64,000 nt of DNA from Planctomycetota bacterium. Its GTDB lineage: Bacteria; Planctomycetota; UBA1135; GCA-002686595. Positions 1 through 64,000 of the stretch are shown here, in pieces. Made by a program: the position numbers and the translations under genes. Location: positions 1 through 64,000 of the forward strand of contig CANKOY010000003.1 in the NCBI GenBank assembly GCA_947484275.1. The letters run 5' to 3'. The notes beneath the pieces are model-generated. The model did not search any database. It was given only the letters and a program-made list of their open reading frames with translations, and was not told the DNA's origin. Numbering within the stretch: position 1 is the first letter of the stretch; every line of letters begins with the position of its first letter.

Positions 1-54
1 CGAGTCGATGGGGAATCCCGCCCATGGCGGTCGCAATCCGAGCCTGGGTGGGAT

Positions 55-678
55 TCACGCCTGGGGCTCCTGTCCGCGAGATTCGGGGTCGTGGGCGTGG
101 CGGTCGTTGATGGTCCTGGGCACGCCGCGGTTGGGGGCGAACACGAGCTGGCCGGTGCCTGTGTCAGGGATTTCGACCGGTCCCTTGAGCAGGCGGCCCA
201 GAGGATCTTCGCGCGAGATCTTCAGCTGCAGCTTGATGATCGCGTCGAGCACCGCATCCGGGCGCGGGGGGCAACCGGGAACGTAGACATCCACCGGGAG
301 GATCGAATCGACGCCCTGGACCACCGCGTAGCTGTCGTACATTCCGCCCGACGACGAGCAGACGCCCATGGCAATCACCCATTTCGGGTCGGGCATCTGG
401 TCGTAAATCGTGCGCACCGCAGTGGCCATCTTCCAAGTGAGCGTTCCGGCGACCACCAGCAGGTCGCACTGTCGCGGCGAGAAGCGCGCGGCTTCAGCGC
501 CAAAGCGCGCCAAGTCGAACTTCGGCCCGATCATGGCCATCAGCTCGATGCCGCAGCAGGACAGGCCAAGGGGCATGGGCCAAAGAGAATTCTTGCGGCC
601 CCAATTGATGAGAAAGTCCGCGCGCGTGGCCAGGAAACCCAGCTCGCCGCCGCCTTCGACCGGATTCAGCGATCCCAA
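55..678 (-). CDS. nuoB: NADH-quinone oxidoreductase subunit B
   Basis: Complex I peripheral-arm subunit that carries Fe-S cluster N2 and passes electrons to quinone. The expected cysteines are all visible: the CC pair of SCCGIE (residues 41-42), C107 in VCSSSG and C136 in [11 protein letters not shown] chose the TTG start at 678 because GGGAGG lies 6 nt upstream; the frame stays open further but runs inside nuoA. The product is about 207 aa, normal for NuoB. It overlaps the end of nuoA by 13 bp, so the two are translationally coupled. Beyond its stop, an ATG at 25-23 could begin nuoC, but only eight codons are visible, so it is not called. Family assignment is secure; the start is inference. 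Confidence 0.93.
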
Positions 679-1040
679 TTCAGACCTCCCTTGCGCCACA
701 CGAATGCGAGACCGACGCCGAGGATGACCGCGAAAAGCGCGATCTCCGAGAACACGATCGACCCCAAGCCCAGGCCCTGGAATTCGCGGGCCGTCACGGC
801 CCAAGGAATCAGGAAGATCGACTCGACATCGAAGAGGATGAAGAGCACCGCCACCAAGTAATAGTGGATCGACAGGCGCACGCGCGCACTGCCGATGGGC
901 TCCATGCCGCACTCGTAGGCGTCACCCTTGGCGATGCTGCGGCGGCGACCGCCCATCACATCGCACAGGATGATATTGACGACTGCGAAGCCAACGATCA
1001 GGACCAGCAGGATCAGGATCGGTGCGTAGTCGGTGAGCAT
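666..1040 (-). CDS. nuoA: NADH-quinone oxidoreductase subunit A
   Basis: Small membrane subunit of complex I, 124 aa. It has three hydrophobic segments (about residues 7-27, 60-80 and 91-113) and the family signature YECGMEP in the first loop followed by the [14 protein letters not shown] segment of the second helix. As first gene it heads the nuo operon that continues through nuoB to the left edge. The ATG at 1040 gives the standard length. No clear Shine-Dalgarno precedes it. The 200 bp upstream, up to the end of the VWA gene at 1241, probably holds the promoter, but I see no convincing hexamer pair. Confidence 0.93.
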
Positions 1041-1240
1041 GGGGACAGGCGGGGGAGGCTATTTGGGGGCGCGTGCCGTCGCGTGGGGGACGCGTCCAGC
1101 CCGTGGGCCGAATGCGGCAGAACGCCTGAGGATGGGGGGATCCGATCACCCTACCGGTCGGTCGCGCACCCGGTCTGGAGGGCAAAGAGTCTAGCGGCAG
1201 CACGGGCTCGCTCCAAGCAGCCGGGCGCATCCCGCTTCGC

Positions 1241-2869
1241 TCAATAGTCGACGCGCACGAACTGCCCGCCCGATTCCTCAGCGAGCGCCTCCAGGGTCCC
1301 GTCGCCGCCGACGCCGATCTGGACGCAATCGAAGCGCACGCAGGTGGGCTCGCCTACCACGCGCAGGAGCGGAGCCACCCAGGTCGGGCCTTCCGCGGTC
1401 GCTCCGTCGCAAAGCACGATGACCGTGTCCGCCTCGAGCTTCTCCAGGTCGATTAGGCCGCGGTTGCTATCGAACTCCAGGGCTTGGGAGATCGCCGGCC
1501 GAAGGAAGGTCCCGCCGCGGGGGGGCTGGTTGCGGGCCCAGGCCACCGCTGCCTCGATCCCCGCATCCGTAGCGGGGCGCAGGGTCGTGCTCCACGAGCG
1601 CGTCTCGTCCGAGAACAGGATCAAATTGAAGCGCGTGCGCGTTCCGAGCTGCCGGAGCAGGGTCCCGACCTGCCGCAGGGCCTCGGAGTAGTTCGAACTG
1701 CTGCTGGTCCCAAAGCGCCCCTCCATTGAGCTCGAGCGGTCGATAACGAAAACGACCCGGTCCGTCCAAGGGCGCAGACCAAAGAACTCGGCGGTGGTCC
1801 GACCTTCGGAGGGCGGCGGGGCGCTGTGGCGATTCGGAGCCTCCGGATCTGTGGCCCGAATCCGCGCCCACCAATTGGCCCAGCGCTTGGGGTCCATTCC
1901 CAGGCGAAGACCCGACCGCAGCTCCAATTCCCTCGAGATCAGGGCCTCGACGCGCCTAGAAGAACTGCCGCCGAGTCCGCGCTCCGACCAAAGGGCCAGG
2001 GCCTCCACGAGGTAGGGCACGGCGAGTTCATTGGGGAGGATCCGGCTCATGGGTACTCGGCGCACCGCTACGCGCCAATCGGCCGAGACCGCGGCGCGGG
2101 TCAGCTCTTGAGCGACTTCCAGGCCCACGGGACTGCCGACGGGAAAGCCGCGGGCAGCGAAGTGGTCGAGCAGTCCATTCGTGCTCAGAAATCCCTGCTC
2201 GCGCAATGCGCGCAGAGTCAGGCCAGCCAAGAAACGGTCCACTGCTTCCGAGGGCCAACCCGCCAGGGCCGCCACAGCCACCTCGCGCAGGCCGCGCTCG
2301 GGGGCCGCGGCTGCGCTCAACAGCGCATTCATCGTGGAATCCCAATGCCTGCCGATCAGGGCTTCGACTGCGGCAATGCGCCGGGCAATCGGCTCCTGGG
2401 CCCCGCGAGCAAGGACTTGGGTCGCGAGCCATCGGGCTCGGGCCTCTCCCGCGGGCGCGTCGAGGGCCGTGCGGAGGACATCGCGCGCCAAGTTGCGCAC
2501 GGTGGCCTCGCGAGCGTCGGGAAGATACTGGCCCTCCGCGACGGCCGCGAGGCTCTTGCGCTCGGCGATCCAGGCCAAATCACACAGGGCAAGGAGCGCG
2601 GAATTCTCCGCGCCGTCCTGCGCCAGGAGGCGCGTCTTTAGAGTCAGCAGGGCCGGCGCCAGGGATTCGTCTGCAGAGAGGTTGAGGTCCGGGCCGAGGC
2701 GCTGGTAATCGCTGCTCCAGCGCTCGAGCAACTGCACCGGGTCCGAGGGGCGTTGACTCTGCCCGGACTGGGTCCTCGCGAGTCCGCACGGAAGCAGCCC
2801 AACCAGACCCAGAGCGGCCGAAAAGGCAATGGTGCGCCAGCGTCCCGACTCTCGTTTCCGCACCTGCAT
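1241..2869 (-). CDS. Exported HEAT-like / VWA-domain protein
   Basis: A 542-aa protein with an N-terminal signal sequence (hydrophobic stretch about residues 14-31). The long middle part is rich in Ala and Leu helices and resembles HEAT-type repeats, with a W..WW motif (WANWWARIR). A C-terminal von Willebrand factor A domain occupies about residues 365-540. The MIDAS metal site is visible as DRSSSM, then GGTFLRPA and LCDGAT, so the domain should bind Mg2+ and a protein ligand. It is a single-gene unit. TAGTCT lies 6 nt before the ATG, fitting the leaderless promoter pattern seen elsewhere in the window. Export and adhesion-type binding are inferred; the ligand is unknown. Confidence 0.75.
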   Translation of the reverse strand: MQVRKRESGRWRTIAFSAALGLVGLLPCGLARTQSGQSQRPSDPVQLLERWSSDYQRLGPDLNLSADESLAPALLTLKTRLLAQDGAENSALLALCDLAWIAERKSLAAVAEGQYLPDAREATVRNLARDVLRTALDAPAGEARARWLATQVLARGAQEPIARRIAAVEALIGRHWDSTMNALLSAAAAPERGLREVAVAALAGWPSEAVDRFLAGLTLRALREQGFLSTNGLLDHFAARGFPVGSPVGLEVAQELTRAAVSADWRVAVRRVPMSRILPNELAVPYLVEALALWSERGLGGSSSRRVEALISRELELRSGLRLGMDPKRWANWWARIRATDPEAPNRHSAPPPSEGRTTAEFFGLRPWTDRVVFVIDRSSSMEGRFGTSSSSNYSEALRQVGTLLRQLGTRTRFNLILFSDETRSWSTTLRPATDAGIEAAVAWARNQPPRGGTFLRPAISQALEFDSNRGLIDLEKLEADTVIVLCDGATAEGPTWVAPLLRVVGEPTCVRFDCVQIGVGGDGTLEALAEESGGQFVRVDY

Positions 2870-3043
2870 GCGTGGAGACTACTCCCCGGCGCGAGTTCAG
2901 ATACCTGACCGAACTGCGTTTCCGCGCTGGCCACGCGGCTGATTCTCAGCAGGAGCCCTCGCCTCGGGCGCTGCGCCCTGTGGGCTGGTCCTGGCCTCAG
3001 TCCTCGTTTCGCGGACTGCCCACGAACGCATCGTCACGGTCCA

Positions 3044-4243
3044 CTAGCGCTGGGCGAGGGCCTTGACCAAGGCGCGCGCCACGTGCTGGTGTCCGGCGAG
3101 ATTGATGTGCCAGTCGGTGTTCCAGTAGACCGAATGATCCGCCCGTCGGAACGCCGGCCGCATGTCGAGGGTCTCGACGCCAAGGGTCGCCAGCCGCTCG
3201 AGCCAGGCGTCGGCGAGTTTGTCAGTGTGCTTCAACGCCGCCGGCGTGAGCTTCAACTCCCGCATCAGCGCGTCCAAATTCAAGTCCGGATTCGTGGGCT
3301 CAACGTCGCAACGCGCAGGCAGGTAGACCATGAACAATCGAATTCCACGCTCGCGGCACAGGGTCTGGATCTGCTCGCACACATCCGTGGCAGCCTGGAC
3401 GGCGATCGCGAACTGATCGGGATTGACGTCGAAGTACTTGATCGAGGAAAGCGCCTGGCTCATGGCGGCCTTGCTCAGTCTCAAGGCGCGCAGGAATTCG
3501 TCGGGGTACTTGTCGATCCCCGGCGGCCGTGCTCCTCGGTTGAAGAAGTGGTGCCAGGCCGTCAAGACCTCGTCGAAGTCGTTGCCGCCGTACACGGCGA
3601 CCACGAAAAGGTCCGGCTTCAGGTCGAGATTGCGCTCGAGCACGCCGAGGTAGTTGAAAAAGGAGTGCGAGCCCTTGCCGGCGTTCAGGACTTCGATCGA
3701 CTGCGGGTCGAAACGCAGCCCGTTGGCCTCGCTCTCGGCATGAGCCAACAACTCCAATGCGACCTCCGTCAGGTTGGCGAAGGACTCCTCGTTCGCGCAC
3801 ACACCATCGGTGTGCGAGTCGCCCGCCACCAGGACGCGCAGCGCCGGTCGTGTGGGCAGGGGTTCGTCGTCCTCGCGCATCGAGCGCGAATTGAGGACGA
3901 AGTCGATTCCACCCGCAGGATGCTCGGGGAAGGCCATCCTGAACTTGAGGTTTGGCTTCCAGAGCTTGCCGCAGTACGCGTCGAAGACCTCGTAAACGCT
4001 GGGAACGAAGATCACTTTCGCAGCGGCCTCCGTCCAGGGCGGGTAGATGGGGATTCGAATTGCCTCCCCTGGCGCGCGCCTCGGCGGGACCGCGGACGCC
4101 CAGCCGGGGCCTGGCATCCAACCCGGGATCGATTCCGCGCGGATCAGCTCCACCGTGTCGGCTGCGCCAGACGCACCTCGTCGCGAGAGTGCGTACAGAG
4201 TTCCCACCAGCGCGAACGCCATCGCAAGCAGGATCCAGGGCAT
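3044..4243 (-). CDS. SGNH/GDSL-family hydrolase, membrane-anchored
   Basis: A 399-aa protein with one N-terminal membrane segment (residues 2-18) and a periplasmic SGNH-hydrolase domain. The family blocks are visible: GDSHT with the catalytic Ser (block I), VYGGNDFDE (block III, Gly/Asn) and DWHINLAGH near the C-terminus supplying the Asp/His pair (block V). Relatives are esterases, lipases or O-acetyl-group hydrolases acting on polysaccharides or lipids. The substrate cannot be read here. A GAGAGGA ribosome-binding site about 9 nt upstream supports the ATG at 4243. It is transcribed alone, away from the 828-bp gap. Confidence 0.8.
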   Translation of the reverse strand: MPWILLAMAFALVGTLYALSRRGASGAADTVELIRAESIPGWMPGPGWASAVPPRRAPGEAIRIPIYPPWTEAAAKVIFVPSVYEVFDAYCGKLWKPNLKFRMAFPEHPAGGIDFVLNSRSMREDDEPLPTRPALRVLVAGDSHTDGVCANEESFANLTEVALELLAHAESEANGLRFDPQSIEVLNAGKGSHSFFNYLGVLERNLDLKPDLFVVAVYGGNDFDEVLTAWHHFFNRGARPPGIDKYPDEFLRALRLSKAAMSQALSSIKYFDVNPDQFAIAVQAATDVCEQIQTLCRERGIRLFMVYLPARCDVEPTNPDLNLDALMRELKLTPAALKHTDKLADAWLERLATLGVETLDMRPAFRRADHSVYWNTDWHINLAGHQHVARALVKALAQR

Positions 4244-5071
4244 CGGCCCGATCCTCTCGGTGTTAGTGGTTTCTTTCAGAGGGAAGCTCGTCGTTGGAAC
4301 AAGGCCAAAGCGCGCGAGCGATGCGAAAGGAATGCAGGTTCAATCTGACCCGCGGTCAGCGGGCGGGCGTTGGGCGCAATGGCCGCGGCCTTCCGCGGCG
4401 ATCCGCGTGGGCTGAAAAGCACACCAATGCGTTGATCGTGGCCTGTACCGCATGACGTCCTCCGAGCATGTTCACCGTGAATCTCGCGCACAAGGGTGTT
4501 GCTAGCCTGGGATTCGACGATCAGGATCTTGCGCTCCTGGCTCGAATTGCCCCTGGCCATATGCTGGACGATTCGGCCGCGCCCGAGCCTGCCGGAGGCA
4601 AAGAGGATCACCAGGGTGCGCGGATCGCGATTGAGCGCCTTGGAGCCCCTGCCGTCGGCAGTGAACGTCAGCCGTTGAATTAGGAGACTGGCGGCCCCGG
4701 GCAGTGCGAATCCGGGCGTCGTCCATCCACGCGTGAGGTCGGAGCATCGCGTCGCTCGTGCCGCGTTGAAGCTGCAGTTGCAGTTGCGCCCACAGGCTGC
4801 TTTGCGGCGAGCTTCGTGCAACCCGCAGTGGAGCGGGAATGGCGCACCTTTGATGTTGAGTCCCGGCAGCCGCCGCTGGTGTCGCCTGTGGCACAAAAAA
4901 CCGCGATTCCATGCCCGCCACCTCCTCTGGCACGGTCAGCTCGGCTTTGGACTTGAGCGCCAGGGGAAGTTTGTCGATCCTGGGGACGGCAGGAATAGCC
5001 CAGGGGAGTCCGACCGCGCGCGCCGCTCTTGGCGCTGGCCCGGCCCCATGGTCACGCTCGCACCAAAGAAC
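4244..5071. other. 828-bp stretch without a recognisable gene
   Basis: No family is recognisable in any frame. On the minus strand two overlapping open frames (4502-5206 and 4276-4896, different phases) contain segments that look protein-like, for example around 4877-5014 and 4400-4700. The switch between phases could mean a frameshifted remnant gene, or it could be chance in high-GC DNA. The open plus frame from 4733 into the downstream lipoprotein gene has low-complexity, Arg-rich content and is probably not translated. The promoter of the lipoprotein gene must lie here, but I cannot place it. Confidence 0.35.
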
Positions 5072-7030
5072 ATGAAACAGAATCTCGGTACTTCGTTTGG
5101 CCTTGGCACCGCATCCGCGTTCGGGCTTTGGTCCTTGCTGGCCCTCTCTGGTTGCAGCGGCTCGGGCAGCGGCACCGCGAGCTTCGTGCCGATCGCCACG
5201 GCACACTCGAGCGCCTCATCATCACCAGTGGTGGTCGAGGGCAAGCTCCTCGTCTACCTTGCCTCCGAGGCCCTCAGCGGCGCGGGAGGCACGAATTTCA
5301 ACCCTGGCGACGCGGACTTCGCCGACGACTGCGCCGTGGTCGTCGACATGGTCGCGCGCACCGAGACCGACCTCAACGTCGACGCGCTGGAGGTCAAGAT
5401 CCTCGGCGACAACGTATACCTGCGGGTGTCTGAGTCGGAGGACTCATTCGACTGGAGCGGAGCGAACGGTGCCACCGAAACGGTGCTGCTGCACTTCTCG
5501 AGCACGTCGCCCCTGAGCTTCGTCAGCGAGCTCGCCCCGGGCACGCAATCCTTGGGAATCGCCGGTGGCCGACTGTACTTCGTTCGAGGCGACACGACCG
5601 GCGTGGTCAACGGCGAAACCAGCCTGGCGTTCCTGACCACGGCCGCGCCCACGGTGCCGGTCACCGTATTGAGCACGGACGCGGGCAACACGCTTTTCCC
5701 GAAGATTCACGCCATCGACCAAGGCCTGATCTTCCTGACGGCAAGCGAAGTCGTCGAAGGGCGTGTGCTCAACGGTGACGGCGACAGCACGGACACCTTT
5801 GTTCTGGCCTTGCTCGACGGCACGGACATCGCCGGCGTGGTGCAGGTCGTCGGACTGTCCCTGGCCACCAGTTCGTCACCGGTGCGCGCGCGCACGCGCG
5901 GCGTCAACGACTGGGTGATCGGGTTCCTGGTCGACGAAGCGACGCAGGATAATTTCGTCACGGGACTCAACGATCCGGTGGCCATGGGTTTCAGCAACGC
6001 GTGGAAGCCCCAGAACTGCGGCTCCTACGCGGACGTCGACAGAATCGACCAGGTGCTGCACGTGCTGGGTTTCGCGCCGTGGCTGGTCAACCCGATCGCC
6101 AGCCCGCCGCAAAATACGGGCATTCCCGGCACGGGCCGCGTTCTGTGCACCGCGAATTCCGCGGGCACGCTCTTCAGCGTGGCAACGCTGGTGCGGGAAG
6201 CCGACGACGGGGGCTGTAACCTGAACAACGACAACAACACGACGGACACGATCCTGCGCTGGGTCAAGTTCGCGGCGCCACAGCTGCCCTTTGGAACCAT
6301 CTCGCAATTGAACGCGGTAGAGGAAACGCTTCCGGGCGGCGCGAACGCGATCTCGGACCTAGCCGGGAGATTTGTGTGCGTCGTCAGCGAAGTCAAGGAC
6401 AACACAGATCACGACGGCGGCGGGCTGACGCACGACCTCGTCGCCTGGATCGATCCGAATGCGGCGCTCCCGGTCTGGGTTTTTGATCACAACCCCAACA
6501 CGGCTGGCATCCAGTCCGTCGGCGCTTCGGCGCTGTCCGATCGGATAGAGCGCGATCGCCTGCTGGTGGCGTTCCAAGAGTCGGTGTTCGGCGCCTCGGT
6601 CAATTCCGGGGGGGACAACGACACGCTCGACAGCTCGCCGACATTCGCGCGCTTTGATCCGAGCAACGCCAATGACCTGGACTTCAACGGTCCGGCCGTG
6701 GCCATCGACCCGACCAACCCGGGAATCGTGATCGCCAACGGTTTCGCGTTCTACCGCGTCAAGGAAGCCGACGACAACCGCGATTGGAACGGCGACAGCG
6801 TTTTGGACGACTTCGTGATCTTCCGCACGAACGTTTCAACGAACGTCTCCGCCCTGCTCGGTTCCGGAGCCCGCTCCACGGCCAATGACCTTCAGGGCAA
6901 CGTGATCTTCACGTCGGGCACCATCGGAGCTGCGTACCTCGCCAACGAGGGCATGGCCGGCATCGACCTGAATCAGCCGGCGGATGGCCGAGCCGACGGC
7001 TTTGTCATCACCTGGTTCCGGATCGGGTAG
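5072..7030 (+). CDS. Asp/Asn-rich repeat lipoprotein
   Basis: A predicted outer-surface lipoprotein of 652 aa. The N-terminus is a lipoprotein signal (MKQN..., hydrophobic core, lipobox LSGC with Cys at residue 28), which is why I start at 5072 rather than at ATG 5048 or further upstream. The mature part has at least seven degenerate units in which an acidic loop precedes a beta strand: DADFADDCAVVVD, NGDGDSTDTFVLALLD, NDNNTTDTILRW, DHDGGGLTHDLVAWID, GGDNDTLD, DWNGDSVLDDFVIF and ADGRADGFVITWF. Spaced Asp/Asn residues of this kind suggest Ca2+ binding, and the repeat could be blades of a beta-propeller. I do not recognise the family. It stands alone, convergent with the phospholipase gene. Confidence 0.7.
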   Translation: MKQNLGTSFGLGTASAFGLWSLLALSGCSGSGSGTASFVPIATAHSSASSSPVVVEGKLLVYLASEALSGAGGTNFNPGDADFADDCAVVVDMVARTETDLNVDALEVKILGDNVYLRVSESEDSFDWSGANGATETVLLHFSSTSPLSFVSELAPGTQSLGIAGGRLYFVRGDTTGVVNGETSLAFLTTAAPTVPVTVLSTDAGNTLFPKIHAIDQGLIFLTASEVVEGRVLNGDGDSTDTFVLALLDGTDIAGVVQVVGLSLATSSSPVRARTRGVNDWVIGFLVDEATQDNFVTGLNDPVAMGFSNAWKPQNCGSYADVDRIDQVLHVLGFAPWLVNPIASPPQNTGIPGTGRVLCTANSAGTLFSVATLVREADDGGCNLNNDNNTTDTILRWVKFAAPQLPFGTISQLNAVEETLPGGANAISDLAGRFVCVVSEVKDNTDHDGGGLTHDLVAWIDPNAALPVWVFDHNPNTAGIQSVGASALSDRIERDRLLVAFQESVFGASVNSGGDNDTLDSSPTFARFDPSNANDLDFNGPAVAIDPTNPGIVIANGFAFYRVKEADDNRDWNGDSVLDDFVIFRTNVSTNVSALLGSGARSTANDLQGNVIFTSGTIGAAYLANEGMAGIDLNQPADGRADGFVITWFRIG

Positions 7031-7051
7031 CCGACGCCTTCGGGCGGGTTT

Positions 7052-7954
7052 TCAAGCATTCGCAGACCAGTGCGCGCTCCAGCCTTTGGGTCGGGGCGGA
7101 GGCGATTGCATTCCCTCGAGGAAGACCAGCGCGCGTTCTTCGGCGCGGGCCAGACGTGCAGCGGGACTCAAGAGCAGTGTGCGCTTGCGCGTCTCCAGGG
7201 CCTGCCGCTGAGCCGCCTTGCCGCCGGTGTCTAGATGCGCGAGCCGCTCGATGCCGCGCGGCGAGAGCGCCAGCACGATTCGCCCCACGGCAGCTTCGCG
7301 GAACAGGTCGAGGAATCCGCGCGTCAGGCGCACCTGCGGCAAGGGATGCATGAGCCCCATGCCCTCGCGCCAGCGGCGATTCTCGCTGACGAGCAGCACG
7401 TGATTGAAGATCAGCTTGTTGGTTCCCATCGACAGCGCCTTGCGCGGCACGGTGCTATTGACGAGGTGATCGAGCGCGGACATCGCGGGATTCTCCTTGA
7501 CGCGCGAAACCACATCCCAGAGTTGATCCGCGACGAATCGGTCCGCATTCATCTCCCAATACAAGTGTCCCAGGCTGCGACCGCGCGCGAAGCGAGCCAG
7601 GTGGTAGGGGACGAAGTGATTGTGCGCGATCGTGTCAGCGGCCAGGTGCGCCAGGTATCCAAGCGCGAAAGCATGCTCGGCCGGTGAGCGCGCCAGATCG
7701 CGCATTTCCTCCACGATCGTCCAGCGATGGCAGTGGTTGTAGTGCCCGCCAAAAGCCTTGAAATTGATCAGATCGGCGGCAATGTTGCCGTACTGCCAGG
7801 CTTCGCGCTCGTCGCTGATCAGCGCGCACACGCGCGGCGGCAGGAGTTCCTTGCGCCGACGCCAGACGCGGGCTTCGAATTCAAGGTGGTTCCCAGGACC
7901 CCAATTCGCGCCGACCAGCAGGACCAGGGCCAGAAAAGCGATCAGGAAGATCAT
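7052..7954 (-). CDS. Zinc-dependent phospholipase C family protein
   Basis: A protein of about 300 aa with one N-terminal membrane segment followed by the all-helical Zn-dependent phospholipase C fold. Zn-ligand-type motifs are in the expected order: the N-terminal WGPGNH, GNIAADL, HCHRW, LGYLAHLAADTIAHNHFVP and HLYWEMNADRF. Family members bind several zinc ions and cleave phospholipid head groups, and many bacterial members are uncharacterised. I chose ATG 7954 because AGGAAGGG lies 4 nt upstream; the longer frame to 7990 would put residues before the membrane segment without a ribosome-binding site. It is divergent from the BNR-protein gene. Confidence 0.82.
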   Translation of the reverse strand: MIFLIAFLALVLLVGANWGPGNHLEFEARVWRRRKELLPPRVCALISDEREAWQYGNIAADLINFKAFGGHYNHCHRWTIVEEMRDLARSPAEHAFALGYLAHLAADTIAHNHFVPYHLARFARGRSLGHLYWEMNADRFVADQLWDVVSRVKENPAMSALDHLVNSTVPRKALSMGTNKLIFNHVLLVSENRRWREGMGLMHPLPQVRLTRGFLDLFREAAVGRIVLALSPRGIERLAHLDTGGKAAQRQALETRKRTLLLSPAARLARAEERALVFLEGMQSPPPRPKGWSAHWSANA

Positions 7955-8148
7955 GGTTCCCTTCCTAGACTGACGCGCCGCCCATGGCAAGGCGCCGATG
8001 CCATAGGGCTGGATTCCACCGCTATAGTCACAATATTACGTGGCCGCTAGGATCGGCGGCTCGCGCGTCCATTCATCAGCCGCGCAGGCGCGCGAGGCAC
8101 TGCACCGGCGCGCGAGCCCCCAAGCTGGAATCCGCCCCAGGAACGACC

Positions 8149-9276
8149 ATGGCCGACGGTGTTCAACTTTTCATCTCGACTCGCAAGGGCGCGTGGACCC
8201 TGGAGAGCGACGCGATGCGCGCCACGTTTGAGTTGGGCGGCCCGCATTTCTTTGGGCAAGTGGTGAATCACATGCTGCTCGATCCTCGCGATGGCAAAAC
8301 GTTGCTCGCGGCAGTGAAGACCGGGCATTTGGGTCCGACAGTGTTTCGCTCCACGGATCGCGGCAGGACTTGGATCGAGGCCACGCGTCCGCCGGCTTTC
8401 AAGAAAGTCGCCGAGGGCGGCCGCGCCGTGGACCACGTTTTCTGGCTGACCCCCGGCCACACCAGCGAGCCCGGCACCTGGTGGGCGGGCACATCGCCCC
8501 AGGGATTGTTCAAGTCCACGGACGGTGGCGCGACCTGGGACGGCGTCGACGGCTTCAACGAGAACGAGATGTACTCGAAGTGGACTGGCGGGGCCCAGGA
8601 CGGCACGCCGGACGGCCCGAAACTGCATTCGATCAACGTCGATCCGCGCGACAAGCGCCACGTGTACATCGGCATGTCGAGCGGCGGCGTGTTCGAGAGC
8701 CTCGATGCCGGCGCGAGTTGGTCCCCCCTAAACGAGGGCATCGCCGCCGAGTTCCTGCCGGATCCGAACGCAGCGTTCGGTCACGATCCACACTGCGTCG
8801 TCGTGCACCCCGCGCGGCCCGATCGGCTCTACCAGCAGAATCACTGCGGTATCTATCGCTTGGATCGCCCCGGGCGGCGCTGGACGCGCATCGGCGATGC
8901 CATGCCCAGGGACGTCGGTGACATTGGATTTCCGATCGTCGTGCATCCGCGGGATCCTGAGACTGCGTGGGTGTTCCCCATGGATGGGACCAGTGTCTGG
9001 CCGCGCACTTGCGTCGGCGGAAAGCCCGCCGTCTTCTGCACGCGGGACGCAGGTGCTACTTGGGCGCGCCAGGACCAGGGATTTCCCCGCGAGCAGGCCT
9101 GGTGGACCGTCAAGCGTCAGTCGATGACTGCCGATCATCTCGATCCCTGTGGGCTGTATTTCGGCACCACCAGCGGGGAAGTCTGGGCGAGCAATGACGG
9201 CGGAGCCCGTTGGCGGTCCCTGGCGCAACACCTCCCGCACGTCTACGCGGTCACCGCGGCGCGCCGCTCCACATGA
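8149..9276 (+). CDS. BNR/Asp-box beta-propeller protein (sialidase-like)
   Basis: A cytosolic-looking protein of 375 aa with no signal peptide. Five Asp-box motifs of the S.D.G..W type are spread along it: STDRGRTW, STDGGATW, SLDAGASW, TRDAGATW and SNDGGARW. This predicts a beta-propeller of the sialidase/photosystem-stability-factor type. The Arg triad and catalytic residues of true sialidases are not evident, so annotation as exo-alpha-sialidase would be unsafe. AGGA precedes the ATG at 8149. The stop overlaps the start of the MoaD-like gene (ATGA), and this pairing of an Asp-box protein with a MoaD/ThiS-like protein is, to my knowledge, seen in other bacteria too. A TATAGT hexamer at 8023-8028 may be the -10. 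Confidence 0.8.
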   Translation: MADGVQLFISTRKGAWTLESDAMRATFELGGPHFFGQVVNHMLLDPRDGKTLLAAVKTGHLGPTVFRSTDRGRTWIEATRPPAFKKVAEGGRAVDHVFWLTPGHTSEPGTWWAGTSPQGLFKSTDGGATWDGVDGFNENEMYSKWTGGAQDGTPDGPKLHSINVDPRDKRHVYIGMSSGGVFESLDAGASWSPLNEGIAAEFLPDPNAAFGHDPHCVVVHPARPDRLYQQNHCGIYRLDRPGRRWTRIGDAMPRDVGDIGFPIVVHPRDPETAWVFPMDGTSVWPRTCVGGKPAVFCTRDAGATWARQDQGFPREQAWWTVKRQSMTADHLDPCGLYFGTTSGEVWASNDGGARWRSLAQHLPHVYAVTAARRST

Positions 9277-9533
9277 GGGTGCGCGTTCCCTCGCCGCTGT
9301 TTTCCTACACCGACCAACGCTCGGCCGTGGAGGCCTCGGGCGAGACCCTTGGAGCTGTGTTGCTCGACCTCGAGCGCCAGTTCCCCGGGCTGCGCTTTCG
9401 CATCGTCGATGAGCAGGAACGGATTCGCCCGCACATCAAGGTCTTCGTCTCCGGGCAGGCCGCGGCGGCACTTGCAGCGCCAGTGCGCGGGGACGATGAG
9501 GTCATGATCGTCGCGGCGCTCTCGGGCGGCTGA
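9273..9533 (+). CDS. MoaD/ThiS-like beta-grasp protein
   Basis: A small protein of 86 aa with the ubiquitin-like beta-grasp pattern and the C-terminal di-glycine (ALSGG) that such proteins need for adenylation and thiocarboxylation by an E1-like enzyme. The core resembles MoaD: the opening MRVRVPSPLFSYT strand, then LDLERQFPGLRFRI, and HIKVFVSG before DDEVMIVAALSGG. No moaE, thiG or E1-like gene is nearby. Its translation is coupled to the Asp-box gene through an ATGA overlap, so the two products probably act together. A role in molybdopterin synthesis is possible but context does not support it. It ends 17 bp from the convergent methyltransferase gene. Confidence 0.82.
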   Translation: MRVRVPSPLFSYTDQRSAVEASGETLGAVLLDLERQFPGLRFRIVDEQERIRPHIKVFVSGQAAAALAAPVRGDDEVMIVAALSGG

Positions 9534-9550
9534 AGTCCCGCAGGCAGAAC

Positions 9551-10342
9551 TCAGTTCGCCGACGCCTGCGGCGAGACCGGCTTGCGCGCGGCGACCATGG
9601 CCGTTCTGCCGGTCCACAGCGCCAGGCTCTCCTGGGCCGCCAGAAGTTCGCGATTGTCGGACAGGCACTCCGGATTCTTGCGCCCCATGCGCAGCCGCTG
9701 CAGACGGCGAGCCACCCACAGTCCAGGGGAGAGCGCGATGGTCCAGAACATGGCGGAGTGCTTGAGTCGATCGCTGACCAGGCGCGGCGAATCCAATCCC
9801 GCGCGCAGGGCTCCGTAGGCCAAGAAATAGGGCGAAATCGGATGGATGTGTCCACCCAGGCGCTGCGGGTCGGGGCTCTTCAGGGGCAGGGGATCGAACA
9901 GCAGCGGGAAGCCGACGAACAGCGAGCGCAAGCGCGAGTTCATGTTGAGCACGTTGGGCGTCGTCACGATCACCAGCCCGCCGGGCTTGGCGATGCGCGC
10001 GAGTTCGCGCAGGAACTCGAACTGATTCTCGACGTGCTCGATGACCTCGATGCTGACGACCGCGTCAAATGTGTTGTCCGGCCAGGGAGTGCGCCCGTCG
10101 GCGGACGTCCGCTCGCACGTGAGCCCCTCGAACTCGAAGGCTTCGGGTCTCAGATCACAGGCACTGAGGTGCTCGCGCGGCACGAGCCCATGGGTCCGCG
10201 CCAGCGCGTCGCTGAGCACGCGCGTGAAGTAACCGCGCCCCGCGCCCACGTCGGCTATCCGGGCGGATTTCCAATCGAGGTCGGCTAGCAACTCCAGCAC
10301 ACGGGCGGTCGTCGCCGGCGAGGACCACTGTTTGGCTTTCAT
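9551..10342 (-). CDS. Class I SAM-dependent methyltransferase
   Basis: A protein of 263 aa with a Rossmann-type methyltransferase domain in the first 150 residues. Motif I is DVGAGRGYFTRVL, an acidic residue binding the SAM ribose is in CDLRP, and motif IV-like VSIEVIEHVEN and motif VI-like LARIAKPGGLVIVTTPN follow. The family includes UbiG/UbiE-like and sugar or lipid O-methyltransferases. Lying beside an LPS-type kinase and two glycosyltransferases, it most likely modifies a glycan or lipid, but the substrate is unknown. A gap of 170 bp, in which I see nothing, separates it from the kinase gene on the same strand. Confidence 0.82.
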   Translation of the reverse strand: MKAKQWSSPATTARVLELLADLDWKSARIADVGAGRGYFTRVLSDALARTHGLVPREHLSACDLRPEAFEFEGLTCERTSADGRTPWPDNTFDAVVSIEVIEHVENQFEFLRELARIAKPGGLVIVTTPNVLNMNSRLRSLFVGFPLLFDPLPLKSPDPQRLGGHIHPISPYFLAYGALRAGLDSPRLVSDRLKHSAMFWTIALSPGLWVARRLQRLRMGRKNPECLSDNRELLAAQESLALWTGRTAMVAARKPVSPQASAN

Positions 10343-10512
10343 CGGGTGCCCCGGACACCTGCGCTGACAGTCCCGCGTGACCGGCTCCGAAGCGGGCTCC
10401 GCAGATCGTCAATCCCCTGTCCTCGACGCGACCGATGGCTCATGTCGGCAGGATGACTGCGATCTCACGCTGTGTCCAACGCCCCAGTTCTTCGCTCCTG
10501 AACCCGGGCCAG

Positions 10513-11322
10513 TCACGCCCCGTCGCGTGGCGCGGGATCCATGCCATCGCGCGCGACAAATCCAGTGTCGATGCCGCGCGCCTTGGCCATGGACTCGGAT
10601 TGCCCGAGGATCTTTTTCCAAGTGCTTGCGGGCTCCCAGTCCAATTCCGCCGCATTGAGGTACGTGGCAAAGCTCTGACGCAGCCCCTGCGCGCCGCGCA
10701 GACTGAAATGCACTCGGGCCCAGTGGCGCAGGATCAGCGAGCGCCGCCGGAGGCGATGCTGGGCGCCGCGCAGGCCGTCGAGATCCATCAGGACCCAGTT
10801 CGAACCGTCCCACAGCACATTGCGCAGGTGGAAATCGCCGTGGAGGCGGGGTGCGCGGTGCATCAGGGCCATGAAGTGCGGAAAGGCCTCGACCGCGGGG
10901 CCACCAGCGTTCCAGAGCAGGTCGAGGAAGCGACCTTCGACGAATTCGCTGACCAACAGGCTCGCACCGCTGCGGGCTTCGACCAGGACCTGGGGCCTGG
11001 GAGTGACAATTGGTGCCAACTCGACGTGCAATCGCGCTGAGCGTGAGGCGCGCGAGCATCTAAGGCCCAGCTGCACCAGCAGCTCGCGGTCGAAGCGCTT
11101 GATGGCATGGGGCCCATGCCGCCACACGCGATCGGGTTTGAGCACAACGTCCTCGCGCCCGGGGCCGCTCTGAAACCACTTCAGTGCCAGCTGTTCCAGG
11201 GCGCGGTCCGCGGGCTGGAACACCTGCGTCCGAAGTCCCTCGACTGGACCCGCGGGCACCTGGGCTCGATCCGGCTCCGGGGCGACCGCGGGGGCTGCCA
11301 ATCGCGGGTCGACTTGCGACAT
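10513..11322 (-). CDS. Lipopolysaccharide kinase (Kdo/WaaP)-like protein
   Basis: A 269-aa protein-kinase-fold enzyme. The catalytic loop HGDFHLRNVLW holds the Asp base and Asn metal ligand, and VLMDLDG is the DFG-equivalent. A candidate ATP-binding Lys is in HAIKRFDREL. This arrangement matches the Kdo kinase/WaaP family, which phosphorylates heptose or Kdo of the LPS inner core at the cytoplasmic membrane. It is divergent from the GT4 gene of the same envelope block. TAGCAT lies 9 nt before the ATG with no Shine-Dalgarno, suggesting a leaderless mRNA. Confidence 0.78.
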   Translation of the reverse strand: MSQVDPRLAAPAVAPEPDRAQVPAGPVEGLRTQVFQPADRALEQLALKWFQSGPGREDVVLKPDRVWRHGPHAIKRFDRELLVQLGLRCSRASRSARLHVELAPIVTPRPQVLVEARSGASLLVSEFVEGRFLDLLWNAGGPAVEAFPHFMALMHRAPRLHGDFHLRNVLWDGSNWVLMDLDGLRGAQHRLRRRSLILRHWARVHFSLRGAQGLRQSFATYLNAAELDWEPASTWKKILGQSESMAKARGIDTGFVARDGMDPAPRDGA

Positions 11323-11331
11323 CTTTGGGTC

Positions 11332-11337
11332 ATGCTA
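11332..11337 (-). promoter_or_regulatory. Putative -10 box of the kinase gene
   Basis: TAGCAT on the minus strand ends 9 nt before the ATG at 11322. A transcription start 6-8 nt downstream of the hexamer would fall at or next to the A of ATG. No good -35 is seen at 16-18 nt. Confidence 0.4.
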
Positions 11338-11484
11338 GCTGCCGTTCGCGGAGTCAACGAGGCCCCAAAGCCCAAAAGTGCTGGTCGTGACGTCGCTTCA
11401 AAAACCGGGCGTCCCGTAGACGGCGGCGCGCGGGTTGGGCCCGGTAGCGACCATCGCAGTCCGCCAGCCGCGTCTTCGGATTCC

Positions 11485-11490
11485 TACACT
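11485..11490 (+). promoter_or_regulatory. Putative -10 box of the GT4 gene
   Basis: TACACT ends 9 nt before the ATG at 11500 and there is no Shine-Dalgarno between them. The geometry predicts a leaderless transcript. The -35 region is not recognisable. Confidence 0.45.
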
Positions 11491-11499
11491 GCGCCACCC

Positions 11500-12624
11500 A
11501 TGGCCGCGCCGAACTCCCTGACCCTGTGCCACATCGACGCGGAACGGAAGTTCTCGGGCGGAGAAGTGCAGGTGTTCTTGCTGATGCACGGCCTGCGCGA
11601 GCGCGGACACCGTTCGGTCTTGATGGCACCGCCCGGCTCCGAGGCCGCGCTGCGAGCCGCCCGCGACGGATTCGAAGTGCGCGAGGTGCCCATGCGCTCC
11701 GACCTCGATTTGCCCGGGATCTTGGCAGCCACGCGAATCCTGCGCGAAGTCGCGCCCGATCTTGTCCACCTGCACACCGGCCGCGCGGCTTGGCTGGGCG
11801 GACTCGCGGCTAGGCGGGCGAATCTGCCCGCCATCGTCACCCGGCGTATGGACCGCGACGTGCGCAGAGGTTGGCGGACGAGAATGATCTACGGATCCCT
11901 GACCTGCAAAGTCGCTGCGATTTCGGAGAGCGTGGCCGCGGCACTGGAAGCTGGGGGCGTGCCCAAGGACCGGATCGCGTTGATTCGGAGTTCGATCGAT
12001 CCCGACGCTTTCGCGCCCCGCGTGTCGCGCAGGGAGCTGCGCGCGGAGCTCGGTGTGGCCGAGGACTCAATCGTCGTGCTGACTCTCGGCGCACTGGTGC
12101 AGCGGAAGGGGCTCGACGTGCTTTTCACGGCACTGGAGCAACTCTCTACGGCGGGGCACGTGCCCGACGTGTGGATCGCGGGAGAGGGCGCGGAACAGCA
12201 GGCTCTGCAGTCTCTCGCGCGCGCGAAAAGGCTCGCACGCGTCAGATTTCTCGGCCGGCGCAGCGATGTGGCCGAGCTGCTCGGTGCCGCCGACCTGTTC
12301 GCCATGCCTTCGCGTCGCGAGGGTCTGGGCGTCGCGGCCCTGGAAGCCATGGCCGCGGGCTGTCCCGTGGTTGCCAGTGGCGTCGGCGGCCTTGCCGAAG
12401 TGGTTGAGTCCGAAGTCAGCGGACTCCTGGTGGCGCCCGAGGACCCCGCTGCCCTGGCAGAAGCGCTCGGGCGCTTGATCACTGACCCGGCACTGCGCGC
12501 GAGGATGTCGGAAGCCGGTCGAGTGCGCGTTGCCGCGCGCCACAGTGCGCGCGCGATGGTCGAAGCTTACGAGGCCCTGTATCGTCGCGTGCTCGCTGAG
12601 CTCGACGCAGCTTCAAGCAGATGA
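11500..12624 (+). CDS. GT4-family glycosyltransferase
   Basis: A GT-B fold glycosyltransferase of 374 aa. The N-terminal acceptor half begins SLTLCHIDAERKFSGGE, with the glycine loop after the first strand. The C-terminal nucleotide-sugar half carries VLTLGALVQRKGLDVL, WIAGEGAEQQ, VRFLGRR and the E-x7-E region SRREGLGVAALEAMAAGCPVVAS, all typical of retaining GT4 enzymes. It is likely to act in the cytosol on an LPS core or other envelope glycan, given its overlap (ATGA) with a WaaE-like GT2 gene and the divergent Kdo-kinase-like gene. I start at ATG 11500; the open frame further upstream crosses the divergent gene and is not coding. Confidence 0.88.
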   Translation: MAAPNSLTLCHIDAERKFSGGEVQVFLLMHGLRERGHRSVLMAPPGSEAALRAARDGFEVREVPMRSDLDLPGILAATRILREVAPDLVHLHTGRAAWLGGLAARRANLPAIVTRRMDRDVRRGWRTRMIYGSLTCKVAAISESVAAALEAGGVPKDRIALIRSSIDPDAFAPRVSRRELRAELGVAEDSIVVLTLGALVQRKGLDVLFTALEQLSTAGHVPDVWIAGEGAEQQALQSLARAKRLARVRFLGRRSDVAELLGAADLFAMPSRREGLGVAALEAMAAGCPVVASGVGGLAEVVESEVSGLLVAPEDPAALAEALGRLITDPALRARMSEAGRVRVAARHSARAMVEAYEALYRRVLAELDAASSR

Positions 12625-13418
12625 GTGAAATCCCGCGCGAACGGCCGAAAGTGACGGCCTGCATCATCTCACTCAACGAGGAAGATCGCATCGCCGATTG
12701 TCTCGCGTCGGTTTCCTGGTGCGACGAGGTCGTGGTCGTCGATTCGCACTCCAAGGATCGCACGCGGGAGATTGCGGCCTCCCTGGGAGCGCGCGTCATC
12801 GAGCGCGATTGGCCGGGCCATGTGGCGCAGAAGGAATTCGCGATCCGCGAGGCGACAAACGAGTGGGTGTTCTGCATCGATTGCGACGAGCGCGTTTCCG
12901 CGCCCCTGCGCGCGGAAATCTTGACCCTGCGCGATCAGGGGTTTCCTGGGCGCGCAGGTTGGCGCTTTCCGCGCTGCTCGAATTACCTTGGGCGCTGGAT
13001 TCGCCACGGGACTTGGTACCCCGACCGCCAGTTGCGCCTGTTCGATCGCCGGCGCGGGAAGTGGGGCGGAAACAACCCCCACGATCGCGTCGTTCTCGAG
13101 GGACGGCCCGGTGAGTTGCGCGGTGAGTTGCTGCACTATCCCTACCGCTCGATCTCCGAGCACCTGCGCACGATCGACAACTACACCACGATCATGGCCG
13201 AGGGCCTGCACGCCCGCGGTCGGCGCGCGGCGGTCCACGACCTGTGGATTCGGCCCGCGGCTCGATTCTTCAATTTCTACGTGCTGCGCCTGGGAGTCCT
13301 CGATGGCTGGCGTGGCTTCCTTATGGCTTGTCTGGCCGCGCAGTACGTGCGGCTGAAATGGGCCAAGCTCCTGATCCTGCAGCGCGACGTGCGGCCGACT
13401 TCGCCTGAAAAGGACTGA
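12621..13418 (+). CDS. GT2-family glycosyltransferase, WaaE/KdtX-like
   Basis: A GT-A fold enzyme of 265 aa. The N-terminus has the donor-binding motif TACIISLNEEDRIADCLAS, followed by DEVVVVDSHSKDRT and the DxD-type CIDCDERVS. The middle motifs YLGRWIRHGTWYPDRQLRLF and an HDRVV segment are characteristic of the WaaE/KdtX group, which adds glucose to the inner heptose of the LPS core. A C-terminal amphipathic region may hold it at the membrane. The start overlaps the preceding stop (ATGA), so both transferases are made together and probably act in sequence on the same acceptor. Confidence 0.85.
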   Translation: MSEIPRERPKVTACIISLNEEDRIADCLASVSWCDEVVVVDSHSKDRTREIAASLGARVIERDWPGHVAQKEFAIREATNEWVFCIDCDERVSAPLRAEILTLRDQGFPGRAGWRFPRCSNYLGRWIRHGTWYPDRQLRLFDRRRGKWGGNNPHDRVVLEGRPGELRGELLHYPYRSISEHLRTIDNYTTIMAEGLHARGRRAAVHDLWIRPAARFFNFYVLRLGVLDGWRGFLMACLAAQYVRLKWAKLLILQRDVRPTSPEKD

Positions 13419-13554
13419 CTCGGGCCGAATAGGGTCGACTCATGCAGGTAGGCGGCCGAAACTTGCGCGCTGGAGCGAGCCCACCCTACGCTTGGAGTGT
13501 TGCGGGGGGATGGCCGCGCCCGGCACCGATTCCTGTTACCGGATGCTCAACAAC

Positions 13555-15018
13555 ATGAAGACTTTTCTCCTGCCCCTGTTCTCCCTGGTTCTTTGCTCCC
13601 AGGTATTCGCGGGCGACGTCGTGTGGGAGAAGACTCTGGAGGACGCCCTGACCCGTGCCAAGGCCGAGGGCAAGGCGGTGTTCCTCGCAGTCAACATGGA
13701 CGGTGAGCGGGCCAACGACGTGCTCGCGAACAAGACCTACCGCGAGAAGAGCTTTGTCGAACTGACGACGCGCACGATCAACGTGCTGGCCTGCGCCCAG
13801 GAGCACGCCGACCTCGGCAAGCCCTGCCCACGCTTCGACGGATTGGAGTGCATGGATCACCGCCGCGCCGACACGGCCGCGCGCGAGAAAATCCTCAAGG
13901 CAGACACGCAGGGATTCGTGATCGCGCCCCAGCACGTGTGGCTCTCGCCCGAGGGCAAGGTCTTGCTCTCGGTTCCCTACAGCGTGACTTTGGAGGAGCT
14001 GAATTGGTGCATGGTCACCGCGCTCCTGGAGGTCACTCCGGGGGCGCCATTAAAAATGCCCGCGAACGCGCGCGCCCCCCGGCGTCTGGTCACCGGCGAT
14101 GTGTTCGATCCGGCGGGTACGGCCGCGGGGCTTGTCGATCGGCCGCCGACGCGCGCGGAAGCCCTGGAGATCATCAAGCAAATGAAGAAGAGCTGGTTTG
14201 CCCTCGAGAACAATGTCGAAGCGCGCCGGCTCCTGATGTCCGATGAACCGGAAGTGCTCGAATTCGTGCAGCAACAGCTGCGCGGCAGCGTCGGCAGTTT
14301 CCTTGGGGGTGGAGGAGGGGCAGGCGGCGGCGGCGGACGCGGCGGCGGGGGAGGCGGCCGCGGAGCCGGCGGCGGCAACAGTTTCCACGCACAGATCCTG
14401 CACTTGATCGGTGTGGTCTCGCCCCCCGGCTACTGGGAGCTGGCTTGCGAATCCCTGGGCGATGCGGATGTCACCGTGCGCGGCGAGGCCGCGGTGGCTC
14501 TGGAGCAACTGGCGGCGCCCGAGTCCGTGCGCGCGATGACTGTCGCCCTGCTCAAGGAAAGCGACGTGGGCGTCAAGAAGGACATCCTGCGTGCCATTGG
14601 CAGCGCAGGCGCGAATGACGCCAAGGCCCGCGCGGCCCTGATCAAGCGCGCGAAGACAGACAAGGATGAATTGTTGCGCTGGAATTCCATCGCCGCGCTG
14701 GCGTTTGCCACCGCCGACGCCGATGTGGTGGCGTTCCTACAGGCGACGCTCGCCGGCAAGGATCCGCGGGCGAAGACCGCGGCGGCCTGCGCCCTGGGCA
14801 TGTCGCGGGACAAGCAGTTCCTTGCTGCGCTCAAGGCCCAGGTGGTCGAGTTGACGCCTGAGGCCGATTCCCTGGAGAAACAGTCTCAAGCGGCCATCGG
14901 CACGGCAATCGGAGTGTTGGAAGGCGCGCCGTTCCGTGAAATGGAAGCGCCCCTGAAAAAAATCTGCGCGGACACGATCGACCGGGAGCGTTGGTTCCCC
15001 GCGCGCAGGCCCCAGTAA
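13555..15018 (+). CDS. Exported thioredoxin-fold protein with Gly linker and HEAT repeats
   Basis: A protein of 487 aa with a signal peptide (cleavage near VFAG-D). Residues 20-170 resemble a thioredoxin-like domain (GKAVFLAVNMDG, a GFVIAPQHVWLSPEGKVL strand pair) but lack a CxxC redox site at the usual place. A run of about 25 mostly Gly residues (about 250-275) acts as a flexible hinge. The rest is HEAT-like (AVALEQLAAPESVRAMTVAL and similar repeats). The domains suggest periplasmic protein binding rather than redox catalysis. I prefer ATG 13555 for the signal peptide. Upstream, TTGCGC (13463-13468) and TACGCT (13487-13492), 18 nt apart, may form the promoter. The stop codon abuts a 164-bp palindromic repeat. 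Confidence 0.7.
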   Translation: MKTFLLPLFSLVLCSQVFAGDVVWEKTLEDALTRAKAEGKAVFLAVNMDGERANDVLANKTYREKSFVELTTRTINVLACAQEHADLGKPCPRFDGLECMDHRRADTAAREKILKADTQGFVIAPQHVWLSPEGKVLLSVPYSVTLEELNWCMVTALLEVTPGAPLKMPANARAPRRLVTGDVFDPAGTAAGLVDRPPTRAEALEIIKQMKKSWFALENNVEARRLLMSDEPEVLEFVQQQLRGSVGSFLGGGGGAGGGGGRGGGGGGRGAGGGNSFHAQILHLIGVVSPPGYWELACESLGDADVTVRGEAAVALEQLAAPESVRAMTVALLKESDVGVKKDILRAIGSAGANDAKARAALIKRAKTDKDELLRWNSIAALAFATADADVVAFLQATLAGKDPRAKTAAACALGMSRDKQFLAALKAQVVELTPEADSLEKQSQAAIGTAIGVLEGAPFREMEAPLKKICADTIDRERWFPARRPQ

Positions 15019-15181
15019 GAGCACGTCCTGATACCTGGCTGGCCGCTTGGGCGATTCCAGGCCGCCAGCCGCGAGGCGCAGCGACGATGCGTATTCGCCT
15101 GCAATACTCGGAGGAGCTGCAACGTCGCGATGGCGAGCCTGGAATTGGCCTAGCGGCCAGCCAGGTATCAGGACGTGCTCT
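15018..15181. repeat. 164-bp palindromic intergenic element, copy 1
   Basis: Begins and ends with a perfect 30-bp inverted repeat starting AGAGCACGTCCTGATACC. The pairing continues with a few mismatches, so the whole element can fold into one long hairpin. A second copy, inverted and differing at about 6 of 164 positions, lies at 42798-42961. No transposase is encoded. It sits between the convergent HEAT and pyrD genes and directly follows the upstream stop codon, so it may act as a bidirectional terminator. It resembles a non-autonomous mobile element (MITE). Confidence 0.85.
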
Positions 15182-15202
15182 AAGTCGCAGCCGGTCTTGA
15201 CC

Positions 15203-16270
15203 TCAGCGCGACGGGGCGCCGAGGTCAAAGACCGAACTCAGGCCCTCGCGCTCGCAGGTCCGCACCAGTTCCTTCTGGATGGCGCGGATCAAGAACGGTC
15301 CGGAGTAGATCAGGCCCGTGTAGACCTGGATCAAGTGCGCGCCCGCCCGCATGCGGTCGACCGCGTCCTGGGGCGAGAGGATTCCGCCGACCGCGACGAT
15401 CGGCAGGCGGCCGCCCGTGCGCCGCGCCAACTGTCGCGTCAACCCCAACGCGCGCGCGGTCAGCGTCGCGCCGCTGGTGCCTCCGGGGAGTTTCACGGCT
15501 TCCTCAGGCAGCCCGCTGCGATCAGTGGTCGTGTTGGTGGCAATCACACCATCGATGGCGGTGTGCGCGATCGCTTCCAGGACTTCATCCACTTCGTGCT
15601 CGGAGAGATCCGGCGCGATCTTGACCAGGACCGGCACCCGCCGCGGCCGCGCGTCGCGCGTGCGAGCGATGGCTCCGAGCAACGCTTCGAGCGCCGCGCG
15701 ATCCTGGAGCTTTCGAAGGCCCGGGGTGTTGGGGCTGGAGATGTTGACCGCGATGTAATCAGCCCGATCGCCAACGCGCTCGATCAATGCGCAGTAGTCC
15801 TGTGCCGCATCCTCCAAAGGCGTGTCCTTGTTCTTGCCGATGTTGATGCCGATTCGCGTGCGCCCCGGCGAGCCGAAATCCTGGGCCAGCAGCGCGTCAA
15901 CGCCGGCATTCGGAAAACCCATGCTGTTGACCAGCGCGCGCTGGGCCGCAAAGCGCGCAATCCGCGGCCGCTGATTTCCCACTTGGGGCCGCAGCGTGAC
16001 CGTGCCCAATTCCAGGTGACCCAGTCCCAGTGCGCACAGACCCTGGACCGCGCGGCCGTCCTTGTCGTAGCCCGCGGCGATGCCGACGGGATTCTCGAAA
16101 TCCAGGCCGAAGGCTCGCACGCGAAGCATTGGACTGCTGACTCGACTGGCGGCGGCCAGGAGCGCGCGCGTCGGTCCCAGGCGTCCCGCCATGCGCGCAA
16201 GGGCCAAGGCGTGCCCGTGGGCGTCTTCCGGATCGAGTCGGAACAGCAGCGATCGCAGGAGGGGGTACAC
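15203..16270 (-). CDS. pyrD: Dihydroorotate dehydrogenase (quinone), class 2
   Basis: Oxidises dihydroorotate to orotate in pyrimidine synthesis and passes electrons to the quinone pool at the membrane. The product is about 355 aa. The N-terminal helix YPLLRSLLFRLDPEDAHG is the membrane-associating segment that marks class 2. FMN-site motifs include GIAAGYDKDGRAV, NSMGFPNAG and NIGKNKDTP. NISSPNTPGLR contains the catalytic Ser, and IATNTT and GGILSPQDAVDRMRAGA complete the barrel. I chose the GTG at 16270 because it starts exactly at the conserved helix; the longer frame to 16537 runs across the divergent gene. Confidence 0.93.
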   Translation of the reverse strand: MYPLLRSLLFRLDPEDAHGHALALARMAGRLGPTRALLAAASRVSSPMLRVRAFGLDFENPVGIAAGYDKDGRAVQGLCALGLGHLELGTVTLRPQVGNQRPRIARFAAQRALVNSMGFPNAGVDALLAQDFGSPGRTRIGINIGKNKDTPLEDAAQDYCALIERVGDRADYIAVNISSPNTPGLRKLQDRAALEALLGAIARTRDARPRRVPVLVKIAPDLSEHEVDEVLEAIAHTAIDGVIATNTTTDRSGLPEEAVKLPGGTSGATLTARALGLTRQLARRTGGRLPIVAVGGILSPQDAVDRMRAGAHLIQVYTGLIYSGPFLIRAIQKELVRTCEREGLSSVFDLGAPSR

Positions 16271-16343
16271 GGGCGGCGGGGATTCTCTCCCTTGGCCGGT
16301 CGAGGTGGAAGCGCGGCGGTCGATTCTCGAGCTCAGTGACGCG

Positions 16344-16372
16344 TTGGAGTCGCCAGGGTTCCTGCGTAGACT
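16344..16372 (+). promoter_or_regulatory. Promoter TTGGAG-17-TAGACT
   Basis: -35 TTGGAG at 16344-16349 and -10 TAGACT at 16367-16372, 17 nt apart. The -10 ends 10 nt before the ATG at 16383, so the message would be leaderless or nearly so. An identical hexamer pair with identical spacing precedes trxB (58342-58370). Confidence 0.65.
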
Positions 16373-16382
16373 CCAGCCCGCG

Positions 16383-18767
16383 ATGCAGCGTTGGCCTTTC
16401 GACCCACTGAGCTTTTTCTGCTCGGCGCTCGCGGTCCTCGTTCGCCTGGGCTGTCTCGCGGGCCTGGTTGGACTGCCTGGCTGCGGCCAGAGCTCTCGGG
16501 CTGTGGATTCGCTCGCGTTGGTCGAGGCCCTGGCCACATCCGATCACTGCGCCATCGGCGTCCCTGACCAGGCGACGCTTGAGCGCGTGCGCGAGCGACT
16601 TGCGCGCCAGGCTCCCTCCCGTTGGAAATACAAGCTGACGCTGGAGGCGCGCCGGGAGTCGAGCCCACCTCGCGCCCCAAGATTCTGGATCGGAACGCCG
16701 CAGTCCACCGGCGCCGAGGCTGCCCTGCAGCGCCTGGGGGTCGAGTGTTCCGAGCGCGGCTTTCGATTCCAGGGGCGCGACTACTCCGGGCTCGGCGACG
16801 GGTTGATCGCCACAGTGATCGACCCCGAGCGGTCCGGCGCCATCTTGTCGTTGGTGCTGGCCGTAGACCTCGAGCAAGGGCTGCATTGGATTCGAGATTG
16901 GACCCCGACATCGCGGCTTTCCTTTCAGGTTTACGGCGGAGGATCGGTGCTGCGCGAGGGCGCCGTCGATCCGTCGGGCGAGGCGAGCGCAATCGATGTG
17001 CTCGAACTGGCGAGTCTAGATCCTGAGCTCGATCCGAAACGCGAATCCGGGGAGCGCGCTGAGTTCGACTGGAGCGCGTCAGCCGCTTTCGACGCCGACC
17101 TGGAGGCGAATTGGCTCCACAGCCTCGATCGCGCCTGTGCCGCAGCGCGATTGCGTTTGGGCACGCTCACGCCCATCGACGCCCATTGGCGGTTGATGTT
17201 GCGCCTGTTCGACACCCCCGAAGAACTGGCGAGGATTTCTAGGACGCACGATTGGGCCGCGCTGCGACGCTCGGAGCCCCAGGCGGAGTTGTCACTGGTG
17301 CACAGGCCAGGGCGTCCCGACAACGGGCCCTTCGAACTGGCGCGCGCCGCGACCTTGGTCAGCGTCGGTGAGCCGCGCGCGGCCTGGTTGCTCGACGCCA
17401 CCGCTGCGCTCAGCGCAGGGGAGTGGTTCGCCCGCCCGCGGGCCCAGTGGCTGGCGCACCTGTGGAACGGCGGCCTGACGCCGAGCGTGACGCAACTCGT
17501 ATCCGCCGACGGCGCCCTCTCGGCCCATGTGGCTCAGCCCATGCGTGGCGCGCTGCTCGCCTGCCTCGAAGAACTGCACGGAGCGGATTTCGCCGCGCGT
17601 CACTGGTCCAGCGCGGCGGAGGGCATCGCGCTGCCCAGCGAAGATGAATTTCGGGCCTGGCTTGAACGCTCCGTAGACGCGGAACTCGCACCCAACCTCC
17701 AATTGCGCGACAGGCGCAGGGCGGATGCGCGTGAACGCCCCGCGCGGCGCGGAGCTTGTGTGGTGCCCAGTCCAGGTCGACCGGATCCGTTCGCGGGGGG
17801 CCTGGGTTCGCGGACCTGTGAGGGCAGTTTGGAGCAACTGAGCAAGCTCGGTGCGAGCGCCGTGGCCCTTTCCTGGTGCACTGCAATCGCGACCAGCGAG
17901 CCGCGCGTTTTCGGCGCGGGCGCCGGGGCCTGGACGTCCGCCGAGGATCCGGCGCTCTTCGCGACCATCCTGCACGCCAGGGAGTTGGGCATGGAGGTCA
18001 CGCTCCTGCCGCAACTGGTGGCCAGCGAGAACGGCGGCTGGGCCTCCCAGGTAATGCTGACCACACCCCGCACGCAGCGCGAGTTGTTCCACAGCTGGAG
18101 GCGCTTCGTCACGAACGTCGGCCTCTTGGCGGAACTTGCGGGGGTCGATGTGCTTTCACTGGGGACCGAAGCCCCCGACACCGTCGTCACGCGCAAGAGC
18201 CAAGGAAATCGGCGCTCAGAACTGGAGCTCGAGGGCCTGCGTTTGGATTGGCGCGTCCTGATCCAAGCGGGACGCGCTGCCTTCGGCGGGGGCCTGACCT
18301 ACGCAGCGCGCTGGGATGGGGAAGCCCAGGGCGCGGAGTTCTGGGGCGAGCTGGATTTCCTGGGGCAAAACGTGTTTCCCCGACTGGAGCCAGGGACGAC
18401 CGGCGCAGCGCCGAGCGTTGAGGAGTTCACTGATCGAATCATGGGGAACCTCGCGCACCTCAAGCAATTGAGTGCGCAGTACGGCGTGCGGCCGCTGATC
18501 TGCGGCATCGGCCTCAGCTCTAGCGCGGATGGATGGCGACAGATGTCGCGGCCCGCGGGCGCCCTGGACCTCGAGGTGCAGCGGCGCTTCTACGCAGGGA
18601 TGTCCCGCGCGCTCCAGGCCGCGCGTACTCAGGAGCTCTCGCCCGCCGGATTTTTCACCTGGTGCTGGTGGAGCGATCCCGCAAGTGGAGGCGACCTCGA
18701 TCGCGGCTTTACGCCCCAGAACAAGCCGGCCGTCTCATCCTTCGCACGCGCGCTCGAGGTCCGGTGA
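16383..18767 (+). CDS. Lipoprotein with C-terminal GH113-like TIM-barrel domain
   Basis: A 794-aa lipoprotein (lipobox LPGC after a hydrophobic signal). The N-terminal 400 or so residues are of unknown fold. The C-terminal third looks like a glycoside hydrolase family 113-type barrel: LSWCTAIATSEPRVF, HARELGMEVTLLPQLV, VDVLSLGTEAPD with a possible acid/base Glu, FWGELDFLGQNVFPRL, then RPLICGIGLSSSADGW and FFTWCWWSDPASGG. In related hydrolases I expect a TEIG motif where this protein has CGIG, so the second catalytic Glu may be lost. It could be a carbohydrate-binding relic or a divergent enzyme. It overlaps recG (GTGA) and heads that operon. Domain assignment is from memory of the family and moderately sure. 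Confidence 0.62.
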   Translation: MQRWPFDPLSFFCSALAVLVRLGCLAGLVGLPGCGQSSRAVDSLALVEALATSDHCAIGVPDQATLERVRERLARQAPSRWKYKLTLEARRESSPPRAPRFWIGTPQSTGAEAALQRLGVECSERGFRFQGRDYSGLGDGLIATVIDPERSGAILSLVLAVDLEQGLHWIRDWTPTSRLSFQVYGGGSVLREGAVDPSGEASAIDVLELASLDPELDPKRESGERAEFDWSASAAFDADLEANWLHSLDRACAAARLRLGTLTPIDAHWRLMLRLFDTPEELARISRTHDWAALRRSEPQAELSLVHRPGRPDNGPFELARAATLVSVGEPRAAWLLDATAALSAGEWFARPRAQWLAHLWNGGLTPSVTQLVSADGALSAHVAQPMRGALLACLEELHGADFAARHWSSAAEGIALPSEDEFRAWLERSVDAELAPNLQLRDRRRADARERPARRGACVVPSPGRPDPFAGGLGSRTCEGSLEQLSKLGASAVALSWCTAIATSEPRVFGAGAGAWTSAEDPALFATILHARELGMEVTLLPQLVASENGGWASQVMLTTPRTQRELFHSWRRFVTNVGLLAELAGVDVLSLGTEAPDTVVTRKSQGNRRSELELEGLRLDWRVLIQAGRAAFGGGLTYAARWDGEAQGAEFWGELDFLGQNVFPRLEPGTTGAAPSVEEFTDRIMGNLAHLKQLSAQYGVRPLICGIGLSSSADGWRQMSRPAGALDLEVQRRFYAGMSRALQAARTQELSPAGFFTWCWWSDPASGGDLDRGFTPQNKPAVSSFARALEVR

Positions 18768-20812
18768 GTCGGGCCCAGGGGACCCGCGCGATCACCGACG
18801 AGATCCGCGCACAGGACACACCGGCGCGGTTGGCGGGCGTCGGCCCGCGTCGCGCGGCCCTGCTGGCCGCGGCCGGGATCCATAGCGTGCGCGATCTGTT
18901 GCTGATCGCGCCGCTCGAACTGGAGTCCTTTCCGCCGCCGCAGCCGATTCTCGACGTCGGGAGAGCGCTGGGGAACACGGCGCGCATCGCGGGAAAAGTA
19001 GCGCGAATGTCATTCTCGCGCTTTGGGCGACGCTCCTTGCTGCGCATCGCCGTCGAGGACCAAAGCGGGCGGATCGACGTCCTGTTTTTCAATCAGGTCT
19101 GGCTGCGCGAGCGCTTCAAGGTGGGCGAGCCGATTGAGGTCCTTGGACGCGCCGTGGATGCCAAGGGCACCGCGCTCACGTGTTTGCGACTTGGAACCGC
19201 CGAGAAACCTCTGCCTGCGGCGGGAGAATTGGTCGCGAGGTATCCGACGATTCCGGGAATCTCGCCAGGCTTCTTGGCCGACCTGTGCCAGCGCGCAGAG
19301 CAGGCCTGCGCGCCGGGACTCATGGATCCGCTGGAGTCCTCCTGGCTTGAACAACACCGAATCCCGGACTTGGCGCGCTGCGTGCGCGACTTGCACCGAC
19401 CGATGGACATGGCGGCGTTCCATGGAGCACTGCGTCGAGTCGCGTTGGAGCGCGCGCTGGAACTTGAAGCGCGCATCGCGATGCGCCGTGCGGAGAACGC
19501 GACGCGCCGTGCGCCTGTGCTTTCGATTTCCGACGCCGAGGAACGTGCGCTCGTGGCACGCTTTCCCTATGCGCTGACCGCGGGTCAACGCCGCATCAGT
19601 TCGGAGTTGCGCGATGATTTGTCGCGCGCCGTGCCCATGCGACGCTTGCTTCAAGGAGACGTCGGCTCGGGCAAGACGGCCCTGGGCCTGTACGCAAGCC
19701 TCCTGTGCGCCGCGAGCGGCTACCAGTCGGCATTCATGGCGCCCACGGAGTTGCTCGCGGAACAGCACTATCTCGGGTTGCGCGCGCTCTGCTCGGCTGC
19801 GGGCCTCGAGACGTGCCTGTTGAGCGGTTCCTTGGGCACTGGTGCGCGACGCGAAGCATTGGAGGCCGTGGCCAGCGGCCGCGCGCAGATCGTCTTCGGG
19901 ACCCACGCACTGTTCTCGGAGGCGGTGCGCTTCCAGAGACTAGGTCTCGCGGTGATCGACGAACAGCAGCGCTTCGGCGTGGAGCAGCGCCAGCGACTGG
20001 CGGGCAAGGGCCTGCACACGCACGTGCTCCTGATGAGCGCCACGCCGATCCCGCGCACGTTGGCATTGACGATGTACGGCGATCTCGACCTGTCGATCCT
20101 GCGGGAGAAACCACCCGGCCGCGGGCCTGTCAGCACGCTCTGGGTGCGCAGGGCACAGCGGGCGCAGGCCTTGGCTCGCATGCAGAGCGCACTGGAAGCC
20201 GGCCAGCGGATGTACTGGGTCGTGCCGCGCATCGGGGAAACGCCTGAGGAACGCGAAGCAGGGGCTGCTTCCCAGGGCTCGAGCGCCGAAGCGCGCCTTG
20301 CGCGCCTTGCGAGTTCGCCCCTGGCGAAATTCGGTCTCGAGTTGGTGCACGGCCGGCTCCCCCCGGACGAGCGAGCCGCGCGCCTGGAGCGCTTCCGACG
20401 CGGGGAAGTTCAGATCCTTGTGGCGACCACTGTGATCGAAGTCGGCGTTGACGTGCCCGAGGCCACTGTCATGGTGATCGAAAGCGCCGAACGCCTGGGG
20501 CTGGCGCAAATGCACCAGTTGCGCGGGCGGATCGGCCGCAGCCCCGTGCCGGGCGCCTGTTTCTTGTACGGAAAGCCCAAAGCCGCCGAGCGTTTCCTGC
20601 GCTTGGAGCAGGACAGCGACGGCTTCTCGATCGCCGAGGCCGACCTTCTCCAGCGCGGCATGGGCGAATTGTGCGGCGTCCGGCAGGCCGGAGCGTCAGA
20701 ATTCTCCGCCGCGGCGCCCGAGGAGTCCCTGGCCCTGGCGCGGGCGCTGTTGTCCTCGAATCCACTGTTGCGCGCGGAGTATCCGGGCGCGCCCGCGGCA
20801 TTCGATTCCTGA
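18764..20812 (+). CDS. recG: ATP-dependent DNA helicase RecG
   Basis: Branch-migrating helicase that regresses stalled replication forks and processes Holliday junctions. The product is 682 aa, normal for RecG. The N-terminal wedge/OB domain includes TARIAGKVARMSFSRFGRR and GRIDVLFFNQVWLRERF. Helicase motifs follow: Walker A GDVGSGKTA, a motif II DEQQRFGVEQR, SATPIPRTLALTMYGDLD, and in the second RecA domain EVGVDVPEATVMVIE and QLRGRIGRS. Motif II reads DEQQ where many RecG proteins have DEQH, as in the related Mfd. GTG 18764 overlaps the previous stop and has GAGGT just upstream. Confidence 0.95.
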   Translation: MSRAQGTRAITDEIRAQDTPARLAGVGPRRAALLAAAGIHSVRDLLLIAPLELESFPPPQPILDVGRALGNTARIAGKVARMSFSRFGRRSLLRIAVEDQSGRIDVLFFNQVWLRERFKVGEPIEVLGRAVDAKGTALTCLRLGTAEKPLPAAGELVARYPTIPGISPGFLADLCQRAEQACAPGLMDPLESSWLEQHRIPDLARCVRDLHRPMDMAAFHGALRRVALERALELEARIAMRRAENATRRAPVLSISDAEERALVARFPYALTAGQRRISSELRDDLSRAVPMRRLLQGDVGSGKTALGLYASLLCAASGYQSAFMAPTELLAEQHYLGLRALCSAAGLETCLLSGSLGTGARREALEAVASGRAQIVFGTHALFSEAVRFQRLGLAVIDEQQRFGVEQRQRLAGKGLHTHVLLMSATPIPRTLALTMYGDLDLSILREKPPGRGPVSTLWVRRAQRAQALARMQSALEAGQRMYWVVPRIGETPEEREAGAASQGSSAEARLARLASSPLAKFGLELVHGRLPPDERAARLERFRRGEVQILVATTVIEVGVDVPEATVMVIESAERLGLAQMHQLRGRIGRSPVPGACFLYGKPKAAERFLRLEQDSDGFSIAEADLLQRGMGELCGVRQAGASEFSAAAPEESLALARALLSSNPLLRAEYPGAPAAFDS

Positions 20813-20841
20813 TTTACCCACAACCCTCAGTCACTACGACC

Positions 20842-21588
20842 TTGGAAGCCTTCCTCACGACCGAGAACCTGATCGCCCTCCTGACGCTGACGGCGCTCGA
20901 GATTGTCCTCGGGATCGACAACATCGTTTTCATTTCGATCCTGACCGGGAAGTTGCCCAAGGAACAACAGTCGCGGGCGCGAACCATGGGCCTCGCGATG
21001 GCGATGCTCATGCGCATCGGGCTGTTGCTTGCGATCACCTGGGTGATGGGGCTGACGCGCACGCTGTTCACCGTCGTCGGGAACGATGTGTCGGGGAAGG
21101 ACTTGATCCTGTTCGTCGGCGGACTGTTCCTCTTGGCCAAGTCGACCCATGAAATCCACGACCGGATGGAGGGCCAGGGCCACGTTGGGGAGAACGGCCG
21201 CTCCCATCCCAGTTTCGTCAGCGTCATCGCGCAGATCACTCTGCTCGACATCGTGTTCTCGCTAGATTCCGTGATCACTGCGGTAGGCATGGCATCGAAC
21301 ATCGCGACGATGGTCATTGCCGTCGTCATCGCCGTGGGCGTGATGATGATTTTCTCGGGCCGCATCTCGAGCTTCATCGAGCGCCATCCGACCCTGAAGA
21401 TGCTGGCGCTGTCTTTCCTGATCTTGATCGGCGTGATGTTGGTGGCGGAGTCCATGGATCAGCACGTGAACAAGGGCTACATCTACTTCGCGATGGCCTT
21501 CTCGCTGGGGGTCGAACTCCTGAACATTCGCCTGCACAACAAGAAGCTCGCCCAGCAGACGCGGGTGGAGTCCGGAGGCAAGGGCTAG
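20842..21588 (+). CDS. TerC-family integral membrane protein
   Basis: A protein of 248 aa with about seven transmembrane helices. The TerC signature LTALEIVLGIDNIVFISI, with its acidic membrane residues, and LLDIVFSLDSVITAVGMA are both present. Family members are linked to metal-ion efflux (Mn2+) and to protein-loading of membranes, and some belong to tellurite-resistance clusters; no ter genes are nearby. The start is uncertain: no ATG fits. TTG 20842 matches the usual N-terminus, while CTG 20809 overlaps the recG stop. It follows recG closely. Its last bases overlap the convergent LtaS-like gene by four bases (CTAG). Confidence 0.85.
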   Translation: MEAFLTTENLIALLTLTALEIVLGIDNIVFISILTGKLPKEQQSRARTMGLAMAMLMRIGLLLAITWVMGLTRTLFTVVGNDVSGKDLILFVGGLFLLAKSTHEIHDRMEGQGHVGENGRSHPSFVSVIAQITLLDIVFSLDSVITAVGMASNIATMVIAVVIAVGVMMIFSGRISSFIERHPTLKMLALSFLILIGVMLVAESMDQHVNKGYIYFAMAFSLGVELLNIRLHNKKLAQQTRVESGGKG

Positions 21589-23564
21589 CCGTCGCGTTTC
21601 GTCGCCTCGCGAGGCGGCAGCGCCACGCGACCCGCGACTAGGTCGCGCAAGAAGGCTTCGTTGTAGATCGCGAACTCGCGCATGCGGCGAACGGCCGAAT
21701 CCGCGGCCGCTTTGGCCGCGGGCTCGCTCTTGTCGTCGATGCGCCGCGGAGCCAGGCCGCGCGGGTCCGTGTCGAGTTCGACGGCCCAGCGCGCGTCCGA
21801 CTCAGACTCCCAGATCCACTTGGAGTGTCCGTCGATCAACGCTGCCGTGCGCTCGGTGCCGTAGGACTGCAGGAACACGGTGCGCTCGCGCTCGCCGAGC
21901 AGAAGCGACTCGCCCGACAGGGGCAGACCCTGGGGCGCAAGTCCAAGCAGGTCCAGGATTGTCGGCAGGACGTCGACCTGTCGCGCGCGGCCCAGTCGCA
22001 ACATCGACATGTCGACGCCCGGCGCAAAGAAGAGCAGCGGCACCTCGTGGGCATTCTCGGTCAGCGAGCTGTGACGCGGAGCGAAGCGCCCGGCCTTGAA
22101 GTCTTCGCCGTGGTCGGCCGTGATCACGAAAAGCGTGTTGTCGTAGAGTCCGCGTCTGCGGTATTCCTCGAGCAACTCGCCGAACACGGTGTCGGTGTAG
22201 CGCACCGCGCGGCCGTGGCGCTCCTCTTCGCTGCCCTTCACCTGTCCAGGGAACTGGTAAGGATAGTGGGAGGACATCGTGTAGTAGGTGGCCGCGAAGG
22301 GCTGGCGTTCGACGAGTCGACCGTGGTCCCAAAGGAACATCAGCCGGTCGTCGCGCGAGCGCGGGCCGACTTCGTCGAACGCAATTCCCTGACTTGCCGA
22401 AATGGCCTGCAGGTCGAGGAACGCGACCAGTTCGCCAAAGCCCAGGCGCTGGAACATCGTGCGCTGGCCCTGGTAGTACAGATGTTGCGGCGTCACGCAG
22501 ACGCTGGAGTAGCCCGCATCCTCCAGCGCTGAGGGCAGGCCGCTCATGGCCTTCATCTCGCACTCGAGCACTTCCATGGTCTGCGCTGCATACACGCCGC
22601 TCAACAGACCGAAAGTGGCCTTTGAGGAATTCGCAAACTGCGCGTAGCAGGGCGTTTCCACCGCGCCTTGGGAGAGCAGGCCCGCCAGCACCGGCGTCGA
22701 GTTCTCTGCGTTGGAGCCAAACGAGGTTTGCTCGCGCGCGAGACTCTCGATCACATACAAGACGACGTTTCGACCCGCGCACAGAGCGGGCTTCGAATCG
22801 CGGCGGTGGGCAAAACTCGCGGCAGTGGATCGCGCGACCGGCTGCTCCGATGGACGCGTCTGATGCTGGTCGTAGCCGACCACCGCCCTGTCGATCGGCA
22901 GGAGCGTCGCGAGGACGAAATTGCGATGCAAACCGTAGGGTTGCGCGGGCGACAGGAAGGCCAGGATCCCTAGGGGCACGAGCGCGAGCTTGCCGAGCAG
23001 CGGAATGCGCAGCAGTCGCTCCAAACTCCCGAGCGCTCGGGCGATGGCGCGTGCAAATGGAACCCAGGGCGACAGGAATGCGCCGAGCAGCACCCCGAGT
23101 GATGCGAGCGCCGCGATCCAGTAGCTGCTGCCGGTGAACACGGTGTAGTCCGGTCCGATGGTGCGCGCCTCGGCAATCGCGTACTTCAGCCACGCCCAGG
23201 AGAGCGGATGGAGGAAGCGCACTTTCATTCGCGCGTCGACACACTGGAAGATCAGCACAAGGCAACAGACCGCGACCGTCAGAGCCAATGCGCGAGCGCC
23301 GCCCTTGCGCAGCCAAAGCCGCCAGATCGCGTAGAGGCACGCGATCAGAAACAAATCCTGGGGGAACGCCTGGGCGTACTGCCACGGGGACCAGGCCTCC
23401 TGGATGCGGAAATTCCCGCTGACCAGGCTGTATGCCCTCCAGACAAGGCACAGAAGGAACAGCGCGAAGAGCCCCGCTCGCCCGCTCGCGACCGCGCGCG
23501 AATCTTCGTCCGCTCCCTGGCTCCCAGGTTCCTTTGCTCGCCCGATGACCGGTGACGACTCCAC
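21585..23564 (-). CDS. LTA-synthase-like sulfatase-fold membrane enzyme
   Basis: A protein of 659 aa. The N-terminal 240 residues contain about five membrane helices; the extracytoplasmic C-terminal domain has the alkaline-phosphatase/sulfatase fold. NVVLYVIESLARE gives the first metal ligands, NSSKATFGLLSGVY holds the nucleophile region (Ser where Thr is common), and ITADHGEDFK and HEVPLLFFAPG complete the metal site. Such enzymes transfer phosphoglycerol or similar groups from lipids to glycans in the envelope, like LtaS and OpgB. The glycerophosphodiesterase elsewhere in the window would fit that chemistry. It starts with GTG 23564, with TATGTT 8 nt upstream and no Shine-Dalgarno, so leaderless transcription is likely. 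Confidence 0.82.
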   Translation of the reverse strand: MESSPVIGRAKEPGSQGADEDSRAVASGRAGLFALFLLCLVWRAYSLVSGNFRIQEAWSPWQYAQAFPQDLFLIACLYAIWRLWLRKGGARALALTVAVCCLVLIFQCVDARMKVRFLHPLSWAWLKYAIAEARTIGPDYTVFTGSSYWIAALASLGVLLGAFLSPWVPFARAIARALGSLERLLRIPLLGKLALVPLGILAFLSPAQPYGLHRNFVLATLLPIDRAVVGYDQHQTRPSEQPVARSTAASFAHRRDSKPALCAGRNVVLYVIESLAREQTSFGSNAENSTPVLAGLLSQGAVETPCYAQFANSSKATFGLLSGVYAAQTMEVLECEMKAMSGLPSALEDAGYSSVCVTPQHLYYQGQRTMFQRLGFGELVAFLDLQAISASQGIAFDEVGPRSRDDRLMFLWDHGRLVERQPFAATYYTMSSHYPYQFPGQVKGSEEERHGRAVRYTDTVFGELLEEYRRRGLYDNTLFVITADHGEDFKAGRFAPRHSSLTENAHEVPLLFFAPGVDMSMLRLGRARQVDVLPTILDLLGLAPQGLPLSGESLLLGERERTVFLQSYGTERTAALIDGHSKWIWESESDARWAVELDTDPRGLAPRRIDDKSEPAAKAAADSAVRRMREFAIYNEAFLRDLVAGRVALPPREATKRDG

Positions 23565-23572
23565 GGCGGGCC

Positions 23573-23578
23573 AACATA
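23573..23578 (-). promoter_or_regulatory. Putative -10 box of the LtaS-like gene
   Basis: TATGTT on the minus strand, 8 nt before the GTG start at 23564 and without an intervening ribosome-binding site. On the plus strand, TATCCT at 23691-23696 is a candidate -10 for the divergent HEAT gene. Confidence 0.4.
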
Positions 23579-23743
23579 CTCCGCGCCCAGCGAAACGCCG
23601 CCGTCTATCGCATTGCCCTTCTGGTGGCGGGCCGCAGGGGGTGTGACTGCAATCGAAGGCGGCGATTTACCGGCAGCGGGATGGATCGCGTATCCTGCGG
23701 CGCTGGACGGGCTACTGCTTGCCCCGCCTGCTCCAAGGATCCC

Positions 23744-26700
23744 ATGCAACGAATCCTCGCCCTCGTGAGTCTGTGCTTTGCGCCTTGCGTTCTCGCGCCG
23801 GCAGCGCTGGCGCAGATCGAATTTCCCGATAAGCCCGTGACCGCGCCGAGCACGCCCGTCCCGGTGGAGTTGCCCGCCGTTCCGAGCGGGAACTTGGCGG
23901 ATCGAGGGCTCGAGAAGCCGTCCGAGGTCGGCGGGGGAACGGAGACCCCCGTAGGCGAACTTGGGTTCCCGGAGGTCCAGGTTCCCGACCCGTTGGCGGC
24001 CACCGGGGATCCCGGTCGAATCGACGCCGGGCCTCTCGGCAACTTGCCGCCGGGGCGGCGCGACGCGGCGAATTTCATCCTGACGGAACTGCGCCGGATC
24101 GAGAACGTGCGCCACACCATGGTCGATCAGGCGGCTCAGAGTCTGATCGGGCTTGGGGATGAAGGCCGCGAAGGCGCGCGAATGGGATTGATGGAGAACC
24201 GCGCTGCGACGATCCTCGCCTGCGCCAAGGTGCTCCTGTCTTCCGACAAGGCGGCCGATCGCGAACTGGTTCGCGCTCGCATGCGCTCGAAGCTGCCAGC
24301 GGCAGTGGGCGGACCCTTGGTGGATGCATTCGCCACCCTCGATCCAGTGGGCGCGAGCCCCTCAGCATTGGCGTTGCTCCTCGATCATCCACTTGTGGGC
24401 GCGCGCGCTGCCGCCCAGCGCCGACTCGAGGGGCTACAGGACGCGGGACACCTCCCCGCGCTGATCGAACAACTGCGCTCGAGTCGCGCAGACACGCGCC
24501 TGCGCGCCCTGTCCTTGGCAGCGCGATTCGAAGTCGATGGCGTGGTCGAGCAGGTCATCGGCCGACTCAAGGATCCTGCAGCCCAAGTGGCGGAGCGCGC
24601 TGCCTTGTTGCTTGCCGCGCGTACAGATCCGGCCATCGTCGGACAGTTGCGCGTCAGGGCATTTGACCAACCATGGATTCTGCGCGAGAACGCCTACGCG
24701 ATTCTGGCGCTGATCGAGCGCGAGGACGCGCTGCTCACGCCGTGCTTCGACGAGCGCCACGTTCCGAACCTGCTCGAAGGTCTTGCCAGTTCCGATCCCT
24801 TCATCGCCGGCATGTGCGCCGCAGCGCTTTCCGGCATTGGTTTTCGCTCGACGACACTCGGGGCTGAGGATTGGATCGATCGCGCGGTCCCCGAGCGCCT
24901 GGTGCGCTGCGTCAGCGGCCACGAATTCCACAACGATTTCAGTTCCCTGCAGCGCGCCGCCTGCCGCCGACTGTCGCTGATCTCCGGTCAAGTGTTCGGT
25001 AGCGACGGCCCGCTGTGGATGAAATGGTGGACCGAATCGCACGCGAGCTTCCGTTCGCGGCGCGCCGTCATCGCTGCCGGCCCGGAGCTGGCCGTTTCCC
25101 TGCGATTGGGGTGGCGCGACGAGCTCTCCGGATTGGAGCAGTTCCGGATCCTCGGTCCCACAGCCACCTCCGAACCACTCGATTCCGCGCTGCCTTTCGC
25201 CGGTGATGTGTTCCGCATCAGCGCGTCCCAGGCGGCCGATGTCTACGCCATGCTGCAGGAAATGCGCGTGTTTTCCGCCGAGCGCCTGCCGGGCGTGCGG
25301 GGATCGAGCACACTTCCCGGCCGCTACCTCGAGGTCGGCATCGGCGATCAAGGCAAGTCCTTCCGCTTCGCAGGCACTGCCACCGAGGCCTGGTTCGACA
25401 CCGTCGGCGCGGCTCTGCGGGCCGTGCGCGATCGCAACCGCTGGCAGTGCTATCCGTCGCCACCGCGGCACGCTCGCGCGGAGGATCTTTGGTTCGAGCA
25501 GTTCGCCTGGTGGGACACGGATGCATCCCAGCACGAGCGCGCCCTGCGGATGAAGACCTTGGTGCTCGAGGCGTTGCCCGCGTACCCCTTCGATCAGCGC
25601 GGCGGCGGGATCGCCGAGCTGGTCGCGATCTACGCGGAGCGCGAGAACATCGCTGACGCGGATTTTCCCGCGCTGGTGGAGCTGCTGCAGCAGGAGCCGT
25701 TCTACGGGCCCCGGGCCCGCGCGCTCCTTGGGCTTTCCATTGCCCACCTGGGCGCGAACTCAGCTGCCGCGAACGCGCGCGCTGACTTACTGCTCTCTGT
25801 GGCCACCGAGCGCTTCGGCGAGCAGACGGGCGAGGCCGTGACACAGATCCTCGCCGGCGCCGGCCCCGCGGCCGTGCGCGCTGCCACGTTCGACCCGCGA
25901 CCCAACGTGCGCGCCGTGGCCGCTGGCTTGGCGCTGGCACTGGGAGAAAGCGGGGACGTGCAGCGCGCCGAATCCATGCTGACGGACAAAGCGCTTTCGG
26001 TTCAGGTCGCGGCCGTCGTGGCCCTGGGGAATCAGCGCGTCGAGTCGGCGCGCGTGGAACTATTGCTGCGCGCGCGCCTGGCGGAGGATGCCTCCGTGCG
26101 CGCGGCGGCCCTCGGCGCCATGGCCGAACTCGGCGGCGAGGGCGCACTGGACGCCATGGTGCTCGGTCTGACCAGCCCGATTCCCGCGATCAAGGTCGCC
26201 GCGGCCCGCGGACTGGCGCGCATCGGCGATCCCACCGCGGCACCGTTGCTGATTTCCTTGCTGGGCCAAGGCCGCGGCTCCGATGTGTTCGAAGCCGCGC
26301 GTCAGGGGTTGACTGCCCTGGGTGAGCTGGCGACCAACGATCTGCTGCGCGCGATCAACACGCCCGGTCACCGCGCCCGGCGCGAGGGCGCATTGCTGCT
26401 CTCGCAGTTGGGTGTGCCCGAGGCCGTCCCGGTGCTTCTCGCGTTATTCAGCGACAGTCCCAATGACTCGCTGATCGCCAGCGAACTGGCGGTCATCACC
26501 TGCGTCGACCTGCGCCGCGCGGGCAATCCGCCGGTAGCGTATTGGGACTGGTGGGAGGGCGTCGTGCACGACGATCCCAACGCTTGGCTGTGCGGAGCCC
26601 TGGAGCGCCTGGACGTGCGCGCGCCCGCGCCGAAGGAACTGCGCGCTCCCGGCTCGCGCAAGGCGATGCTCTTTCTGGCCAGCCTGCTGCGCCGCTTCGA

Positions 26701-26842
26701 GCCTCAGATCGTGGAGCGTGCGCGCCGCGACCTCGGCCGACTCCTCGGCCGCGATTTGGGCGCCTTGCCTGTGGTCGGGGACGACCGCAACCTGCTGATT
26801 GCCGAGTTGGAGCGCGAAATCGACGTGCGCTTCCCGCAGTAG
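23744..26842 (+). CDS. Large exported HEAT-repeat protein
   Basis: A protein of 1032 aa with a clear signal peptide (cleavage near ALAQ). A short Pro-rich spacer follows, then HEAT-like helical repeats through most of the length, for example LLDHPLVGARAAAQRRLEGL, AVVALGNQRVESARVELLLR and AARGLARIGDPTAAPLLISL. Two W..WW motifs (LWMKWW, YWDWW) resemble that of the VWA protein at 1241-2869. It should act as a periplasmic scaffold; partners are unknown. AAGGA precedes the ATG. It is the first gene of a co-directional run that continues through the transglycosylase, MscS and the bat genes. Confidence 0.75.
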   Translation: MQRILALVSLCFAPCVLAPAALAQIEFPDKPVTAPSTPVPVELPAVPSGNLADRGLEKPSEVGGGTETPVGELGFPEVQVPDPLAATGDPGRIDAGPLGNLPPGRRDAANFILTELRRIENVRHTMVDQAAQSLIGLGDEGREGARMGLMENRAATILACAKVLLSSDKAADRELVRARMRSKLPAAVGGPLVDAFATLDPVGASPSALALLLDHPLVGARAAAQRRLEGLQDAGHLPALIEQLRSSRADTRLRALSLAARFEVDGVVEQVIGRLKDPAAQVAERAALLLAARTDPAIVGQLRVRAFDQPWILRENAYAILALIEREDALLTPCFDERHVPNLLEGLASSDPFIAGMCAAALSGIGFRSTTLGAEDWIDRAVPERLVRCVSGHEFHNDFSSLQRAACRRLSLISGQVFGSDGPLWMKWWTESHASFRSRRAVIAAGPELAVSLRLGWRDELSGLEQFRILGPTATSEPLDSALPFAGDVFRISASQAADVYAMLQEMRVFSAERLPGVRGSSTLPGRYLEVGIGDQGKSFRFAGTATEAWFDTVGAALRAVRDRNRWQCYPSPPRHARAEDLWFEQFAWWDTDASQHERALRMKTLVLEALPAYPFDQRGGGIAELVAIYAERENIADADFPALVELLQQEPFYGPRARALLGLSIAHLGANSAAANARADLLLSVATERFGEQTGEAVTQILAGAGPAAVRAATFDPRPNVRAVAAGLALALGESGDVQRAESMLTDKALSVQVAAVVALGNQRVESARVELLLRARLAEDASVRAAALGAMAELGGEGALDAMVLGLTSPIPAIKVAAARGLARIGDPTAAPLLISLLGQGRGSDVFEAARQGLTALGELATNDLLRAINTPGHRARREGALLLSQLGVPEAVPVLLALFSDSPNDSLIASELAVITCVDLRRAGNPPVAYWDWWEGVVHDDPNAWLCGALERLDVRAPAPKELRAPGSRKAMLFLASLLRRFEPQIVERARRDLGRLLGRDLGALPVVGDDRNLLIAELEREIDVRFPQ

Positions 26843-26847
26843 CCTCC

Positions 26848-27588
26848 GTGGCCCGCCGTCGGTCTTCGAAGAAGCGACGGAAATTCGCCGGGCTGCTGCG
26901 CCTCGGTTTCCTGCTGGCGGCGGCGATCGCCGTGGGCCTGTACTTTTCGCCACCCAAGGACCTGCGGCGCTGGCTGAGCGAGCGCGAAGGAATGGCGCGC
27001 GTCGAGGGACACGCCGAGTTGATCCGCTCGGCCGCCGTTGAGAGCGGATTGGATCCCAACCTGCTGGCCGGCGTCATGATGGTCGAAAGCCGCGGCCACC
27101 TCGCCGCCGAGTCCAAGGCCGGGGCCCTGGGTCTGTTTCAATTAATGTTGCCCACGGCCGCTGACCAGGCCCGGCTCATGGGCCTCAAGCCGCCGTCGAA
27201 GCAGGAATTGCTCACCAACGGGGTCCTGAACGCACGCCTGGGTGCCGGATACCTCGCCTGGCTCCACCCGCGCTTCGATGGCGAGCTGGAGCGCGCGCTG
27301 ATCGCCTACAACACCGGCCCGGGCCGATTGAAACGTTTGATCCTGGAAGCGGGAAGTTATGCTGCGTGGCGCGATGCGCGCGAGCGCGCTGGCGACTCGA
27401 AGCTCCTCTCCTACGCGCGCGACGTTGAACACTATCGACAGCGATTTGCGGACCGTGGGGCAATTGCCCCCACAGCCCAGCAGGCACCCTCGGTGCCCGC
27501 GGCGGATGACGGCCGCGGCTCGGGGCTCGATGGAGTTCCCGCCGCACCCGGTCGGATAGGTCCGCTCGAGTCGAACCCAAAGCAATGA
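26848..27588 (+). CDS. Lytic transglycosylase (SLT domain)
   Basis: A membrane-anchored murein lytic transglycosylase of 246 aa. A basic N-terminus precedes one membrane helix (about residues 14-32). The SLT domain spans about residues 55-190: MMVESRGH with catalytic Glu80, AGALGLFQLMLPTAADQA and ERALIAYNTGPGRLKRL. It cleaves the MurNAc-GlcNAc bond of peptidoglycan with formation of the 1,6-anhydro product. The C-terminal 50 residues are Pro/Ala-rich and probably disordered. I use GTG 26848, which lies 5 bp after the HEAT-protein stop and starts just before the basic segment. It overlaps the MscS gene by 4 bp. Confidence 0.88.
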   Translation: MARRRSSKKRRKFAGLLRLGFLLAAAIAVGLYFSPPKDLRRWLSEREGMARVEGHAELIRSAAVESGLDPNLLAGVMMVESRGHLAAESKAGALGLFQLMLPTAADQARLMGLKPPSKQELLTNGVLNARLGAGYLAWLHPRFDGELERALIAYNTGPGRLKRLILEAGSYAAWRDARERAGDSKLLSYARDVEHYRQRFADRGAIAPTAQQAPSVPAADDGRGSGLDGVPAAPGRIGPLESNPKQ

Positions 27589-29465
27589 TGACGACCTCCC
27601 AATCGCTACGAAGCAGGCTTCGCCGCCAGGGCAAGTCCCTGGTCGCCGCGCTGTTCCTGGCGTTCGTGTGCACTTCTCCGCTGTGGTATGGCGCGGGCGC
27701 GGCCTTGGCGGTGCAGTCCCAGGCTTCGGCTGCGACCGCTGCCCCGGTCCAGGTGCCGAAGGAGGCCGAGCCGGGCTATGGCACTCCGCGCGAGACTCTG
27801 GCCAGTTTCCTGCGCGACGTCGTGCAGTGGCGCGAGCACGGCGACAACAACTCGCTCAAGCGCGCGATTCGCGCCCTCGATTTGAGCGCGATTCCCAGCA
27901 TCGACCGCGCTTACAACGGTGAGCGCTATGCGACCCGACTGATTGACCTTGTGGACAAGGTCGCAGCCATCGATGCTGCCAAATTGCAGGACGATCCCAT
28001 GGGGCTTGCCGCCGGAACGGTCGCCCATCGCTTCGCGCGCGCGGACATGCCGGATGTGGCGATCGAGCTGGTCTTCACGCGCGTGAACGGGGGAGAGTGG
28101 CTGATCGCCAACTCGACCCTGCAGCGCATCGACGGCTGGACACGGCGTTACGACGACGTTCCGCCGCTCAGTGATTCGGCGAAATTGCCCACGCTGCAGG
28201 AGTGGGTGCGCTCCACGGTGCCCGCGGCGCTGAAACAGCGCATCGCATTCCTGCAGGCCTGGCAGTGGATCGGATTTGGAATCCTGATCCTCGCGGGGAT
28301 CCTGGCCCAGCGAATCGTCTCGTTCTTTTTCAAGCGCTTCATGGCGCACGTGGCGAGTTCGGATCGCATCGCACTCGACACCAAGCTCCTGAACGGCGTC
28401 GCGCGTCCGATCGCACTCCTGGCCACGTCAATCGCCTTCTTCGCCGGCGTGCCGTTGCTCGATCTGAACCAGAGCGCGTACCACGTGGTCAACATCGGGG
28501 CCAACGTGGCCATGACCATTGCGGTGGTCTGGACCGCGTACCGCCTCGTGGACGTTCTCGCCTGGCGGATGGCCCAGAAGGCCGCGCTCACGGAGACCAA
28601 GTTCGACGACATGCTCGTGCCGCTGATGCGCCGCACGCTGAAGTTCGTCGTGGTCATCATCGGAGGGGTGCTGATTGTCACGCGCCTCAACAGCGATCTG
28701 TGGGGACTCGTGGCCGGACTTTCGATCGGTTCTCTGGCAGTGGGCTTCGCGGCCAAGGACTCCATCGAAAACCTGTTTGGAACGTTCACGGTCCTGATGG
28801 ACAAGCCCTTCCAGCTCGGCGACCTGATCATGGTCAATGGCATCGAAGGCACCGTCGAGGACGTGGGCTTCCGTTCCACGCGCTTGCGCACGGCGGAAGA
28901 CAGTTTGATCACGGTTCCGAACTCGCGTTTCATCGCGGCCGACCTGGAGAACCGTGGCTTGCGACGCTACCGGCGCGTGAGCACCTCCCTGGGCGTCACC
29001 TGCGATACGCCGCCCGCCAAGATCGAGGCCTTCTGCGAGGGGATTCGCGAGCTGATTCGCCGCCATCCGTACACGCGCAAGGCCGACTATCACGTTTGGA
29101 TGAAAGGCTTCGGGGCCAGCTCACTCGACTTGGAGCTCACGGTGTTCCTCGACGTCAGCACCTGGGCGATGCACTCGCGCGAGCGCCACCGCCTGTACCT
29201 CGACATCCTGCGCCTCGCCGAGCGCTCGAAAGTCCGCTTCGCCTTCCCAACCCAGACGGTGAAACTCGAGCAAGTGCAGCCCGCCGCGGACGAGGTCGGC
29301 GAGAGCCTGCCCGACGAGATCCAAGTCGCCGTCGAGCGCGGGCGCCGCATGGCCGCGCAGATCGCGGACGACTCACTGCGCGAATACGCCGGTCAGCCGC
29401 CGGCGGAGGTGCGCTTCGACACCGACCACGCCGACGACGCTGGGCACGGCCGCTTTCAGCCCTGA
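27585..29465 (+). CDS. MscS-family mechanosensitive channel
   Basis: A protein of 626 aa with a signal-type N-terminus and an added periplasmic domain of about 170 residues. The MscS core follows: membrane helices from about residue 222, the pore helix region GLVAGLSIGSLAVGFAAKD, then ENLFGTFTVLMDKPFQLGD and the beta domain GTVEDVGFRSTRLRTAEDSL with ITVPNSRF. Opens under membrane tension to release solutes. Its start overlaps the transglycosylase stop (ATGA), so wall cleavage and osmotic relief are co-expressed. An acidic tail follows the core. The N-terminal domain may sense the periplasm or bind a partner. Confidence 0.9.
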   Translation: MMTTSQSLRSRLRRQGKSLVAALFLAFVCTSPLWYGAGAALAVQSQASAATAAPVQVPKEAEPGYGTPRETLASFLRDVVQWREHGDNNSLKRAIRALDLSAIPSIDRAYNGERYATRLIDLVDKVAAIDAAKLQDDPMGLAAGTVAHRFARADMPDVAIELVFTRVNGGEWLIANSTLQRIDGWTRRYDDVPPLSDSAKLPTLQEWVRSTVPAALKQRIAFLQAWQWIGFGILILAGILAQRIVSFFFKRFMAHVASSDRIALDTKLLNGVARPIALLATSIAFFAGVPLLDLNQSAYHVVNIGANVAMTIAVVWTAYRLVDVLAWRMAQKAALTETKFDDMLVPLMRRTLKFVVVIIGGVLIVTRLNSDLWGLVAGLSIGSLAVGFAAKDSIENLFGTFTVLMDKPFQLGDLIMVNGIEGTVEDVGFRSTRLRTAEDSLITVPNSRFIAADLENRGLRRYRRVSTSLGVTCDTPPAKIEAFCEGIRELIRRHPYTRKADYHVWMKGFGASSLDLELTVFLDVSTWAMHSRERHRLYLDILRLAERSKVRFAFPTQTVKLEQVQPAADEVGESLPDEIQVAVERGRRMAAQIADDSLREYAGQPPAEVRFDTDHADDAGHGRFQP

Positions 29466-29531
29466 CGGGGCTGCCCGCCACCAACATCCTCCCCGCGCAC
29501 TTCGTAAGAGCCAGAACCCCCAACGTCACCT

Positions 29532-30563
29532 ATGAGCCAGGCCCAGAGTCCGATCCCCCCGAGCCCCGCCACGGTCCCGATCTCCGGAAGTCCCCACGGA
29601 CTCCAGCGCGGTGGGGCGCCCTGGGTCGGCGAATTGGAATTGGCTCTGGGCGAGGTCCTGATCGGACAAAAAGAGCTGGTCCACGGACTGCTGATCGGAC
29701 TCCTGACCGGCGGCCACGTGCTCCTGGAGGGCGTGCCCGGTCTGGCGAAGTCCCTGGCGGTTTCGACCCTGGCCAAGGCGACCCACGGAAGCTTCGCGCG
29801 GCTGCAGTTCACGCCGGACCTTCTGCCCAGCGACCTGGTGGGCACCGAGATCTACAACGCGAAGGAGGCGGCCTTCACCACTCGCAAGGGGCCGGTTTTC
29901 GCGAACTTCGTCCTCGCCGATGAGATCAACCGCGCTCCGGCCAAGGTGCAGTCCGCGTTGCTCGAGGCGATGCAGGAACATCAAGTCTCGATCGGCGGCG
30001 TGACCTTCAAGCTGCCCGAGCCGTTCCTGGTGCTCGCCACGCAAAATCCGCTGGAGCAGGAGGGCACCTACGCGCTTCCCGAAGCCCAGGTCGATCGCTT
30101 CGCGTTGAAGTTGGTTGTCGATTATCCATCGAAGGAGGAGGAACTTGCTGTGCTGTACCGCATGGCGCGCACCTCGCCGCCGCTTGACGTGCGCCAGGTG
30201 GTCACGCTCGATGAAATCCAGCGCGCGCGGGTGGCGGTCGATCAAGTGGCGCTCGATCCGAGGTTGTGCGAGTACATCGTGGCCCTGGTGCAGTCCACTC
30301 GCGATCCGCAGAAGAGCGGCCTCAAGGACCTCGTGGGACGGGTGCACTACGGCGCCAGTCCGCGGGCGACGATTTGGCTGGCTCTTTGCGCGCGAGCCAA
30401 TGCGTTCCTCGACGGTCGCGCCTTCGCGACGCCGGCGGACATCAAGCGCGTCGCGCCGGCGGTTCTGCGCCACCGCGTCATCCCGACTTATGAAGCCGAC
30501 GCCGAGGGGCTGTCCAGCGACAAGCTCGTCGCGCGCGTGCTCGAAACCATCCCGGTGCCCTGA
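29532..30563 (+). CDS. MoxR-family AAA+ ATPase
   Basis: A protein of 343 aa. Walker A is EGVPGLAKS, Walker B is VLADEINRAP, and the family signature LLEAMQEHQVSIGG and LATQNPLEQEGTYALPEAQ is present, followed by the helical lid and sensor 2 (GASPRATIWLALCARAN). MoxR ATPases act as chaperones with VWA proteins in metal insertion or complex assembly. Here it opens the bat gene set, 66 bp after mscS and 14 bp before the DUF58 gene, which is the standard arrangement. Confidence 0.94.
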   Translation: MSQAQSPIPPSPATVPISGSPHGLQRGGAPWVGELELALGEVLIGQKELVHGLLIGLLTGGHVLLEGVPGLAKSLAVSTLAKATHGSFARLQFTPDLLPSDLVGTEIYNAKEAAFTTRKGPVFANFVLADEINRAPAKVQSALLEAMQEHQVSIGGVTFKLPEPFLVLATQNPLEQEGTYALPEAQVDRFALKLVVDYPSKEEELAVLYRMARTSPPLDVRQVVTLDEIQRARVAVDQVALDPRLCEYIVALVQSTRDPQKSGLKDLVGRVHYGASPRATIWLALCARANAFLDGRAFATPADIKRVAPAVLRHRVIPTYEADAEGLSSDKLVARVLETIPVP

Positions 30564-30577
30564 GCCCAGGTCGCGCT

Positions 30578-31522
30578 GTGTTCGAAGCAGACCCGAGTCC
30601 TGAGGAGGTCTTCGCGCCGGAATTGATGGCGCGTGTGCGCCAAATTCAGCTTCGCACGCGGCGCATGGTCAGCGAGGTGCTCGCCGGAGCGTACCGCTCG
30701 ACGTTTCGTGGCAGTGGCATCGAGTTCGACGATATTCGTCCCTACCAGCCGGGCGACGACGTGCGCGCCATCGATTGGAAGCGCACCGCGCGCTCGGGCG
30801 AGGCGTTCATCAAGACCTACATCGAGGAGCGCGAGCTCTCGCTGATGTTCGCCGTTGACACCAGCCGCACAATGGATTTCGGCTCGCGCGAATTTTCCAA
30901 GCGCGAAGTAGCGGCGCAGATGGTGGCGCTCTTGTCCTACGTGGCCGCGCGCCAGCACGATCGCGTGGGCCTGACCCTGTTCGGCGCCGAGCTGGGCCTG
31001 TCCCTCGAACCGCGCAAGGGCGCGGGAGCGGTGGCGCGAATCGTGCGCGAGGTGCTCGCGGCGCGGCCGACGGACGGCCAAACATCGTTTGCCCATGTGC
31101 TCGAACACTGTTCGCGCAGTTTGAGCCGCCACAATCTTCTGTTCTTCATCAGTGACTTCGCTGCGCCGGAGTTGTCCGAGCCCGGCGAACTGCCCCAGTG
31201 GCGCCACCACTTGATCGACCTTGCCGGTCGCCACGACGTGGTTCTGGCGCGGGTCAGCGATCCCTTCGAGACCGAGCCGCCGGCCGCGGGCTGGATGGCG
31301 CTCGAGAGCGCAGCCTCGGGGCGGCGCATCGACCTCGACACGCGCTCGGCCCGCGTGCGTCGGGCCTGGCGCGAATCCGCCGACGCGCGGCAGGCCGCGG
31401 TCGTTTCCCTGGCTTCGCGCACGGGCCTGGACCTGATCGAACTCTCCACCGAAGGCAGCGTCGCCGATCCGATCGCCGCCTTCTTCAAGAACCGCGGTCG
31501 TCGCCGCCGGGGCGGACGATGA
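30578..31522 (+). CDS. DUF58/VWA-like protein of the Bat operon
   Basis: A protein of 314 aa. The DUF58 signature GSGIEFDDIRPYQPGDDVRAIDWKR (shown here only by its parts EFDDIRPYQPGDD and IDWKRTAR) lies near residues 48-70, followed by a degenerate VWA fold with MFAVDTSRTMDFG as a MIDAS-like strand. The C-terminus is Arg-rich. It is soluble, with no membrane segment. In other bacteria it is the usual companion of MoxR. The start is GTG, and the stop overlaps the next gene (ATGA). Confidence 0.9.
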   Translation: MFEADPSPEEVFAPELMARVRQIQLRTRRMVSEVLAGAYRSTFRGSGIEFDDIRPYQPGDDVRAIDWKRTARSGEAFIKTYIEERELSLMFAVDTSRTMDFGSREFSKREVAAQMVALLSYVAARQHDRVGLTLFGAELGLSLEPRKGAGAVARIVREVLAARPTDGQTSFAHVLEHCSRSLSRHNLLFFISDFAAPELSEPGELPQWRHHLIDLAGRHDVVLARVSDPFETEPPAAGWMALESAASGRRIDLDTRSARVRRAWRESADARQAAVVSLASRTGLDLIELSTEGSVADPIAAFFKNRGRRRRGGR

Positions 31523-32448
31523 GCGTGGGATCCCGTTGCATCCGCGGTCTTGCTGCGCTGCTGCTCTGCGCAACTGCGTCGGCCGCACAGGAGTCGCGCG
31601 CGCGTCTGGAATTTGATCCGCCGTCGGCGGAGGTGGGTGAGGTCGTGCGGGCGACGCTAGTCCTCGCCCATCCCGCTGGCGCGCGCCCAGCTGAGCCGAA
31701 ACTCGCCTTGGATGATTCTTGGCTGATCCTCGACACCACGGCCGGTGGAACGACGTCCGATCCCGCACAGCCAACCTTGGCCCGCAGCCTGTGGAGATTC
31801 GAGGTCGTCTCACTCGAGCCCGGAGAGCGCTCGATTCCCGACCTGACCCTCTCGCTCGGGGAGGAGCTGGTCAAAGTGGAATGCGCACCGCTTCTGGTGC
31901 GCAGCGTGCTGCGCGAGGACGAAGACGCGCCGCGGGCCCTCAAGGGACTGCTGGAACTTGCGACCACCGACAAGGCGGCGCTGCCTTGGATTTGGATCGG
32001 CGCGCTAGTGGCGCTCGCTGCGGCCCTCGCGACCTGGCTCGCATTTCGCCTTCGCGCGCGTTCGCGTGCCGCGCCCCAGGTTGCCCCTGTGCCCTCGCTG
32101 CGCTTGGCAGTGCTCGAGGCGCGGCCCCTGGACACGGCGGAGGACGTACAGGCCGCGCACTTTGCGCTGACGCGCCTCCTGCGCGAAGCCGCGGACCTGC
32201 GGGCGGGGCGTGATCGCAGTGGATTGACCGACGGGGAGTGGCGCGACGCGGCAGAATCCGAATTCGACGCCGCGGGATTGAGCGGCGAGGATCGTGCGGC
32301 GCTGGTCGCGCTCTTGTCGCGCTCCGAGCAGGTCAAGTACGGCAGTGAACGGCCGACCCACTGGGCCACGCGCGAGGCCCTGGCCAGCGCGCGACTCTTC
32401 GCCGTGCGGCTCGAGCCCGGCCTTGGTCGCAAGGAGGTGGCCGCGTGA
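31519..32448 (+). CDS. Bat-operon membrane protein (BatD-like N-domain, DUF4381-like C-domain)
   Basis: A protein of 309 aa with a signal peptide (cleavage near ASAAQ) and a periplasmic Ig-like domain (RLEFDPPSAEVGEVVRATLVL) similar to the start of BatD. One membrane helix follows (about residues 155-177), then a cytoplasmic helical domain with LTDGEWRDAAESEF and LFAVRL segments. Position between DUF58 and batA is where DUF4381-type proteins are often found, and the topology agrees, but similarity is only by pattern. Both ends overlap the neighbours by 4 bp (ATGA and GTGA), so it is part of the same assembly line. Confidence 0.72.
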   Translation: MSVGSRCIRGLAALLLCATASAAQESRARLEFDPPSAEVGEVVRATLVLAHPAGARPAEPKLALDDSWLILDTTAGGTTSDPAQPTLARSLWRFEVVSLEPGERSIPDLTLSLGEELVKVECAPLLVRSVLREDEDAPRALKGLLELATTDKAALPWIWIGALVALAAALATWLAFRLRARSRAAPQVAPVPSLRLAVLEARPLDTAEDVQAAHFALTRLLREAADLRAGRDRSGLTDGEWRDAAESEFDAAGLSGEDRAALVALLSRSEQVKYGSERPTHWATREALASARLFAVRLEPGLGRKEVAA

Positions 32449-33512
32449 AGTTTGCGCTGCTCCTCCAGGATTCCGCGGCAACCCAAAGCGTGGCCGAGGC
32501 ACGTCTGCACATTTTCGGCGACTACTACTTGGCCAATCCGTGGTTCCTGTTGCTCGCACCCCTGGGCCTGATCGCCATCTACGTGGGTCGCGCACAGTTT
32601 CGTTCGAGCGCGGGCCGAATCGGGGTGCTGCCCGCCGTGCGCCTGCCGCGCAGTGCCGTGCAACGGCTCGCCTTCATTCCGGAATTGCTCGAAGTCACCG
32701 CGTTCTTGCTAGTCGCCTTCGCCATGGCGCGGCCCGTGCGCGCCAACGAACTGCGTACGAACACCAGCGAAGGCATCGACATCGTGCTGGCCGTCGATCG
32801 CTCGGGTTCGATGCAGTACAAGGACCTCGATCCTGACAAGTCGCGTTTGGAGGTGGTCAAGGAAGTCGTCGGCGACTTCGCCGTGCGCCGCACGAGTGAC
32901 CGCATCGACGCGGCGGATTCCTGCGCGCTGCTCGTGTTCGCGCGCTATCCGCAGCTTCTGTGCCCGTTCACCCTGGACGCGGGAGCCTTGACAGGATTTC
33001 TCAAGAACGTCGAGCTGGTGAAGTACGAGGCTGAGGACGGCACCGGCATCGGACGCGGATTGACGAAGGCCGTGGCGGCACTCTCCGCGAGTACGGCCAA
33101 GTCCAAAGTCGTCGTGTTGCTGACCGACGGCGAAAACAACGTCGATGACATTACGCCCGCGGCGGCGGCTGAACTGGCGGCGGAGAAGAACGTGCGCGTC
33201 TACACCGTGCTCGCCGGCAAGTACGTCTACCAGCAGGATCTCTTCGGCCGCGTGTTTGCTAGCGAGCGCGAATTGAATACCGCGGAACTGGAGCAGATCG
33301 CCGCGCGCACCGGAGGGCGCTTCTTCCGCGCCAAGGATCGCGGCGCGCTCGAAGGCGTCTACGCCGAGATCGAGCGCCTCGAGCGCACGCCGCGCACCGA
33401 GGAGCGCCGTGTGGACACGTTCGATCTGTACCCGCGGGCGCTTCTGATTGCGCTGTTCTGCTACGCAAGCGCTTGGCTGTGTCAGGCCACCTGGGCCAGG
33501 AGGATCATCTGA
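32445..33512 (+). CDS. batA: VWA-domain membrane protein BatA
   Basis: A protein of 355 aa in the Bat (Bacteroides aerotolerance) class. Two N-terminal membrane helices (about 33-48 and 80-96) precede a periplasmic VWA domain with the MIDAS residues DRSGSM (Asp118), DGTGIGRGL and VVLLTDGENN. A C-terminal membrane helix ends the protein. It probably binds partner proteins through the metal site. AAGGAGG precedes the GTG start, which overlaps the preceding stop. Confidence 0.88.
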   Translation: MKFALLLQDSAATQSVAEARLHIFGDYYLANPWFLLLAPLGLIAIYVGRAQFRSSAGRIGVLPAVRLPRSAVQRLAFIPELLEVTAFLLVAFAMARPVRANELRTNTSEGIDIVLAVDRSGSMQYKDLDPDKSRLEVVKEVVGDFAVRRTSDRIDAADSCALLVFARYPQLLCPFTLDAGALTGFLKNVELVKYEAEDGTGIGRGLTKAVAALSASTAKSKVVVLLTDGENNVDDITPAAAAELAAEKNVRVYTVLAGKYVYQQDLFGRVFASERELNTAELEQIAARTGGRFFRAKDRGALEGVYAEIERLERTPRTEERRVDTFDLYPRALLIALFCYASAWLCQATWARRII

Positions 33513-35707
33513 CGCGCGCCGCACTATTCGGCTTCGGCTGGTTGCGTCCTGAGCTCGCGGCCCTGGCCCTGCTCGGCGTGCTGGTTCTGGTTCTGGGCTG
33601 GTGGGCCGTGCACAAGCGCTCGCGAGTGCTTGCGGCCCTGGTGGCCGCGCGCCAATTTCCGCGCTTCATTTCCGGCTGGTCGGTGAACCGGGCACGGGCG
33701 CGTTTCGTCCTCGCGGCTGCAGCGCTCGTGCTCCTTGGCCTGTGCGCCGCAGGCCCGGTGCGCGGATTCACGCTGCGCGAAGTTCGCCGCCGCGGTCTCG
33801 ACTTGGTGGTTTGCATCGACACCTCGCGCTCGATGCTCGTGCGCGACCTGCGACCCGATCGAATTACCCGCGCGCGGCGCGAAGTGCGCGGACTGCTGGA
33901 GCGGCTGCGCGGCGATCGCATGGCCTTGATCGCTTTCGCGGGCGACGCGCGCGAGATCGCGCCCTTGACTCACGATCGCACGGCCTTGGCCGCGATGCTC
34001 GAAACTACGTCGCCGGCGGAGAACGAGAAGGGCGGTACGGACCTGGGGGCTGCGCTGGAGCGCGCGTTGGCGATGTTCGATGGGCGCACCGGAGCGAACG
34101 AGTGCATCGTGATGCTGACGGATGGAGAGGACCTCGAAGGCCGCGGCATGGAAGTCGCGCTCAAGGCCAAGGAGCGCGGCGTCAAGGTCTTCGTCGTTGG
34201 CATGGGCACGGAGTCGGGCGGGAAAATTCCCGTGGCGCGCCAGGGCGGCGGTGAGAGCTTCCTGCGTGACGCGGAGAACCGAGAAGTGGTCTCGGTCATG
34301 GGAGGTGAAGGCCTCGACGAGCTCGCCTCCACCACCGGCGGGGCGTACCTCTCTGCTCAAGCCTCGGCCGCGCCCCTGGAGGAACTCTACGAGAAGCGCA
34401 TTTCGCGGCTGGAGGCGCGCGAGCTGCAGAGCGGTCAGGAGTTCGTGCCTCACGATCGCTTCCAGTGGTTCCTGGCCTTGGCCGCTGCCTGCATGCTCGC
34501 CGCCGCGGCCCTGGGGGAGCAGCGTTCGCGATCGCGCCAGCGCAGTGCGGCGCGCTCCTTGCGCGGACGCGCAGGATCCGCCGGCAGCGTGAAGCGCGAG
34601 AAGCCAGCGTGGGCGCGGGCCGTGGCGCCGCTGTTCCTGCTGGCCGGACCGCAGACGACGCCCGTGGTCCCGACCGTACCCCCGCCTGTACCTCCGACCG
34701 CACTCCCGGCCGCACCCTTGCCCGCACCCTTGGCCGAGGTGCGCGCGCCCGTGGTCGCCTACGATCAATCGCCCGCGAAGGGACTGAGGGAACTTCGCGC
34801 GCAACTCCAGAGCAACGACCTCGAAGGCGCGGCTTCCCTTGGCGAGCGCCTGGACGCCATGGCGAACCTCGGCGAGCTTGCTCGGGCAGAGATCGACTAC
34901 CATCGCGGCGTCGTGCACGCGCGCCGCGGCGAATTTGCAGCGGCGAGCGCGGCCTTTGCGCAGGCGGGGGGGCAAGCTCCCGCCGGTGGCCTGCGCCTGG
35001 ACGCCTGGTACAACGCGGGCACGTCGCTGCTGGAAGTTGCCGAGCAGGCATTTTTCGCGATTCCCGAAGTGCGCGAAGCGCGTCAGCTGCCGCCCTTGGC
35101 ACCGGTGATGCCCCCGGCGCCCTCTGGGCCCCCGGGGGTTGGCGCGACAGCTTCGAAAGCACCGCCGCCCAACGCGGACCTCGATCTCGCGGCCGAGGGC
35201 TATCGCAGTTCCAAGCAGTCCCTTAGCCACCGCCTGCGCGCCGATGCCCGCGACGTCGACACACGCGCAAACCTGGAGCTGATTCAACGCCGACTCAAGG
35301 AACTCGAGGAGCTGCGCAAGAAACGCGAGGAAGAGAAGCAAGAGCAGGAGCAGCAACCGGATTCGAAGGAAAAACCCGAGTCCGACGAGAAGCAGGATCC
35401 GGACAAGTCCAAGGAAGACGACTCCAAGCAAGAGCCCAAGCCCGACGAATCCCAGGAACAGAAACCGTCCGAGGAGGAGTCGAAGCCGAAGCCCGAGGAA
35501 GATCAGCCCAAGCCAGAGAAACCGAAGGAGGGTGAGTCCAAGCCTGAGGATCAGCCCAAGCCCGCGGATTTGACAGAGGAACGCGTGCTTTCCAAGGAAG
35601 AGATTTTGCGTCTCCTGGATCAGCTCGCGAACATTGAAGAAGAGGCGCAGCAATTGCAGGCGCGCATTCGTGCGCGTCAGCGCGTGCCTGTGGAGAAAGA
35701 CTGGTGA
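33509..35707 (+). CDS. BatB/BatC fusion: VWA membrane protein with TPR and charged tail
   Basis: About 732 aa. The first 330 residues are BatB-like: two membrane helices, a VWA domain with DTSRSM (Asp104), GGTDLGAALERAL and IVMLTDGED, and a third helix. A Pro-rich spacer then leads to TPR-like repeats (BatC-like; GELARAEIDYHRGVVHARRG) and about 80 residues made almost wholly of Lys, Glu, Asp, Gln and Pro, ending in a coiled-coil segment. Start choice: CTG 33509 overlaps the batA stop as CTGA and has a perfect AGGAGG 5 nt upstream. The alternative TTG 33473 would overlap batA by 40 bp without such a site. BatB and BatC are separate genes in Bacteroides. Confidence 0.83.
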   Translation: MTRAALFGFGWLRPELAALALLGVLVLVLGWWAVHKRSRVLAALVAARQFPRFISGWSVNRARARFVLAAAALVLLGLCAAGPVRGFTLREVRRRGLDLVVCIDTSRSMLVRDLRPDRITRARREVRGLLERLRGDRMALIAFAGDAREIAPLTHDRTALAAMLETTSPAENEKGGTDLGAALERALAMFDGRTGANECIVMLTDGEDLEGRGMEVALKAKERGVKVFVVGMGTESGGKIPVARQGGGESFLRDAENREVVSVMGGEGLDELASTTGGAYLSAQASAAPLEELYEKRISRLEARELQSGQEFVPHDRFQWFLALAAACMLAAAALGEQRSRSRQRSAARSLRGRAGSAGSVKREKPAWARAVAPLFLLAGPQTTPVVPTVPPPVPPTALPAAPLPAPLAEVRAPVVAYDQSPAKGLRELRAQLQSNDLEGAASLGERLDAMANLGELARAEIDYHRGVVHARRGEFAAASAAFAQAGGQAPAGGLRLDAWYNAGTSLLEVAEQAFFAIPEVREARQLPPLAPVMPPAPSGPPGVGATASKAPPPNADLDLAAEGYRSSKQSLSHRLRADARDVDTRANLELIQRRLKELEELRKKREEEKQEQEQQPDSKEKPESDEKQDPDKSKEDDSKQEPKPDESQEQKPSEEESKPKPEEDQPKPEKPKEGESKPEDQPKPADLTEERVLSKEEILRLLDQLANIEEEAQQLQARIRARQRVPVEKDW

Positions 35708-37464
35708 ACCAATCCATTTCCTTGATTGCGCGTGTGGTCGCCGTACTGCTCGCCCTTGGGGCCCTGATTGCAGGTACAACGCCCCAGAATCAGGCGCGCG
35801 TCAGCGTGCGCCTCTCCAGCGGCGTGCTCAAGTTGGGCAGCGAAGTGGCGTTGATCGCCTCGGTGGAGAACGCAGCCTTCAGCGACGTGCGCCCGCTGCC
35901 CACGGTGGACGGTCTGCGACTGGGACCCTGGAGCTCGCCAAGTTCCCGGTCCTCGACGTCGATCGTCAACGGCCGGGTTTCGCGCTCCGACGAACGCACC
36001 TGGACCGCGGCGGTCCGTCCGGAGCGCAAGGGCGAGTTCACGATCCCGCCACTGGAATTCTCCGTTGATGGGGGCGTCGTGCGCACCCAGGCATTGACCC
36101 TGACCGTGGTCGAGGATCTCAAGGGTGAGGAACTCGGGACTTTCAACTTGCGCGCGTCGTCGACCAAAGTCGTCGAGGGCCAGCCCTTCTCGGTGGAGAT
36201 GATCTTTGGATGGGACGCGGCGCTGACGGAGCGCATCAACTGGGCCAACCTGTCGCTGTCCTGGTGGGGGCAACTGCCCGGCGCGCTCGAGAACACTCCG
36301 CCGCCGCTGTCGGCGAACGCGAAACTGACTGAGATCGTGCTCAACACGACCGACACGGTGCGCGTCGAGGAACTGCCACGGCAGCAGGTGCGCGGGCGGG
36401 CCTTCCGCATGTTCCGCATGGTGCGCTCCTACACGCCGACGCGCTCGGGCAGCTTGGAGTTTCCCACCAGCTGGCTGGAGTTCGCGCGCATCGAGGACTT
36501 CGGCGACATTTTCTCCCGCCGCCGCGAGCGCGTGGAGTCCTATTTCGCCAAGAGCGAGCCGCTCGTCATCGAGGTGATTCAACTCCCGGAGCAAGGACGG
36601 CCTGCGGACTACGGCGGAGCAATTGGCAATTTCACCGCGCGTGCCAGCGCCGAGCCGCGTGATGTGGACGCCGGCGAGTCGATCAAGCTCAAGGTCGAGT
36701 GGTCGGGCACCGGGAATTTGGAGTTCTTCTCCGCGCCCGAGCCCAGTCGCAGCGAAGCGTTCAACGGATTCCGCGTCTACGGCAAGACCGAGACCAAGTC
36801 CCTTGACAGCCGCAGCGTGGTCTACGACCTCGCTCCGAAGTCAGCGGATGTGAAGGAGATTCCTCCGCTGGTTTTGCCGGTGTTCGATCCACAGAGCAAT
36901 CGCTACACCAGCGTGGCGACGCCTGCGATCGCGATCAACGTACGCGCCCTCGGCCGTGCCAGCGGATTGAGCGATCCCGACGGGTTCGTGGCGCAGAACG
37001 ATCTGCGCGACGTACCCTCCGCCCTGGGCGGCGAGGGCGAGCTTCCGCGGCCCGGCACAACCACGGTTCTAGGCGCCTTCGCGGCCTTGCCGTTGATCTG
37101 GATCGGCCTGGCACGCGTGGCGCGCCGACGCGGCGATCCCTGGGCCCCGCGCGAACGGGCTCGACGTCGCGCTCGAAAACAACTGGCCCGCGAGCTGTCC
37201 GGCGCCACGTCCGCACGCGCTGAACTCGTGGCGCTGCAGAACTTCCTCGGGGCGCGAACGGCGGAGCGCGCGGAAGCCTGGGAAGGCCGCGACATCCAGG
37301 GGTGGTTCGCGCGTCAGGCACACCAGGTCCCGGCCGCGGCCGTGCTCGAACTCGAACGTCTGGTGGACGAACTAGAAGCCGCCGAATGGGGTGGTGTTCC
37401 GCGCAGCGGCGGCCGCGCACGCGCCTTGGAAGTTGCCGAGACCCTTGTGCGAGGTGGGCTGTGA
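35704..37464 (+). CDS. batD: BatD-like oxygen-tolerance protein
   Basis: A protein of 586 aa with a signal peptide, a series of periplasmic Ig-like domains (for example VSVRLSSGVLKLGSEVALIA, FNLRASSTKVVEGQPFSVEM and FTARASAEPRDVDAGESIKL), one membrane helix at about residues 453-472 and a cytoplasmic helical tail. This architecture is that of BatD (PF13584-type). It is thought to cooperate with BatA/BatB at the membrane. GTG 35704 overlaps the previous stop as GTGA, and its own stop overlaps the batE start the same way. Confidence 0.88.
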   Translation: MNQSISLIARVVAVLLALGALIAGTTPQNQARVSVRLSSGVLKLGSEVALIASVENAAFSDVRPLPTVDGLRLGPWSSPSSRSSTSIVNGRVSRSDERTWTAAVRPERKGEFTIPPLEFSVDGGVVRTQALTLTVVEDLKGEELGTFNLRASSTKVVEGQPFSVEMIFGWDAALTERINWANLSLSWWGQLPGALENTPPPLSANAKLTEIVLNTTDTVRVEELPRQQVRGRAFRMFRMVRSYTPTRSGSLEFPTSWLEFARIEDFGDIFSRRRERVESYFAKSEPLVIEVIQLPEQGRPADYGGAIGNFTARASAEPRDVDAGESIKLKVEWSGTGNLEFFSAPEPSRSEAFNGFRVYGKTETKSLDSRSVVYDLAPKSADVKEIPPLVLPVFDPQSNRYTSVATPAIAINVRALGRASGLSDPDGFVAQNDLRDVPSALGGEGELPRPGTTTVLGAFAALPLIWIGLARVARRRGDPWAPRERARRRARKQLARELSGATSARAELVALQNFLGARTAERAEAWEGRDIQGWFARQAHQVPAAAVLELERLVDELEAAEWGGVPRSGGRARALEVAETLVRGGL

Positions 37465-38258
37465 ATTCGCGCTCCGTGATTTCGTTTCTGTGCCTGCTCT
37501 TGTGCCTGCCCTTCGCCGTCCGTGCCGACGCAGGACCACGCATGGATGTCGAATCGGCCGAGGTGCTCTACCAACGCGGTCTTGAGGCCTATCGCGCCAG
37601 CACGCCGGATCTGTCCAGCGCGCGCGCCCATTGGAGCGCGGCACTCGAACGTCGAGATGAGCTCACTGCTCCACAGCGCGCGCGGCTGTGCCGATCCCTG
37701 GGCAACCTGACGTTTCGCCAAGAGCGTCCCCTGGAAGCGGCCGCCTGGTACACCGCGGCGATTCGACTGGATCCGCGCGACGGCGACGCCTGGAGCAATC
37801 TGGAGTTCGCGCGTTCGAAGGCGGGCCTCGAACCGGCGGACCGCGGAGACCTCGCGGCGACCTTCGAGCGCGCGACTCACGCCCTGACCCGCGCCGAATC
37901 CGAATGGCTGGCCTTGGTCATGGCGATCCTGCTGGCGATCCTGATCGTGCTGCGCGCCTTCGTCCTGGGCAGCGCGGCGACGCGGCCTTTGATCATGACT
38001 GGCCTGCTCGCCCTGGTTGCCGCTGTCCCATGGTTCGTTCATTGGCGCGAGTCGGACCGCGATCCGGTGTTCGTGGTCTCCACGGCTGGCGTGCAGGTGG
38101 CCAGCGAGCCGAGCGCCGCGGCGTCGAAAGTGGCGCTGCTGCCCGCCGGCGCGAGCGCACAGCGCCTCGAGGATGTGGCCGGTTGGACACGGGTCGAAAC
38201 AGAGGCCGGGGAGCGCGGCTGGGTACCGGCCCAGGCGATGTTCGCGCTCAAGCGCTAG
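37461..38258 (+). CDS. batE: BatE-like TPR/SH3 membrane protein
   Basis: A protein of 265 aa: signal peptide, TPR repeats (about residues 34-125; LAAYWYTA-like AAAWYTAAIRLDPRDGDAWS), two membrane helices (about 150-175 and 177-195) and a C-terminal SH3-like domain (GVQVASEPSAAASKVALLPAG ... GWTRVETEAGERGWVP, quoted in part). This is the BatE layout and closes the operon. Its TAG stop lies inside the terminal repeat of a 179-bp palindromic element, so the last codon of the gene may have been defined by that insertion. Confidence 0.85.
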   Translation: MNSRSVISFLCLLLCLPFAVRADAGPRMDVESAEVLYQRGLEAYRASTPDLSSARAHWSAALERRDELTAPQRARLCRSLGNLTFRQERPLEAAAWYTAAIRLDPRDGDAWSNLEFARSKAGLEPADRGDLAATFERATHALTRAESEWLALVMAILLAILIVLRAFVLGSAATRPLIMTGLLALVAAVPWFVHWRESDRDPVFVVSTAGVQVASEPSAAASKVALLPAGASAQRLEDVAGWTRVETEAGERGWVPAQAMFALKR

Positions 38259-38433
38259 CAGCCCGTTGAAAAAGTCCCTACTACGGCAAGACGTGCTTCG
38301 GCGCCGCGGCGTCGCGCTCGGAAAGTCGTGCTCAGCGGCCAGGAAGGCCGCCTGTGCGCGACTTTCTGTCGCGCTCCTTGCTCCGCCTTCTCACGCCTTG
38401 CCTCGCGACGGGACCTTTTCAACGGACTGCTAG
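38255..38433. repeat. CTAGCAG-type palindromic element, 179 bp
   Basis: Ends are 24-bp inverted repeats matching at 22 of 24 positions; the left begins CTAGCAGCCCGTTGAAAAA and the right is its near-complement. Inner complementary segments (GAAAGTCG with CGACTTTC, GCGGCC with GGCCGC) allow a long hairpin. The left terminus includes the batE stop codon TAG. No gene is encoded. It is probably a non-autonomous mobile element that also terminates the bat transcript. A related element lies at 59356-59477. Confidence 0.8.
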
Positions 38434-38527
38434 GCGCGCTGCCGCGTGACCGCGGGGGCTCCCGCGCGCCTCGAACTCGCGTCGCGGCACACTTGTACGC
38501 GAGCACTCGGGCGACCATGCTGGCCCC

Positions 38528-39991
38528 ATGCGCAAGCGCCTGGCTTTGCTGATCTGGATCGCACCCGCGTTCCTCAGCCTTTTTGCCTGCGCACCCGCGG
38601 CTCCAGGTCCGCCTGCGCGCGGCTTGCTCGTGATCGCGATCGATGGACTGCGCTACGACCATCTCTCGTATGCCGGCTACGACCGCCCGACGACCCCGGC
38701 GCTTGACGAACTTGCGCAGGAAGGAGTTTTCTTTCGCCAGGCATTCGCTGCGGCGCCGTGGCAGATTCCCGCGCACATGGCGTTGATTTCGGGCGCGGAT
38801 CCACGGCTTGCGCGGCGCGTGTTGCCGGCCGACGTCAGCGTCAATCAGGCGACCCAATGGCACTTGCCCGACGAGGCTCCACATCCCGCCGCGTCATTCC
38901 TGAGCCACGGGATCAGCACGGCGATGTTCTACGACCATCCGAACCTCGCTTCGATCTACGGCTACCAGCGCGGCTTTCATGTCTACCAGGGTCCCGACAA
39001 GGACGATGACAAGCAGCGCCCGCAATTCGGATCCGAAGCCGTGTTCCGACGATTCCAGCAGTGGCTGACGCACTCCGACCCGGACCAGAGTTGGTTCGCG
39101 TATCTCGAAGTGGCCGATCTTGAACGAGTCTGGAGTGAGACCGATCCGCGCTGGGATTCGCGCTACTCACCGCGGCCGGAGTTGTCTCGCGTGCCGCCCG
39201 TGGGAGACGCGCAGCACCTGTACTTCGCCGTACCCCGCGGCCGTTGGTCGCAGGGCATGTCGACCTTGGGAGAGTACGAGGCTCGCTACGACGGAGCGAT
39301 CGCGCAGATGGACTATGCGTTCCGCCGCCTGCGCTGTTCCATGGAACGCTTGGGGCGCTTTGAGAACACCACGGTCGTGATCGTCGGATCCTACGGGATG
39401 AGCTTCGGTGAGAGTGGCATGCTGTTGGACAGCGGCACGTTCGCGGATGTGGACCTGCACGTGCCGTTGATCGTGCGTCCGGGCGCGGGCTTCGCATTCA
39501 AAGCAGGCTTGCGCAGTGACGATCTGATTTCAACGGTGGACGTGATGCCCACGCTGCTTGAGATGGCGGGCTTGCCGATCACCAGCGGGACTGACGGCCA
39601 GTCGTTCCTGCGCGCCCTCAATGGCGTTGCAGCGGCACCTGGCCGCGTCATTCACGCCAGCTGCGCTTATCAGGATGGCTTCGCGACCCTTGATGATCGG
39701 CACTGCTTCGAGCGCACGTGGCCAGGCCGGGCACTGGATCCGCGCTTGAGTGCCTCATGGTTTGGTGACAACGAGCGGCGTCCTGATGAATTGCGCGAGG
39801 TGTTTCACGATCGTCGCGAGCATCCCAGTCTCGGACACCTTTCGGTGCAGGGCAGCGACATCGAAGCGCGCGCGAACTTAGCGCGCCGCGGCGAGGCATG
39901 GGCCGCGAAGATCCACGCGCGCCGCCTGAGGTTTCAGGGCCCCGGCGTCGCCGAATTCGCCGCGCCCAAGGAAACCGATCCGACCCGATGA
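38528..39991 (+). CDS. Sulfatase-fold lipoprotein, probably catalytically inactive
   Basis: A lipoprotein of 487 aa (lipobox LFAC, Cys21) with the sulfatase fold. The first metal motif is kept (VIAIDGLRYDHLSYAGY, Asp39). The nucleophile motif, normally Cys/Ser/Thr-x-P-x-R/H, reads PWQIPAHMALISG with Gln79 at the nucleophile position. The second metal site, normally DHGE..GEHG, reads SYGMSFGESG (Ser288, Tyr289). Both losses together indicate no sulfate- or phosphate-ester hydrolysis, so a binding or regulatory role is more likely. It overlaps (ATGA) the first of two GT4 genes, so it probably serves the same glycan. Confidence 0.78.
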   Translation: MRKRLALLIWIAPAFLSLFACAPAAPGPPARGLLVIAIDGLRYDHLSYAGYDRPTTPALDELAQEGVFFRQAFAAAPWQIPAHMALISGADPRLARRVLPADVSVNQATQWHLPDEAPHPAASFLSHGISTAMFYDHPNLASIYGYQRGFHVYQGPDKDDDKQRPQFGSEAVFRRFQQWLTHSDPDQSWFAYLEVADLERVWSETDPRWDSRYSPRPELSRVPPVGDAQHLYFAVPRGRWSQGMSTLGEYEARYDGAIAQMDYAFRRLRCSMERLGRFENTTVVIVGSYGMSFGESGMLLDSGTFADVDLHVPLIVRPGAGFAFKAGLRSDDLISTVDVMPTLLEMAGLPITSGTDGQSFLRALNGVAAAPGRVIHASCAYQDGFATLDDRHCFERTWPGRALDPRLSASWFGDNERRPDELREVFHDRREHPSLGHLSVQGSDIEARANLARRGEAWAAKIHARRLRFQGPGVAEFAAPKETDPTR

Positions 39992-41337
39992 GGGTGCTGT
40001 TCGTTTCGCGGGGTTTCCCGCCCCATGGGCGCTGGGGTACAGAGGCCTACACCTCGCTCTTGGCCAGCGGGCTCGCGCGCGAAGGCCACGAGATCCGCGT
40101 GTTCCATCCAGATGTGCGCGATGACCGTGAACCGTATTCGCTGTACGACGTCGAAGACGGGCCGTTCGTCGTGACGCGCGTAGTCTTGCCGCGCACGCGC
40201 AGCAAGCGCCTGGAGCAGAGCTACTCGGACAGCGCGTTGGAAGCGGCTTTCGAGCGGGCACTGTTGCGCCACCAGCCGGACGTCGTGCACTTCACCTACC
40301 TGCTGTGGACGCTTTCCGTGCGTCTGCCACAGGTGGCCAAGCGCCACGGAGTTGCCTGCGTGCTGACGGCCACGGACTTCGGCCTCGCCTGCCATCGAGG
40401 TCAGTACTTCGACTGGCGCCAGCAGGATTGCGGCGGGCCCCACAGCGCAGAGGTCTGTGCGCGCTGTATCCGCGAACCTTCCCGCGACGACGGCTCGAAA
40501 GTCGAGGTGGCCGCGAAGCGCTGGGCAGCCTTTTTCCTGGCCCAGGTGGGCGGCGCCGGGAAAGTGGTCGTGGGCGCCGATCTCGAACGGCGCGAGCACA
40601 GCGTGCGCGAGGCCATGGCCGCGATCGACGAAGCTGTGGCGCCGACGGAGGAAGTTGCACGCATGCTCGCGCGCGTGGGCGTGGACGAAGAGCGCATCAC
40701 ACGCCTGTGCTATGCAGTAGACGAGTCGATCATGGACGTCGCGCGCGCCGAACCAACTTCCAAGGTGCCGCGCATTGGATTCATGGGGCAGTTCGCGCCA
40801 CACAAGGGCCCGCACGTGCTCCTGGATGCCGTGTCGATCCTCGAGCAACGTCTGCCCGAGTCCGTGGAGCCCTGGGAAGTGGTTCTATACGGCGAGGGGA
40901 TCGAGGGCCGCCATCGCCTGTATCCGCAGCGATTGCGCGCGGCGCCTTTGGGCCCCCGAGTTTCGATCGCCGCGCCCTTCGAGACGCGCGCCGTGGGCGA
41001 GGCGTTTGCCGCGCTCTCATGCATCGTCGTGCCTTCGCTGTGGCGTGAGAACGCGCCACTCTGTGCGCTGGAAGCGCGCGCCGCTGGGATCCCGGTAATC
41101 GCGAGCCGCGTTCCTGGACTGTCGGAAATCATCCAGCCTGGCGTCCACGGCCAGCTGTTCCCGCCCGGGGATGCGCGAGCGCTGGCGGATCTGTTGCGCG
41201 ATGTAATTCTCGGTCGAATCGCGCCACGCCACGCGCCCTCGCAACCAATCACCTACGCTGCGCACGTTTCGCGCGTAGCGCAACTGCACCGGCGGGCTCT
41301 GGCGCGGAGCGCTGGCAAGCACGTTCACGCGTCATGA
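39988..41337 (+). CDS. GT4-family glycosyltransferase with four-Cys motif
   Basis: A GT-B enzyme of 449 aa. The N-terminus is MRVLFVSRGFPPHGRWGTE; the donor half has RIGFMGQFAPHKGPHVLLDA and LWRENAPLCALEARAAGIPV. After the ATDFGLAC segment it carries C135-x12-C148-x8-C157-x2-C160, a likely metal-binding insertion shared by two other transferases here (41334 and 60519). It is translated from an ATG overlapping the pseudo-sulfatase stop and itself overlaps the next GT4 gene, forming a three-gene unit. Acceptor and sugar are unknown; an envelope polysaccharide is likely. Confidence 0.87.
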   Translation: MRVLFVSRGFPPHGRWGTEAYTSLLASGLAREGHEIRVFHPDVRDDREPYSLYDVEDGPFVVTRVVLPRTRSKRLEQSYSDSALEAAFERALLRHQPDVVHFTYLLWTLSVRLPQVAKRHGVACVLTATDFGLACHRGQYFDWRQQDCGGPHSAEVCARCIREPSRDDGSKVEVAAKRWAAFFLAQVGGAGKVVVGADLERREHSVREAMAAIDEAVAPTEEVARMLARVGVDEERITRLCYAVDESIMDVARAEPTSKVPRIGFMGQFAPHKGPHVLLDAVSILEQRLPESVEPWEVVLYGEGIEGRHRLYPQRLRAAPLGPRVSIAAPFETRAVGEAFAALSCIVVPSLWRENAPLCALEARAAGIPVIASRVPGLSEIIQPGVHGQLFPPGDARALADLLRDVILGRIAPRHAPSQPITYAAHVSRVAQLHRRALARSAGKHVHAS

Positions 41338-42791
41338 GCGCGGGCCTTGCATCGATCGGCGAGCGCGCGCGCGACGAAGGCCTCGACATTGGATTCGTCA
41401 GCATGGGCTTCGCTCCCGATCTCGGCGGGATCGAAACGCACTTGCTGCAACTGGCGCAGGAATTCACAGCCCGGGGACACCGCGTACACGTCCTGTGTCT
41501 GGATTCCAGGCGCGGTCGCGCGCCCTATTCATTCGAGGATCAACTCCACGGCCAGGTGCGCGTGCGACGCGTGGCCTACGCCTATCACGATCACCGCGCC
41601 CTGGCCGATCTCGCCGTGCGCGCCGAAGCCAACGACACCGTCATGGCCTGGCTGGCGGAAGAGCCCTGTGACGTCGTTCACGTGCACCACGCCAGCGGGT
41701 TTGGTGCCGGAATGCTGCAGGCCATCCACGAGATGGGCCGGCCCTTGCTTCTGACTCTGCACGACTATTGGATGCTCTGTCCGCGCGGGCAGATGCTCCG
41801 AAACGACGGCGCGGTCTGTGCTTCGGCCCTGGCGCAGACTTGCGCGGCGTGTCTCGCTGCGACCTGGCCGCACCTGATGCCTTCTGAGCGCGGCGAGCAA
41901 CGCGGTCCAGGGGGCGAGGCACTGACCAGCGATGAGCAGGCAGCAGCGGCGCGCACTGCCCACGCACTTTCGATGTTGAACCTGCCCGCGCGTTTGTTCG
42001 CGCCTTCGGCTGCCGCGCGCGACGTGTTCGAGCGCAACGGAGTTCCCGCGGGGCGCATTGCGGTCCTGCCCAATGGAGTCGAAGTCGAGGGGCTCGCCGC
42101 CGCGGTCGCCGCAGCGCGTCGCGCCACGGCGCCCAAGGACGACCGACGGAGGGTGGCTGTGCTTGGCAGCGTCCAACCATCCAAGGGTGTGCTCGAGTTC
42201 GCGCGCGCAGCGCTCTCACTCAACGATTCACGGCTGGTGATCGAAATTCACGGCGCCCTAGGCGACTATCACGGCGATTCCAGCTACGGCATGCGTCTGC
42301 GCGAATTGGCGACGGCCCATCCGCAACTGGAGCTGCATGGCGAATACGCCCACGTTGATTTGGCGCGAATCCTCGCGCGAGTCGATCTTGTGTGCGTGCC
42401 CTCGCGTTGGCATGAGGTCTTTGGTTTGACAGCGCGCGAGGCCCGGGCCGCGGGGCTTCCGGTGTTCGTGTCTGACCGCGGTGGGCTCGCGGACTTGCGC
42501 GCCGATCCCGGCGTGCGTTTGCTCGCTGCGGAGGATGCGACGGCCTGGCGCAACGCCCTCGAACAGTTCATGACCGAGCCCGCGGGCCAACTTGTTCTCG
42601 GTCCGGCCCCCAAGAGCGCCCACGCGCTGGCGCTGGAGCTGGAATCGCACTACGTGGAACTCGTGCGCACGCAACTGGGCCGCGAGCCGCGCCTGCTGTT
42701 TCAGGCGGGGACGGACGTGCCTGTGAGCCGCCTAGAATCCGAGCCGCCGGCGAGTAAGAAAGGACCGTGGTGGCGGCGCATGATTCGCTGA
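41334..42791 (+). CDS. GT4-family glycosyltransferase with four-Cys motif
   Basis: A protein of 485 aa. GT-B signatures are GFAPDLGGIETHLLQLA at the acceptor side and VAVLGSVQPSKGVLEFARA, WHEVFGLTAREARAAGLPVF at the donor side. Following LTLHDYWMLC is C149-x12-C162-x7-C170-x2-C173, the same pattern as in the preceding gene. The C-terminal tail is basic with tryptophans (KKGPWWRRMIR) and may touch the membrane. It is the last gene of its unit and is followed after 6 bp by the second copy of the 164-bp palindromic element. Confidence 0.87.
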   Translation: MSAGLASIGERARDEGLDIGFVSMGFAPDLGGIETHLLQLAQEFTARGHRVHVLCLDSRRGRAPYSFEDQLHGQVRVRRVAYAYHDHRALADLAVRAEANDTVMAWLAEEPCDVVHVHHASGFGAGMLQAIHEMGRPLLLTLHDYWMLCPRGQMLRNDGAVCASALAQTCAACLAATWPHLMPSERGEQRGPGGEALTSDEQAAAARTAHALSMLNLPARLFAPSAAARDVFERNGVPAGRIAVLPNGVEVEGLAAAVAAARRATAPKDDRRRVAVLGSVQPSKGVLEFARAALSLNDSRLVIEIHGALGDYHGDSSYGMRLRELATAHPQLELHGEYAHVDLARILARVDLVCVPSRWHEVFGLTAREARAAGLPVFVSDRGGLADLRADPGVRLLAAEDATAWRNALEQFMTEPAGQLVLGPAPKSAHALALELESHYVELVRTQLGREPRLLFQAGTDVPVSRLESEPPASKKGPWWRRMIR

Positions 42792-42797
42792 TCGCCT

Positions 42798-42961
42798 AGA
42801 GCACGTCCTAATACCTGGCTGGCCGCCAGGCCAATTCCAGGCTCGCCATCGCGACGTTGCAGCTCCTCCGAGTATTGCAGGCGAATACGCGTCGTCGCTG
42901 CGCCTCGCGGCTGGCGGCCTGGAATCGCCCAAGCGGCCAGCCAGGCACTAGGACGTGCTCT
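42798..42961. repeat. 164-bp palindromic intergenic element, copy 2 (inverted)
   Basis: Reverse-complement copy of the element at 15018-15181, same length, with about six differences, most of them near the ends. As with copy 1, it fills the space between two convergent genes (both glycosyltransferases here) and could terminate both. Confidence 0.85.
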
Positions 42962-42973
42962 CAGGTGCGCTGG

Positions 42974-44152
42974 TCAGTGATCAGAGTCACGACCGCTCGC
43001 CCGTCGCCACGTGGCCAGCAGTTTGTCCGACAACACACTCCAGGTGTAGCGCTCCATGGCGAGGGCGCGTCCGCGCCTTGCGCGCGCGCGGGCCTCACTC
43101 GGATCCGCGAGGGCCTCCAAGGTTCGCGCGGCAAATTCTGGGGCGCCGTCGGCGAGCCACAGGTGCTTTGGATCTTCGAAGCCAAGCCCCTCGGCGCCAA
43201 TTCTCGTGCTGACCACCGGCGTTTCGCTGCCCAGGGCTTCGACGATCTTCAGCCGCGTGCCGCCGCCGATGCGCAGGGGCGCGATCAGCAGGGCTGCGCG
43301 CCCGAGTTCGGGTCCGACGGTCTCCACACGGCCGACGACTGAAACACTGCGGCCGGCGAGGGCCTGGACCGCCGCGCTGTTCCCGGAACCCACGATACGC
43401 AGCCGGGTCCCAGGCCGCGCGGCCAGTAGGATCGGCATAACCTCGCGCACGAACCAGGTCAGGCCGTCGATGTTGGGGCCGTAGTCCAAGCTCCCCAGGA
43501 AAATCAAATCGTCACAGGAGCGCCGCGAATCGGTCGGAAGAAAATTCGGCGGATGAAATCCGCTCTCGACCACCGACGTGTGGAGCGCCGGGTAGCGGCC
43601 CTTCAATTCGCGTGCATCCGCTTCGCCGGTCAAGACATGGAATCGATGTCGGCGCGCGGCCTCGCGCTCCAGCCGCTGCAGTTTGAAGCTGTCGAACCTG
43701 CCTGCGATCGTCCGAGCCGACGGCAGGCTGTCGTAGAAGCGCGTGTCGAGCTTGTGATGGTGAACGATCACGGCCGTGGCCAAGTTTCGTCGCAGGGCCC
43801 CGATCATGAACATCTCGTCGAGATGCACCAGGTCATAGCGCTCGCGCGCGAGTTCCTCTCCGATGGAAGCGGCCAGTGCGGGCGAGAAGAACCAGCGCTC
43901 GAGTTTTGCACGCGTCGCCCGGCGCCAGGTTCCCGCCCGTGCGCGCTCGAAGCCTCGCACGGAGGCGCAGTGGGGGGCAAGCTCCGCGATTGCCGCGGCA
44001 GCCGCGGGCGATTCGTGTACGGCGCGCAAGTGCACTTCGGCCCGGCCGTGCAACTCACGCAGCAAGTGGTACGTGCGCACCCGACCGCCGGTGTCGGGCG
44101 GAAAGGGCACGCTGGGCGTGACGAACAGGCACTTCAGGTGCTTGGCGGCCAC
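42974..44152 (-). CDS. GT4-like glycosyltransferase (PEP-CTERM/Stp1-like type)
   Basis: A protein of 392 aa. It begins KCLFVTPSVPFPPDTGGRVR and has DLVHLDEMFMIG, LIFLGSLDYGPNIDGLTWF, RLRIVGSG and LRIGGGTRLKIVEALGSETP, resembling the sugar transferases associated with exopolysaccharide/PEP-CTERM loci. No four-Cys motif is present. The GTG start at 44152 has AAGGGA about 9 nt upstream and lies inside the end of the histidine-phosphatase gene (19-bp overlap), so the two are co-translated. Frame further upstream belongs to that neighbour and is not coding here. Confidence 0.83.
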   Translation of the reverse strand: MAAKHLKCLFVTPSVPFPPDTGGRVRTYHLLRELHGRAEVHLRAVHESPAAAAAIAELAPHCASVRGFERARAGTWRRATRAKLERWFFSPALAASIGEELARERYDLVHLDEMFMIGALRRNLATAVIVHHHKLDTRFYDSLPSARTIAGRFDSFKLQRLEREAARRHRFHVLTGEADARELKGRYPALHTSVVESGFHPPNFLPTDSRRSCDDLIFLGSLDYGPNIDGLTWFVREVMPILLAARPGTRLRIVGSGNSAAVQALAGRSVSVVGRVETVGPELGRAALLIAPLRIGGGTRLKIVEALGSETPVVSTRIGAEGLGFEDPKHLWLADGAPEFAARTLEALADPSEARARARRGRALAMERYTWSVLSDKLLATWRRASGRDSDH

Positions 44153-44910
44153 GGCGTCGGTCCCTTCACGTTGGCGCGCACCAATCGCCAGCCCGCGGGG
44201 CTGTCGTGCAGCAAGCAGGCGCCGGACAGATCGATGCGCAGGCGAAACGACAGCCGGGGTTCGAGCCCGAGCATGTGCGCCAGCAGCACGCGCACGACGT
44301 TGTAGTGGCAGGTCACCGCGACCAGCCGACCGCCATCCTCGATCGCGCGTTGCACGTGTGGAAACGCCCGCGACAGGACATCGCGATCGGTCTCGCCGCC
44401 GTGGAGGTTGTAGTTCCATGGATCGTCATAGAAGCCCGCCAGTTCGTTACCGCGATCCCTAGAGAGGTCGGCGATCGACAGTCCCTGCCAGGTTCCGCGC
44501 TTGATCTCCGCCAGGTCCGGGGTGATGGCAAGCGCTGCCCCGCTGCCCTGCGCGATGCCTTCGCCCAACATCCGCGCGCGCGAAAGACTCGAGCTGACCA
44601 CGCGTTCGAACGGCAGCTTGGAAAAGGCCTCGATCGCCGTGTGCGTGTCGCGCTCGCCCTGATCGGAGAGCGGAACATCCATGCCGCCGTAGGCGCGCCC
44701 GTGCCAGTCCGCGTGCACTTCCCCGTGGCGCAGGAGCCAGATCCAGGCTCCGCTGCCGAAGCCCTCGTGATGTCCAGGTTGATCGAATCGAGCCTGGGGG
44801 GCGGCGGAATCGCTGCCCGGGGGGGCAGAAGACATCGCCGCGCGCCCTGCGGCGCCGGAGAGCGCGATATGGCTGCCCCCAGAGCTCCCCGCGCTTTCCC
44901 TAGGGTTCAT
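44134..44910 (-). CDS. Histidine phosphatase family protein
   Basis: A protein of up to 258 aa of the phosphoglycerate-mutase-like superfamily. The catalytic phospho-acceptor His is in WLLRHGEVHADW. PLSDQGERD, SLSRARMLGEG, EIKRGTWQG with the acid Glu/Arg and VTCHYNVVRVLL with the second His follow in order. The first 45 residues are Ser/Gly/Pro-rich and may not be translated, as ATG 44835 is an alternative start. Substrates of this family range from sugar phosphates to protein phosphohistidine. Overlap with a GT4 gene suggests a sugar-phosphate role, which is inference. Confidence 0.82.
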   Translation of the reverse strand: MNPRESAGSSGGSHIALSGAAGRAAMSSAPPGSDSAAPQARFDQPGHHEGFGSGAWIWLLRHGEVHADWHGRAYGGMDVPLSDQGERDTHTAIEAFSKLPFERVVSSSLSRARMLGEGIAQGSGAALAITPDLAEIKRGTWQGLSIADLSRDRGNELAGFYDDPWNYNLHGGETDRDVLSRAFPHVQRAIEDGGRLVAVTCHYNVVRVLLAHMLGLEPRLSFRLRIDLSGACLLHDSPAGWRLVRANVKGPTPWPPST

Positions 44911-44948
44911 AGGTGTCGAAATTCATCGGTGGCCTGGGTGAGAGTAGC

Positions 44949-44976
44949 TTGCCAATCTGCGGTCTCCCCCTAAAGT
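44949..44976 (+). promoter_or_regulatory. Promoter TTGCCA-16-TAAAGT before ferredoxin
   Basis: -35 TTGCCA at 44949-44954 and -10 TAAAGT at 44971-44976, spaced by 16 nt. The transcription start would be near 44983, giving a leader of about 30 nt before the ferredoxin ATG. This is one of the few units with an ordinary leader. Confidence 0.5.
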
Positions 44977-45014
44977 CCTCGATCCGATCCCCGCGTCCCC
45001 GAACCGATTCCACC

Positions 45015-45296
45015 ATGCCGAAGATCACCCTCGCCTCGAACAACAAGACCTACGAAGTCCCCGTCGGGACCAAGTTCCTCGATTTCTGCCAGGACAATCG
45101 GACGCCCCATGACTTTGGCTGCACCGTCGGCAGTTGCGGGACCTGCCGCCTGGTGCTCGAAGTCGGCGCCGACAAGGTCAATCCCCTGACCGACGAGGAG
45201 CAGGAGACCCTGGAGATGTGCACCGACGTTGCCGGCGCGCGCCTCGGTTGCCAGCTGACGGTCAACGGCGACATTCGCGTCAGGCAGATCGACTGA
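45015..45296 (+). CDS. 2Fe-2S ferredoxin
   Basis: A small electron carrier of 93 aa with a plant-type ferredoxin fold. The cluster ligands are visible as C-x4-C-x2-C in GCTVGSCGTCRL and the fourth Cys in RLGCQL, with the intervening DEEQETLEMC segment as in the Isc-type/adrenodoxin-like group. The partner reductase cannot be told from context. ATG 45015 gives the normal length; the longer open frame is not conserved in pattern. Nine bases separate it from elbB, so the two are probably co-transcribed. Confidence 0.9.
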   Translation: MPKITLASNNKTYEVPVGTKFLDFCQDNRTPHDFGCTVGSCGTCRLVLEVGADKVNPLTDEEQETLEMCTDVAGARLGCQLTVNGDIRVRQID

Positions 45297-45305
45297 GATT
45301 TGCCA

Positions 45306-45980
45306 ATGCGCGTTCTCCTCGTCCTTTCCGGTTGCGGCTATCTCGACGGCAGCGAGATCCACGAGTCGGTGTTGGCCATGGCGGCCCTCGATCGCGCGCG
45401 GGCTTCCGTGACGATCGCTGCCCCCAGGCGCGAGTTGACGGTGATCGATCACTCGACGGGCGCGCCAAGCGGCGAGCACCGCAACGTCTTCGCCGAGGCG
45501 GCGCGCATCGCGCGCGGCAAGCTCGTGGATCTGGCCACCTGCGACGCGGCTGACTTTGACGCACTTGTGATGCCCGGGGGCTACGGCGCGGCGAAACACC
45601 TGTGCGACTTCGAGAGCCAAGGGGCCAAGGCGCGGGTCGAGCCCGCGCTCGGGGCCTTGCTGCTCGCCATGCACCGCGCGAAGAAACCGATCGGCGCGAT
45701 CTGCATCTCGCCCGCCATTGTCGCGGCGGTGATGCGCGACCAAAAGATCCGCGCGCGCCTGACCCTGGGCAACGATCCCACCATGGCCAAGATCCTGGGC
45801 GACATGGGCCAGGAGAGCGTTGATTGTGCTGTGGACGAGTGCGTCGTGGACGCGGATCAGCGCATCGTCTCGACGCCCGCCTACATGTACGACGCTCGCA
45901 TTGCGGACGTCGCCGTCGGAATCGAACGCATGGTCGCGGCGCTCGCCTCGATGCTCAGGCCGCAGCGCGTGTCCAGCTGA
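45306..45980 (+). CDS. elbB: ElbB-like DJ-1/PfpI family glyoxalase
   Basis: A protein of 224 aa. It starts VLLVLSGCGYLDGSEIHES and contains LVMPGGYGAAKHLCDF and IGAICISPAIVAA with the nucleophile-elbow Cys. This set marks the ElbB (isoprenoid biosynthesis glyoxalase, formerly SCRP-27A) branch of the DJ-1 superfamily. Enzymatic glyoxalase III-like activity has been described for E. coli ElbB; the physiological role is unclear. Its 3' end overlaps the convergent DoxX gene by 26 bp. I prefer ATG 45306 over the upstream TTG. Confidence 0.9.
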   Translation: MRVLLVLSGCGYLDGSEIHESVLAMAALDRARASVTIAAPRRELTVIDHSTGAPSGEHRNVFAEAARIARGKLVDLATCDAADFDALVMPGGYGAAKHLCDFESQGAKARVEPALGALLLAMHRAKKPIGAICISPAIVAAVMRDQKIRARLTLGNDPTMAKILGDMGQESVDCAVDECVVDADQRIVSTPAYMYDARIADVAVGIERMVAALASMLRPQRVSS

Positions 45981-46428
45981 TCCAGGCCGGGAAGTGCCCG
46001 TCGAGGATCGCGTCCATTCCCAGGCGGCGTCCCGCGCCGGAGAGTGCACAGGCGAGCGAGCACAGCGCCACCAAGAGCGCGTATTGCATCTGCTCCACCG
46101 GCCCGGCGAAGGCGAAGCAAACCATCATCAATCCCACGGCAACTCCCGCGGGCCGCGTCAGGGCGCCCAGGAATAGGGCGATGCCTCCGAGCAATTCGCC
46201 CCACTGAATCACCTGCGCCGCAGCTTCGGGGAACGGATAGACCACTGTCCCCATGAACTTCTCGAACCACTCCGGTCCCGCGGCCACGCGCTGGCGAGTG
46301 GAGAGCACCAGGTCGGCTCCCACGCCGCCCAGAATTTTATGCCAGCCAGCCAGGGCCAGGATCGCGCCGACGGCGAGGCGCACCAGGACCAGTCCCCAGC
46401 TCGGCGGTTCGGATTCGGAGTCGTTCAT
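45955..46428 (-). CDS. DoxX-family membrane protein
   Basis: A protein of 157 aa with four membrane helices. The first helix holds LVRLAVGAILALAGWHKI and the second includes VIQWGELLGGIALFLGALTR, both typical of DoxX. Members associate with quinone-dependent or redox systems. The gene ends inside elbB on the opposite strand. It begins 13 bp after the stop of a 98-codon open frame on the same strand and may be transcribed with it from the TAGACT box at 46745. Confidence 0.85.
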   Translation of the reverse strand: MNDSESEPPSWGLVLVRLAVGAILALAGWHKILGGVGADLVLSTRQRVAAGPEWFEKFMGTVVYPFPEAAAQVIQWGELLGGIALFLGALTRPAGVAVGLMMVCFAFAGPVEQMQYALLVALCSLACALSGAGRRLGMDAILDGHFPAWISWTRAAA

Positions 46429-46441
46429 TGGAGTTTATTCC

Positions 46442-46738
46442 TCAGCCGAGATTCTCGGCGGGCCTCACCAGCAGGCGCCCGTGGCCGCTGACGAGGCTCG
46501 TCACTTTGGCCCAAGCGGAGCCAGCACCGAGGCGCCACAGGCGCGCGGTGTGTTCGGGATTGCACCGCGCAGCGGTCACGTCGTGTCTTGCGATCCGCGG
46601 ACGGCGTGAAACGGGAGCACACGCTGCCCGGTGCCACAGGCCCAAGGAGGGCGAGCGACCGGTAACGTGCCGAACGAACTCGAAGCCCGAGGCAATCCGC
46701 CCGTGGGGCGGGTTCTCCAGGGTCTTGCGCCGATCCAT
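46442..46738 (-). CDS. Hypothetical 98-aa protein
   Basis: A small open frame directly upstream of doxX on the same strand. The product is basic and shows no signal peptide, membrane helix or family I know. The GC content of third codon positions is high at both ends and weaker in the middle, so coding status is doubtful. In its favour, a TAGACT hexamer ends 6 nt before the ATG, as for several other genes in this window. It could instead be a long leader of the doxX message. Confidence 0.35.
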   Translation of the reverse strand: MDRRKTLENPPHGRIASGFEFVRHVTGRSPSLGLWHRAACAPVSRRPRIARHDVTAARCNPEHTARLWRLGAGSAWAKVTSLVSGHGRLLVRPAENLG

Positions 46739-46744
46739 GGCCGG

Positions 46745-46750
46745 AGTCTA
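46745..46750 (-). promoter_or_regulatory. Putative -10 box upstream of the hypothetical/doxX unit
   Basis: TAGACT on the minus strand, 6 nt before ATG 46738. The hexamer is the same as at 16367 and 58365. No convincing -35 is seen. Confidence 0.4.
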
Positions 46751-46796
46751 GCAGTCTTCTGCGCGTCGAAACACCGCACGCGGATTGCGGCCAGGT

Positions 46797-47966
46797 TCAG
46801 TTCGGATCGGGCAGTCTCAATGTCGCCGTGTCCGCCTTCCGCGCGCGCTGAGGCATGGCGTTCCCCAAGCGTTCGAGCACCTTGAGCGCCGTTGCGCGGT
46901 ATCCGGTCAGTTTTCCGCCGTAGATCGCCACGCGGCGCACGGAGTCCGGGTTGTCCACGGCGAATTGGACTTCACGCGAGCGCGCGAACGGGCTGGCGCT
47001 CTCCTTAGGCAGGACGCGCAGCCCGGCCCAGGCGGCGATGAACTTCGAGGGGTGCTCGGGGAAGTAGCGCTCCAAGCACAGGCCCAGGTACTCGACCTCG
47101 GCGGCGCTGGGCTCCACGGCTTCCGGTGCGCCCGACCAGGGAGTCTCTGTGGTGCCGATCAACGTGTGTCCGCGCCAGGGCATCACGAACACGGCGCGCC
47201 GGTCCTGAGGCGACTCGACGTAGTAAATGCCGCGCACCAAGGGGCCCTCCAACTCGATGTGCGTGCCTCCGACGAGTTCCACCTGCGGCATCGGGCCCTT
47301 CGGCGTGCAGCGGCCCTGGAGCAGGCTGTTCCAAGGACCCGCTGCGAGCACCACGGCGGATGCCGTGCATTCGTGGACCACGGCGCCTTCGCTCCAACTG
47401 ACGTTGTAGACATCGTTCTCGCGCTGGGCCGAGAGCCAGCGAGCACCGAGGCGCAAGCTGCAGCCCATCTCCACCGCGGATTGGACCACCGCGCGGGTCA
47501 GGCGCGCGTCGTCGGTCTGTCCATCTTTGTAGCGCAGGACCGCCTGGAGACCGTCGGTCGAAAGTCCGTCGAGGGCCGACCACTCTGCGCGCGGCAGGCT
47601 CGCGAACTGTGCGTCTTTTCCGAACCCCGCAAGCATCCCGTACAGGCTCAGTCCCGTGCGCAATTGCCACGGCCGGCGCGAAGTGTCGCGGTAGACGGGG
47701 ATGTGAAAGTCCACGAGCGACACCAGATGGGGCGCGATCGAGAGCAGGATCTTGCGCTCGCGCAGGGACTCGCGCACGAGACCGAAGTTGGCGCGTTCCA
47801 GATAGCGCAGACCGCCGTGGATCAACTTGCTGGAACGGCTCGATGTTCCCCAGGCGATCTCGCGCTCCTCGAGCAGCAGGACGCTCGAGCCTGCGGCCGC
47901 CGCGGCCTGGGCGACCCCGGCGCCGTGGATTCCGGCGCCGACGACCACCAGGTCGAATTCGCTCAA
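46797..47966 (-). CDS. glpD: Glycerol-3-phosphate dehydrogenase-like FAD oxidoreductase
   Basis: A protein of 389 aa. The FAD-binding Rossmann start is DLVVVGAGIHGAGVAQAAA, followed by the GlpD signature WGTSSRSSKLIHGGLRYLE. VLAAGPWNSLL and VMPWRGHTLIGTTETPW fit the same family. It would oxidise sn-glycerol-3-phosphate to DHAP with electrons to quinone. At 389 aa it lacks the C-terminal domain of the classic 500-aa enzyme. ATG 47966 overlaps the stop of the glycerophosphodiesterase gene, whose product supplies its substrate. Confidence 0.85.
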   Translation of the reverse strand: MSEFDLVVVGAGIHGAGVAQAAAAAGSSVLLLEEREIAWGTSSRSSKLIHGGLRYLERANFGLVRESLRERKILLSIAPHLVSLVDFHIPVYRDTSRRPWQLRTGLSLYGMLAGFGKDAQFASLPRAEWSALDGLSTDGLQAVLRYKDGQTDDARLTRAVVQSAVEMGCSLRLGARWLSAQRENDVYNVSWSEGAVVHECTASAVVLAAGPWNSLLQGRCTPKGPMPQVELVGGTHIELEGPLVRGIYYVESPQDRRAVFVMPWRGHTLIGTTETPWSGAPEAVEPSAAEVEYLGLCLERYFPEHPSKFIAAWAGLRVLPKESASPFARSREVQFAVDNPDSVRRVAIYGGKLTGYRATALKVLERLGNAMPQRARKADTATLRLPDPN

Positions 47967-48724
47967 TGCGGAGCCTCGCCCAGAGCCATGTTCGCGGGTC
48001 CGAGGGCCGCTGCCATCTCGGCGTAGTCAAATGTCTCGATGAATCGCACGCCGCGCGCGGCCAGCACCCGCGCCAGGGCCGGATCGGCGACTTCGTACAC
48101 CGCGACTTTTGCGCCGGGCACCGTCAGCGGGCCGGAGAACGGCAGACCAAAGACATCGGTGAACACGTACTCCGGGCGCAGGGCCGCGAGCACTTCGCTG
48201 TGCGTTTCCGCGAAAGTGTCGAACACCGCGCCCAGAGGCAGGTCGCACAGATGACGGGCCTCCAGCAGAGCGGCAAGGTTGAACGAGATCAGTGCGCAGC
48301 GTGAACGCACAGGCTCCAGGAGCGGCAGCACGCTCTTGAGCACCGCGCGGGCGCCGTGGACGTCGAGCGAGTTGCGCTTGAGCTCCACGAAGGCAAAGGC
48401 GTCGCGGCGGCGCAGCAATAGGGCCACCAGGTCGGACAGGTGGGCCACCGGCTCGGCCTGGAAGCGCGCGCCAAAGCGCCCCGGCTCGCTGGCGCGCAAT
48501 CGGCGAACTTCGGCGGCATTCAAGTCGCCCAGGGCGCCGGATCGGTTGCAAACGCGATTCAGGCTGCGATCGTGGAACAGGAACGGCTCGCGGTCCGCGG
48601 AGAGCTGCACGTCGACCTCGACGAACAGTGCGCCGGCGTCCAATGCCGACACTAGCGCCGAGCGCGTGTTCTCGGGGCATGTGGCCACATGCCCGCGGTG
48701 GGCGATCAGATGGGGGGTGGCCAT
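47963..48724 (-). CDS. Glycerophosphodiester phosphodiesterase
   Basis: A cytosolic GDPD-type TIM-barrel enzyme of 253 aa. Catalytic and metal residues are in LIAHRGHVATCPENT, the EVDVQLSADREP strand and FLFHDRSLNR; FVELKR and FTDVFG complete the barrel. It splits glycerophosphodiesters into an alcohol and glycerol-3-phosphate, which the downstream GlpD oxidises. I choose ATG 48724 because it lies just before the conserved start and 10 nt after the shared TATACT box. The frame extends to an ATG at 48751, but that would cover the promoter. Confidence 0.9.
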   Translation of the reverse strand: MATPHLIAHRGHVATCPENTRSALVSALDAGALFVEVDVQLSADREPFLFHDRSLNRVCNRSGALGDLNAAEVRRLRASEPGRFGARFQAEPVAHLSDLVALLLRRRDAFAFVELKRNSLDVHGARAVLKSVLPLLEPVRSRCALISFNLAALLEARHLCDLPLGAVFDTFAETHSEVLAALRPEYVFTDVFGLPFSGPLTVPGAKVAVYEVADPALARVLAARGVRFIETFDYAEMAAALGPANMALGEAPH

Positions 48725-48734
48725 CGCTCGCGCC

Positions 48735-48742
48735 AGTATACT
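48735..48742. promoter_or_regulatory. Palindromic AGTATACT: shared -10 of two divergent genes
   Basis: AGTATACT reads the same on both strands, so it offers TATACT in each direction. On the plus strand the hexamer ends 7 nt before the xylA ATG (48750). On the minus strand it ends 10 nt before the GDPD ATG (48724). Only 25 bp separate the two start codons and neither has a Shine-Dalgarno, so both messages should be leaderless. Confidence 0.65.
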
Positions 48743-48749
48743 TGCCGCC

Positions 48750-49922
48750 ATGGATCCCTACGCTCCCACTGCCCAGGACCGCTTCAGCTTCGGCCTTTGG
48801 ACCGTAGGCAACCCCGGTCGCGATCCCTTTGGCGAGCCCGTGCGGGCTGTCGTGTCCCCCGAGCGCATCGTGCAGAAGCTCTCCGAGTGCGGCGCCAGTG
48901 GCGTCAACCTCCACGACGACGATCTGGTGCCCTACGGTTCCTCGGCGAAGACCCGCGACACGATCGTGGCCAGCTTCAAGGCCGCCCTGGAGGACCACGG
49001 AATGGTGGTGCCGATGGCCACCACGAACCTGTTCTCGCATCCGGTGTTCAAGGACGGCGCTTTCACTTCCAACGATCCGCGCGTGCGCGCGTTCGCGTTG
49101 GGCAAGACCATGCGCGCCATCGACCTGGGCGTGGAACTTGGTGCGAAAATCTATGTCTTCTGGGGCGGACGCGAGGGCAGCGAGGCCGACGCCTGTCGCG
49201 ATCCGCGCACGGCCATCGCGCGCATGCGCGAGGCACTCGACTACCTGTGCGAGTACGTTCGCGATCAGAAGTACGCGCTGCGTTTCGCCCTGGAGGCCAA
49301 GCCCAACGAGCCCCGCGGCGACATCTACATGCCGACCACGGGGCACATGTTGCACTTCATCTCGACACTGGCGCACTCCGAGATGGTCGGCGTCAATCCC
49401 GAGGTGGCCCACGAGACCATGTCCGGGCTTTCCATGGCCCACGCCGTGGCCCAGGCCATGGAAGCAGGCAAGCTGTTCCACATCGATCTCAACGCCCAGC
49501 GCATCGGGCGCTACGACCAGGATTTTCGCTTTGGTTCCGAGGACCTGCGCCAGGCGTTCCTCGTCGTGCGCTTGCTGGAAGGTACGGCCGGCGGCGAGGC
49601 ATACACAGGGCCGCTGCATTTCGACAGCCACGCCTACCGCACGGAGGACGACGAAGGCGTGTGGGATTTCGCGCGCGGTTCCATGCGCACCTACAAGATC
49701 CTGCACGAGCGCGCACGGGCCTTCGACAGCGACCCGCGCGTCCTGGCGCTGATCGCGGAGCGGCGAGACGCGCGGCTCGAAGCGCTCTCGAGCAACTACA
49801 CTCGCGCGAAGTCAGAGGCGCTCAAAGTCGAGTCGATCGACGTTGGCGCGGTGGCGAAAGCTGGTCTTGGATACGAGCGCCTCGATCAACTGATGGTCGA
49901 GCACATGCTCGGCGTGCACTGA
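48750..49922 (+). CDS. xylA: Xylose isomerase (class I)
   Basis: Converts D-xylose to D-xylulose. The 390-aa length and sequence match the short class I (Actinoplanes/Streptomyces) type: FSFGLWTVGNPGRDPFG at the N-terminus, GVNLHDDDL with catalytic His55 and Asp58, FALEAKPNEPRGD with metal-binding Glu, NPEVAHETMSG and FHIDLNAQRIGRYDQD with the Asp ligands. It is divergent from the GDPD-glpD unit and followed after 7 bp by xylB. Confidence 0.96.
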   Translation: MDPYAPTAQDRFSFGLWTVGNPGRDPFGEPVRAVVSPERIVQKLSECGASGVNLHDDDLVPYGSSAKTRDTIVASFKAALEDHGMVVPMATTNLFSHPVFKDGAFTSNDPRVRAFALGKTMRAIDLGVELGAKIYVFWGGREGSEADACRDPRTAIARMREALDYLCEYVRDQKYALRFALEAKPNEPRGDIYMPTTGHMLHFISTLAHSEMVGVNPEVAHETMSGLSMAHAVAQAMEAGKLFHIDLNAQRIGRYDQDFRFGSEDLRQAFLVVRLLEGTAGGEAYTGPLHFDSHAYRTEDDEGVWDFARGSMRTYKILHERARAFDSDPRVLALIAERRDARLEALSSNYTRAKSEALKVESIDVGAVAKAGLGYERLDQLMVEHMLGVH

Positions 49923-49929
49923 CGCGGCC

Positions 49930-51417
49930 ATGTCCGGCGAGCGCGGGTTGTTCGCCGGCTTCGACGTCGGCACCCAGGGCCTGAAGGGCCTGGTCATCGA
50001 CGCCGCTGAACGCCGCGTGCTCGCGCGCGCCTCTGCGAGCTACGGTTTGATCCCGGGACTTCCGCCGGGCGCTGCGGAGCAGCATCCGGACACTTGGATC
50101 GAGGCATTGTCCCGCGTCGCGCGCCAGTTGTTCGCCGCACCTGGCCTCGAGATCGCGCGCTTGCGTGGAATCGGCGTCAGCGGACAGCAGCACGGCCTGG
50201 TGGTGCTCGACGAAGGCGACCGCCCGCTGCGCGCTGCGAAGCTCTGGTGTGACACGTCGACGGACGTCGAGGCCGCGGAGTTGTCCGCGCGCCTCGCTCG
50301 CCCGGTCCCCGCGGGGTTTACGGCATCGAAGGTGCTCTGGCTCGCGCGCCACGAACCAGAGACGTGGAAGCGCGCGCGGCGCGTGCTGTTGCCCCACGAC
50401 TACATCAACCTGGCGCTCAGCTCCGCGGCCTGGAGCGAGGCCGGCGACGCCTCGGGCAGCGGCTGGTTCGATCCCGCGCGTCGCGCCGTGGATTCCGACG
50501 TTTGCGCGGCGATCGATCCCGCGCTTGAAGAGCGCCTCGCGCCCCTCGCCGAGGCCGGATCCATTGCCGGGCGACTGTCCGCCGAGGGCGCGCGGATTCT
50601 CGGACTGACAGCGGGCCAGGTCGGCACGCCGCTGTCCACGGGCGCGGGTGACAACATGGCGAGCGCCATCGGTGCCGGCGCAACGCGCGAAGGGATCGCG
50701 GTGCTGAGCCTGGGCACCTCCGCGACGATTTTCGCCCACAGTGCGCGGCCCGTGCTCGATCCCAGCGGCAGCGTCGCGCCCTTCTGCGATTCCACCGGCG
50801 GCTGGTTGCCGCTTCTGTGCGTCATGAACGCCACGGGTGCGATCGAAGAAGTGCGCGCGGCCTTTGGCGCGACTCACATGGAATTGGAGCGCGAGGCGGC
50901 ACAGCTTGAGACCGATCCCGATGGCCCGCTGGTGCTGCCGTACTTTATGGGCGAGCGCGTGCCCAATTTGCCGCGCGCACGCGCAGCCATGCTGGGCTTC
51001 GGACCTGGCTCGTTCACCCGCGCACGCGTGTACCGCGCTTGCCTCGAGGGCGTGGCCCTGAATCTCGCCGCGGGGTTGGCGCGCATGCGCGACCTCCGAA
51101 TTCCCTGCGAGGAACTGCGCGCCGTGGGCGGAGGATCCACGAACCGGCTGTGGCTCCAGATCCTCGCGGATGCCATGGCCGCCCGCGTCGTGCCCCTTGC
51201 CGAGCAGGAGTCAGCCGCCCTGGGAGCGGCCCTCCAGGCCCAGTGGACCGTGGAACGCGCCGGGGGCGGAACCGGAACCTGCGACGCCCTGGCCCAGGCT
51301 TGGTGCGCACCCCGCTCAGTGCCTTTGGAACCTGATTCTCGCCGGGGGGCGGCCCTCGGGAGGCTGGCCGAGCGCTTCCGGGCCGCCCAGGGGGCGCTCT
51401 TTGGCCCGACTCATTAA
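49930..51417 (+). CDS. xylB: Xylulokinase
   Basis: A FGGY-family sugar kinase of 495 aa that makes xylulose-5-phosphate for the pentose-phosphate pathway. The phosphate-1 motif is AGFDVGTQGLKGLVID, the sugar-site ISGQQHG-like segment is GVSGQQHGLVVLD, and LSTGAGDNMASAIGAG with the catalytic Asp and VGGGSTNRLWLQILAD (adenosine motif) are intact. Co-transcribed with xylA. No xylose transporter or XylR-like regulator is visible in the window, so uptake is encoded elsewhere. Confidence 0.95.
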   Translation: MSGERGLFAGFDVGTQGLKGLVIDAAERRVLARASASYGLIPGLPPGAAEQHPDTWIEALSRVARQLFAAPGLEIARLRGIGVSGQQHGLVVLDEGDRPLRAAKLWCDTSTDVEAAELSARLARPVPAGFTASKVLWLARHEPETWKRARRVLLPHDYINLALSSAAWSEAGDASGSGWFDPARRAVDSDVCAAIDPALEERLAPLAEAGSIAGRLSAEGARILGLTAGQVGTPLSTGAGDNMASAIGAGATREGIAVLSLGTSATIFAHSARPVLDPSGSVAPFCDSTGGWLPLLCVMNATGAIEEVRAAFGATHMELEREAAQLETDPDGPLVLPYFMGERVPNLPRARAAMLGFGPGSFTRARVYRACLEGVALNLAAGLARMRDLRIPCEELRAVGGGSTNRLWLQILADAMAARVVPLAEQESAALGAALQAQWTVERAGGGTGTCDALAQAWCAPRSVPLEPDSRRGAALGRLAERFRAAQGALFGPTH

Positions 51418-51668
51418 ATAGAGGGGCGAGCCTGGGACCAGCGGATCGGCGATGGCTCCCGAGAACTGGCCAGATAAGGCTCGATAATGTCACTGTTTAC
51501 GCCGAAATGAAGGAAATCGCATTTTGGTTTCAGAGCGCTTTGGCGCCCTGACGATGGTTCCGTCCGGCGGGAGGGGTGTCGACCTGCCGGCAGGGACGCG
51601 GGCTCGCGCAGGCCTGCCCGGGGAGACACGGTTCGCGGGATGGAGCAGGGATGGGAGTCGCATTCTCA

Positions 51669-52079
51669 ATGCGGCGTGGGGGACGCGCAGGCTTCTCACT
51701 GATCGAATTGATGATCGGTGTGGTGATCCTAGTGGTCGCCTTGACTGCGGCCATCGGCTCGCAGGTCATCTCCCACAATCTGCTGCGCACCAGCCGCGAG
51801 ACTAACACTGCCATGGGTGACCTCGAGGGTGCCATGGAGCTCGCGATTCTCGTGGCACCGGGGAACCTGCCTGTGCCAGCCAGCGAATTCGCAAACGGAC
51901 GGCCGATCGCGCGTTTCAACGGACTGCACCTGCGCAACCAGACGATCACGGCCACGTATCCGACCTACACGGCCGGGCTCGCCGTGCCGGATCCGCTGGA
52001 GGTGGTCATGACCGTGCGCTGGAACGATTACTTGCAACGGCCGCGGACCCTCTCCTTGTCGACTATGAGGACGCGCTGA
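51669..52079 (+). CDS. Type IV pilin-like protein (PilV/GspI-like)
   Basis: A protein of 136 aa with a prepilin peptidase site: short basic leader MRRGGRAG, then FSLIELMIGVVILVVALT with Glu5, the hallmark of type IV pilins and type II pseudopilins. The small C-terminal domain is not recognisable. GGGAG lies about 11 nt before ATG 51669; ATG 51651 would lengthen the leader. It is the first of three genes that together look like the minor pilin set PilV-PilW-PilX. The 250 bp upstream hold an AT-rich patch with GATAAT near 51483, a possible -10. Confidence 0.85.
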   Translation: MRRGGRAGFSLIELMIGVVILVVALTAAIGSQVISHNLLRTSRETNTAMGDLEGAMELAILVAPGNLPVPASEFANGRPIARFNGLHLRNQTITATYPTYTAGLAVPDPLEVVMTVRWNDYLQRPRTLSLSTMRTR

Positions 52080-52086
52080 GGTGCCC

Positions 52087-52785
52087 ATGAGGAAGTCCAT
52101 TCGCAATCGGGGCCGCGCAGGATTCTCCGTGCTGGAGCTGATGATCTCGGTGACGCTGCTCTCACTTCTCGTGGGGGCGTTGTCCATCTCGCTCTCGCAG
52201 ATGCGCTCGCTGACGAGCACGAGCGAATCCCAGGCCACGCTTCAAGACTCCGCCGAGCGCGCCATGAAGCGCATCGTCGCCGACCTTTCGCGCTCCGGGG
52301 CCCTGGCGCTTGCAGGGGACACCTACCCGCACTTGTTCGACGACGGCGCCGCCACAGGCAGTTTTGCAATTCACGCCCACGCCCCCGCAGTCCACCAGGC
52401 GGTCGCAGGCGACGCGGACTTTGGTCCGAGCCGCGAAATCGTCTTCGTTCTGCCGCGCGAGTCGGATCCACCGGGAACCTACGGCAACGATGTGCCCGAC
52501 ATCGACGCCAACGCCAACTTGATCTGGGACACCGTGGAGTACAGCTATGTGCTCGTGACCGGCGCGGACGGAGTCAACCGACTGCAGCGGCGGTCCGACG
52601 CGGGTGCGCCCGTGGACATTGCCTCGAATCTCGAGCGCGTGGTCTTCGACGACAACGCCAGTTCCGGTTTCGCCATCCCCATCGACTCCGTCCGAATTCG
52701 ACTGTTTTTTCGGAGGTTCGACGCGAAGGGTGTGCTGCACCGCTACCGCGCCGAGCAGATTGTCAAATTGAGGAATGGGATCTGA
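52087..52785 (+). CDS. Type IV pilin-like protein (PilW/GspJ-like)
   Basis: A protein of 232 aa with the prepilin site GRAG-FSVLELMISVTLLSLL and Glu5. The C-terminal domain contains acidic loops (DDGAATG, NDVPDIDANAN) and a conserved-looking REIVFVLPRESD strand as in PilW/GspJ-type minor pilins. GAGGT ends 4 nt before ATG 52087; the GTG six bases earlier lies within that site. Two bases separate its stop from the next gene, so all three are co-translated. Confidence 0.83.
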   Translation: MRKSIRNRGRAGFSVLELMISVTLLSLLVGALSISLSQMRSLTSTSESQATLQDSAERAMKRIVADLSRSGALALAGDTYPHLFDDGAATGSFAIHAHAPAVHQAVAGDADFGPSREIVFVLPRESDPPGTYGNDVPDIDANANLIWDTVEYSYVLVTGADGVNRLQRRSDAGAPVDIASNLERVVFDDNASSGFAIPIDSVRIRLFFRRFDAKGVLHRYRAEQIVKLRNGI

Positions 52786-52787
52786 CC

Positions 52788-54641
52788 ATGAGAGTGACTC
52801 GCAATTGTCGCAGTTCGAAGCGCGGATTGGCCTTGCTGTACGCGGTGTTCGCCGCCTTCACAGCCGCAACGCTGGTGAGCGTTCTGCTCTCCACGTCGCT
52901 GAGTTCGACCCGAATTTCCAGCATCAAGACCCACGGCGGACAGGCGGAGTACCTGGCCCAGGGCGCCATCGAAGTGGCCAAGAACATCGTGCGCTCGGAG
53001 GTTGCGGCCTGGCGCGTACCAGCTGCATCGGGCACAACCGTGATCAACGGCACGCCGGTGGACTACACGATTACGCAGATAAGCCCGGATGGCGTAGCTT
53101 CGAACATCAAGCCTTGGGCCATGGGCGATCCGCCGGTGATCCGCACCGATGCCAGCGGAATCCAGACGATCATCACCAGCTACCGCATCAGCGCCACGGC
53201 CCGCGTCCAAAACAACGCGGCCACAGCCCAGCGTTTGATCCACGCCGAAGCGATTCCCGTGTTCATGTACGCCGTGTTCTACAACACGGACCTCGAGATC
53301 AACCCGGGCCCTTCGATGACCTTGGCCGGCCGCGTGCACTCCAACGCCAACATGTACCTGGGCTGCGGGGCGACGCTGACGCTCAACACGAACTACGTGC
53401 GCTCCGCCGGTGACATCTATCGACGGCGCAAGGACAATCCGACTGCCTCCACGGGCACCGTGGCGATCCGCAATTGGGTCGCCAATCCGTTCAATCCTGC
53501 GGAGCCCCTGTCCTACTTCAACATGAACTCGAAAGGCCAGATGGGTGCCGTGGTCACCTCCGGGGGCTATGACTCGCAGTTCACGACGGGCCACGACGCC
53601 AACGGCGACGGCGACTTCACCGACGTGGGCGATTGGCTCCCGTGGGGACCAGGGGCGCTGGCTTACTGGCAGCAGCCGACCGGCTACAGCGGAGGCACGG
53701 GCAGCACGGTCAAGGATGCTACTCACGGTGTGACGGCCGCCTCGCCGCCGCCGATCGAGGCCATCAACATGTTCGAGCCGGGCAACAGCGGCGTCGGCGA
53801 CTGGACACTGGCCTCCGGGAACTGGGTCCACACGCCGGGCGTGGGAACGCACCAGAAAGGCTTCTATCACTCGAATGCCGACCTGACGATCGTGGCGAAC
53901 GCGACGCACACGGGCTGGACCGCCTACGACAAGAACAACGTCGACGTGACCGCAGCGATTCCGACGGGGGCAGTGACGCTCTCGAGCATCTACGACGCTC
54001 GCCAAGGTGGCGGCAGCGGCGGATCGGCGACGAAAGTGCCGACGATGAAAGTCAATGCGGGCCTCTTGGCCACCAGCACGGCCTGGCCCACCAATGGGCT
54101 GCTCTACGTTGCCTGCAACAACAAGAGCACGGGCACCTACGCCAAGGGCGTGCAGATGACCAATGCCAGCGCGCTGCCCACGAAGCTCACGCTGGTGAGC
54201 GACGGCGCGCTCTACCTGCAGGGCGACTACAACACGACGGGCAAGAAGGGCTGCGCCGTAATCGGCGACGCTGTCAATCTCCTGTCAAACGGCTGGACGG
54301 GGGCGAAGGCCAAGGGCAGCGGCGTACCCGTGGCGACGGCGACCACCTTCAACACGGCCATCGTCACCGGCAACACGAACACGAATCCGGGTTCGACCTA
54401 CTCGGGCGGTTTCGAGAACCTCCCGCGTTTCCACGAGAACTGGTCGGGCGTCAACTGCACGATCACCGGCTCCTTCGTCAATTTCTGGCTCTCCCAGTAC
54501 GCCACCGCGGCCTGGGGTTCCAGCGGCGTCTACTCGGCGCCGAACCGGGCCTGGAGCTACGACCCGCTGTTCAACACCGTTGCAAACCTGCCGCCTTTCA
54601 CGCCGATGACCGTGACGGCTGTGGACGTGGTCTGCTGGTGA
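52788..54641 (+). CDS. PilX-like pilus tip/pseudopilus protein with Ca-loop
   Basis: A protein of 617 aa. A basic N-terminus and one hydrophobic helix (RGLALLYAVFAAFTAATLVS) resemble PilX/GspK starts, but the usual Gly-Phe prepilin site with Glu5 is lacking. The large secreted part includes an EF-hand-like loop, residues 270-282 (D-A-N-G-D-G-D-F-T-D-V-G-D), and many Thr/Asn/Gly-rich beta segments. HSNANMYLG and LVSDGALYLQGDYN segments suggest a surface beta domain. It would cap a pseudopilus or act as an adhesin. Followed by a terminator hairpin. Confidence 0.72.
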   Translation: MRVTRNCRSSKRGLALLYAVFAAFTAATLVSVLLSTSLSSTRISSIKTHGGQAEYLAQGAIEVAKNIVRSEVAAWRVPAASGTTVINGTPVDYTITQISPDGVASNIKPWAMGDPPVIRTDASGIQTIITSYRISATARVQNNAATAQRLIHAEAIPVFMYAVFYNTDLEINPGPSMTLAGRVHSNANMYLGCGATLTLNTNYVRSAGDIYRRRKDNPTASTGTVAIRNWVANPFNPAEPLSYFNMNSKGQMGAVVTSGGYDSQFTTGHDANGDGDFTDVGDWLPWGPGALAYWQQPTGYSGGTGSTVKDATHGVTAASPPPIEAINMFEPGNSGVGDWTLASGNWVHTPGVGTHQKGFYHSNADLTIVANATHTGWTAYDKNNVDVTAAIPTGAVTLSSIYDARQGGGSGGSATKVPTMKVNAGLLATSTAWPTNGLLYVACNNKSTGTYAKGVQMTNASALPTKLTLVSDGALYLQGDYNTTGKKGCAVIGDAVNLLSNGWTGAKAKGSGVPVATATTFNTAIVTGNTNTNPGSTYSGGFENLPRFHENWSGVNCTITGSFVNFWLSQYATAAWGSSGVYSAPNRAWSYDPLFNTVANLPPFTPMTVTAVDVVCW

Positions 54642-54648
54642 GATTGGC

Positions 54649-54675
54649 CCCCTGACGGTCCGGCCGTAGGGGTTT
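54649..54675 (+). terminator. Rho-independent-type terminator after the pilin genes
   Basis: CCCCT, one bulged G, ACGG, a five-base loop, CCGT, AGGGG, then TTT. The stem is GC-rich with nine base pairs. It lies 7 bp after the stop of the PilX-like gene. Confidence 0.6.
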
Positions 54676-54720
54676 CGCGCGGGATTCGATCACCGGCCAG
54701 GGATTTGATCTACTGAGACG

Positions 54721-55569
54721 GTGAACGAACCTACCTCAGCGAATTCGCCGCCGGTGTTGCGGGTCGAAGGCCTGACCAAGACCTTTGAGAACCACACCGC
54801 GGTCCGCAATCTCTCCTTCGAAGCGCAGCGCGGCGAAATCGTCGGACTCGTGGGCCCCAACGGCGCGGGAAAAACCACGACCTTGCGCTCGATCGTCGGC
54901 ATCTTGCCCGTCAAGCAGGGCCGAATCCTGGTCTGCGGCAACGACGTGATGCTCGCCGAGGCGGCGGCAAAGCGCTGTCTGTGCTGGGTTCCCGACGATC
55001 CCCAGCCCTTCGACGCCCTGACGGTCGACGAGCACCTGGAGTTCACCGCGGCCTTGTACGGTGTGGCCGATTGGCGCGGGCGAGCTGATCAACTCCTGGA
55101 GCGCTTCGATCTCGTGGAGAAGAAAAACGCCCTGGGCGGCGAACTCTCGCGCGGCATGCGCCAGAAATTGGCCTTTGCCTGCGCTTGGCTCACCAGTCCG
55201 CGGTTGGTGCTGCTGGACGAGCCGCTGACAGGACTCGACCCGCGCGGAATCCGCTCCGCAAAGCGCGCCATCGCCGAACTCGCGGCCGAAGGCAGCGCAG
55301 TGATCCTCTCTTCGCACCTCTTGGAACTGATCCAGGAGCTGGCCACGCGCATCCTGATCGTCGATCGCGGCGAAAAAGTGTTCGACGGCACGCTGCAGCA
55401 GGCGCGCGAGACGATTACGGGAACCCAGGGTGGTTCGCTGGAGGAGATCTTCCTGAGGGTCACTGACACGCAGCGTGCATCAAACGTCGGCGGCGCGACG
55501 CCCGCGCTCGGTCAGGATGCGGCCCCTGGCGATTGGTCGAGCGGCGGTGGTGGGGCGGGTACGTCTTGA
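54721..55569 (+). CDS. ABC transporter ATP-binding protein
   Basis: A protein of 282 aa. Walker A is GPNGAGKTTTL, the signature motif is ELSRGMRQKL, Walker B is LVLLDEPLTGLDP and the switch His is in SSHLLEL. This is the DrrA/CcmA-like class used with ABC-2 permeases to export drugs, lipids or polysaccharides. The C-terminal 35 residues are Gly/Ala-rich. GTG start at 54721, with TCTACT ending 6 nt upstream. Its stop overlaps the permease start (TTGA). Confidence 0.9.
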   Translation: MNEPTSANSPPVLRVEGLTKTFENHTAVRNLSFEAQRGEIVGLVGPNGAGKTTTLRSIVGILPVKQGRILVCGNDVMLAEAAAKRCLCWVPDDPQPFDALTVDEHLEFTAALYGVADWRGRADQLLERFDLVEKKNALGGELSRGMRQKLAFACAWLTSPRLVLLDEPLTGLDPRGIRSAKRAIAELAAEGSAVILSSHLLELIQELATRILIVDRGEKVFDGTLQQARETITGTQGGSLEEIFLRVTDTQRASNVGGATPALGQDAAPGDWSSGGGGAGTS

Positions 55570-57254
55570 CGCTCGGCCACCCGGCACTACGGCTCCTGGC
55601 CCGGCGCAAGTTCAGCGGAGTCCTGCGCAAGCAGTTCCGGCGACTGAAGACCGTCAAGGGCGCGATGTTCGCCATCGTTGGACTCGGCGCGATCATAGTC
55701 TGGGTCGGCGCCGTGGTGGCCAACAGTCTGTTCGGCAGCACATACAGCGAGCAGAGCCACACGTCGCCCGAAATGGCGCGCCTTGTCGGCACGGCGATCG
55801 CGGTGATGTCGCTTTTCGGAGCGCTGACGTTCCGCGGCTTGTACCTGCCGCGTGAAGAGATCGAACTTTTGTTCGTGGCCCCGGTCAGCCGCGGCGAAGT
55901 GATCCGGTACCGACTGTGGACCGCATTGGGCAAGTCCCTGTTCGGCGCGTGCTTCTTCGCGCTGGTGGTCATGGGGCGCGTGAGCGTGCCGATCTTCGGA
56001 TTCCTTGGCGCCTTCGTGGCGATGATGACCGTCCCGCTGTTGTCGCAACTGGCTTCACTCTTGGCCGGCGACGCAGAGAATCGCTGGATCAAGCGCTTCC
56101 CCAAGGGTGTTCTGCGCGCGGTGAATGTCGCTGGCCTGCTGCTGATCCTGGGTCTGATTTTCCTTCCTGAGCACGGCGAGCCGGATGAGGGAAGCGCGGG
56201 CACGTTCCAGGATTTGGCGACGCGCTTGCCCGCGCTGCCGGTCATCCGTGCGCTGGCCATGCCCGCGTGGCCCTGGGCGACCATGGCGCTCTCTGATTCG
56301 GCGCTCGAGTTTTTTCCGTTGCTCCTGCTCTGCCTGGGCATCTGGTGCTGCCTGTTCGAGGCCTGCGCGCGCATATCTATTGACTACCGCGAACTCTCTT
56401 TGGAGACATCGGCGGACGTTGCCCGGCGCCTGTCGCGCTTGCGCACCGGTTCCGTCGGCGCGGCGGGCAGCAAGGCTTCTGCGAGTTCCGCGGGCTGGCG
56501 CGTCCCGTGGTTGTTCGGCCGCGGCCCGTTCGGTGCCTTGGCCTGGCGCAAGACCGGCACGATCCTGCGCAAGGCACGCGGCACGTTGCTGATTTCGGGC
56601 GCCATGGTGCTCGGTCTCGTCGTCGTGACCCTGATCATGTTCGACGGCGATTCCGAGCACAGCGCCCTGGGCTCGAGCGTCCTGATCGCCAGCGCGGGCA
56701 CGATCTACCTGTGCGCGGGGCTGCGCTTCGATTTCAGGGAGGACCTCGACCGCATGGATGTCGTTCGCTCCTGGCCCATCGCCCCTTGGCGCGTGTTCCT
56801 CGCGGCGATCCTGCCTGAGGCTGTGCTCGTGTTTGGCTTGCTGAGCGTGGCGATCCTCGTGCGCTCGTCCATCGCCGGCGATGTGTCCCTGGAGGTCCTG
56901 GCCGTGATGGCGAGCACCGGACCCTGCGTGCTGGGCTGGATCGCCATCGACAATATCGTGTTCCTCATCTGGCCCCAGCGCATCACGCCAGGATCCGAGG
57001 TCCTGCTGCAGCAGGCGGGGCGCAGTTTGATGCTGATGCTGCTGCGTGTTCTGTCGGTCGCCACGGTGGGGGGCGTGGTTTTCGGCGGCGCAGCGGCAGT
57101 CAACTTCCTGCTGCTGTGGTTGCGCGTCGCGGAGAATGTGGCCATGGGCGCAGCGGTGGTGGTCGGCCTGGCGATCCTGGTCGCATTGAACACGCTGCTC
57201 GTGCTGCTCGGCGGCAAGGTGCTCTCGCGCTTTGATTTCGCCCGCGATCGATAG
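55566..57254 (+). CDS. ABC-2-type transporter permease
   Basis: A polytopic membrane protein of about 562 aa with hydrophobic segments grouped in two halves, around residues 30-190 and 320-560. The regions between carry basic loops. It is coupled to the ATP-binding gene through a TTGA overlap, TTG 55566 being the chosen start; TTG 55533 is an alternative. The substrate cannot be inferred. The segment PREEIELLFVAPVSRGEVI is of the type seen in bacterial ABC-2 exporters with putative ABC exporter annotation. The stop codon lies within a perfect hairpin shared with the convergent gene. Confidence 0.8.
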   Translation: MTLGHPALRLLARRKFSGVLRKQFRRLKTVKGAMFAIVGLGAIIVWVGAVVANSLFGSTYSEQSHTSPEMARLVGTAIAVMSLFGALTFRGLYLPREEIELLFVAPVSRGEVIRYRLWTALGKSLFGACFFALVVMGRVSVPIFGFLGAFVAMMTVPLLSQLASLLAGDAENRWIKRFPKGVLRAVNVAGLLLILGLIFLPEHGEPDEGSAGTFQDLATRLPALPVIRALAMPAWPWATMALSDSALEFFPLLLLCLGIWCCLFEACARISIDYRELSLETSADVARRLSRLRTGSVGAAGSKASASSAGWRVPWLFGRGPFGALAWRKTGTILRKARGTLLISGAMVLGLVVVTLIMFDGDSEHSALGSSVLIASAGTIYLCAGLRFDFREDLDRMDVVRSWPIAPWRVFLAAILPEAVLVFGLLSVAILVRSSIAGDVSLEVLAVMASTGPCVLGWIAIDNIVFLIWPQRITPGSEVLLQQAGRSLMLMLLRVLSVATVGGVVFGGAAAVNFLLLWLRVAENVAMGAAVVVGLAILVALNTLLVLLGGKVLSRFDFARDR

Positions 57255-57261
57255 ATCGCGG
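57242..57261. terminator. Hairpin between convergent genes
   Basis: Perfect 8-bp stem CCGCGATC / GATCGCGG with a GATA loop. It contains the permease stop codon and ends 5 bp before the stop of the convergent phosphatase gene. A T tract is lacking, so its role as a bidirectional terminator is inferred. Confidence 0.45.
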
Positions 57262-57265
57262 ATTG

Positions 57266-58303
57266 CTAGGCGAGGACCTCGGCCAGTGCCGCACGAAGGT
57301 GCGGCTCCAAGCGCGCTCGGGTCCCCGGGTTGACCCATGCGGCAAAACTGACTGGCGTGGTGCAGTCGATTGGAAAATCGAGCCTCTCTCCGTCGATGCC
57401 AGTGACATCCGCGCCTGCTTCGCGCGCCACGAGTACCGCCCCAGCGATGTCGTAGGGATGTGTGGCCAGGGATGGGATCTCAGGGCGCGCCGTACCCAGG
57501 GTGGCGCGCAGATCCACGCTCATGCGGTAGGTCCCCAGGCACAGGAGCGCGAGCTGTCCGCCGGAGCTGATGTACTGATCGTCGTAGCAGGAGCGCGTGT
57601 CAGCATGCTCCAGTCGCGCGAGGCGTTCGAAGAAACGCGCTTCGACCGCGGCGATCAGCGGGCGTTGGGCAGCGAGGTAGCGGAACATCGGAAAGTAGCC
57701 GTGGTCCGCGCGCGCATCTTTGCCGGTGTTCAATCGTCGCGCGCTGTGCAACACCTCGGTCGTCAGCGTGCGCTCCTCGAAATGGGCGCCGTGGCCGAGG
57801 ACTGCGCTCAGTGAGCGCCAGCGCGCCGCGCGCGAGTCGGGGATTTCGCTCACCAGGCCCAGGGTCAGATCGGACATGCGCGGCTCGCCGCTTCCTGGGG
57901 GGGCGAAGGACACAATACTCCAGGCGGATCGCAGGTCGCTCATGAGGTGGCGCGTTCCATCGATCGGATCGATGGCGATGCGCGGTCCGCCGTGATCGAA
58001 GTCCGCAAGTTCCAGCGCCGCGCCGCCGGGGCCGGGACCGCGGTGGCGCCAGCCCTCGTCTTCGGTCAAGAGCGAGATCGGCTGCGTTCGGGCCGTGTGC
58101 TCCAACCAGTTCGTGATCACGTCTTCAGTGCACTGATCGAGCGCGAAGGTCACGTCGCCGGCGCCCTGGCGCACGGGCCGCGCCAGCCGCTCGCCGTCGC
58201 CCCGTGACAACGCGTCCGCCAGCGCCGCACGGGCGGTCTCGCGCACCTGCGTGCAGAGTGCTCCCAGGCGCGCGAGCCACAGCGTTTCCAGATCGCGGGC
58301 CAT
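57266..58303 (-). CDS. Inositol monophosphatase family protein
   Basis: A Mg2+-dependent phosphatase of 345 aa. Metal motif A is IAIDPIDGTRHL and motif B is HPYDIAGAVLVAREAGADVTG; GDVTFALDQCTED and the Glu in LLTEDEGW provide the third metal ligand. The family acts on inositol phosphate, fructose-1,6-bisphosphate, NADP or 3'-phosphoadenosine phosphates. It is longer than typical SuhB because of an insertion at about residues 150-230. I choose ATG 58303; GTG 58321 is in frame. It is divergent from trxB. Confidence 0.85.
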   Translation of the reverse strand: MARDLETLWLARLGALCTQVRETARAALADALSRGDGERLARPVRQGAGDVTFALDQCTEDVITNWLEHTARTQPISLLTEDEGWRHRGPGPGGAALELADFDHGGPRIAIDPIDGTRHLMSDLRSAWSIVSFAPPGSGEPRMSDLTLGLVSEIPDSRAARWRSLSAVLGHGAHFEERTLTTEVLHSARRLNTGKDARADHGYFPMFRYLAAQRPLIAAVEARFFERLARLEHADTRSCYDDQYISSGGQLALLCLGTYRMSVDLRATLGTARPEIPSLATHPYDIAGAVLVAREAGADVTGIDGERLDFPIDCTTPVSFAAWVNPGTRARLEPHLRAALAEVLA

Positions 58304-58341
58304 CTCGCACAAGCTAACCACGTCAGCCCGTCCGCGGGAAG

Positions 58342-58370
58342 TTGGAGTCCGGAGGCCCGTGGACTAGACT
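58342..58370 (+). promoter_or_regulatory. Promoter TTGGAG-17-TAGACT of trxB
   Basis: -35 TTGGAG at 58342-58347 and -10 TAGACT at 58365-58370 with 17-nt spacing, the same two hexamers as at 16344-16372. The start of transcription would be near 58377, leaving a leader of about 47 nt before trxB. Confidence 0.65.
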
Positions 58371-58423
58371 CGGCGATTGCGCACCTGTCCGCCGGCGACG
58401 CACGACTCCCAACTTCACGTCCA

Positions 58424-59359
58424 ATGAGCAAAGTTCGCGATCTGGTCATCATCGGCTCCGGCCCCGCCGGCTACACGGCAGCCATCTATGCGGCGCGCGC
58501 GAACCTCTCGCCGCTTTTGTTCGAGGGCATGCAACCGGGCGGTCAGCTGACGATCACCACGGATGTCGAGAATTATCCCGGCTACCGCGACGGCGTGCTC
58601 GGCCCGAAGATGATGGAGGATTTCAAGGCCCAGGCCGAGCGCTTCGGGACCGAGATCAAGTTCGAGCAGATCATATCGGTCGATTTTTCCAAGCGGCCGT
58701 TCACGCTGAACACCGACTTCGAAACCCTGCAGGCGAATGCGGTGATCGTCGCCACGGGCGCCAGCGCGAAACTCCTGGGCCTGGAAAACGAATCGAAATT
58801 GATGGGCCATGGCGTTTCCGCCTGCGCCACCTGCGACGGAGCCTTCTACAAGAACAAATCGGTGATGATCGTCGGCGGCGGCGACACCGCCATGGAGGAG
58901 GCGACTTTCCTGACCCGGCACGCGGCCAAGGTCACGGTCGTTCACCGTCGCGAGACGTTTCGCGCGTCGAAAATCATGTACGAGCGCGCCAAGGCGAATC
59001 CGAAGATCGCGTGGCTGCTCAACCGCGATGTGCATGACATCGTCGCCGGTGAGAAGGGCAAGCTGCGCGCCGTGGTGCTGCGCGACACACGAAACGACAG
59101 CATCAGCGAAGTCGCCACCGACGGCCTGTTCATCGCGATCGGGCACCAACCGAACTCGGGAATTTTCAAGGGCATCCTCGACATGGACGATGTGGGCTAC
59201 CTGAAGATCCACAACGGCTCTTACACCTCGGTCGAAGGCGTCTTCGCCGCGGGCGATGTGGCCGACAAGGTCTATCGCCAGGCGGTGACTGCGGCGGGCA
59301 TGGGCTGCATGGCCGCCATCGACGCGGAGCGCTGGCTCGAGCGTCATGGCGCTCACTAG
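58424..59359 (+). CDS. trxB: Thioredoxin-disulfide reductase
   Basis: An NADPH-dependent flavoenzyme of 311 aa that reduces thioredoxin. The FAD site is VIIGSGPAGYTAAIYAAR, the redox-active disulfide is CATC at residues 134-137 (ACATCDGAF), the NADPH site is VMIVGGGDTAMEEA and the C-terminal FAD motif is GVFAAGDVADKVYRQAVTAAG. All are intact and the length is standard. Its TAG stop is part of the left end of a palindromic element. Confidence 0.97.
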   Translation: MSKVRDLVIIGSGPAGYTAAIYAARANLSPLLFEGMQPGGQLTITTDVENYPGYRDGVLGPKMMEDFKAQAERFGTEIKFEQIISVDFSKRPFTLNTDFETLQANAVIVATGASAKLLGLENESKLMGHGVSACATCDGAFYKNKSVMIVGGGDTAMEEATFLTRHAAKVTVVHRRETFRASKIMYERAKANPKIAWLLNRDVHDIVAGEKGKLRAVVLRDTRNDSISEVATDGLFIAIGHQPNSGIFKGILDMDDVGYLKIHNGSYTSVEGVFAAGDVADKVYRQAVTAAGMGCMAAIDAERWLERHGAH

Positions 59360-59477
59360 CAGACAGTTGCGACCAGTTCGTTGAAGAAGGCCCGTCGCCA
59401 GGCAGCGCGTGTGAAGTCGATGCTGTGGCCGCGGAACACGCTTTGACACGGCCGCGGCTTCTTCCGCGGACTGCTAA
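59356..59477. repeat. CTAGCAG-type palindromic element, 122 bp
   Basis: The left end begins CTAGCAG and includes the trxB stop codon; the right end reads GGACTGCTA. Complementary arms with TTGAAGAAGG on the left and CTTCTTCC on the right, plus inner GGCCGCGG segments, give a hairpin. It is a diverged, shorter relative of the element at 38255-38433. Its right end runs directly into TAAACT, 5 nt before the start of the SDR gene, so it may also supply a -10 box. Confidence 0.65.
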
Positions 59478-59485
59478 ACTCCGTC

Positions 59486-60271
59486 ATGGGCAAAACCAAC
59501 AGCTCGGGCCGGCACGTGGCGATTTCCGGCGCCGGCAGCGGCATCGGCCGAGCGATTGCACTGCGCCTCGCCCGTGACGGAGCGCGATTGTCCTTGTTCG
59601 GCCGTCGCGCACCGCCTTTGGACGAAACCGCACTCCGTTGCGAGGCCGAGGGAGCCGAAGCGGTGATAGTGCGCACCTGCGACATCGGCCTTTGCGCCGA
59701 GGTCGACCGCGTTTTCGCGGACTTTGCACGGGAACACGGACCGCTCCACGCCCTTGTGGCCAATGCGGGCATCGGCGGATCAAATGAACCGGGGCCCGGC
59801 GATCGCTTCGAGGAGTTGATCCGCACCAACTTGTTCGGCACCTACGCCACATTGCGAGCCGCTCAGCGGGGATTGGCTCCAGGACCCCAAGCGCGCCACC
59901 TCGTCGTGATCAGCTCGATCCTGGCGCGGATTGGTGTGCCGCAGTACAGCGGCTACTGCGCTTCCAAGGCCGCATTGCTGGGACTCGTGCGCTCACTCGC
60001 GGCGGAGTTGGCCCCAGTCAACGTGCAAGTCAATGGGATTTGCCCCGGCTGGGTGGAGACCGACATGGCCTGGCAGGGTCTCGACGGTATGGCCCAGGGC
60101 GCGGGTCTCACGCGCGAAGAGATGCTCGGGGTCATGATGCAGCGCGTGCCACTCGGTCGCATGGGCCAGCCGGAGGATGTGGCGGGAACGGTGGCCTGGC
60201 TCCTGTCCCCCGGCGCAAACGGAGTAACGGGACAGGGAATCGACATCAACGGCGGCGCGTTCATGGCCTGA
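59486..60271 (+). CDS. SDR-family NAD(P)-dependent oxidoreductase
   Basis: A short-chain dehydrogenase/reductase of 261 aa. The coenzyme motif is ISGAGSGIGRAIAL, NAG appears in LVANAGIGG, catalytic Ser in VISSILA, and the YxxxK pair in YSGYCASK (Tyr and Lys both present). The C-terminus GQGIDINGGAFMA is typical of classical SDRs such as 3-oxoacyl-ACP reductases and hydroxyacyl-CoA dehydrogenases. The substrate is unknown. It stands alone; the start sits at the edge of the repeat element. Confidence 0.92.
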   Translation: MGKTNSSGRHVAISGAGSGIGRAIALRLARDGARLSLFGRRAPPLDETALRCEAEGAEAVIVRTCDIGLCAEVDRVFADFAREHGPLHALVANAGIGGSNEPGPGDRFEELIRTNLFGTYATLRAAQRGLAPGPQARHLVVISSILARIGVPQYSGYCASKAALLGLVRSLAAELAPVNVQVNGICPGWVETDMAWQGLDGMAQGAGLTREEMLGVMMQRVPLGRMGQPEDVAGTVAWLLSPGANGVTGQGIDINGGAFMA

Positions 60272-60418
60272 AATGCGCCGGCGGGAATCACTGGATTGTC
60301 GTCGCTGCGCCGCACGCCTGTGGACTGCTGCTGACCACTACCGGAAGTGCGTCGACCAAGTCCCAGCGCCAACGCCTCCCCGGCTGCGTTGACGCTACCG
60401 CGAGTGTTGCAGCGAGCA

Positions 60419-60443
60419 GGCCCCCGTTTTTGCCGCGGGGGCC
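60419..60443. terminator. GC-rich hairpin downstream of the SDR gene
   Basis: 8-bp stem GGCCCCCG / CGGGGGCC with a nine-base loop that contains five T. It lies about 150 bp after the SDR stop and 76 bp before the next gene. No T tail follows, so a terminator role is tentative. The rest of the 247-bp intergenic region shows nothing else. Confidence 0.35.
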
Positions 60444-60502
60444 GCCTTGCGAGGAAGTCGCATTCGGGCCGCCTTTCTCGACGTACTTCCACTGCGGGAC
60501 AC

Positions 60503-60508
60503 TAGACT
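60503..60508 (+). promoter_or_regulatory. Putative -10 box of the coiled-coil GT4 gene
   Basis: TAGACT ends 10 nt before the GTG start at 60519, with no ribosome-binding site between. The spacing predicts a leaderless mRNA. No -35 at the standard distance is obvious. Confidence 0.45.
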
Positions 60509-60518
60509 CGCGCGCATC

Positions 60519-62816
60519 GTGCGGATCGCACTCGTGGTTCACGGATTTCCCCCGCTGGAGCGCACCGGCGTCGAGACTCATGTGGCGGCTCTCGCTCGCG
60601 CCCTTGCGCGGCGCGGGGTGGAGGTCGAAGTTTTCGCGCCTCGGACCGATCCCACGCAGCCGGAGTTCGCCCTGCGACGCGAGGAGCGCGATGGCTATGG
60701 CCTGACCTGGGTCATCGCCAATCGAACGCCCCGGTCCGCGGCCGAACACCAGGATCCACCGGGAATGGCGCAGGTCTTCGGCGAGTTCCTCGATCGAGAG
60801 CGACCGGACCTGGTGCACTTTCACCACGCCATGAAGCTTGGCATCGGAATTTTCCATGCGGCGCGCCGGCGCTCAATTCCCTCGGTCTATACGGTCCACG
60901 ATTACTATCCCATCTGCCATCGCGTGATCCTGGCGCGGCCGGACCTGACGCGCTGTTCGAACGTAGGGGACTCCAAGGCCTGCGCGCGCTGCGATCGAGC
61001 CCTCAGTTTCCTGAACCAGGTACAACCCTGGAGCGACTATCAGGGCGGGCTGCTGCCCGAGGGGATGAACCAGCGACAGCGCGAGGCCCTGGAGCGGATC
61101 CTCGGTGGCCACGCCACGGAAGAGGCTGCGTCCGCGCAGGACGCGGAGCGCGCGAAGCTGGATCTCGCTCGCAAAACGGCCTTCGACAGCATCGATCTGC
61201 TGCTCGCGCCCACGCATTTCGTGCGCGGCCAATTGTCCGCTGGCGGATTCGATCCGCGGCGCGTGGAACTGTGCGAGTACGGCATCGATGCGACGACCTT
61301 GGCCGCCCTGGAGCCGCTCGACAGATCCCGTAGACCCCTGACCTTCGGCTACCTGGGCGGCGCCCACAAACACAAAGGTCTGCACGTGTTGCTCGAGGCC
61401 TTCTCGCGACTGGGGTCGACCCCGGGCGCCGCGGCCGGAGCGCGCCTTTCGATCCACGCAGATTCCACGGACCTCGAATACACGAATGCACTGCGCGCGC
61501 GAGCTGGACTCCTGGGCGTCACCTGGCACGGCGCGTACACGCAAACGGAACTGCCGCGCATCATGGAGGGCATCGATGTGCTCGTGTTGCCTTCGATCTG
61601 GTGGGAAAATGCGCCCTTTGTGATTCGCGAGGCCCACGCAGCGCGCCGACCTGTGATCGCGAGCGACTTGCCAGCCCTGCGCGAGAGCGTGGAGGATGGC
61701 GTGGATGGAATGCTCGTGACGCCCGGGGATCCCGAGGCGTTGAAGCGCGCGATGCAGCGCTTGATCCAAGAACCTGAATGGGCTTCGCGTTTGGCGCAGG
61801 GGGCGCGCGCGCCGCGTTCGCTCGACGCCCTGTGCGACGAATTGCTCGGGCGCTACGGCGAATTGCTGCGGCGGCGTGGACCCGCGCTTCCGGCGGCGAT
61901 ACCAGCTAGCGCGCGCGATTTCAGCCAGCGAGTTCTCGAGTGCGAGGCCAGCAGTGTCGCCCGGTTGGCCGAGCGCGCGAGCGCGGGCCTGGAGCGGTTG
62001 GCGCGCTCACTTGGGGTTGAACCGGGGCCGGTGCACGAACCCGAGGTTTCGAGCATCGCCGTTGAACGCCTGCAGGACGCGCGAAGGGAGATCGCGTGGC
62101 GCATGGAACGCGAGCTGCTCCTCGCTGCTCAGAACGCTGACCTCGAAAACTCGCGCGGCGAGCTGACCAAGGAACTGGCGCGCGTCCAACTCGACGGCGA
62201 TCGCGCGCGCGCGGCCCTGGATCAGGCCAGACGTACTCTCGATGCTCGCGAGAACGAGTTGCAGTTCGCCGCCAAGGCCCAGGCCGACGCGGCAAAGGCC
62301 CAGGCAGCTGCGGCAAAGGCTCAGACAGTCGCAGCCAAGGCTCAGGCAGACGCGGCAGAGGCCCTAGAACTCGAACAGCGCGCCCACTCCACGGCGCGCT
62401 CTGCACTCGCGGCAGCCACCGGCGCGCTGCAGACGGCGCTGGCGGATCGCGAAGTGTTGCGGGCCACGCTCAGCGAATTGTCACGCGTCAACGAGACCCT
62501 GGCTGCGGAAGCGGTTGGGGCCGAAGGCGAGTTGCGCGTCCTCGCAGAGCAGGCGGCGGTTCTGAAGCAACACGCGAATTGGCTGGAGCACGAAGCCGCG
62601 CAGCTCACTCGACGGTTCGGCGGCTCGAGCGAATCACTGAGAGATCCCCAGGAATTCCAGGCCGCCACGGCGCTCTTGGATCGCGTGGAGGCTGAGCTCC
62701 AGTGGCGCCGGCGCGAGATGCATGCGCTGTGCGAATCCGGCGGCCGGATCATTCGGGCGCTTGTGGCGCGCAGCGCCCTCGGGCGGCGCATGGGCGCCTG
62801 GGAGCGCAAGCCGTGA
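60519..62816 (+). CDS. GT4 glycosyltransferase with C-terminal coiled coil
   Basis: A protein of 765 aa in two parts. Residues 1-450 are a GT-B enzyme: RIALVVHGFPPLERTGVETH, TFGYLGGAHKHKGLHVLLEA and WWENAPFVIREAHAARRPVIAS. After the VHDYYPIC segment it has C133-x12-C146-x8-C155-x2-C158, as in the transferases at 39988 and 41334. Residues 480-740 are alpha-helical, with an AKAQADA-type heptad repeat at about 585-617, and probably form a long coiled coil. The helix could set chain length or hold partner enzymes. The downstream GT2 gene overlaps (GTGA). Confidence 0.85.
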   Translation: MRIALVVHGFPPLERTGVETHVAALARALARRGVEVEVFAPRTDPTQPEFALRREERDGYGLTWVIANRTPRSAAEHQDPPGMAQVFGEFLDRERPDLVHFHHAMKLGIGIFHAARRRSIPSVYTVHDYYPICHRVILARPDLTRCSNVGDSKACARCDRALSFLNQVQPWSDYQGGLLPEGMNQRQREALERILGGHATEEAASAQDAERAKLDLARKTAFDSIDLLLAPTHFVRGQLSAGGFDPRRVELCEYGIDATTLAALEPLDRSRRPLTFGYLGGAHKHKGLHVLLEAFSRLGSTPGAAAGARLSIHADSTDLEYTNALRARAGLLGVTWHGAYTQTELPRIMEGIDVLVLPSIWWENAPFVIREAHAARRPVIASDLPALRESVEDGVDGMLVTPGDPEALKRAMQRLIQEPEWASRLAQGARAPRSLDALCDELLGRYGELLRRRGPALPAAIPASARDFSQRVLECEASSVARLAERASAGLERLARSLGVEPGPVHEPEVSSIAVERLQDARREIAWRMERELLLAAQNADLENSRGELTKELARVQLDGDRARAALDQARRTLDARENELQFAAKAQADAAKAQAAAAKAQTVAAKAQADAAEALELEQRAHSTARSALAAATGALQTALADREVLRATLSELSRVNETLAAEAVGAEGELRVLAEQAAVLKQHANWLEHEAAQLTRRFGGSSESLRDPQEFQAATALLDRVEAELQWRRREMHALCESGGRIIRALVARSALGRRMGAWERKP

Positions 62817-63784
62817 AGCGGCCGGTTTCCATCGTCATTCCGGCCCTCGACGATCGGGCCCTGCTCGGTCGAGCCCTGGATACGCTGTGGTCTGCATTGA
62901 AGGACCGCGGTGAGTCCGACGAGGTCATTGTGGTGGACGACTCGGGCGCCGGTCGACTCGCGGCCTGGCTGGCTGCCGATCATCCCCGCGCGCGCGCCGT
63001 AGTGAACGCCGAGAATCTGGGCTTCGCACGCGCGCTCAGCGCCGGCGTCGAGCGCGCGCATCACGCACTGGTGTTCGCCATGAACAGCGATGTGTGCCCG
63101 CGCCCTGGTTTCCTCGATCCGCTGGTGTCCGCAATGGGAGACCCGCGGGTCTTTGCAGCCGTGCCGCGCATTCTGCTCGGCGGTCGCGAGGACTCGATCG
63201 AATCGGTCGTCAGCGTCGAACTGGAGGGGGGAATTGCCCGCGGCGTGCAGTCGGCGTTGGAGCGTCCGCGCAAAGATCTGCTAGCACCGCCGTGGTGGAC
63301 GCGCGATGGGGTCACACCCTTTCCCATGGGAGGCGCGTTCCTTTTCCAGCGTGCGGTGTTTCTGGAACTGGGCGGATTCGACCGTGCCTTCGAGCCCTTC
63401 TATCTCGAAGACATGGATTTGGGTTGGCGCGCGTGGAAGGCGGGCTTCGAGTGTCGCTACGTGTACGACGCGGTGGTCGAGCACCACCATCGCGGCACCA
63501 TCGGCGCCGTCGTGCCGGAAGCCGTGGTTCGCGCGGCCATCGAGCGCAATCGACTGCTGTTCACCTGGAAGCACCTCGACGATCCCGCGGCTCTCGAGGA
63601 GCATGTGCGGACGCTGTCCCGAAGGGTGGTGGAAGCGCGCGTGCTCGAGGATCGCGCGTTCCTGACCGCGCTCTGCCTAGCCCTGGAGGACCGGGTGCGC
63701 GCCGGAGACGCGCGCGATCCGCTCGAGGGCGCTGCGACGTGGCAGCGAATCCAGGCCGCCAGCGCGGCCCGGCGCGATTTCTAG
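62813..63784 (+). CDS. GT2-family glycosyltransferase
   Basis: A GT-A fold protein of 323 aa, rhamnosyltransferase-like. VSIVIPALDDRALLGRALDT is the donor-binding start, DEVIVVDDSGAG follows, NAENLGFARALSAGVERA and FAMNSDVCPRPGFLDPLV give the DxD-like region, and GGFDRAFEPFYLEDMDLGWRAW is the ED-x-D acceptor loop common to O-antigen and rhamnan transferases. Co-translated with the coiled-coil GT4. Its TAG stop overlaps the stop of the convergent gene as CTAG. Confidence 0.88.
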   Translation: MKRPVSIVIPALDDRALLGRALDTLWSALKDRGESDEVIVVDDSGAGRLAAWLAADHPRARAVVNAENLGFARALSAGVERAHHALVFAMNSDVCPRPGFLDPLVSAMGDPRVFAAVPRILLGGREDSIESVVSVELEGGIARGVQSALERPRKDLLAPPWWTRDGVTPFPMGGAFLFQRAVFLELGGFDRAFEPFYLEDMDLGWRAWKAGFECRYVYDAVVEHHHRGTIGAVVPEAVVRAAIERNRLLFTWKHLDDPAALEEHVRTLSRRVVEARVLEDRAFLTALCLALEDRVRAGDARDPLEGAATWQRIQAASAARRDF

Positions 63785-64000
63785 TGCGCGAAAGCGGTCG
63801 CGCTCACGCCCGCCGCGATTTCGAGCTGTGCCTCGATCCGCGACACGTGCAGGTTCGCACGAAACTCGGCCTCTGCCCGCTGGTGTCCGGCCTGGCCCAG
63901 GCGCGCGGCCAGTGCGCTATCGCCGCATAGCCGCGAGAGCGCTGCAGCGAACGCCGCCACGTCGCCACGCGGCACGCACAGGCCCGTACGATCGTGCTCG
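63781..64000 (-). CDS. GT4-like glycosyltransferase, C-terminal part (runs off the window)
   Basis: Only the last 72 codons are inside the window. The visible segment EHDRTGLCVPRGDVAAFAAAL is the usual C-terminal nucleotide-binding stretch of GT4 enzymes (E-x-G-xx-V-x-GD pattern), followed by a helical end with RLGQAGHQRAEAEF. The start lies to the right of the window. Convergent with, and overlapping by 4 bp, the GT2 gene. Confidence 0.7.
   Translation of the reverse strand, partial: EHDRTGLCVPRGDVAAFAAALSRLCGDSALAARLGQAGHQRAEAEFRANLHVSRIEAQLEIAAGVSATAFAH

Follow-up and report, generated by a model that had tools for sequence, protein, structure and literature searches.

Near-start TANNNT hexamers point to leaderless transcription of a minority of first genes in a planctomycete genome and its relatives

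The window, i.e. the whole 64,000-nt stretch analysed here, belongs to contig C3 of a planctomycete assembly (3.67 Mb, 101 contigs, 87.9% complete, 66.5% GC). The RpoB of this genome is 81% identical to that of an uncultured planctomycete, and an RpoB tree places the genome inside the Planctomycetota with full support, apart from the Gemmataceae and the anammox lineages. Several genes of the window carry a TANNNT hexamer shortly before the start codon, d being the number of bases that separate the two. On the minus strand these are TAGTCT at 2876-2881 (d=6; gene 1241-2869 with a VWA domain; posterior in the mixture model described below 0.84), TAGCAT at 11332-11337 (d=9; a 269-aa gene starting at 11322), TATGTT at 23573-23578 (d=8; sulfatase gene 21585-23564; posterior 0.91), TAGACT at 46745-46750 (d=6; gene 46442-46738; posterior 0.92) and TAGCTT at 58311-58316 (d=7; gene 57266-58303; posterior 0.84). 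On the plus strand we find TACACT at 11485-11490 (d=9; glycosyltransferase gene starting at 11500), TAGACT at 16367-16372 (d=10; GH113-like gene starting at 16383; posterior 0.57), TAAACT at 59475-59480 (d=5; gene 59486-60271; posterior 0.42) and TAGACT at 60503-60508 (d=10; gene starting with GTG at 60519; posterior 0.38). One further site, at 48735-48742, serves both strands.

The first-pass annotation had listed 11 starts with TANNNT 5-10 nt upstream and no Shine-Dalgarno (SD) site. Ten of them carry the hexamer and, including those at 11322 and 11500, lack an SD at SD spacing, but the start at 54721 (+) has no TANNNT within 20 nt (54705-54720, TTGATCTACTGAGACG; TACTGA is found instead), and the start at 58303 (-) had been overlooked. 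By chance, fewer than one match would be expected among the ~29 non-operon genes of the window (binomial P about 2e-9); as the listed starts were chosen by eye, the genome-wide test weighs more. The genes at 11322 (-) and 11500 (+) are sound: the minus-strand ORF has a coding potential of 46.6 versus 12.2 for the opposing plus-strand ORF, and in the 374-aa protein encoded from 11500 the Glyco_transf_4 match begins at residue 19, which makes this start plausible. The called starts of the divergent genes 21585-23564 (-) and 23552-26842 (+) overlap by 13 bp (23552-23564), and one of the two is probably wrong.

The start codons of the divergent genes 48724 (-) and 48750 (+) are only 25 bp apart, and their putative -10 boxes overlap in the perfect palindrome AGTATACT (48735-48742), which provides TATACT for both genes (d=10 and d=7, respectively). 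Judged from its sequence, the region between 48724 and 48750 is a candidate for a minimal two-way leaderless promoter. Palindromic shared -10 boxes are no general design: apart from the clear example at 48735-48742, only one other divergent pair less than 60 bp apart has two genes of the leaderless type. In seven of 30 orthologs of the 48750 gene (the own gene being one of the seven), a plausible start is preceded by TANNNT at 5-10 nt. In other genera, the hexamer lies 6-7 nt from the N-terminally conserved start at L212, L214 and L215, and at L210 it is kept at 6-7 nt, but the start is shifted; other orthologs show a -10-like site further upstream or an SD-like site. The initiation mode of this gene appears to switch between genera. 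The gap between another pair of divergent starts (L016:17014-17072) is filled by an inverted repeat of 22 nt (CATAGCGGATGGGTGAAGGAAC ... GTTCCTTCACCCATCCGCTATG) that is near-perfect and possibly an operator; TATGGT precedes one of these starts by 9 nt.

The -10 boxes might be real and the true translation starts lie downstream, so that the mRNAs have ordinary leaders. Many genes do have alternative in-frame starts, and start calls are imperfect in this GC-rich genome, the mixture model having shifted 16305 to 16383 and 60447 to 60519. We nevertheless regard downstream starts as highly improbable, since the N-terminal residues encoded from 48750 are conserved across about 20 orthologs, beginning at the proposed start itself, the glycosyltransferase domain encoded from 11500 begins at residue 19, and genes with TANNNT are depleted of SD sites, not enriched in them. 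Allowing every alternative start within a coding-score slack raised the decoy counts too much to be useful.

At the gene level the genome was sampled by 864 kb of stretches from the 3.67-Mb assembly, whereas pattern counts refer to the whole genome. A home-made codon-pair caller yielded 677 genes in the 864 kb, the start codons being picked by coding potential alone and upstream sequence being ignored. The genes were classed as first/divergent (n=308), preceded by gaps of 41-100 nt (n=82; together with the former, 390 non-operon genes) or operon genes (n=242). When the hexamers are counted by distance to the start codon in this sample, the peak foreseen by the first-pass annotation is present, at d=6-9. 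At d=5-9, TANNNT precedes 39/308 first/divergent genes (5-8/308 in equal windows further upstream) and 11/82 of the genes with 41-100 nt gaps, i.e. 50/390 non-operon genes versus 7-10 in control windows, and TA...T tops the enrichment before first genes among all 3-position hexamers with a fixed first base. The preferred forms are TAGACT, TAGGAT and TACACT. Counted as TA-led genes, 57/308 first/divergent genes stand against 0-10/308 in five shuffles of the upstream sequence.

In principle, such a signal could be largely an artefact of in-frame TAG/TAA stop codons, of the AGGA within TAGGAT, or of wrong starts. G is indeed frequent at hexamer position 3 (28/50), and the AGGA of TAGGAT could be an SD. 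TAGGAT, however, accounts for only 8 of the 39 first-gene hexamers, which leads us to reject this source, and start choice was blind to upstream sequence. The peak spans d=6, 7, 8 and 9 with 15, 12, 13 and 8 genes, the out-of-frame spacings 7 and 8 being as strong as 6, and the excess is kept by TAYNNT, which is free of both stops and TAGGAT, in the own genome (129/52) and, with z>4, in 41 of the 42 strongest genomes of the survey described below. Stop codons are thus ruled out as the source, and the artefact as a whole is extremely improbable.

A -10 element is not the only way to read a genuine signal, as the hexamer could serve translation as a non-SD signal, or belong to an S1 site or an A/T-rich region of low structure near the start, with no promoter involved. 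Ahead of first genes, A becomes generally more frequent around -15 to -9, and Nakagawa 2017 (PMC5397173) could not tell leaderless from S1 signals. Yet the best decoy hexamer of equal composition reaches only 20/308 first/divergent genes compared with 39/308 for TA...T, positions 1, 2 and 6 are specifically required, the spacing is sharp, and SD sites are excluded. Moreover, operon genes, which need translation signals too, show a much weaker signal (11/242; Fisher P=0.0009 against first/divergent genes). Taken together, this makes a translation signal very unlikely and favours the -10 element.

The exclusion of SD sites bears out the claim of missing SD sites made for the window: an SD outside the hexamer is found in 1/50 TANNNT genes versus 70/340 other non-operon genes. 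Likewise, operon genes had been said to use SD sites or stop/start overlaps, and 145/242 do, with 119/242 overlapping their upstream neighbour, 84 of them by ATGA-type 4-nt overlaps. A check of the 16S anti-SD found no 16S in the assembly. A mixture model with an SD and a -10 component, fitted with fixed motifs and from varied seed hexamers, gave TANNNT a weight of 0.244 at first/divergent genes versus 0.02-0.06 on shuffled upstream sequences, and of 0.23 versus 0.03-0.07 at all non-operon genes. Fits seeded with T.A..T, TC...T or CA...T converge on a TAGACT-like motif at 6-9 nt; those seeded with AT...T, TT...A or GT...A did not. No -35 consensus was detected: the best match to TTGACA averages 2.68 at spacers of 15-19, against 2.62 in non-TA genes and 2.29-2.65 for other offsets. 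At positions -2 and -1, first and operon genes alike strongly favour C (about 0.5 each), which hence is not a transcription-start signature alone.

From the mixture modelling we estimate the leaderless-type share of non-operon genes at about 15-20%. Of the first genes, 15% are led by an SD site, and the majority carry neither signal; in the fixed-motif fit, the component with neither motif takes w0=0.58 and TANNNT 0.24, of which ~0.05 is expected by chance. With over half of the first genes lacking both motifs, the leaderless account covers a minority, i.e. leaderless-type genes are a sizeable minority of first genes and not their rule. The proposal that first genes are translated from leaderless mRNAs is therefore retained only in part: where the hexamer is present, the sequence is best read as giving an mRNA with no leader or almost none, but as a minority mode (~15-20%).

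Run through the identical pipeline, E. coli gave no signal (6/112 versus 11-15 in control windows), and plasmid 3 of Deinococcus deserti a modest one (12/129 versus 2-6). In D. radiodurans, de novo motif work places the -10 motif before nearly a third of the genes (PMC12340547), so the Deinococcus result shows that coding-only starts underestimate the share. Among relatives, the signal is seen in G015 (20/199, controls 1-3), G095 (15/203, controls 2-9) and G123 (9/70, controls 1-6), there is little in G011 (5/91), G161 (1/67) and G162 (3/76), and none was detected at the gene level in G163. For G161 and G162 the samples were short, and both show a whole-genome excess.

We consider it very likely that the near-start hexamers are -10 elements giving leaderless mRNAs at ~15-20% of the first genes of transcription units, a reading that draws on the fixed spacing between -10 and start, the SD depletion, the enrichment at first genes and the N-terminal homology at 48750. 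TANNNT would be read by the housekeeping sigma factor, in what is most likely ordinary leaderless transcription. With the -10 element lying 6-9 nt upstream of the start codon, transcription would begin at, or about 0-4 nt from, that codon, the mRNA would have no room for an SD site, and translation would proceed without SD pairing from the 5' start codon. Other first genes of transcription units would be SD-led, and genes inside operons would depend on SD sites and on overlaps of stop and start codons.

Promoters of this kind are known. In Mycobacterium tuberculosis (Cortes 2013, PMC3898074), leaderless genes make up about a quarter of those with a mapped primary start and, as here, TANNNT serves as -10 without a consensus -35 and coexists with SD-led genes; there, however, the starts were mapped by RNA-seq, whereas our evidence comes from sequence and from another phylum, and the base preceding TANNNT and the spacing differ somewhat here. 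In Deinococcus-Thermus (PMC12340547), TANNNT, again with a preference for TACACT-like forms and without a required -35, lies about 6-7 bp before the ORF and alternates with the SD motif, and in D. radiodurans the near-ORF -10 motif is proven by reporter tests. The present genome differs in its lower estimated share (15-20% of non-operon genes instead of nearly a third of genes) and in its spacing of 6-9, by which some mRNAs would carry leaders of 1-4 nt. In the TA-led bacterial genes of Zheng 2011 (PMC3160421), the first T of TANNNT lies some 12 bp ahead of the start codon, and the centre is degenerate in high-GC genomes; here the peak at d=6-9 places the first T 12-15 bp upstream, and the spacing, the excess over shuffles and the lack of SD agree with that class. 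The concentration at first genes of transcription units and the dominance of the -10 without a consensus -35 are those of the Mycobacterium/Deinococcus type.

GeneMarkS-2 results, in the form quoted in PMC9581028, assign leaderless transcription to 21.6% of bacterial species, so that it is not confined to Actinobacteria and Deinococcus-Thermus. The first-pass annotation was mostly right that no such rule had been described for organisms of the present kind: Planctomycetes are not among the phyla listed with TA-led genes by Zheng 2011 (PMC3160421); leaderless and/or S1-type signals were hinted at for one planctomycete (Nakagawa 2017, PMC5397173). Our search, which covered few subscription papers, found no paper describing a near-start -10 or leaderless mode as a feature of these lineages. 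What is added is a taxonomic extension of a known promoter kind, patchily distributed, to lineages for which no clear earlier description was found. In practice, gene-finding and annotation software that presupposes SD sites will set starts wrongly in these genomes, and for a large gene class of uncultured planctomycetes the promoters become readable straight from sequence.

Across 149 Planctomycetota genomes, TANNNT at d=6-9 before CATG was compared with the frame-preserving control d=18-21. A spacing-specific excess with z>4 is found in 74/149 genomes and a ratio of at least 2 in 42/149, the own genome having 249/103; in the own sequence, 30/50 pattern matches fall on or close to gene starts versus 3/22 control matches. 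The outgroups (Bradyrhizobium, Flavobacteriia, Calditrichales, Verrucomicrobiales) and an anammox genome have ratios near 1, Zavarzinella has 1.12, and Sphingopyxis and Solibacter about 1.2. Low-GC genomes have a higher background, and a small leaderless set may go undetected there. Of the 76 families sampled, 28 are positive throughout and 36 negative throughout. We give about even chances to the view that leaderless transcription is old in the Planctomycetota and was repeatedly lost or weakened, being widespread in the class-level lineage to which the window belongs and in its neighbour families but undetected in others. If true, the evolution of leaderless initiation could be followed along a natural series within the phylum, in which the same gene switches mode between genera; the patchy spread within one phylum is a testable system for gain and loss. 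Families with an RpoB identity of at least 65% to the window are nearly all positive, the exceptions being G025 (1.02) and G063 (1.13). G025 belongs to the same order as the window (family f8) and its neighbours in the RpoB tree show the excess; it is a candidate for a recent loss of near-start TANNNT.

Follow-up and report, generated by a model that had tools for sequence, protein, structure and literature searches.

In the usual view, the ends of a non-autonomous transposon bind it to one transposase and its interior is disposable. Bacterial MITEs of the IS5 and IS630 type are short, have no long open reading frame, share terminal inverted repeats with an insertion sequence, duplicate their target site and lie in many dispersed, mostly intergenic copies, and the palindromes described here are like them in each of these respects. 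They are unlike them in that each element forms a single hairpin from end to end, with little variation in length (163–172 bp), and in that its core is common to families with the ends of two unrelated transposase types. Palindromes have also been described at the 3′ ends of genes in the GTAG/CGTC REPs and REPINs that go with RAYT, again with G-T pairs in their stems; these REPs prefer unidirectional and convergent positions, and their termini supply the stop codon TAG, as set out in the available sections of the report (PMC3733652). Placement at stop codons and gene ends has thus already been reported, on the evidence of those sections. REPs, however, are 20–40 bp long with a one-sided GTAG or CGTC tag, whereas the elements considered here are about 165 bp long with terminal inverted repeats and target duplications, and the type element has 164 bp and symmetrical ends (AGAGCACGTCC). 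QMITE2 of Coxiella burnetii is a MITE of about 190 bp that makes duplications of 7–9 bp; it resembles our elements in lying mainly in 3′ untranslated regions, in the very stable fold of its transcript and in being itself the target of another insertion sequence, but a core common to several end types, as found here, is not reported for it in the available part of the source (PMC10969869). Finally, the accessible portion of the work on IS1272 describes an inverted-repeat-replacing transposition in which palindromes are the landing sites (PMC5678879).

The window, the whole stretch of 64,000 nucleotides of Planctomycetota DNA that was analysed, holds two such palindromes (Table 1). The first-pass annotation had taken them for inverted 164-bp copies with about six differences that fold along their full length, and this was borne out: both measure 164 bp and they are 96.3% identical, with six differences, and the predicted folding energy is −130.4 kcal/mol against −66.5 ± 4.6 for shuffled sequences (z = −13.8, or −12.4 for the minus strand). 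As first delimited, 15018–15181 comprises copy 1 plus one duplicated base on each side. The 30-bp perfect terminal repeats ascribed to both copies hold for copy 1, where the arms extend over 45 nt, but not for copy 2, whose outer 30 bp contain three mismatches. Similarly, copy 1 does directly follow a stop codon, which is its left duplication, whilst the TGA before copy 2 ends 6 bp short of the element. The flanks of copy 2, TGA and TAG, are in other words a decayed duplication. A separate, codon-model gene calling confirmed that each copy is flanked by a convergent gene pair. The gene before copy 1 was compared with 11 homologues; as seven of them stop within 0–11 codons of the aligned end, it is not obviously truncated. 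Within the window no Rfam family matched at its gathering score. Sub-threshold matches to MIR918 were seen on both strands at 14950–15250 (51 and 50 bits, where the gathering score is 268), such as any long hairpin might give.

Table 1. Features of the two palindromes and their surroundings in the window, and sites of a second palindrome elsewhere in the source genome.
Feature	Position	Strand	Remarks
Palindrome copy 1 proper	15019..15180	+	162 bp between TAA duplications
Left target duplication, copy 1	15016..15018	+	TAA; stop codon of upstream gene
Right target duplication, copy 1	15181..15183	+	TAA
Left arm, copy 1	15018..15062	+	outer 18 bases are the IS5-type terminal repeat
Right arm, copy 1	15137..15181	+	93% complementary to left arm
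Conserved hairpin core, copy 1	15068..15133	+	covariance-model match, 77.2 bits
Palindrome copy 2, inverted	42798..42961	-	flanks TGA / TAG no longer match
Conserved hairpin core, copy 2	42846..42911	-	81.3 bits
Upstream gene of copy 1, HEAT-repeat protein	13510..15018	+	ends with the TAA duplication
Convergent gene beyond copy 1, dihydroorotate dehydrogenase family	15203..16270	-	
Upstream gene of copy 2, family 4 glycosyltransferase	41334..42791	+	
Convergent gene beyond copy 2, glycosyltransferase	42974..44152	-	
Sites hit by second palindrome of about 200 bp, source genome	L043 2022-2547 (twice), L038 2072-2422, L040 2057-2395		

The source genome, a Planctomycetota MAG of 3.67 Mb in 101 contigs (88% complete), contains many more copies. 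A search with copy 1 returned 74 matching pieces, each palindrome being counted on both strands, and the fetched stretches held 32 places with the copy-1 end type, fragments and nested copies included; this amounts to about 30 further copies beyond the two of the window. The core model gave at least 43 matches at E ≤ 0.001 when 150 of 5914 candidates were scored. Four contigs of this genome (G000) end inside element copies (C34:1, C56:1, C82 and C74), so the true copy number is probably higher; the repeats break its assembly. Equal TWA trinucleotides flank 17 of the 28 tabulated places, and equal CTWAG sequences 14 of the 28 (nine CTAAG, five CTTAG), in either orientation of the core. The first-pass suggestion of a mobile palindrome is thereby upheld by the many dispersed copies, the matched ends, the target duplication and the existence of autonomous elements with the same ends. 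Dispersal, duplication of TWA within CTWAG and ends matching those of an IS5-family element together identify a non-autonomous mobile element. The copies are themselves targets: a second palindromic element, about 200 bp long with ends near CCGTTGAAAAAGTCC, lies at CTAG-like sites inside three of the 164-bp copies. Two core-bearing palindromes (L153 and L260) have ends, CTAGCAGGCCGT, that are similar to those of this second palindrome. In Planctomycetes bacterium Pla86, a relative whose genome is complete, two loci (L053 and L055) have a palindrome nested in the CTAG of a sister's core, with the CTAG duplicated, and so carry a built-in empty site.

The autonomous element sharing the outer end AGAGCACGTCCTAAtACC is an IS5-family element of 871 bp in the related genome G027 (L202, 1087–1957), with DUF4096 (E = 1.5e-28) and DDE_Tnp_1 (E = 6.5e-14) domains and the ends AGAGCCCGTCCTAAAACC and AGAGCACGTCCCAAAACC. 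The end of the source-genome palindrome agrees with both at 16 of 18 positions, the next best places in L202 reaching 13, and G027's own palindrome agrees with the IS5 end at 17 of 18. The transposase of this element lies in two frames, and its flanks, TAA and TTA, are unequal. A second homologue, with ends GAGCCGGTCCCAAAACC, was found in G039; these two genomes gave the only matches to P0001, a query for the autonomous partner, among 154 genomes, the source genome giving none. Where palindromes end in CTAGTG, their ends resemble those of IS630-family elements in Pla86, G027 and G001 to varying degree: the Pla86 palindrome matches the G027 IS630 end at 21 of 24 positions, and the palindrome L137 matches the left IS630 end of Pla86 at 21 of 24, whilst some IS630-type ends match known IS630 ends poorly (L116, 8–13 of 24). 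Terminal repeats shared with an insertion sequence (16–17 of 18 for IS5, up to 21 of 24 for IS630) and target-site duplication, as expected of MITEs, are therefore both present, with the partner in related genera rather than in the source genome, whose assembly (88% complete) has no IS5- or IS630-type transposase (PF01609, PF13358). Leftover internal sequence of a parent insertion sequence, by contrast, was not found when three palindromes were compared with four insertion sequences by blastn; matches were supported only at the outer 19–24 bp, the rest having E values of 0.087 or worse. There is thus no sign of an internal-deletion derivative.

Six of the seven IS630 copies in Pla86 abut a palindrome and share its CTAG (L182, L185–L189). 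They do so on either side of the palindrome and whichever way its core is oriented, as though palindrome ends were targets of the IS630 element. This recalls the use of palindromes by IS1272 in the part of that work available (PMC5678879), although in Pla86 the palindrome is retained and its CTAG duplicated, and no hairpin replacement of the kind that source describes was seen.

Where the copies lie relative to genes was examined with our own codon-model gene caller, which assigned 89% of 816 kb of fetched contigs as coding. Seventeen of the source-genome copies are convergent, eight tandem and two divergent, with five at contig edges left out, against 8 convergent, 25 tandem, 6 divergent and 3 edge positions for free non-genic CTWAG sites. 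The claim that the element lies between converging genes is thus correct as a bias (17/27 copies against 8/39 free sites, Fisher p = 0.0007) and incorrect as a rule, given the tandem and divergent copies. The same bias was seen in Pla86, where 18 of 41 copies are convergent against 20 of 93 free CTAG sites (p = 0.012). Copies inside genes had been named by the first-pass annotation as evidence against its reading; no source-genome copy overlaps a called gene, and the 48 copies in the fetched Pla86 loci divide into 18 convergent, 17 tandem, 6 divergent, 5 edge and 2 gene-overlapping. A surviving stop codon holds 16 of the 32 source-genome copies, four of these resting on weakly scored genes (scores 10–24), against 6 of 42 free non-genic CTWAG sites (p = 0.0017), and 20 of 46 Pla86 copies against 23 of 105 CTAG sites (p = 0.010). 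CTWAG and CTAG each supply a TAA or TAG on either strand. Because the duplicated TWA together with the first base of the element, G (or the CTAG|TG junction), keeps TAA or TAG in place, an insertion at a stop codon would do almost no harm. CTWAG is itself rare in the 816 kb, with 107 unoccupied sites, 65 of them in genes, against roughly 870 expected from a base-composition estimate. Only 32 of 636 called genes end in TAA, which is nonetheless frequent at the element.

These positions bear on the proposal that the palindrome has been co-opted as a bidirectional terminator. Should the host keep such hairpins, as domesticated terminators or insulators, to stop read-through from two sides between convergent genes, one would expect the very stable fold on both strands and a convergent bias beyond target availability, the latter seen in two genera with two different targets. 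However, a scan of copy 1 (14800–15400) found no terminator-like site, that is a stem followed by a T-run, on either strand; ten copies are tandem or divergent; and resident copies gather changes everywhere, the core mutating almost as fast as the arms, with some copies broken by other insertions. Nor does a two-way terminator need a conserved core or the excess of G-U pairs on one strand described below. A target that contains stop codons, together with the loss of harmful insertions, also explains the location. The proposal is therefore not supported; a terminator function is unlikely, and domestication by the host for that purpose improbable.

The core itself, about 65 nt at element positions ~51–116, matches other multi-copy palindromes with different ends in related genera. 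Between IS5-type and IS630-type palindromes it is 84% identical (119 pairs, a second, odd palindrome in L077 being left out), whilst the two arms are 29% and 34% identical, against 27% for shuffled arms. A pattern scan of genome contigs and fetched stretches found at least 74 core elements with both ends recognised, 163–172 bp long, and the end types among those measured include CTAGTGTCCTGG, CTAGTGTCCCGT, CTAGTGTTCC, CTAGTGGGGTGA, CTWAGAGCACGTCC and CTWAGGGYCCGTCC; at least 38 further core matches have no recognised end pair, many probably because of the end filter. The core occurs with at least four end types in the source genome: that of copy 1, CTAGTGTCCTGTACC (L255), CTWAGGGCTCGCGCAAGAATAAG and CTAGTGGGCTGTAACG. 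The three CTWAGGGCTCGCGCAAGAATAAG-ended elements that were read are all convergent. With the core model R1, matches were obtained in 40 of 154 genomes of the order (E ≤ 1e-4) and in 33 of 392 genomes sampled over the phylum (E ≤ 1e-6). Of 22 phylum-distant loci inspected, 11 are palindromes of 160–171 bp, again with other ends, and the remainder are truncated at the end of a contig, are of smaller or greater length, or have undelimited ends. Similar repeats are known from other phyla. With the queries used, no match was found in viral contigs by pattern scans or in plasmids and phages by blastn, and the literature searched, which took in few subscription papers, gave no description of the core family.

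Several alignments point to a conserved fold in the core. In a MAFFT alignment of 25 cores that was not fitted to structure (A1), 97.7% of pair cells are standard and 19 cells are changed on both sides, against 5.6 in shuffles. The cores contain two tandem G-A / A-G steps (CGACGACG facing CGGAGGAG), which are identical in 24–25 of the 25; from their sequence these would form sheared pairs. Two structural alignments, both fitted to the model, show compensation at 12 of 14 pairs (A3, 73 distinct rows) and 13 of 14 pairs (A4, 65 rows, in which other families of the phylum are represented). The double-change cells in A4 number 137 against 23 after shuffling, with none of 500 shuffles as high, and its covariation is 0.461 against 0.128 for shuffled and at most 0.056 for slid versions. 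In the apical stems the sequence has been wholly replaced and the pairing kept, for example GTATT/AATAC and GACTC/GAGTC. It might be argued that the core is shared only through recombination or conversion among elements combined with horizontal spread, and is itself functionless. Elements are indeed found nested within one another, and a single genome holds four end types; but identity stops at the core boundaries, where the arms become unrelated, and the compensatory changes point to selection on the fold, so that we regard this explanation as highly improbable.

The kinds of mismatch bear on which strand folds. G-U exceeds A-C in the core (46:9 in A3 and 38:4 in A4, both alignments favouring standard pairs). 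In the arms of 44 elements, compared in a plain-identity alignment that treats both mismatches alike, there are 140 G-U against 51 A-C, and 31 elements lean to G-U, 7 to A-C and 6 are tied (sign p = 1e-4); these elements were hand-selected, mostly one per end type and genome, with many distant matches of undelimited ends omitted, and their shared ancestry makes the p-values optimistic. The 22 source-genome copies alone have about equal numbers, 58 G-U and 53 A-C, and a first count with one element per end type gave 45 of each, including a fixed C-A position beside the core. The excess of G-U over A-C in the arms suggests selection on one strand for folding in single-stranded form, and we read this as the + strand, which has GGAGGAG in its 3′ half, probably folding as RNA or ssDNA. 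The + strand of the core shows no bias relative to gene orientation (3 sense and 4 antisense among tandem source-genome copies; 5 and 12 in Pla86), which is odd for a read-through RNA, and none relative to replication in Pla86 (13 + and 11 − per half). Selection of one strand as a fold would also suit an ssDNA element moved by an HUH tyrosine transposase, RAYT- or TIRYT-like, that reads the folded core, the IS-like ends being coincidental or target signals; the available sections of the REP report (PMC3733652) describe TIRYTs, which are tyrosine transposases lying between terminal inverted repeats. The TWA and CTAG duplications and the identity of the ends to DDE elements fit cut-and-paste transposases instead, and with no replication-strand bias in Pla86 this mode of movement is very unlikely.

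Once inserted, the core seems to be only weakly protected: relative to the consensus, resident copies are changed at 3.1% of core positions, 4.0% of arm positions and 6.3% of the outer 16 nt. If the core were a functional RNA of use to the host, a protein-binding or processed hairpin with the transposon ends as a mere vehicle, its presence throughout the phylum, strong covariation, invariant non-canonical G-A pairs and G-U excess would all be accounted for. We nevertheless find this doubtful, as presence is sporadic (33 of 392 genomes), resident copies decay near-uniformly and there is no bias in orientation relative to genes. A core that is weakly protected once inserted and yet kept over the phylum is most simply read as the product of selection on the copies that spread.

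In conclusion, we consider it reasonably probable that the palindrome is a non-autonomous mobile element that is moved in trans, tolerated at stop codons and retains its core as a folded strand needed for spread. In this scheme, transposases of the IS5 and IS630 families would each move palindromes in trans by recognising the outer ends only, the ends of sister palindromes with the same core matching IS630-family elements that target CTAG. Insertion into a stop codon would be nearly harmless, TAA or TAG being left intact, and, with insertions in genes, operons and promoters being lost, the copies that remain would be those at 3′ ends and between convergent genes. The core of about 65 nt would act as a folded single strand, probably RNA, retained since the spread of the family depends on it, whilst the arms could change freely as long as they stay complementary, so that an element might switch transposase. 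It is possible, and we suggest it tentatively, that the core constitutes a mobile family of structured RNA (or folded ssDNA) that outlives any one transposon: a tandem G-A hairpin whose arms and ends are swapped between IS5-type and IS630-type transposases, with stop codons as harmless landing sites. A non-autonomous element with a conserved interior and exchangeable ends would reverse the usual picture, and would open to direct test the idea that a bacterial miniature element owes its success to a folded module of RNA or ssDNA. The stop-preserving target would be a case of two unrelated end types arriving at the same safe niche. The family may also be of use as a marker for Planctomycetota, where such repeats break metagenome assemblies.
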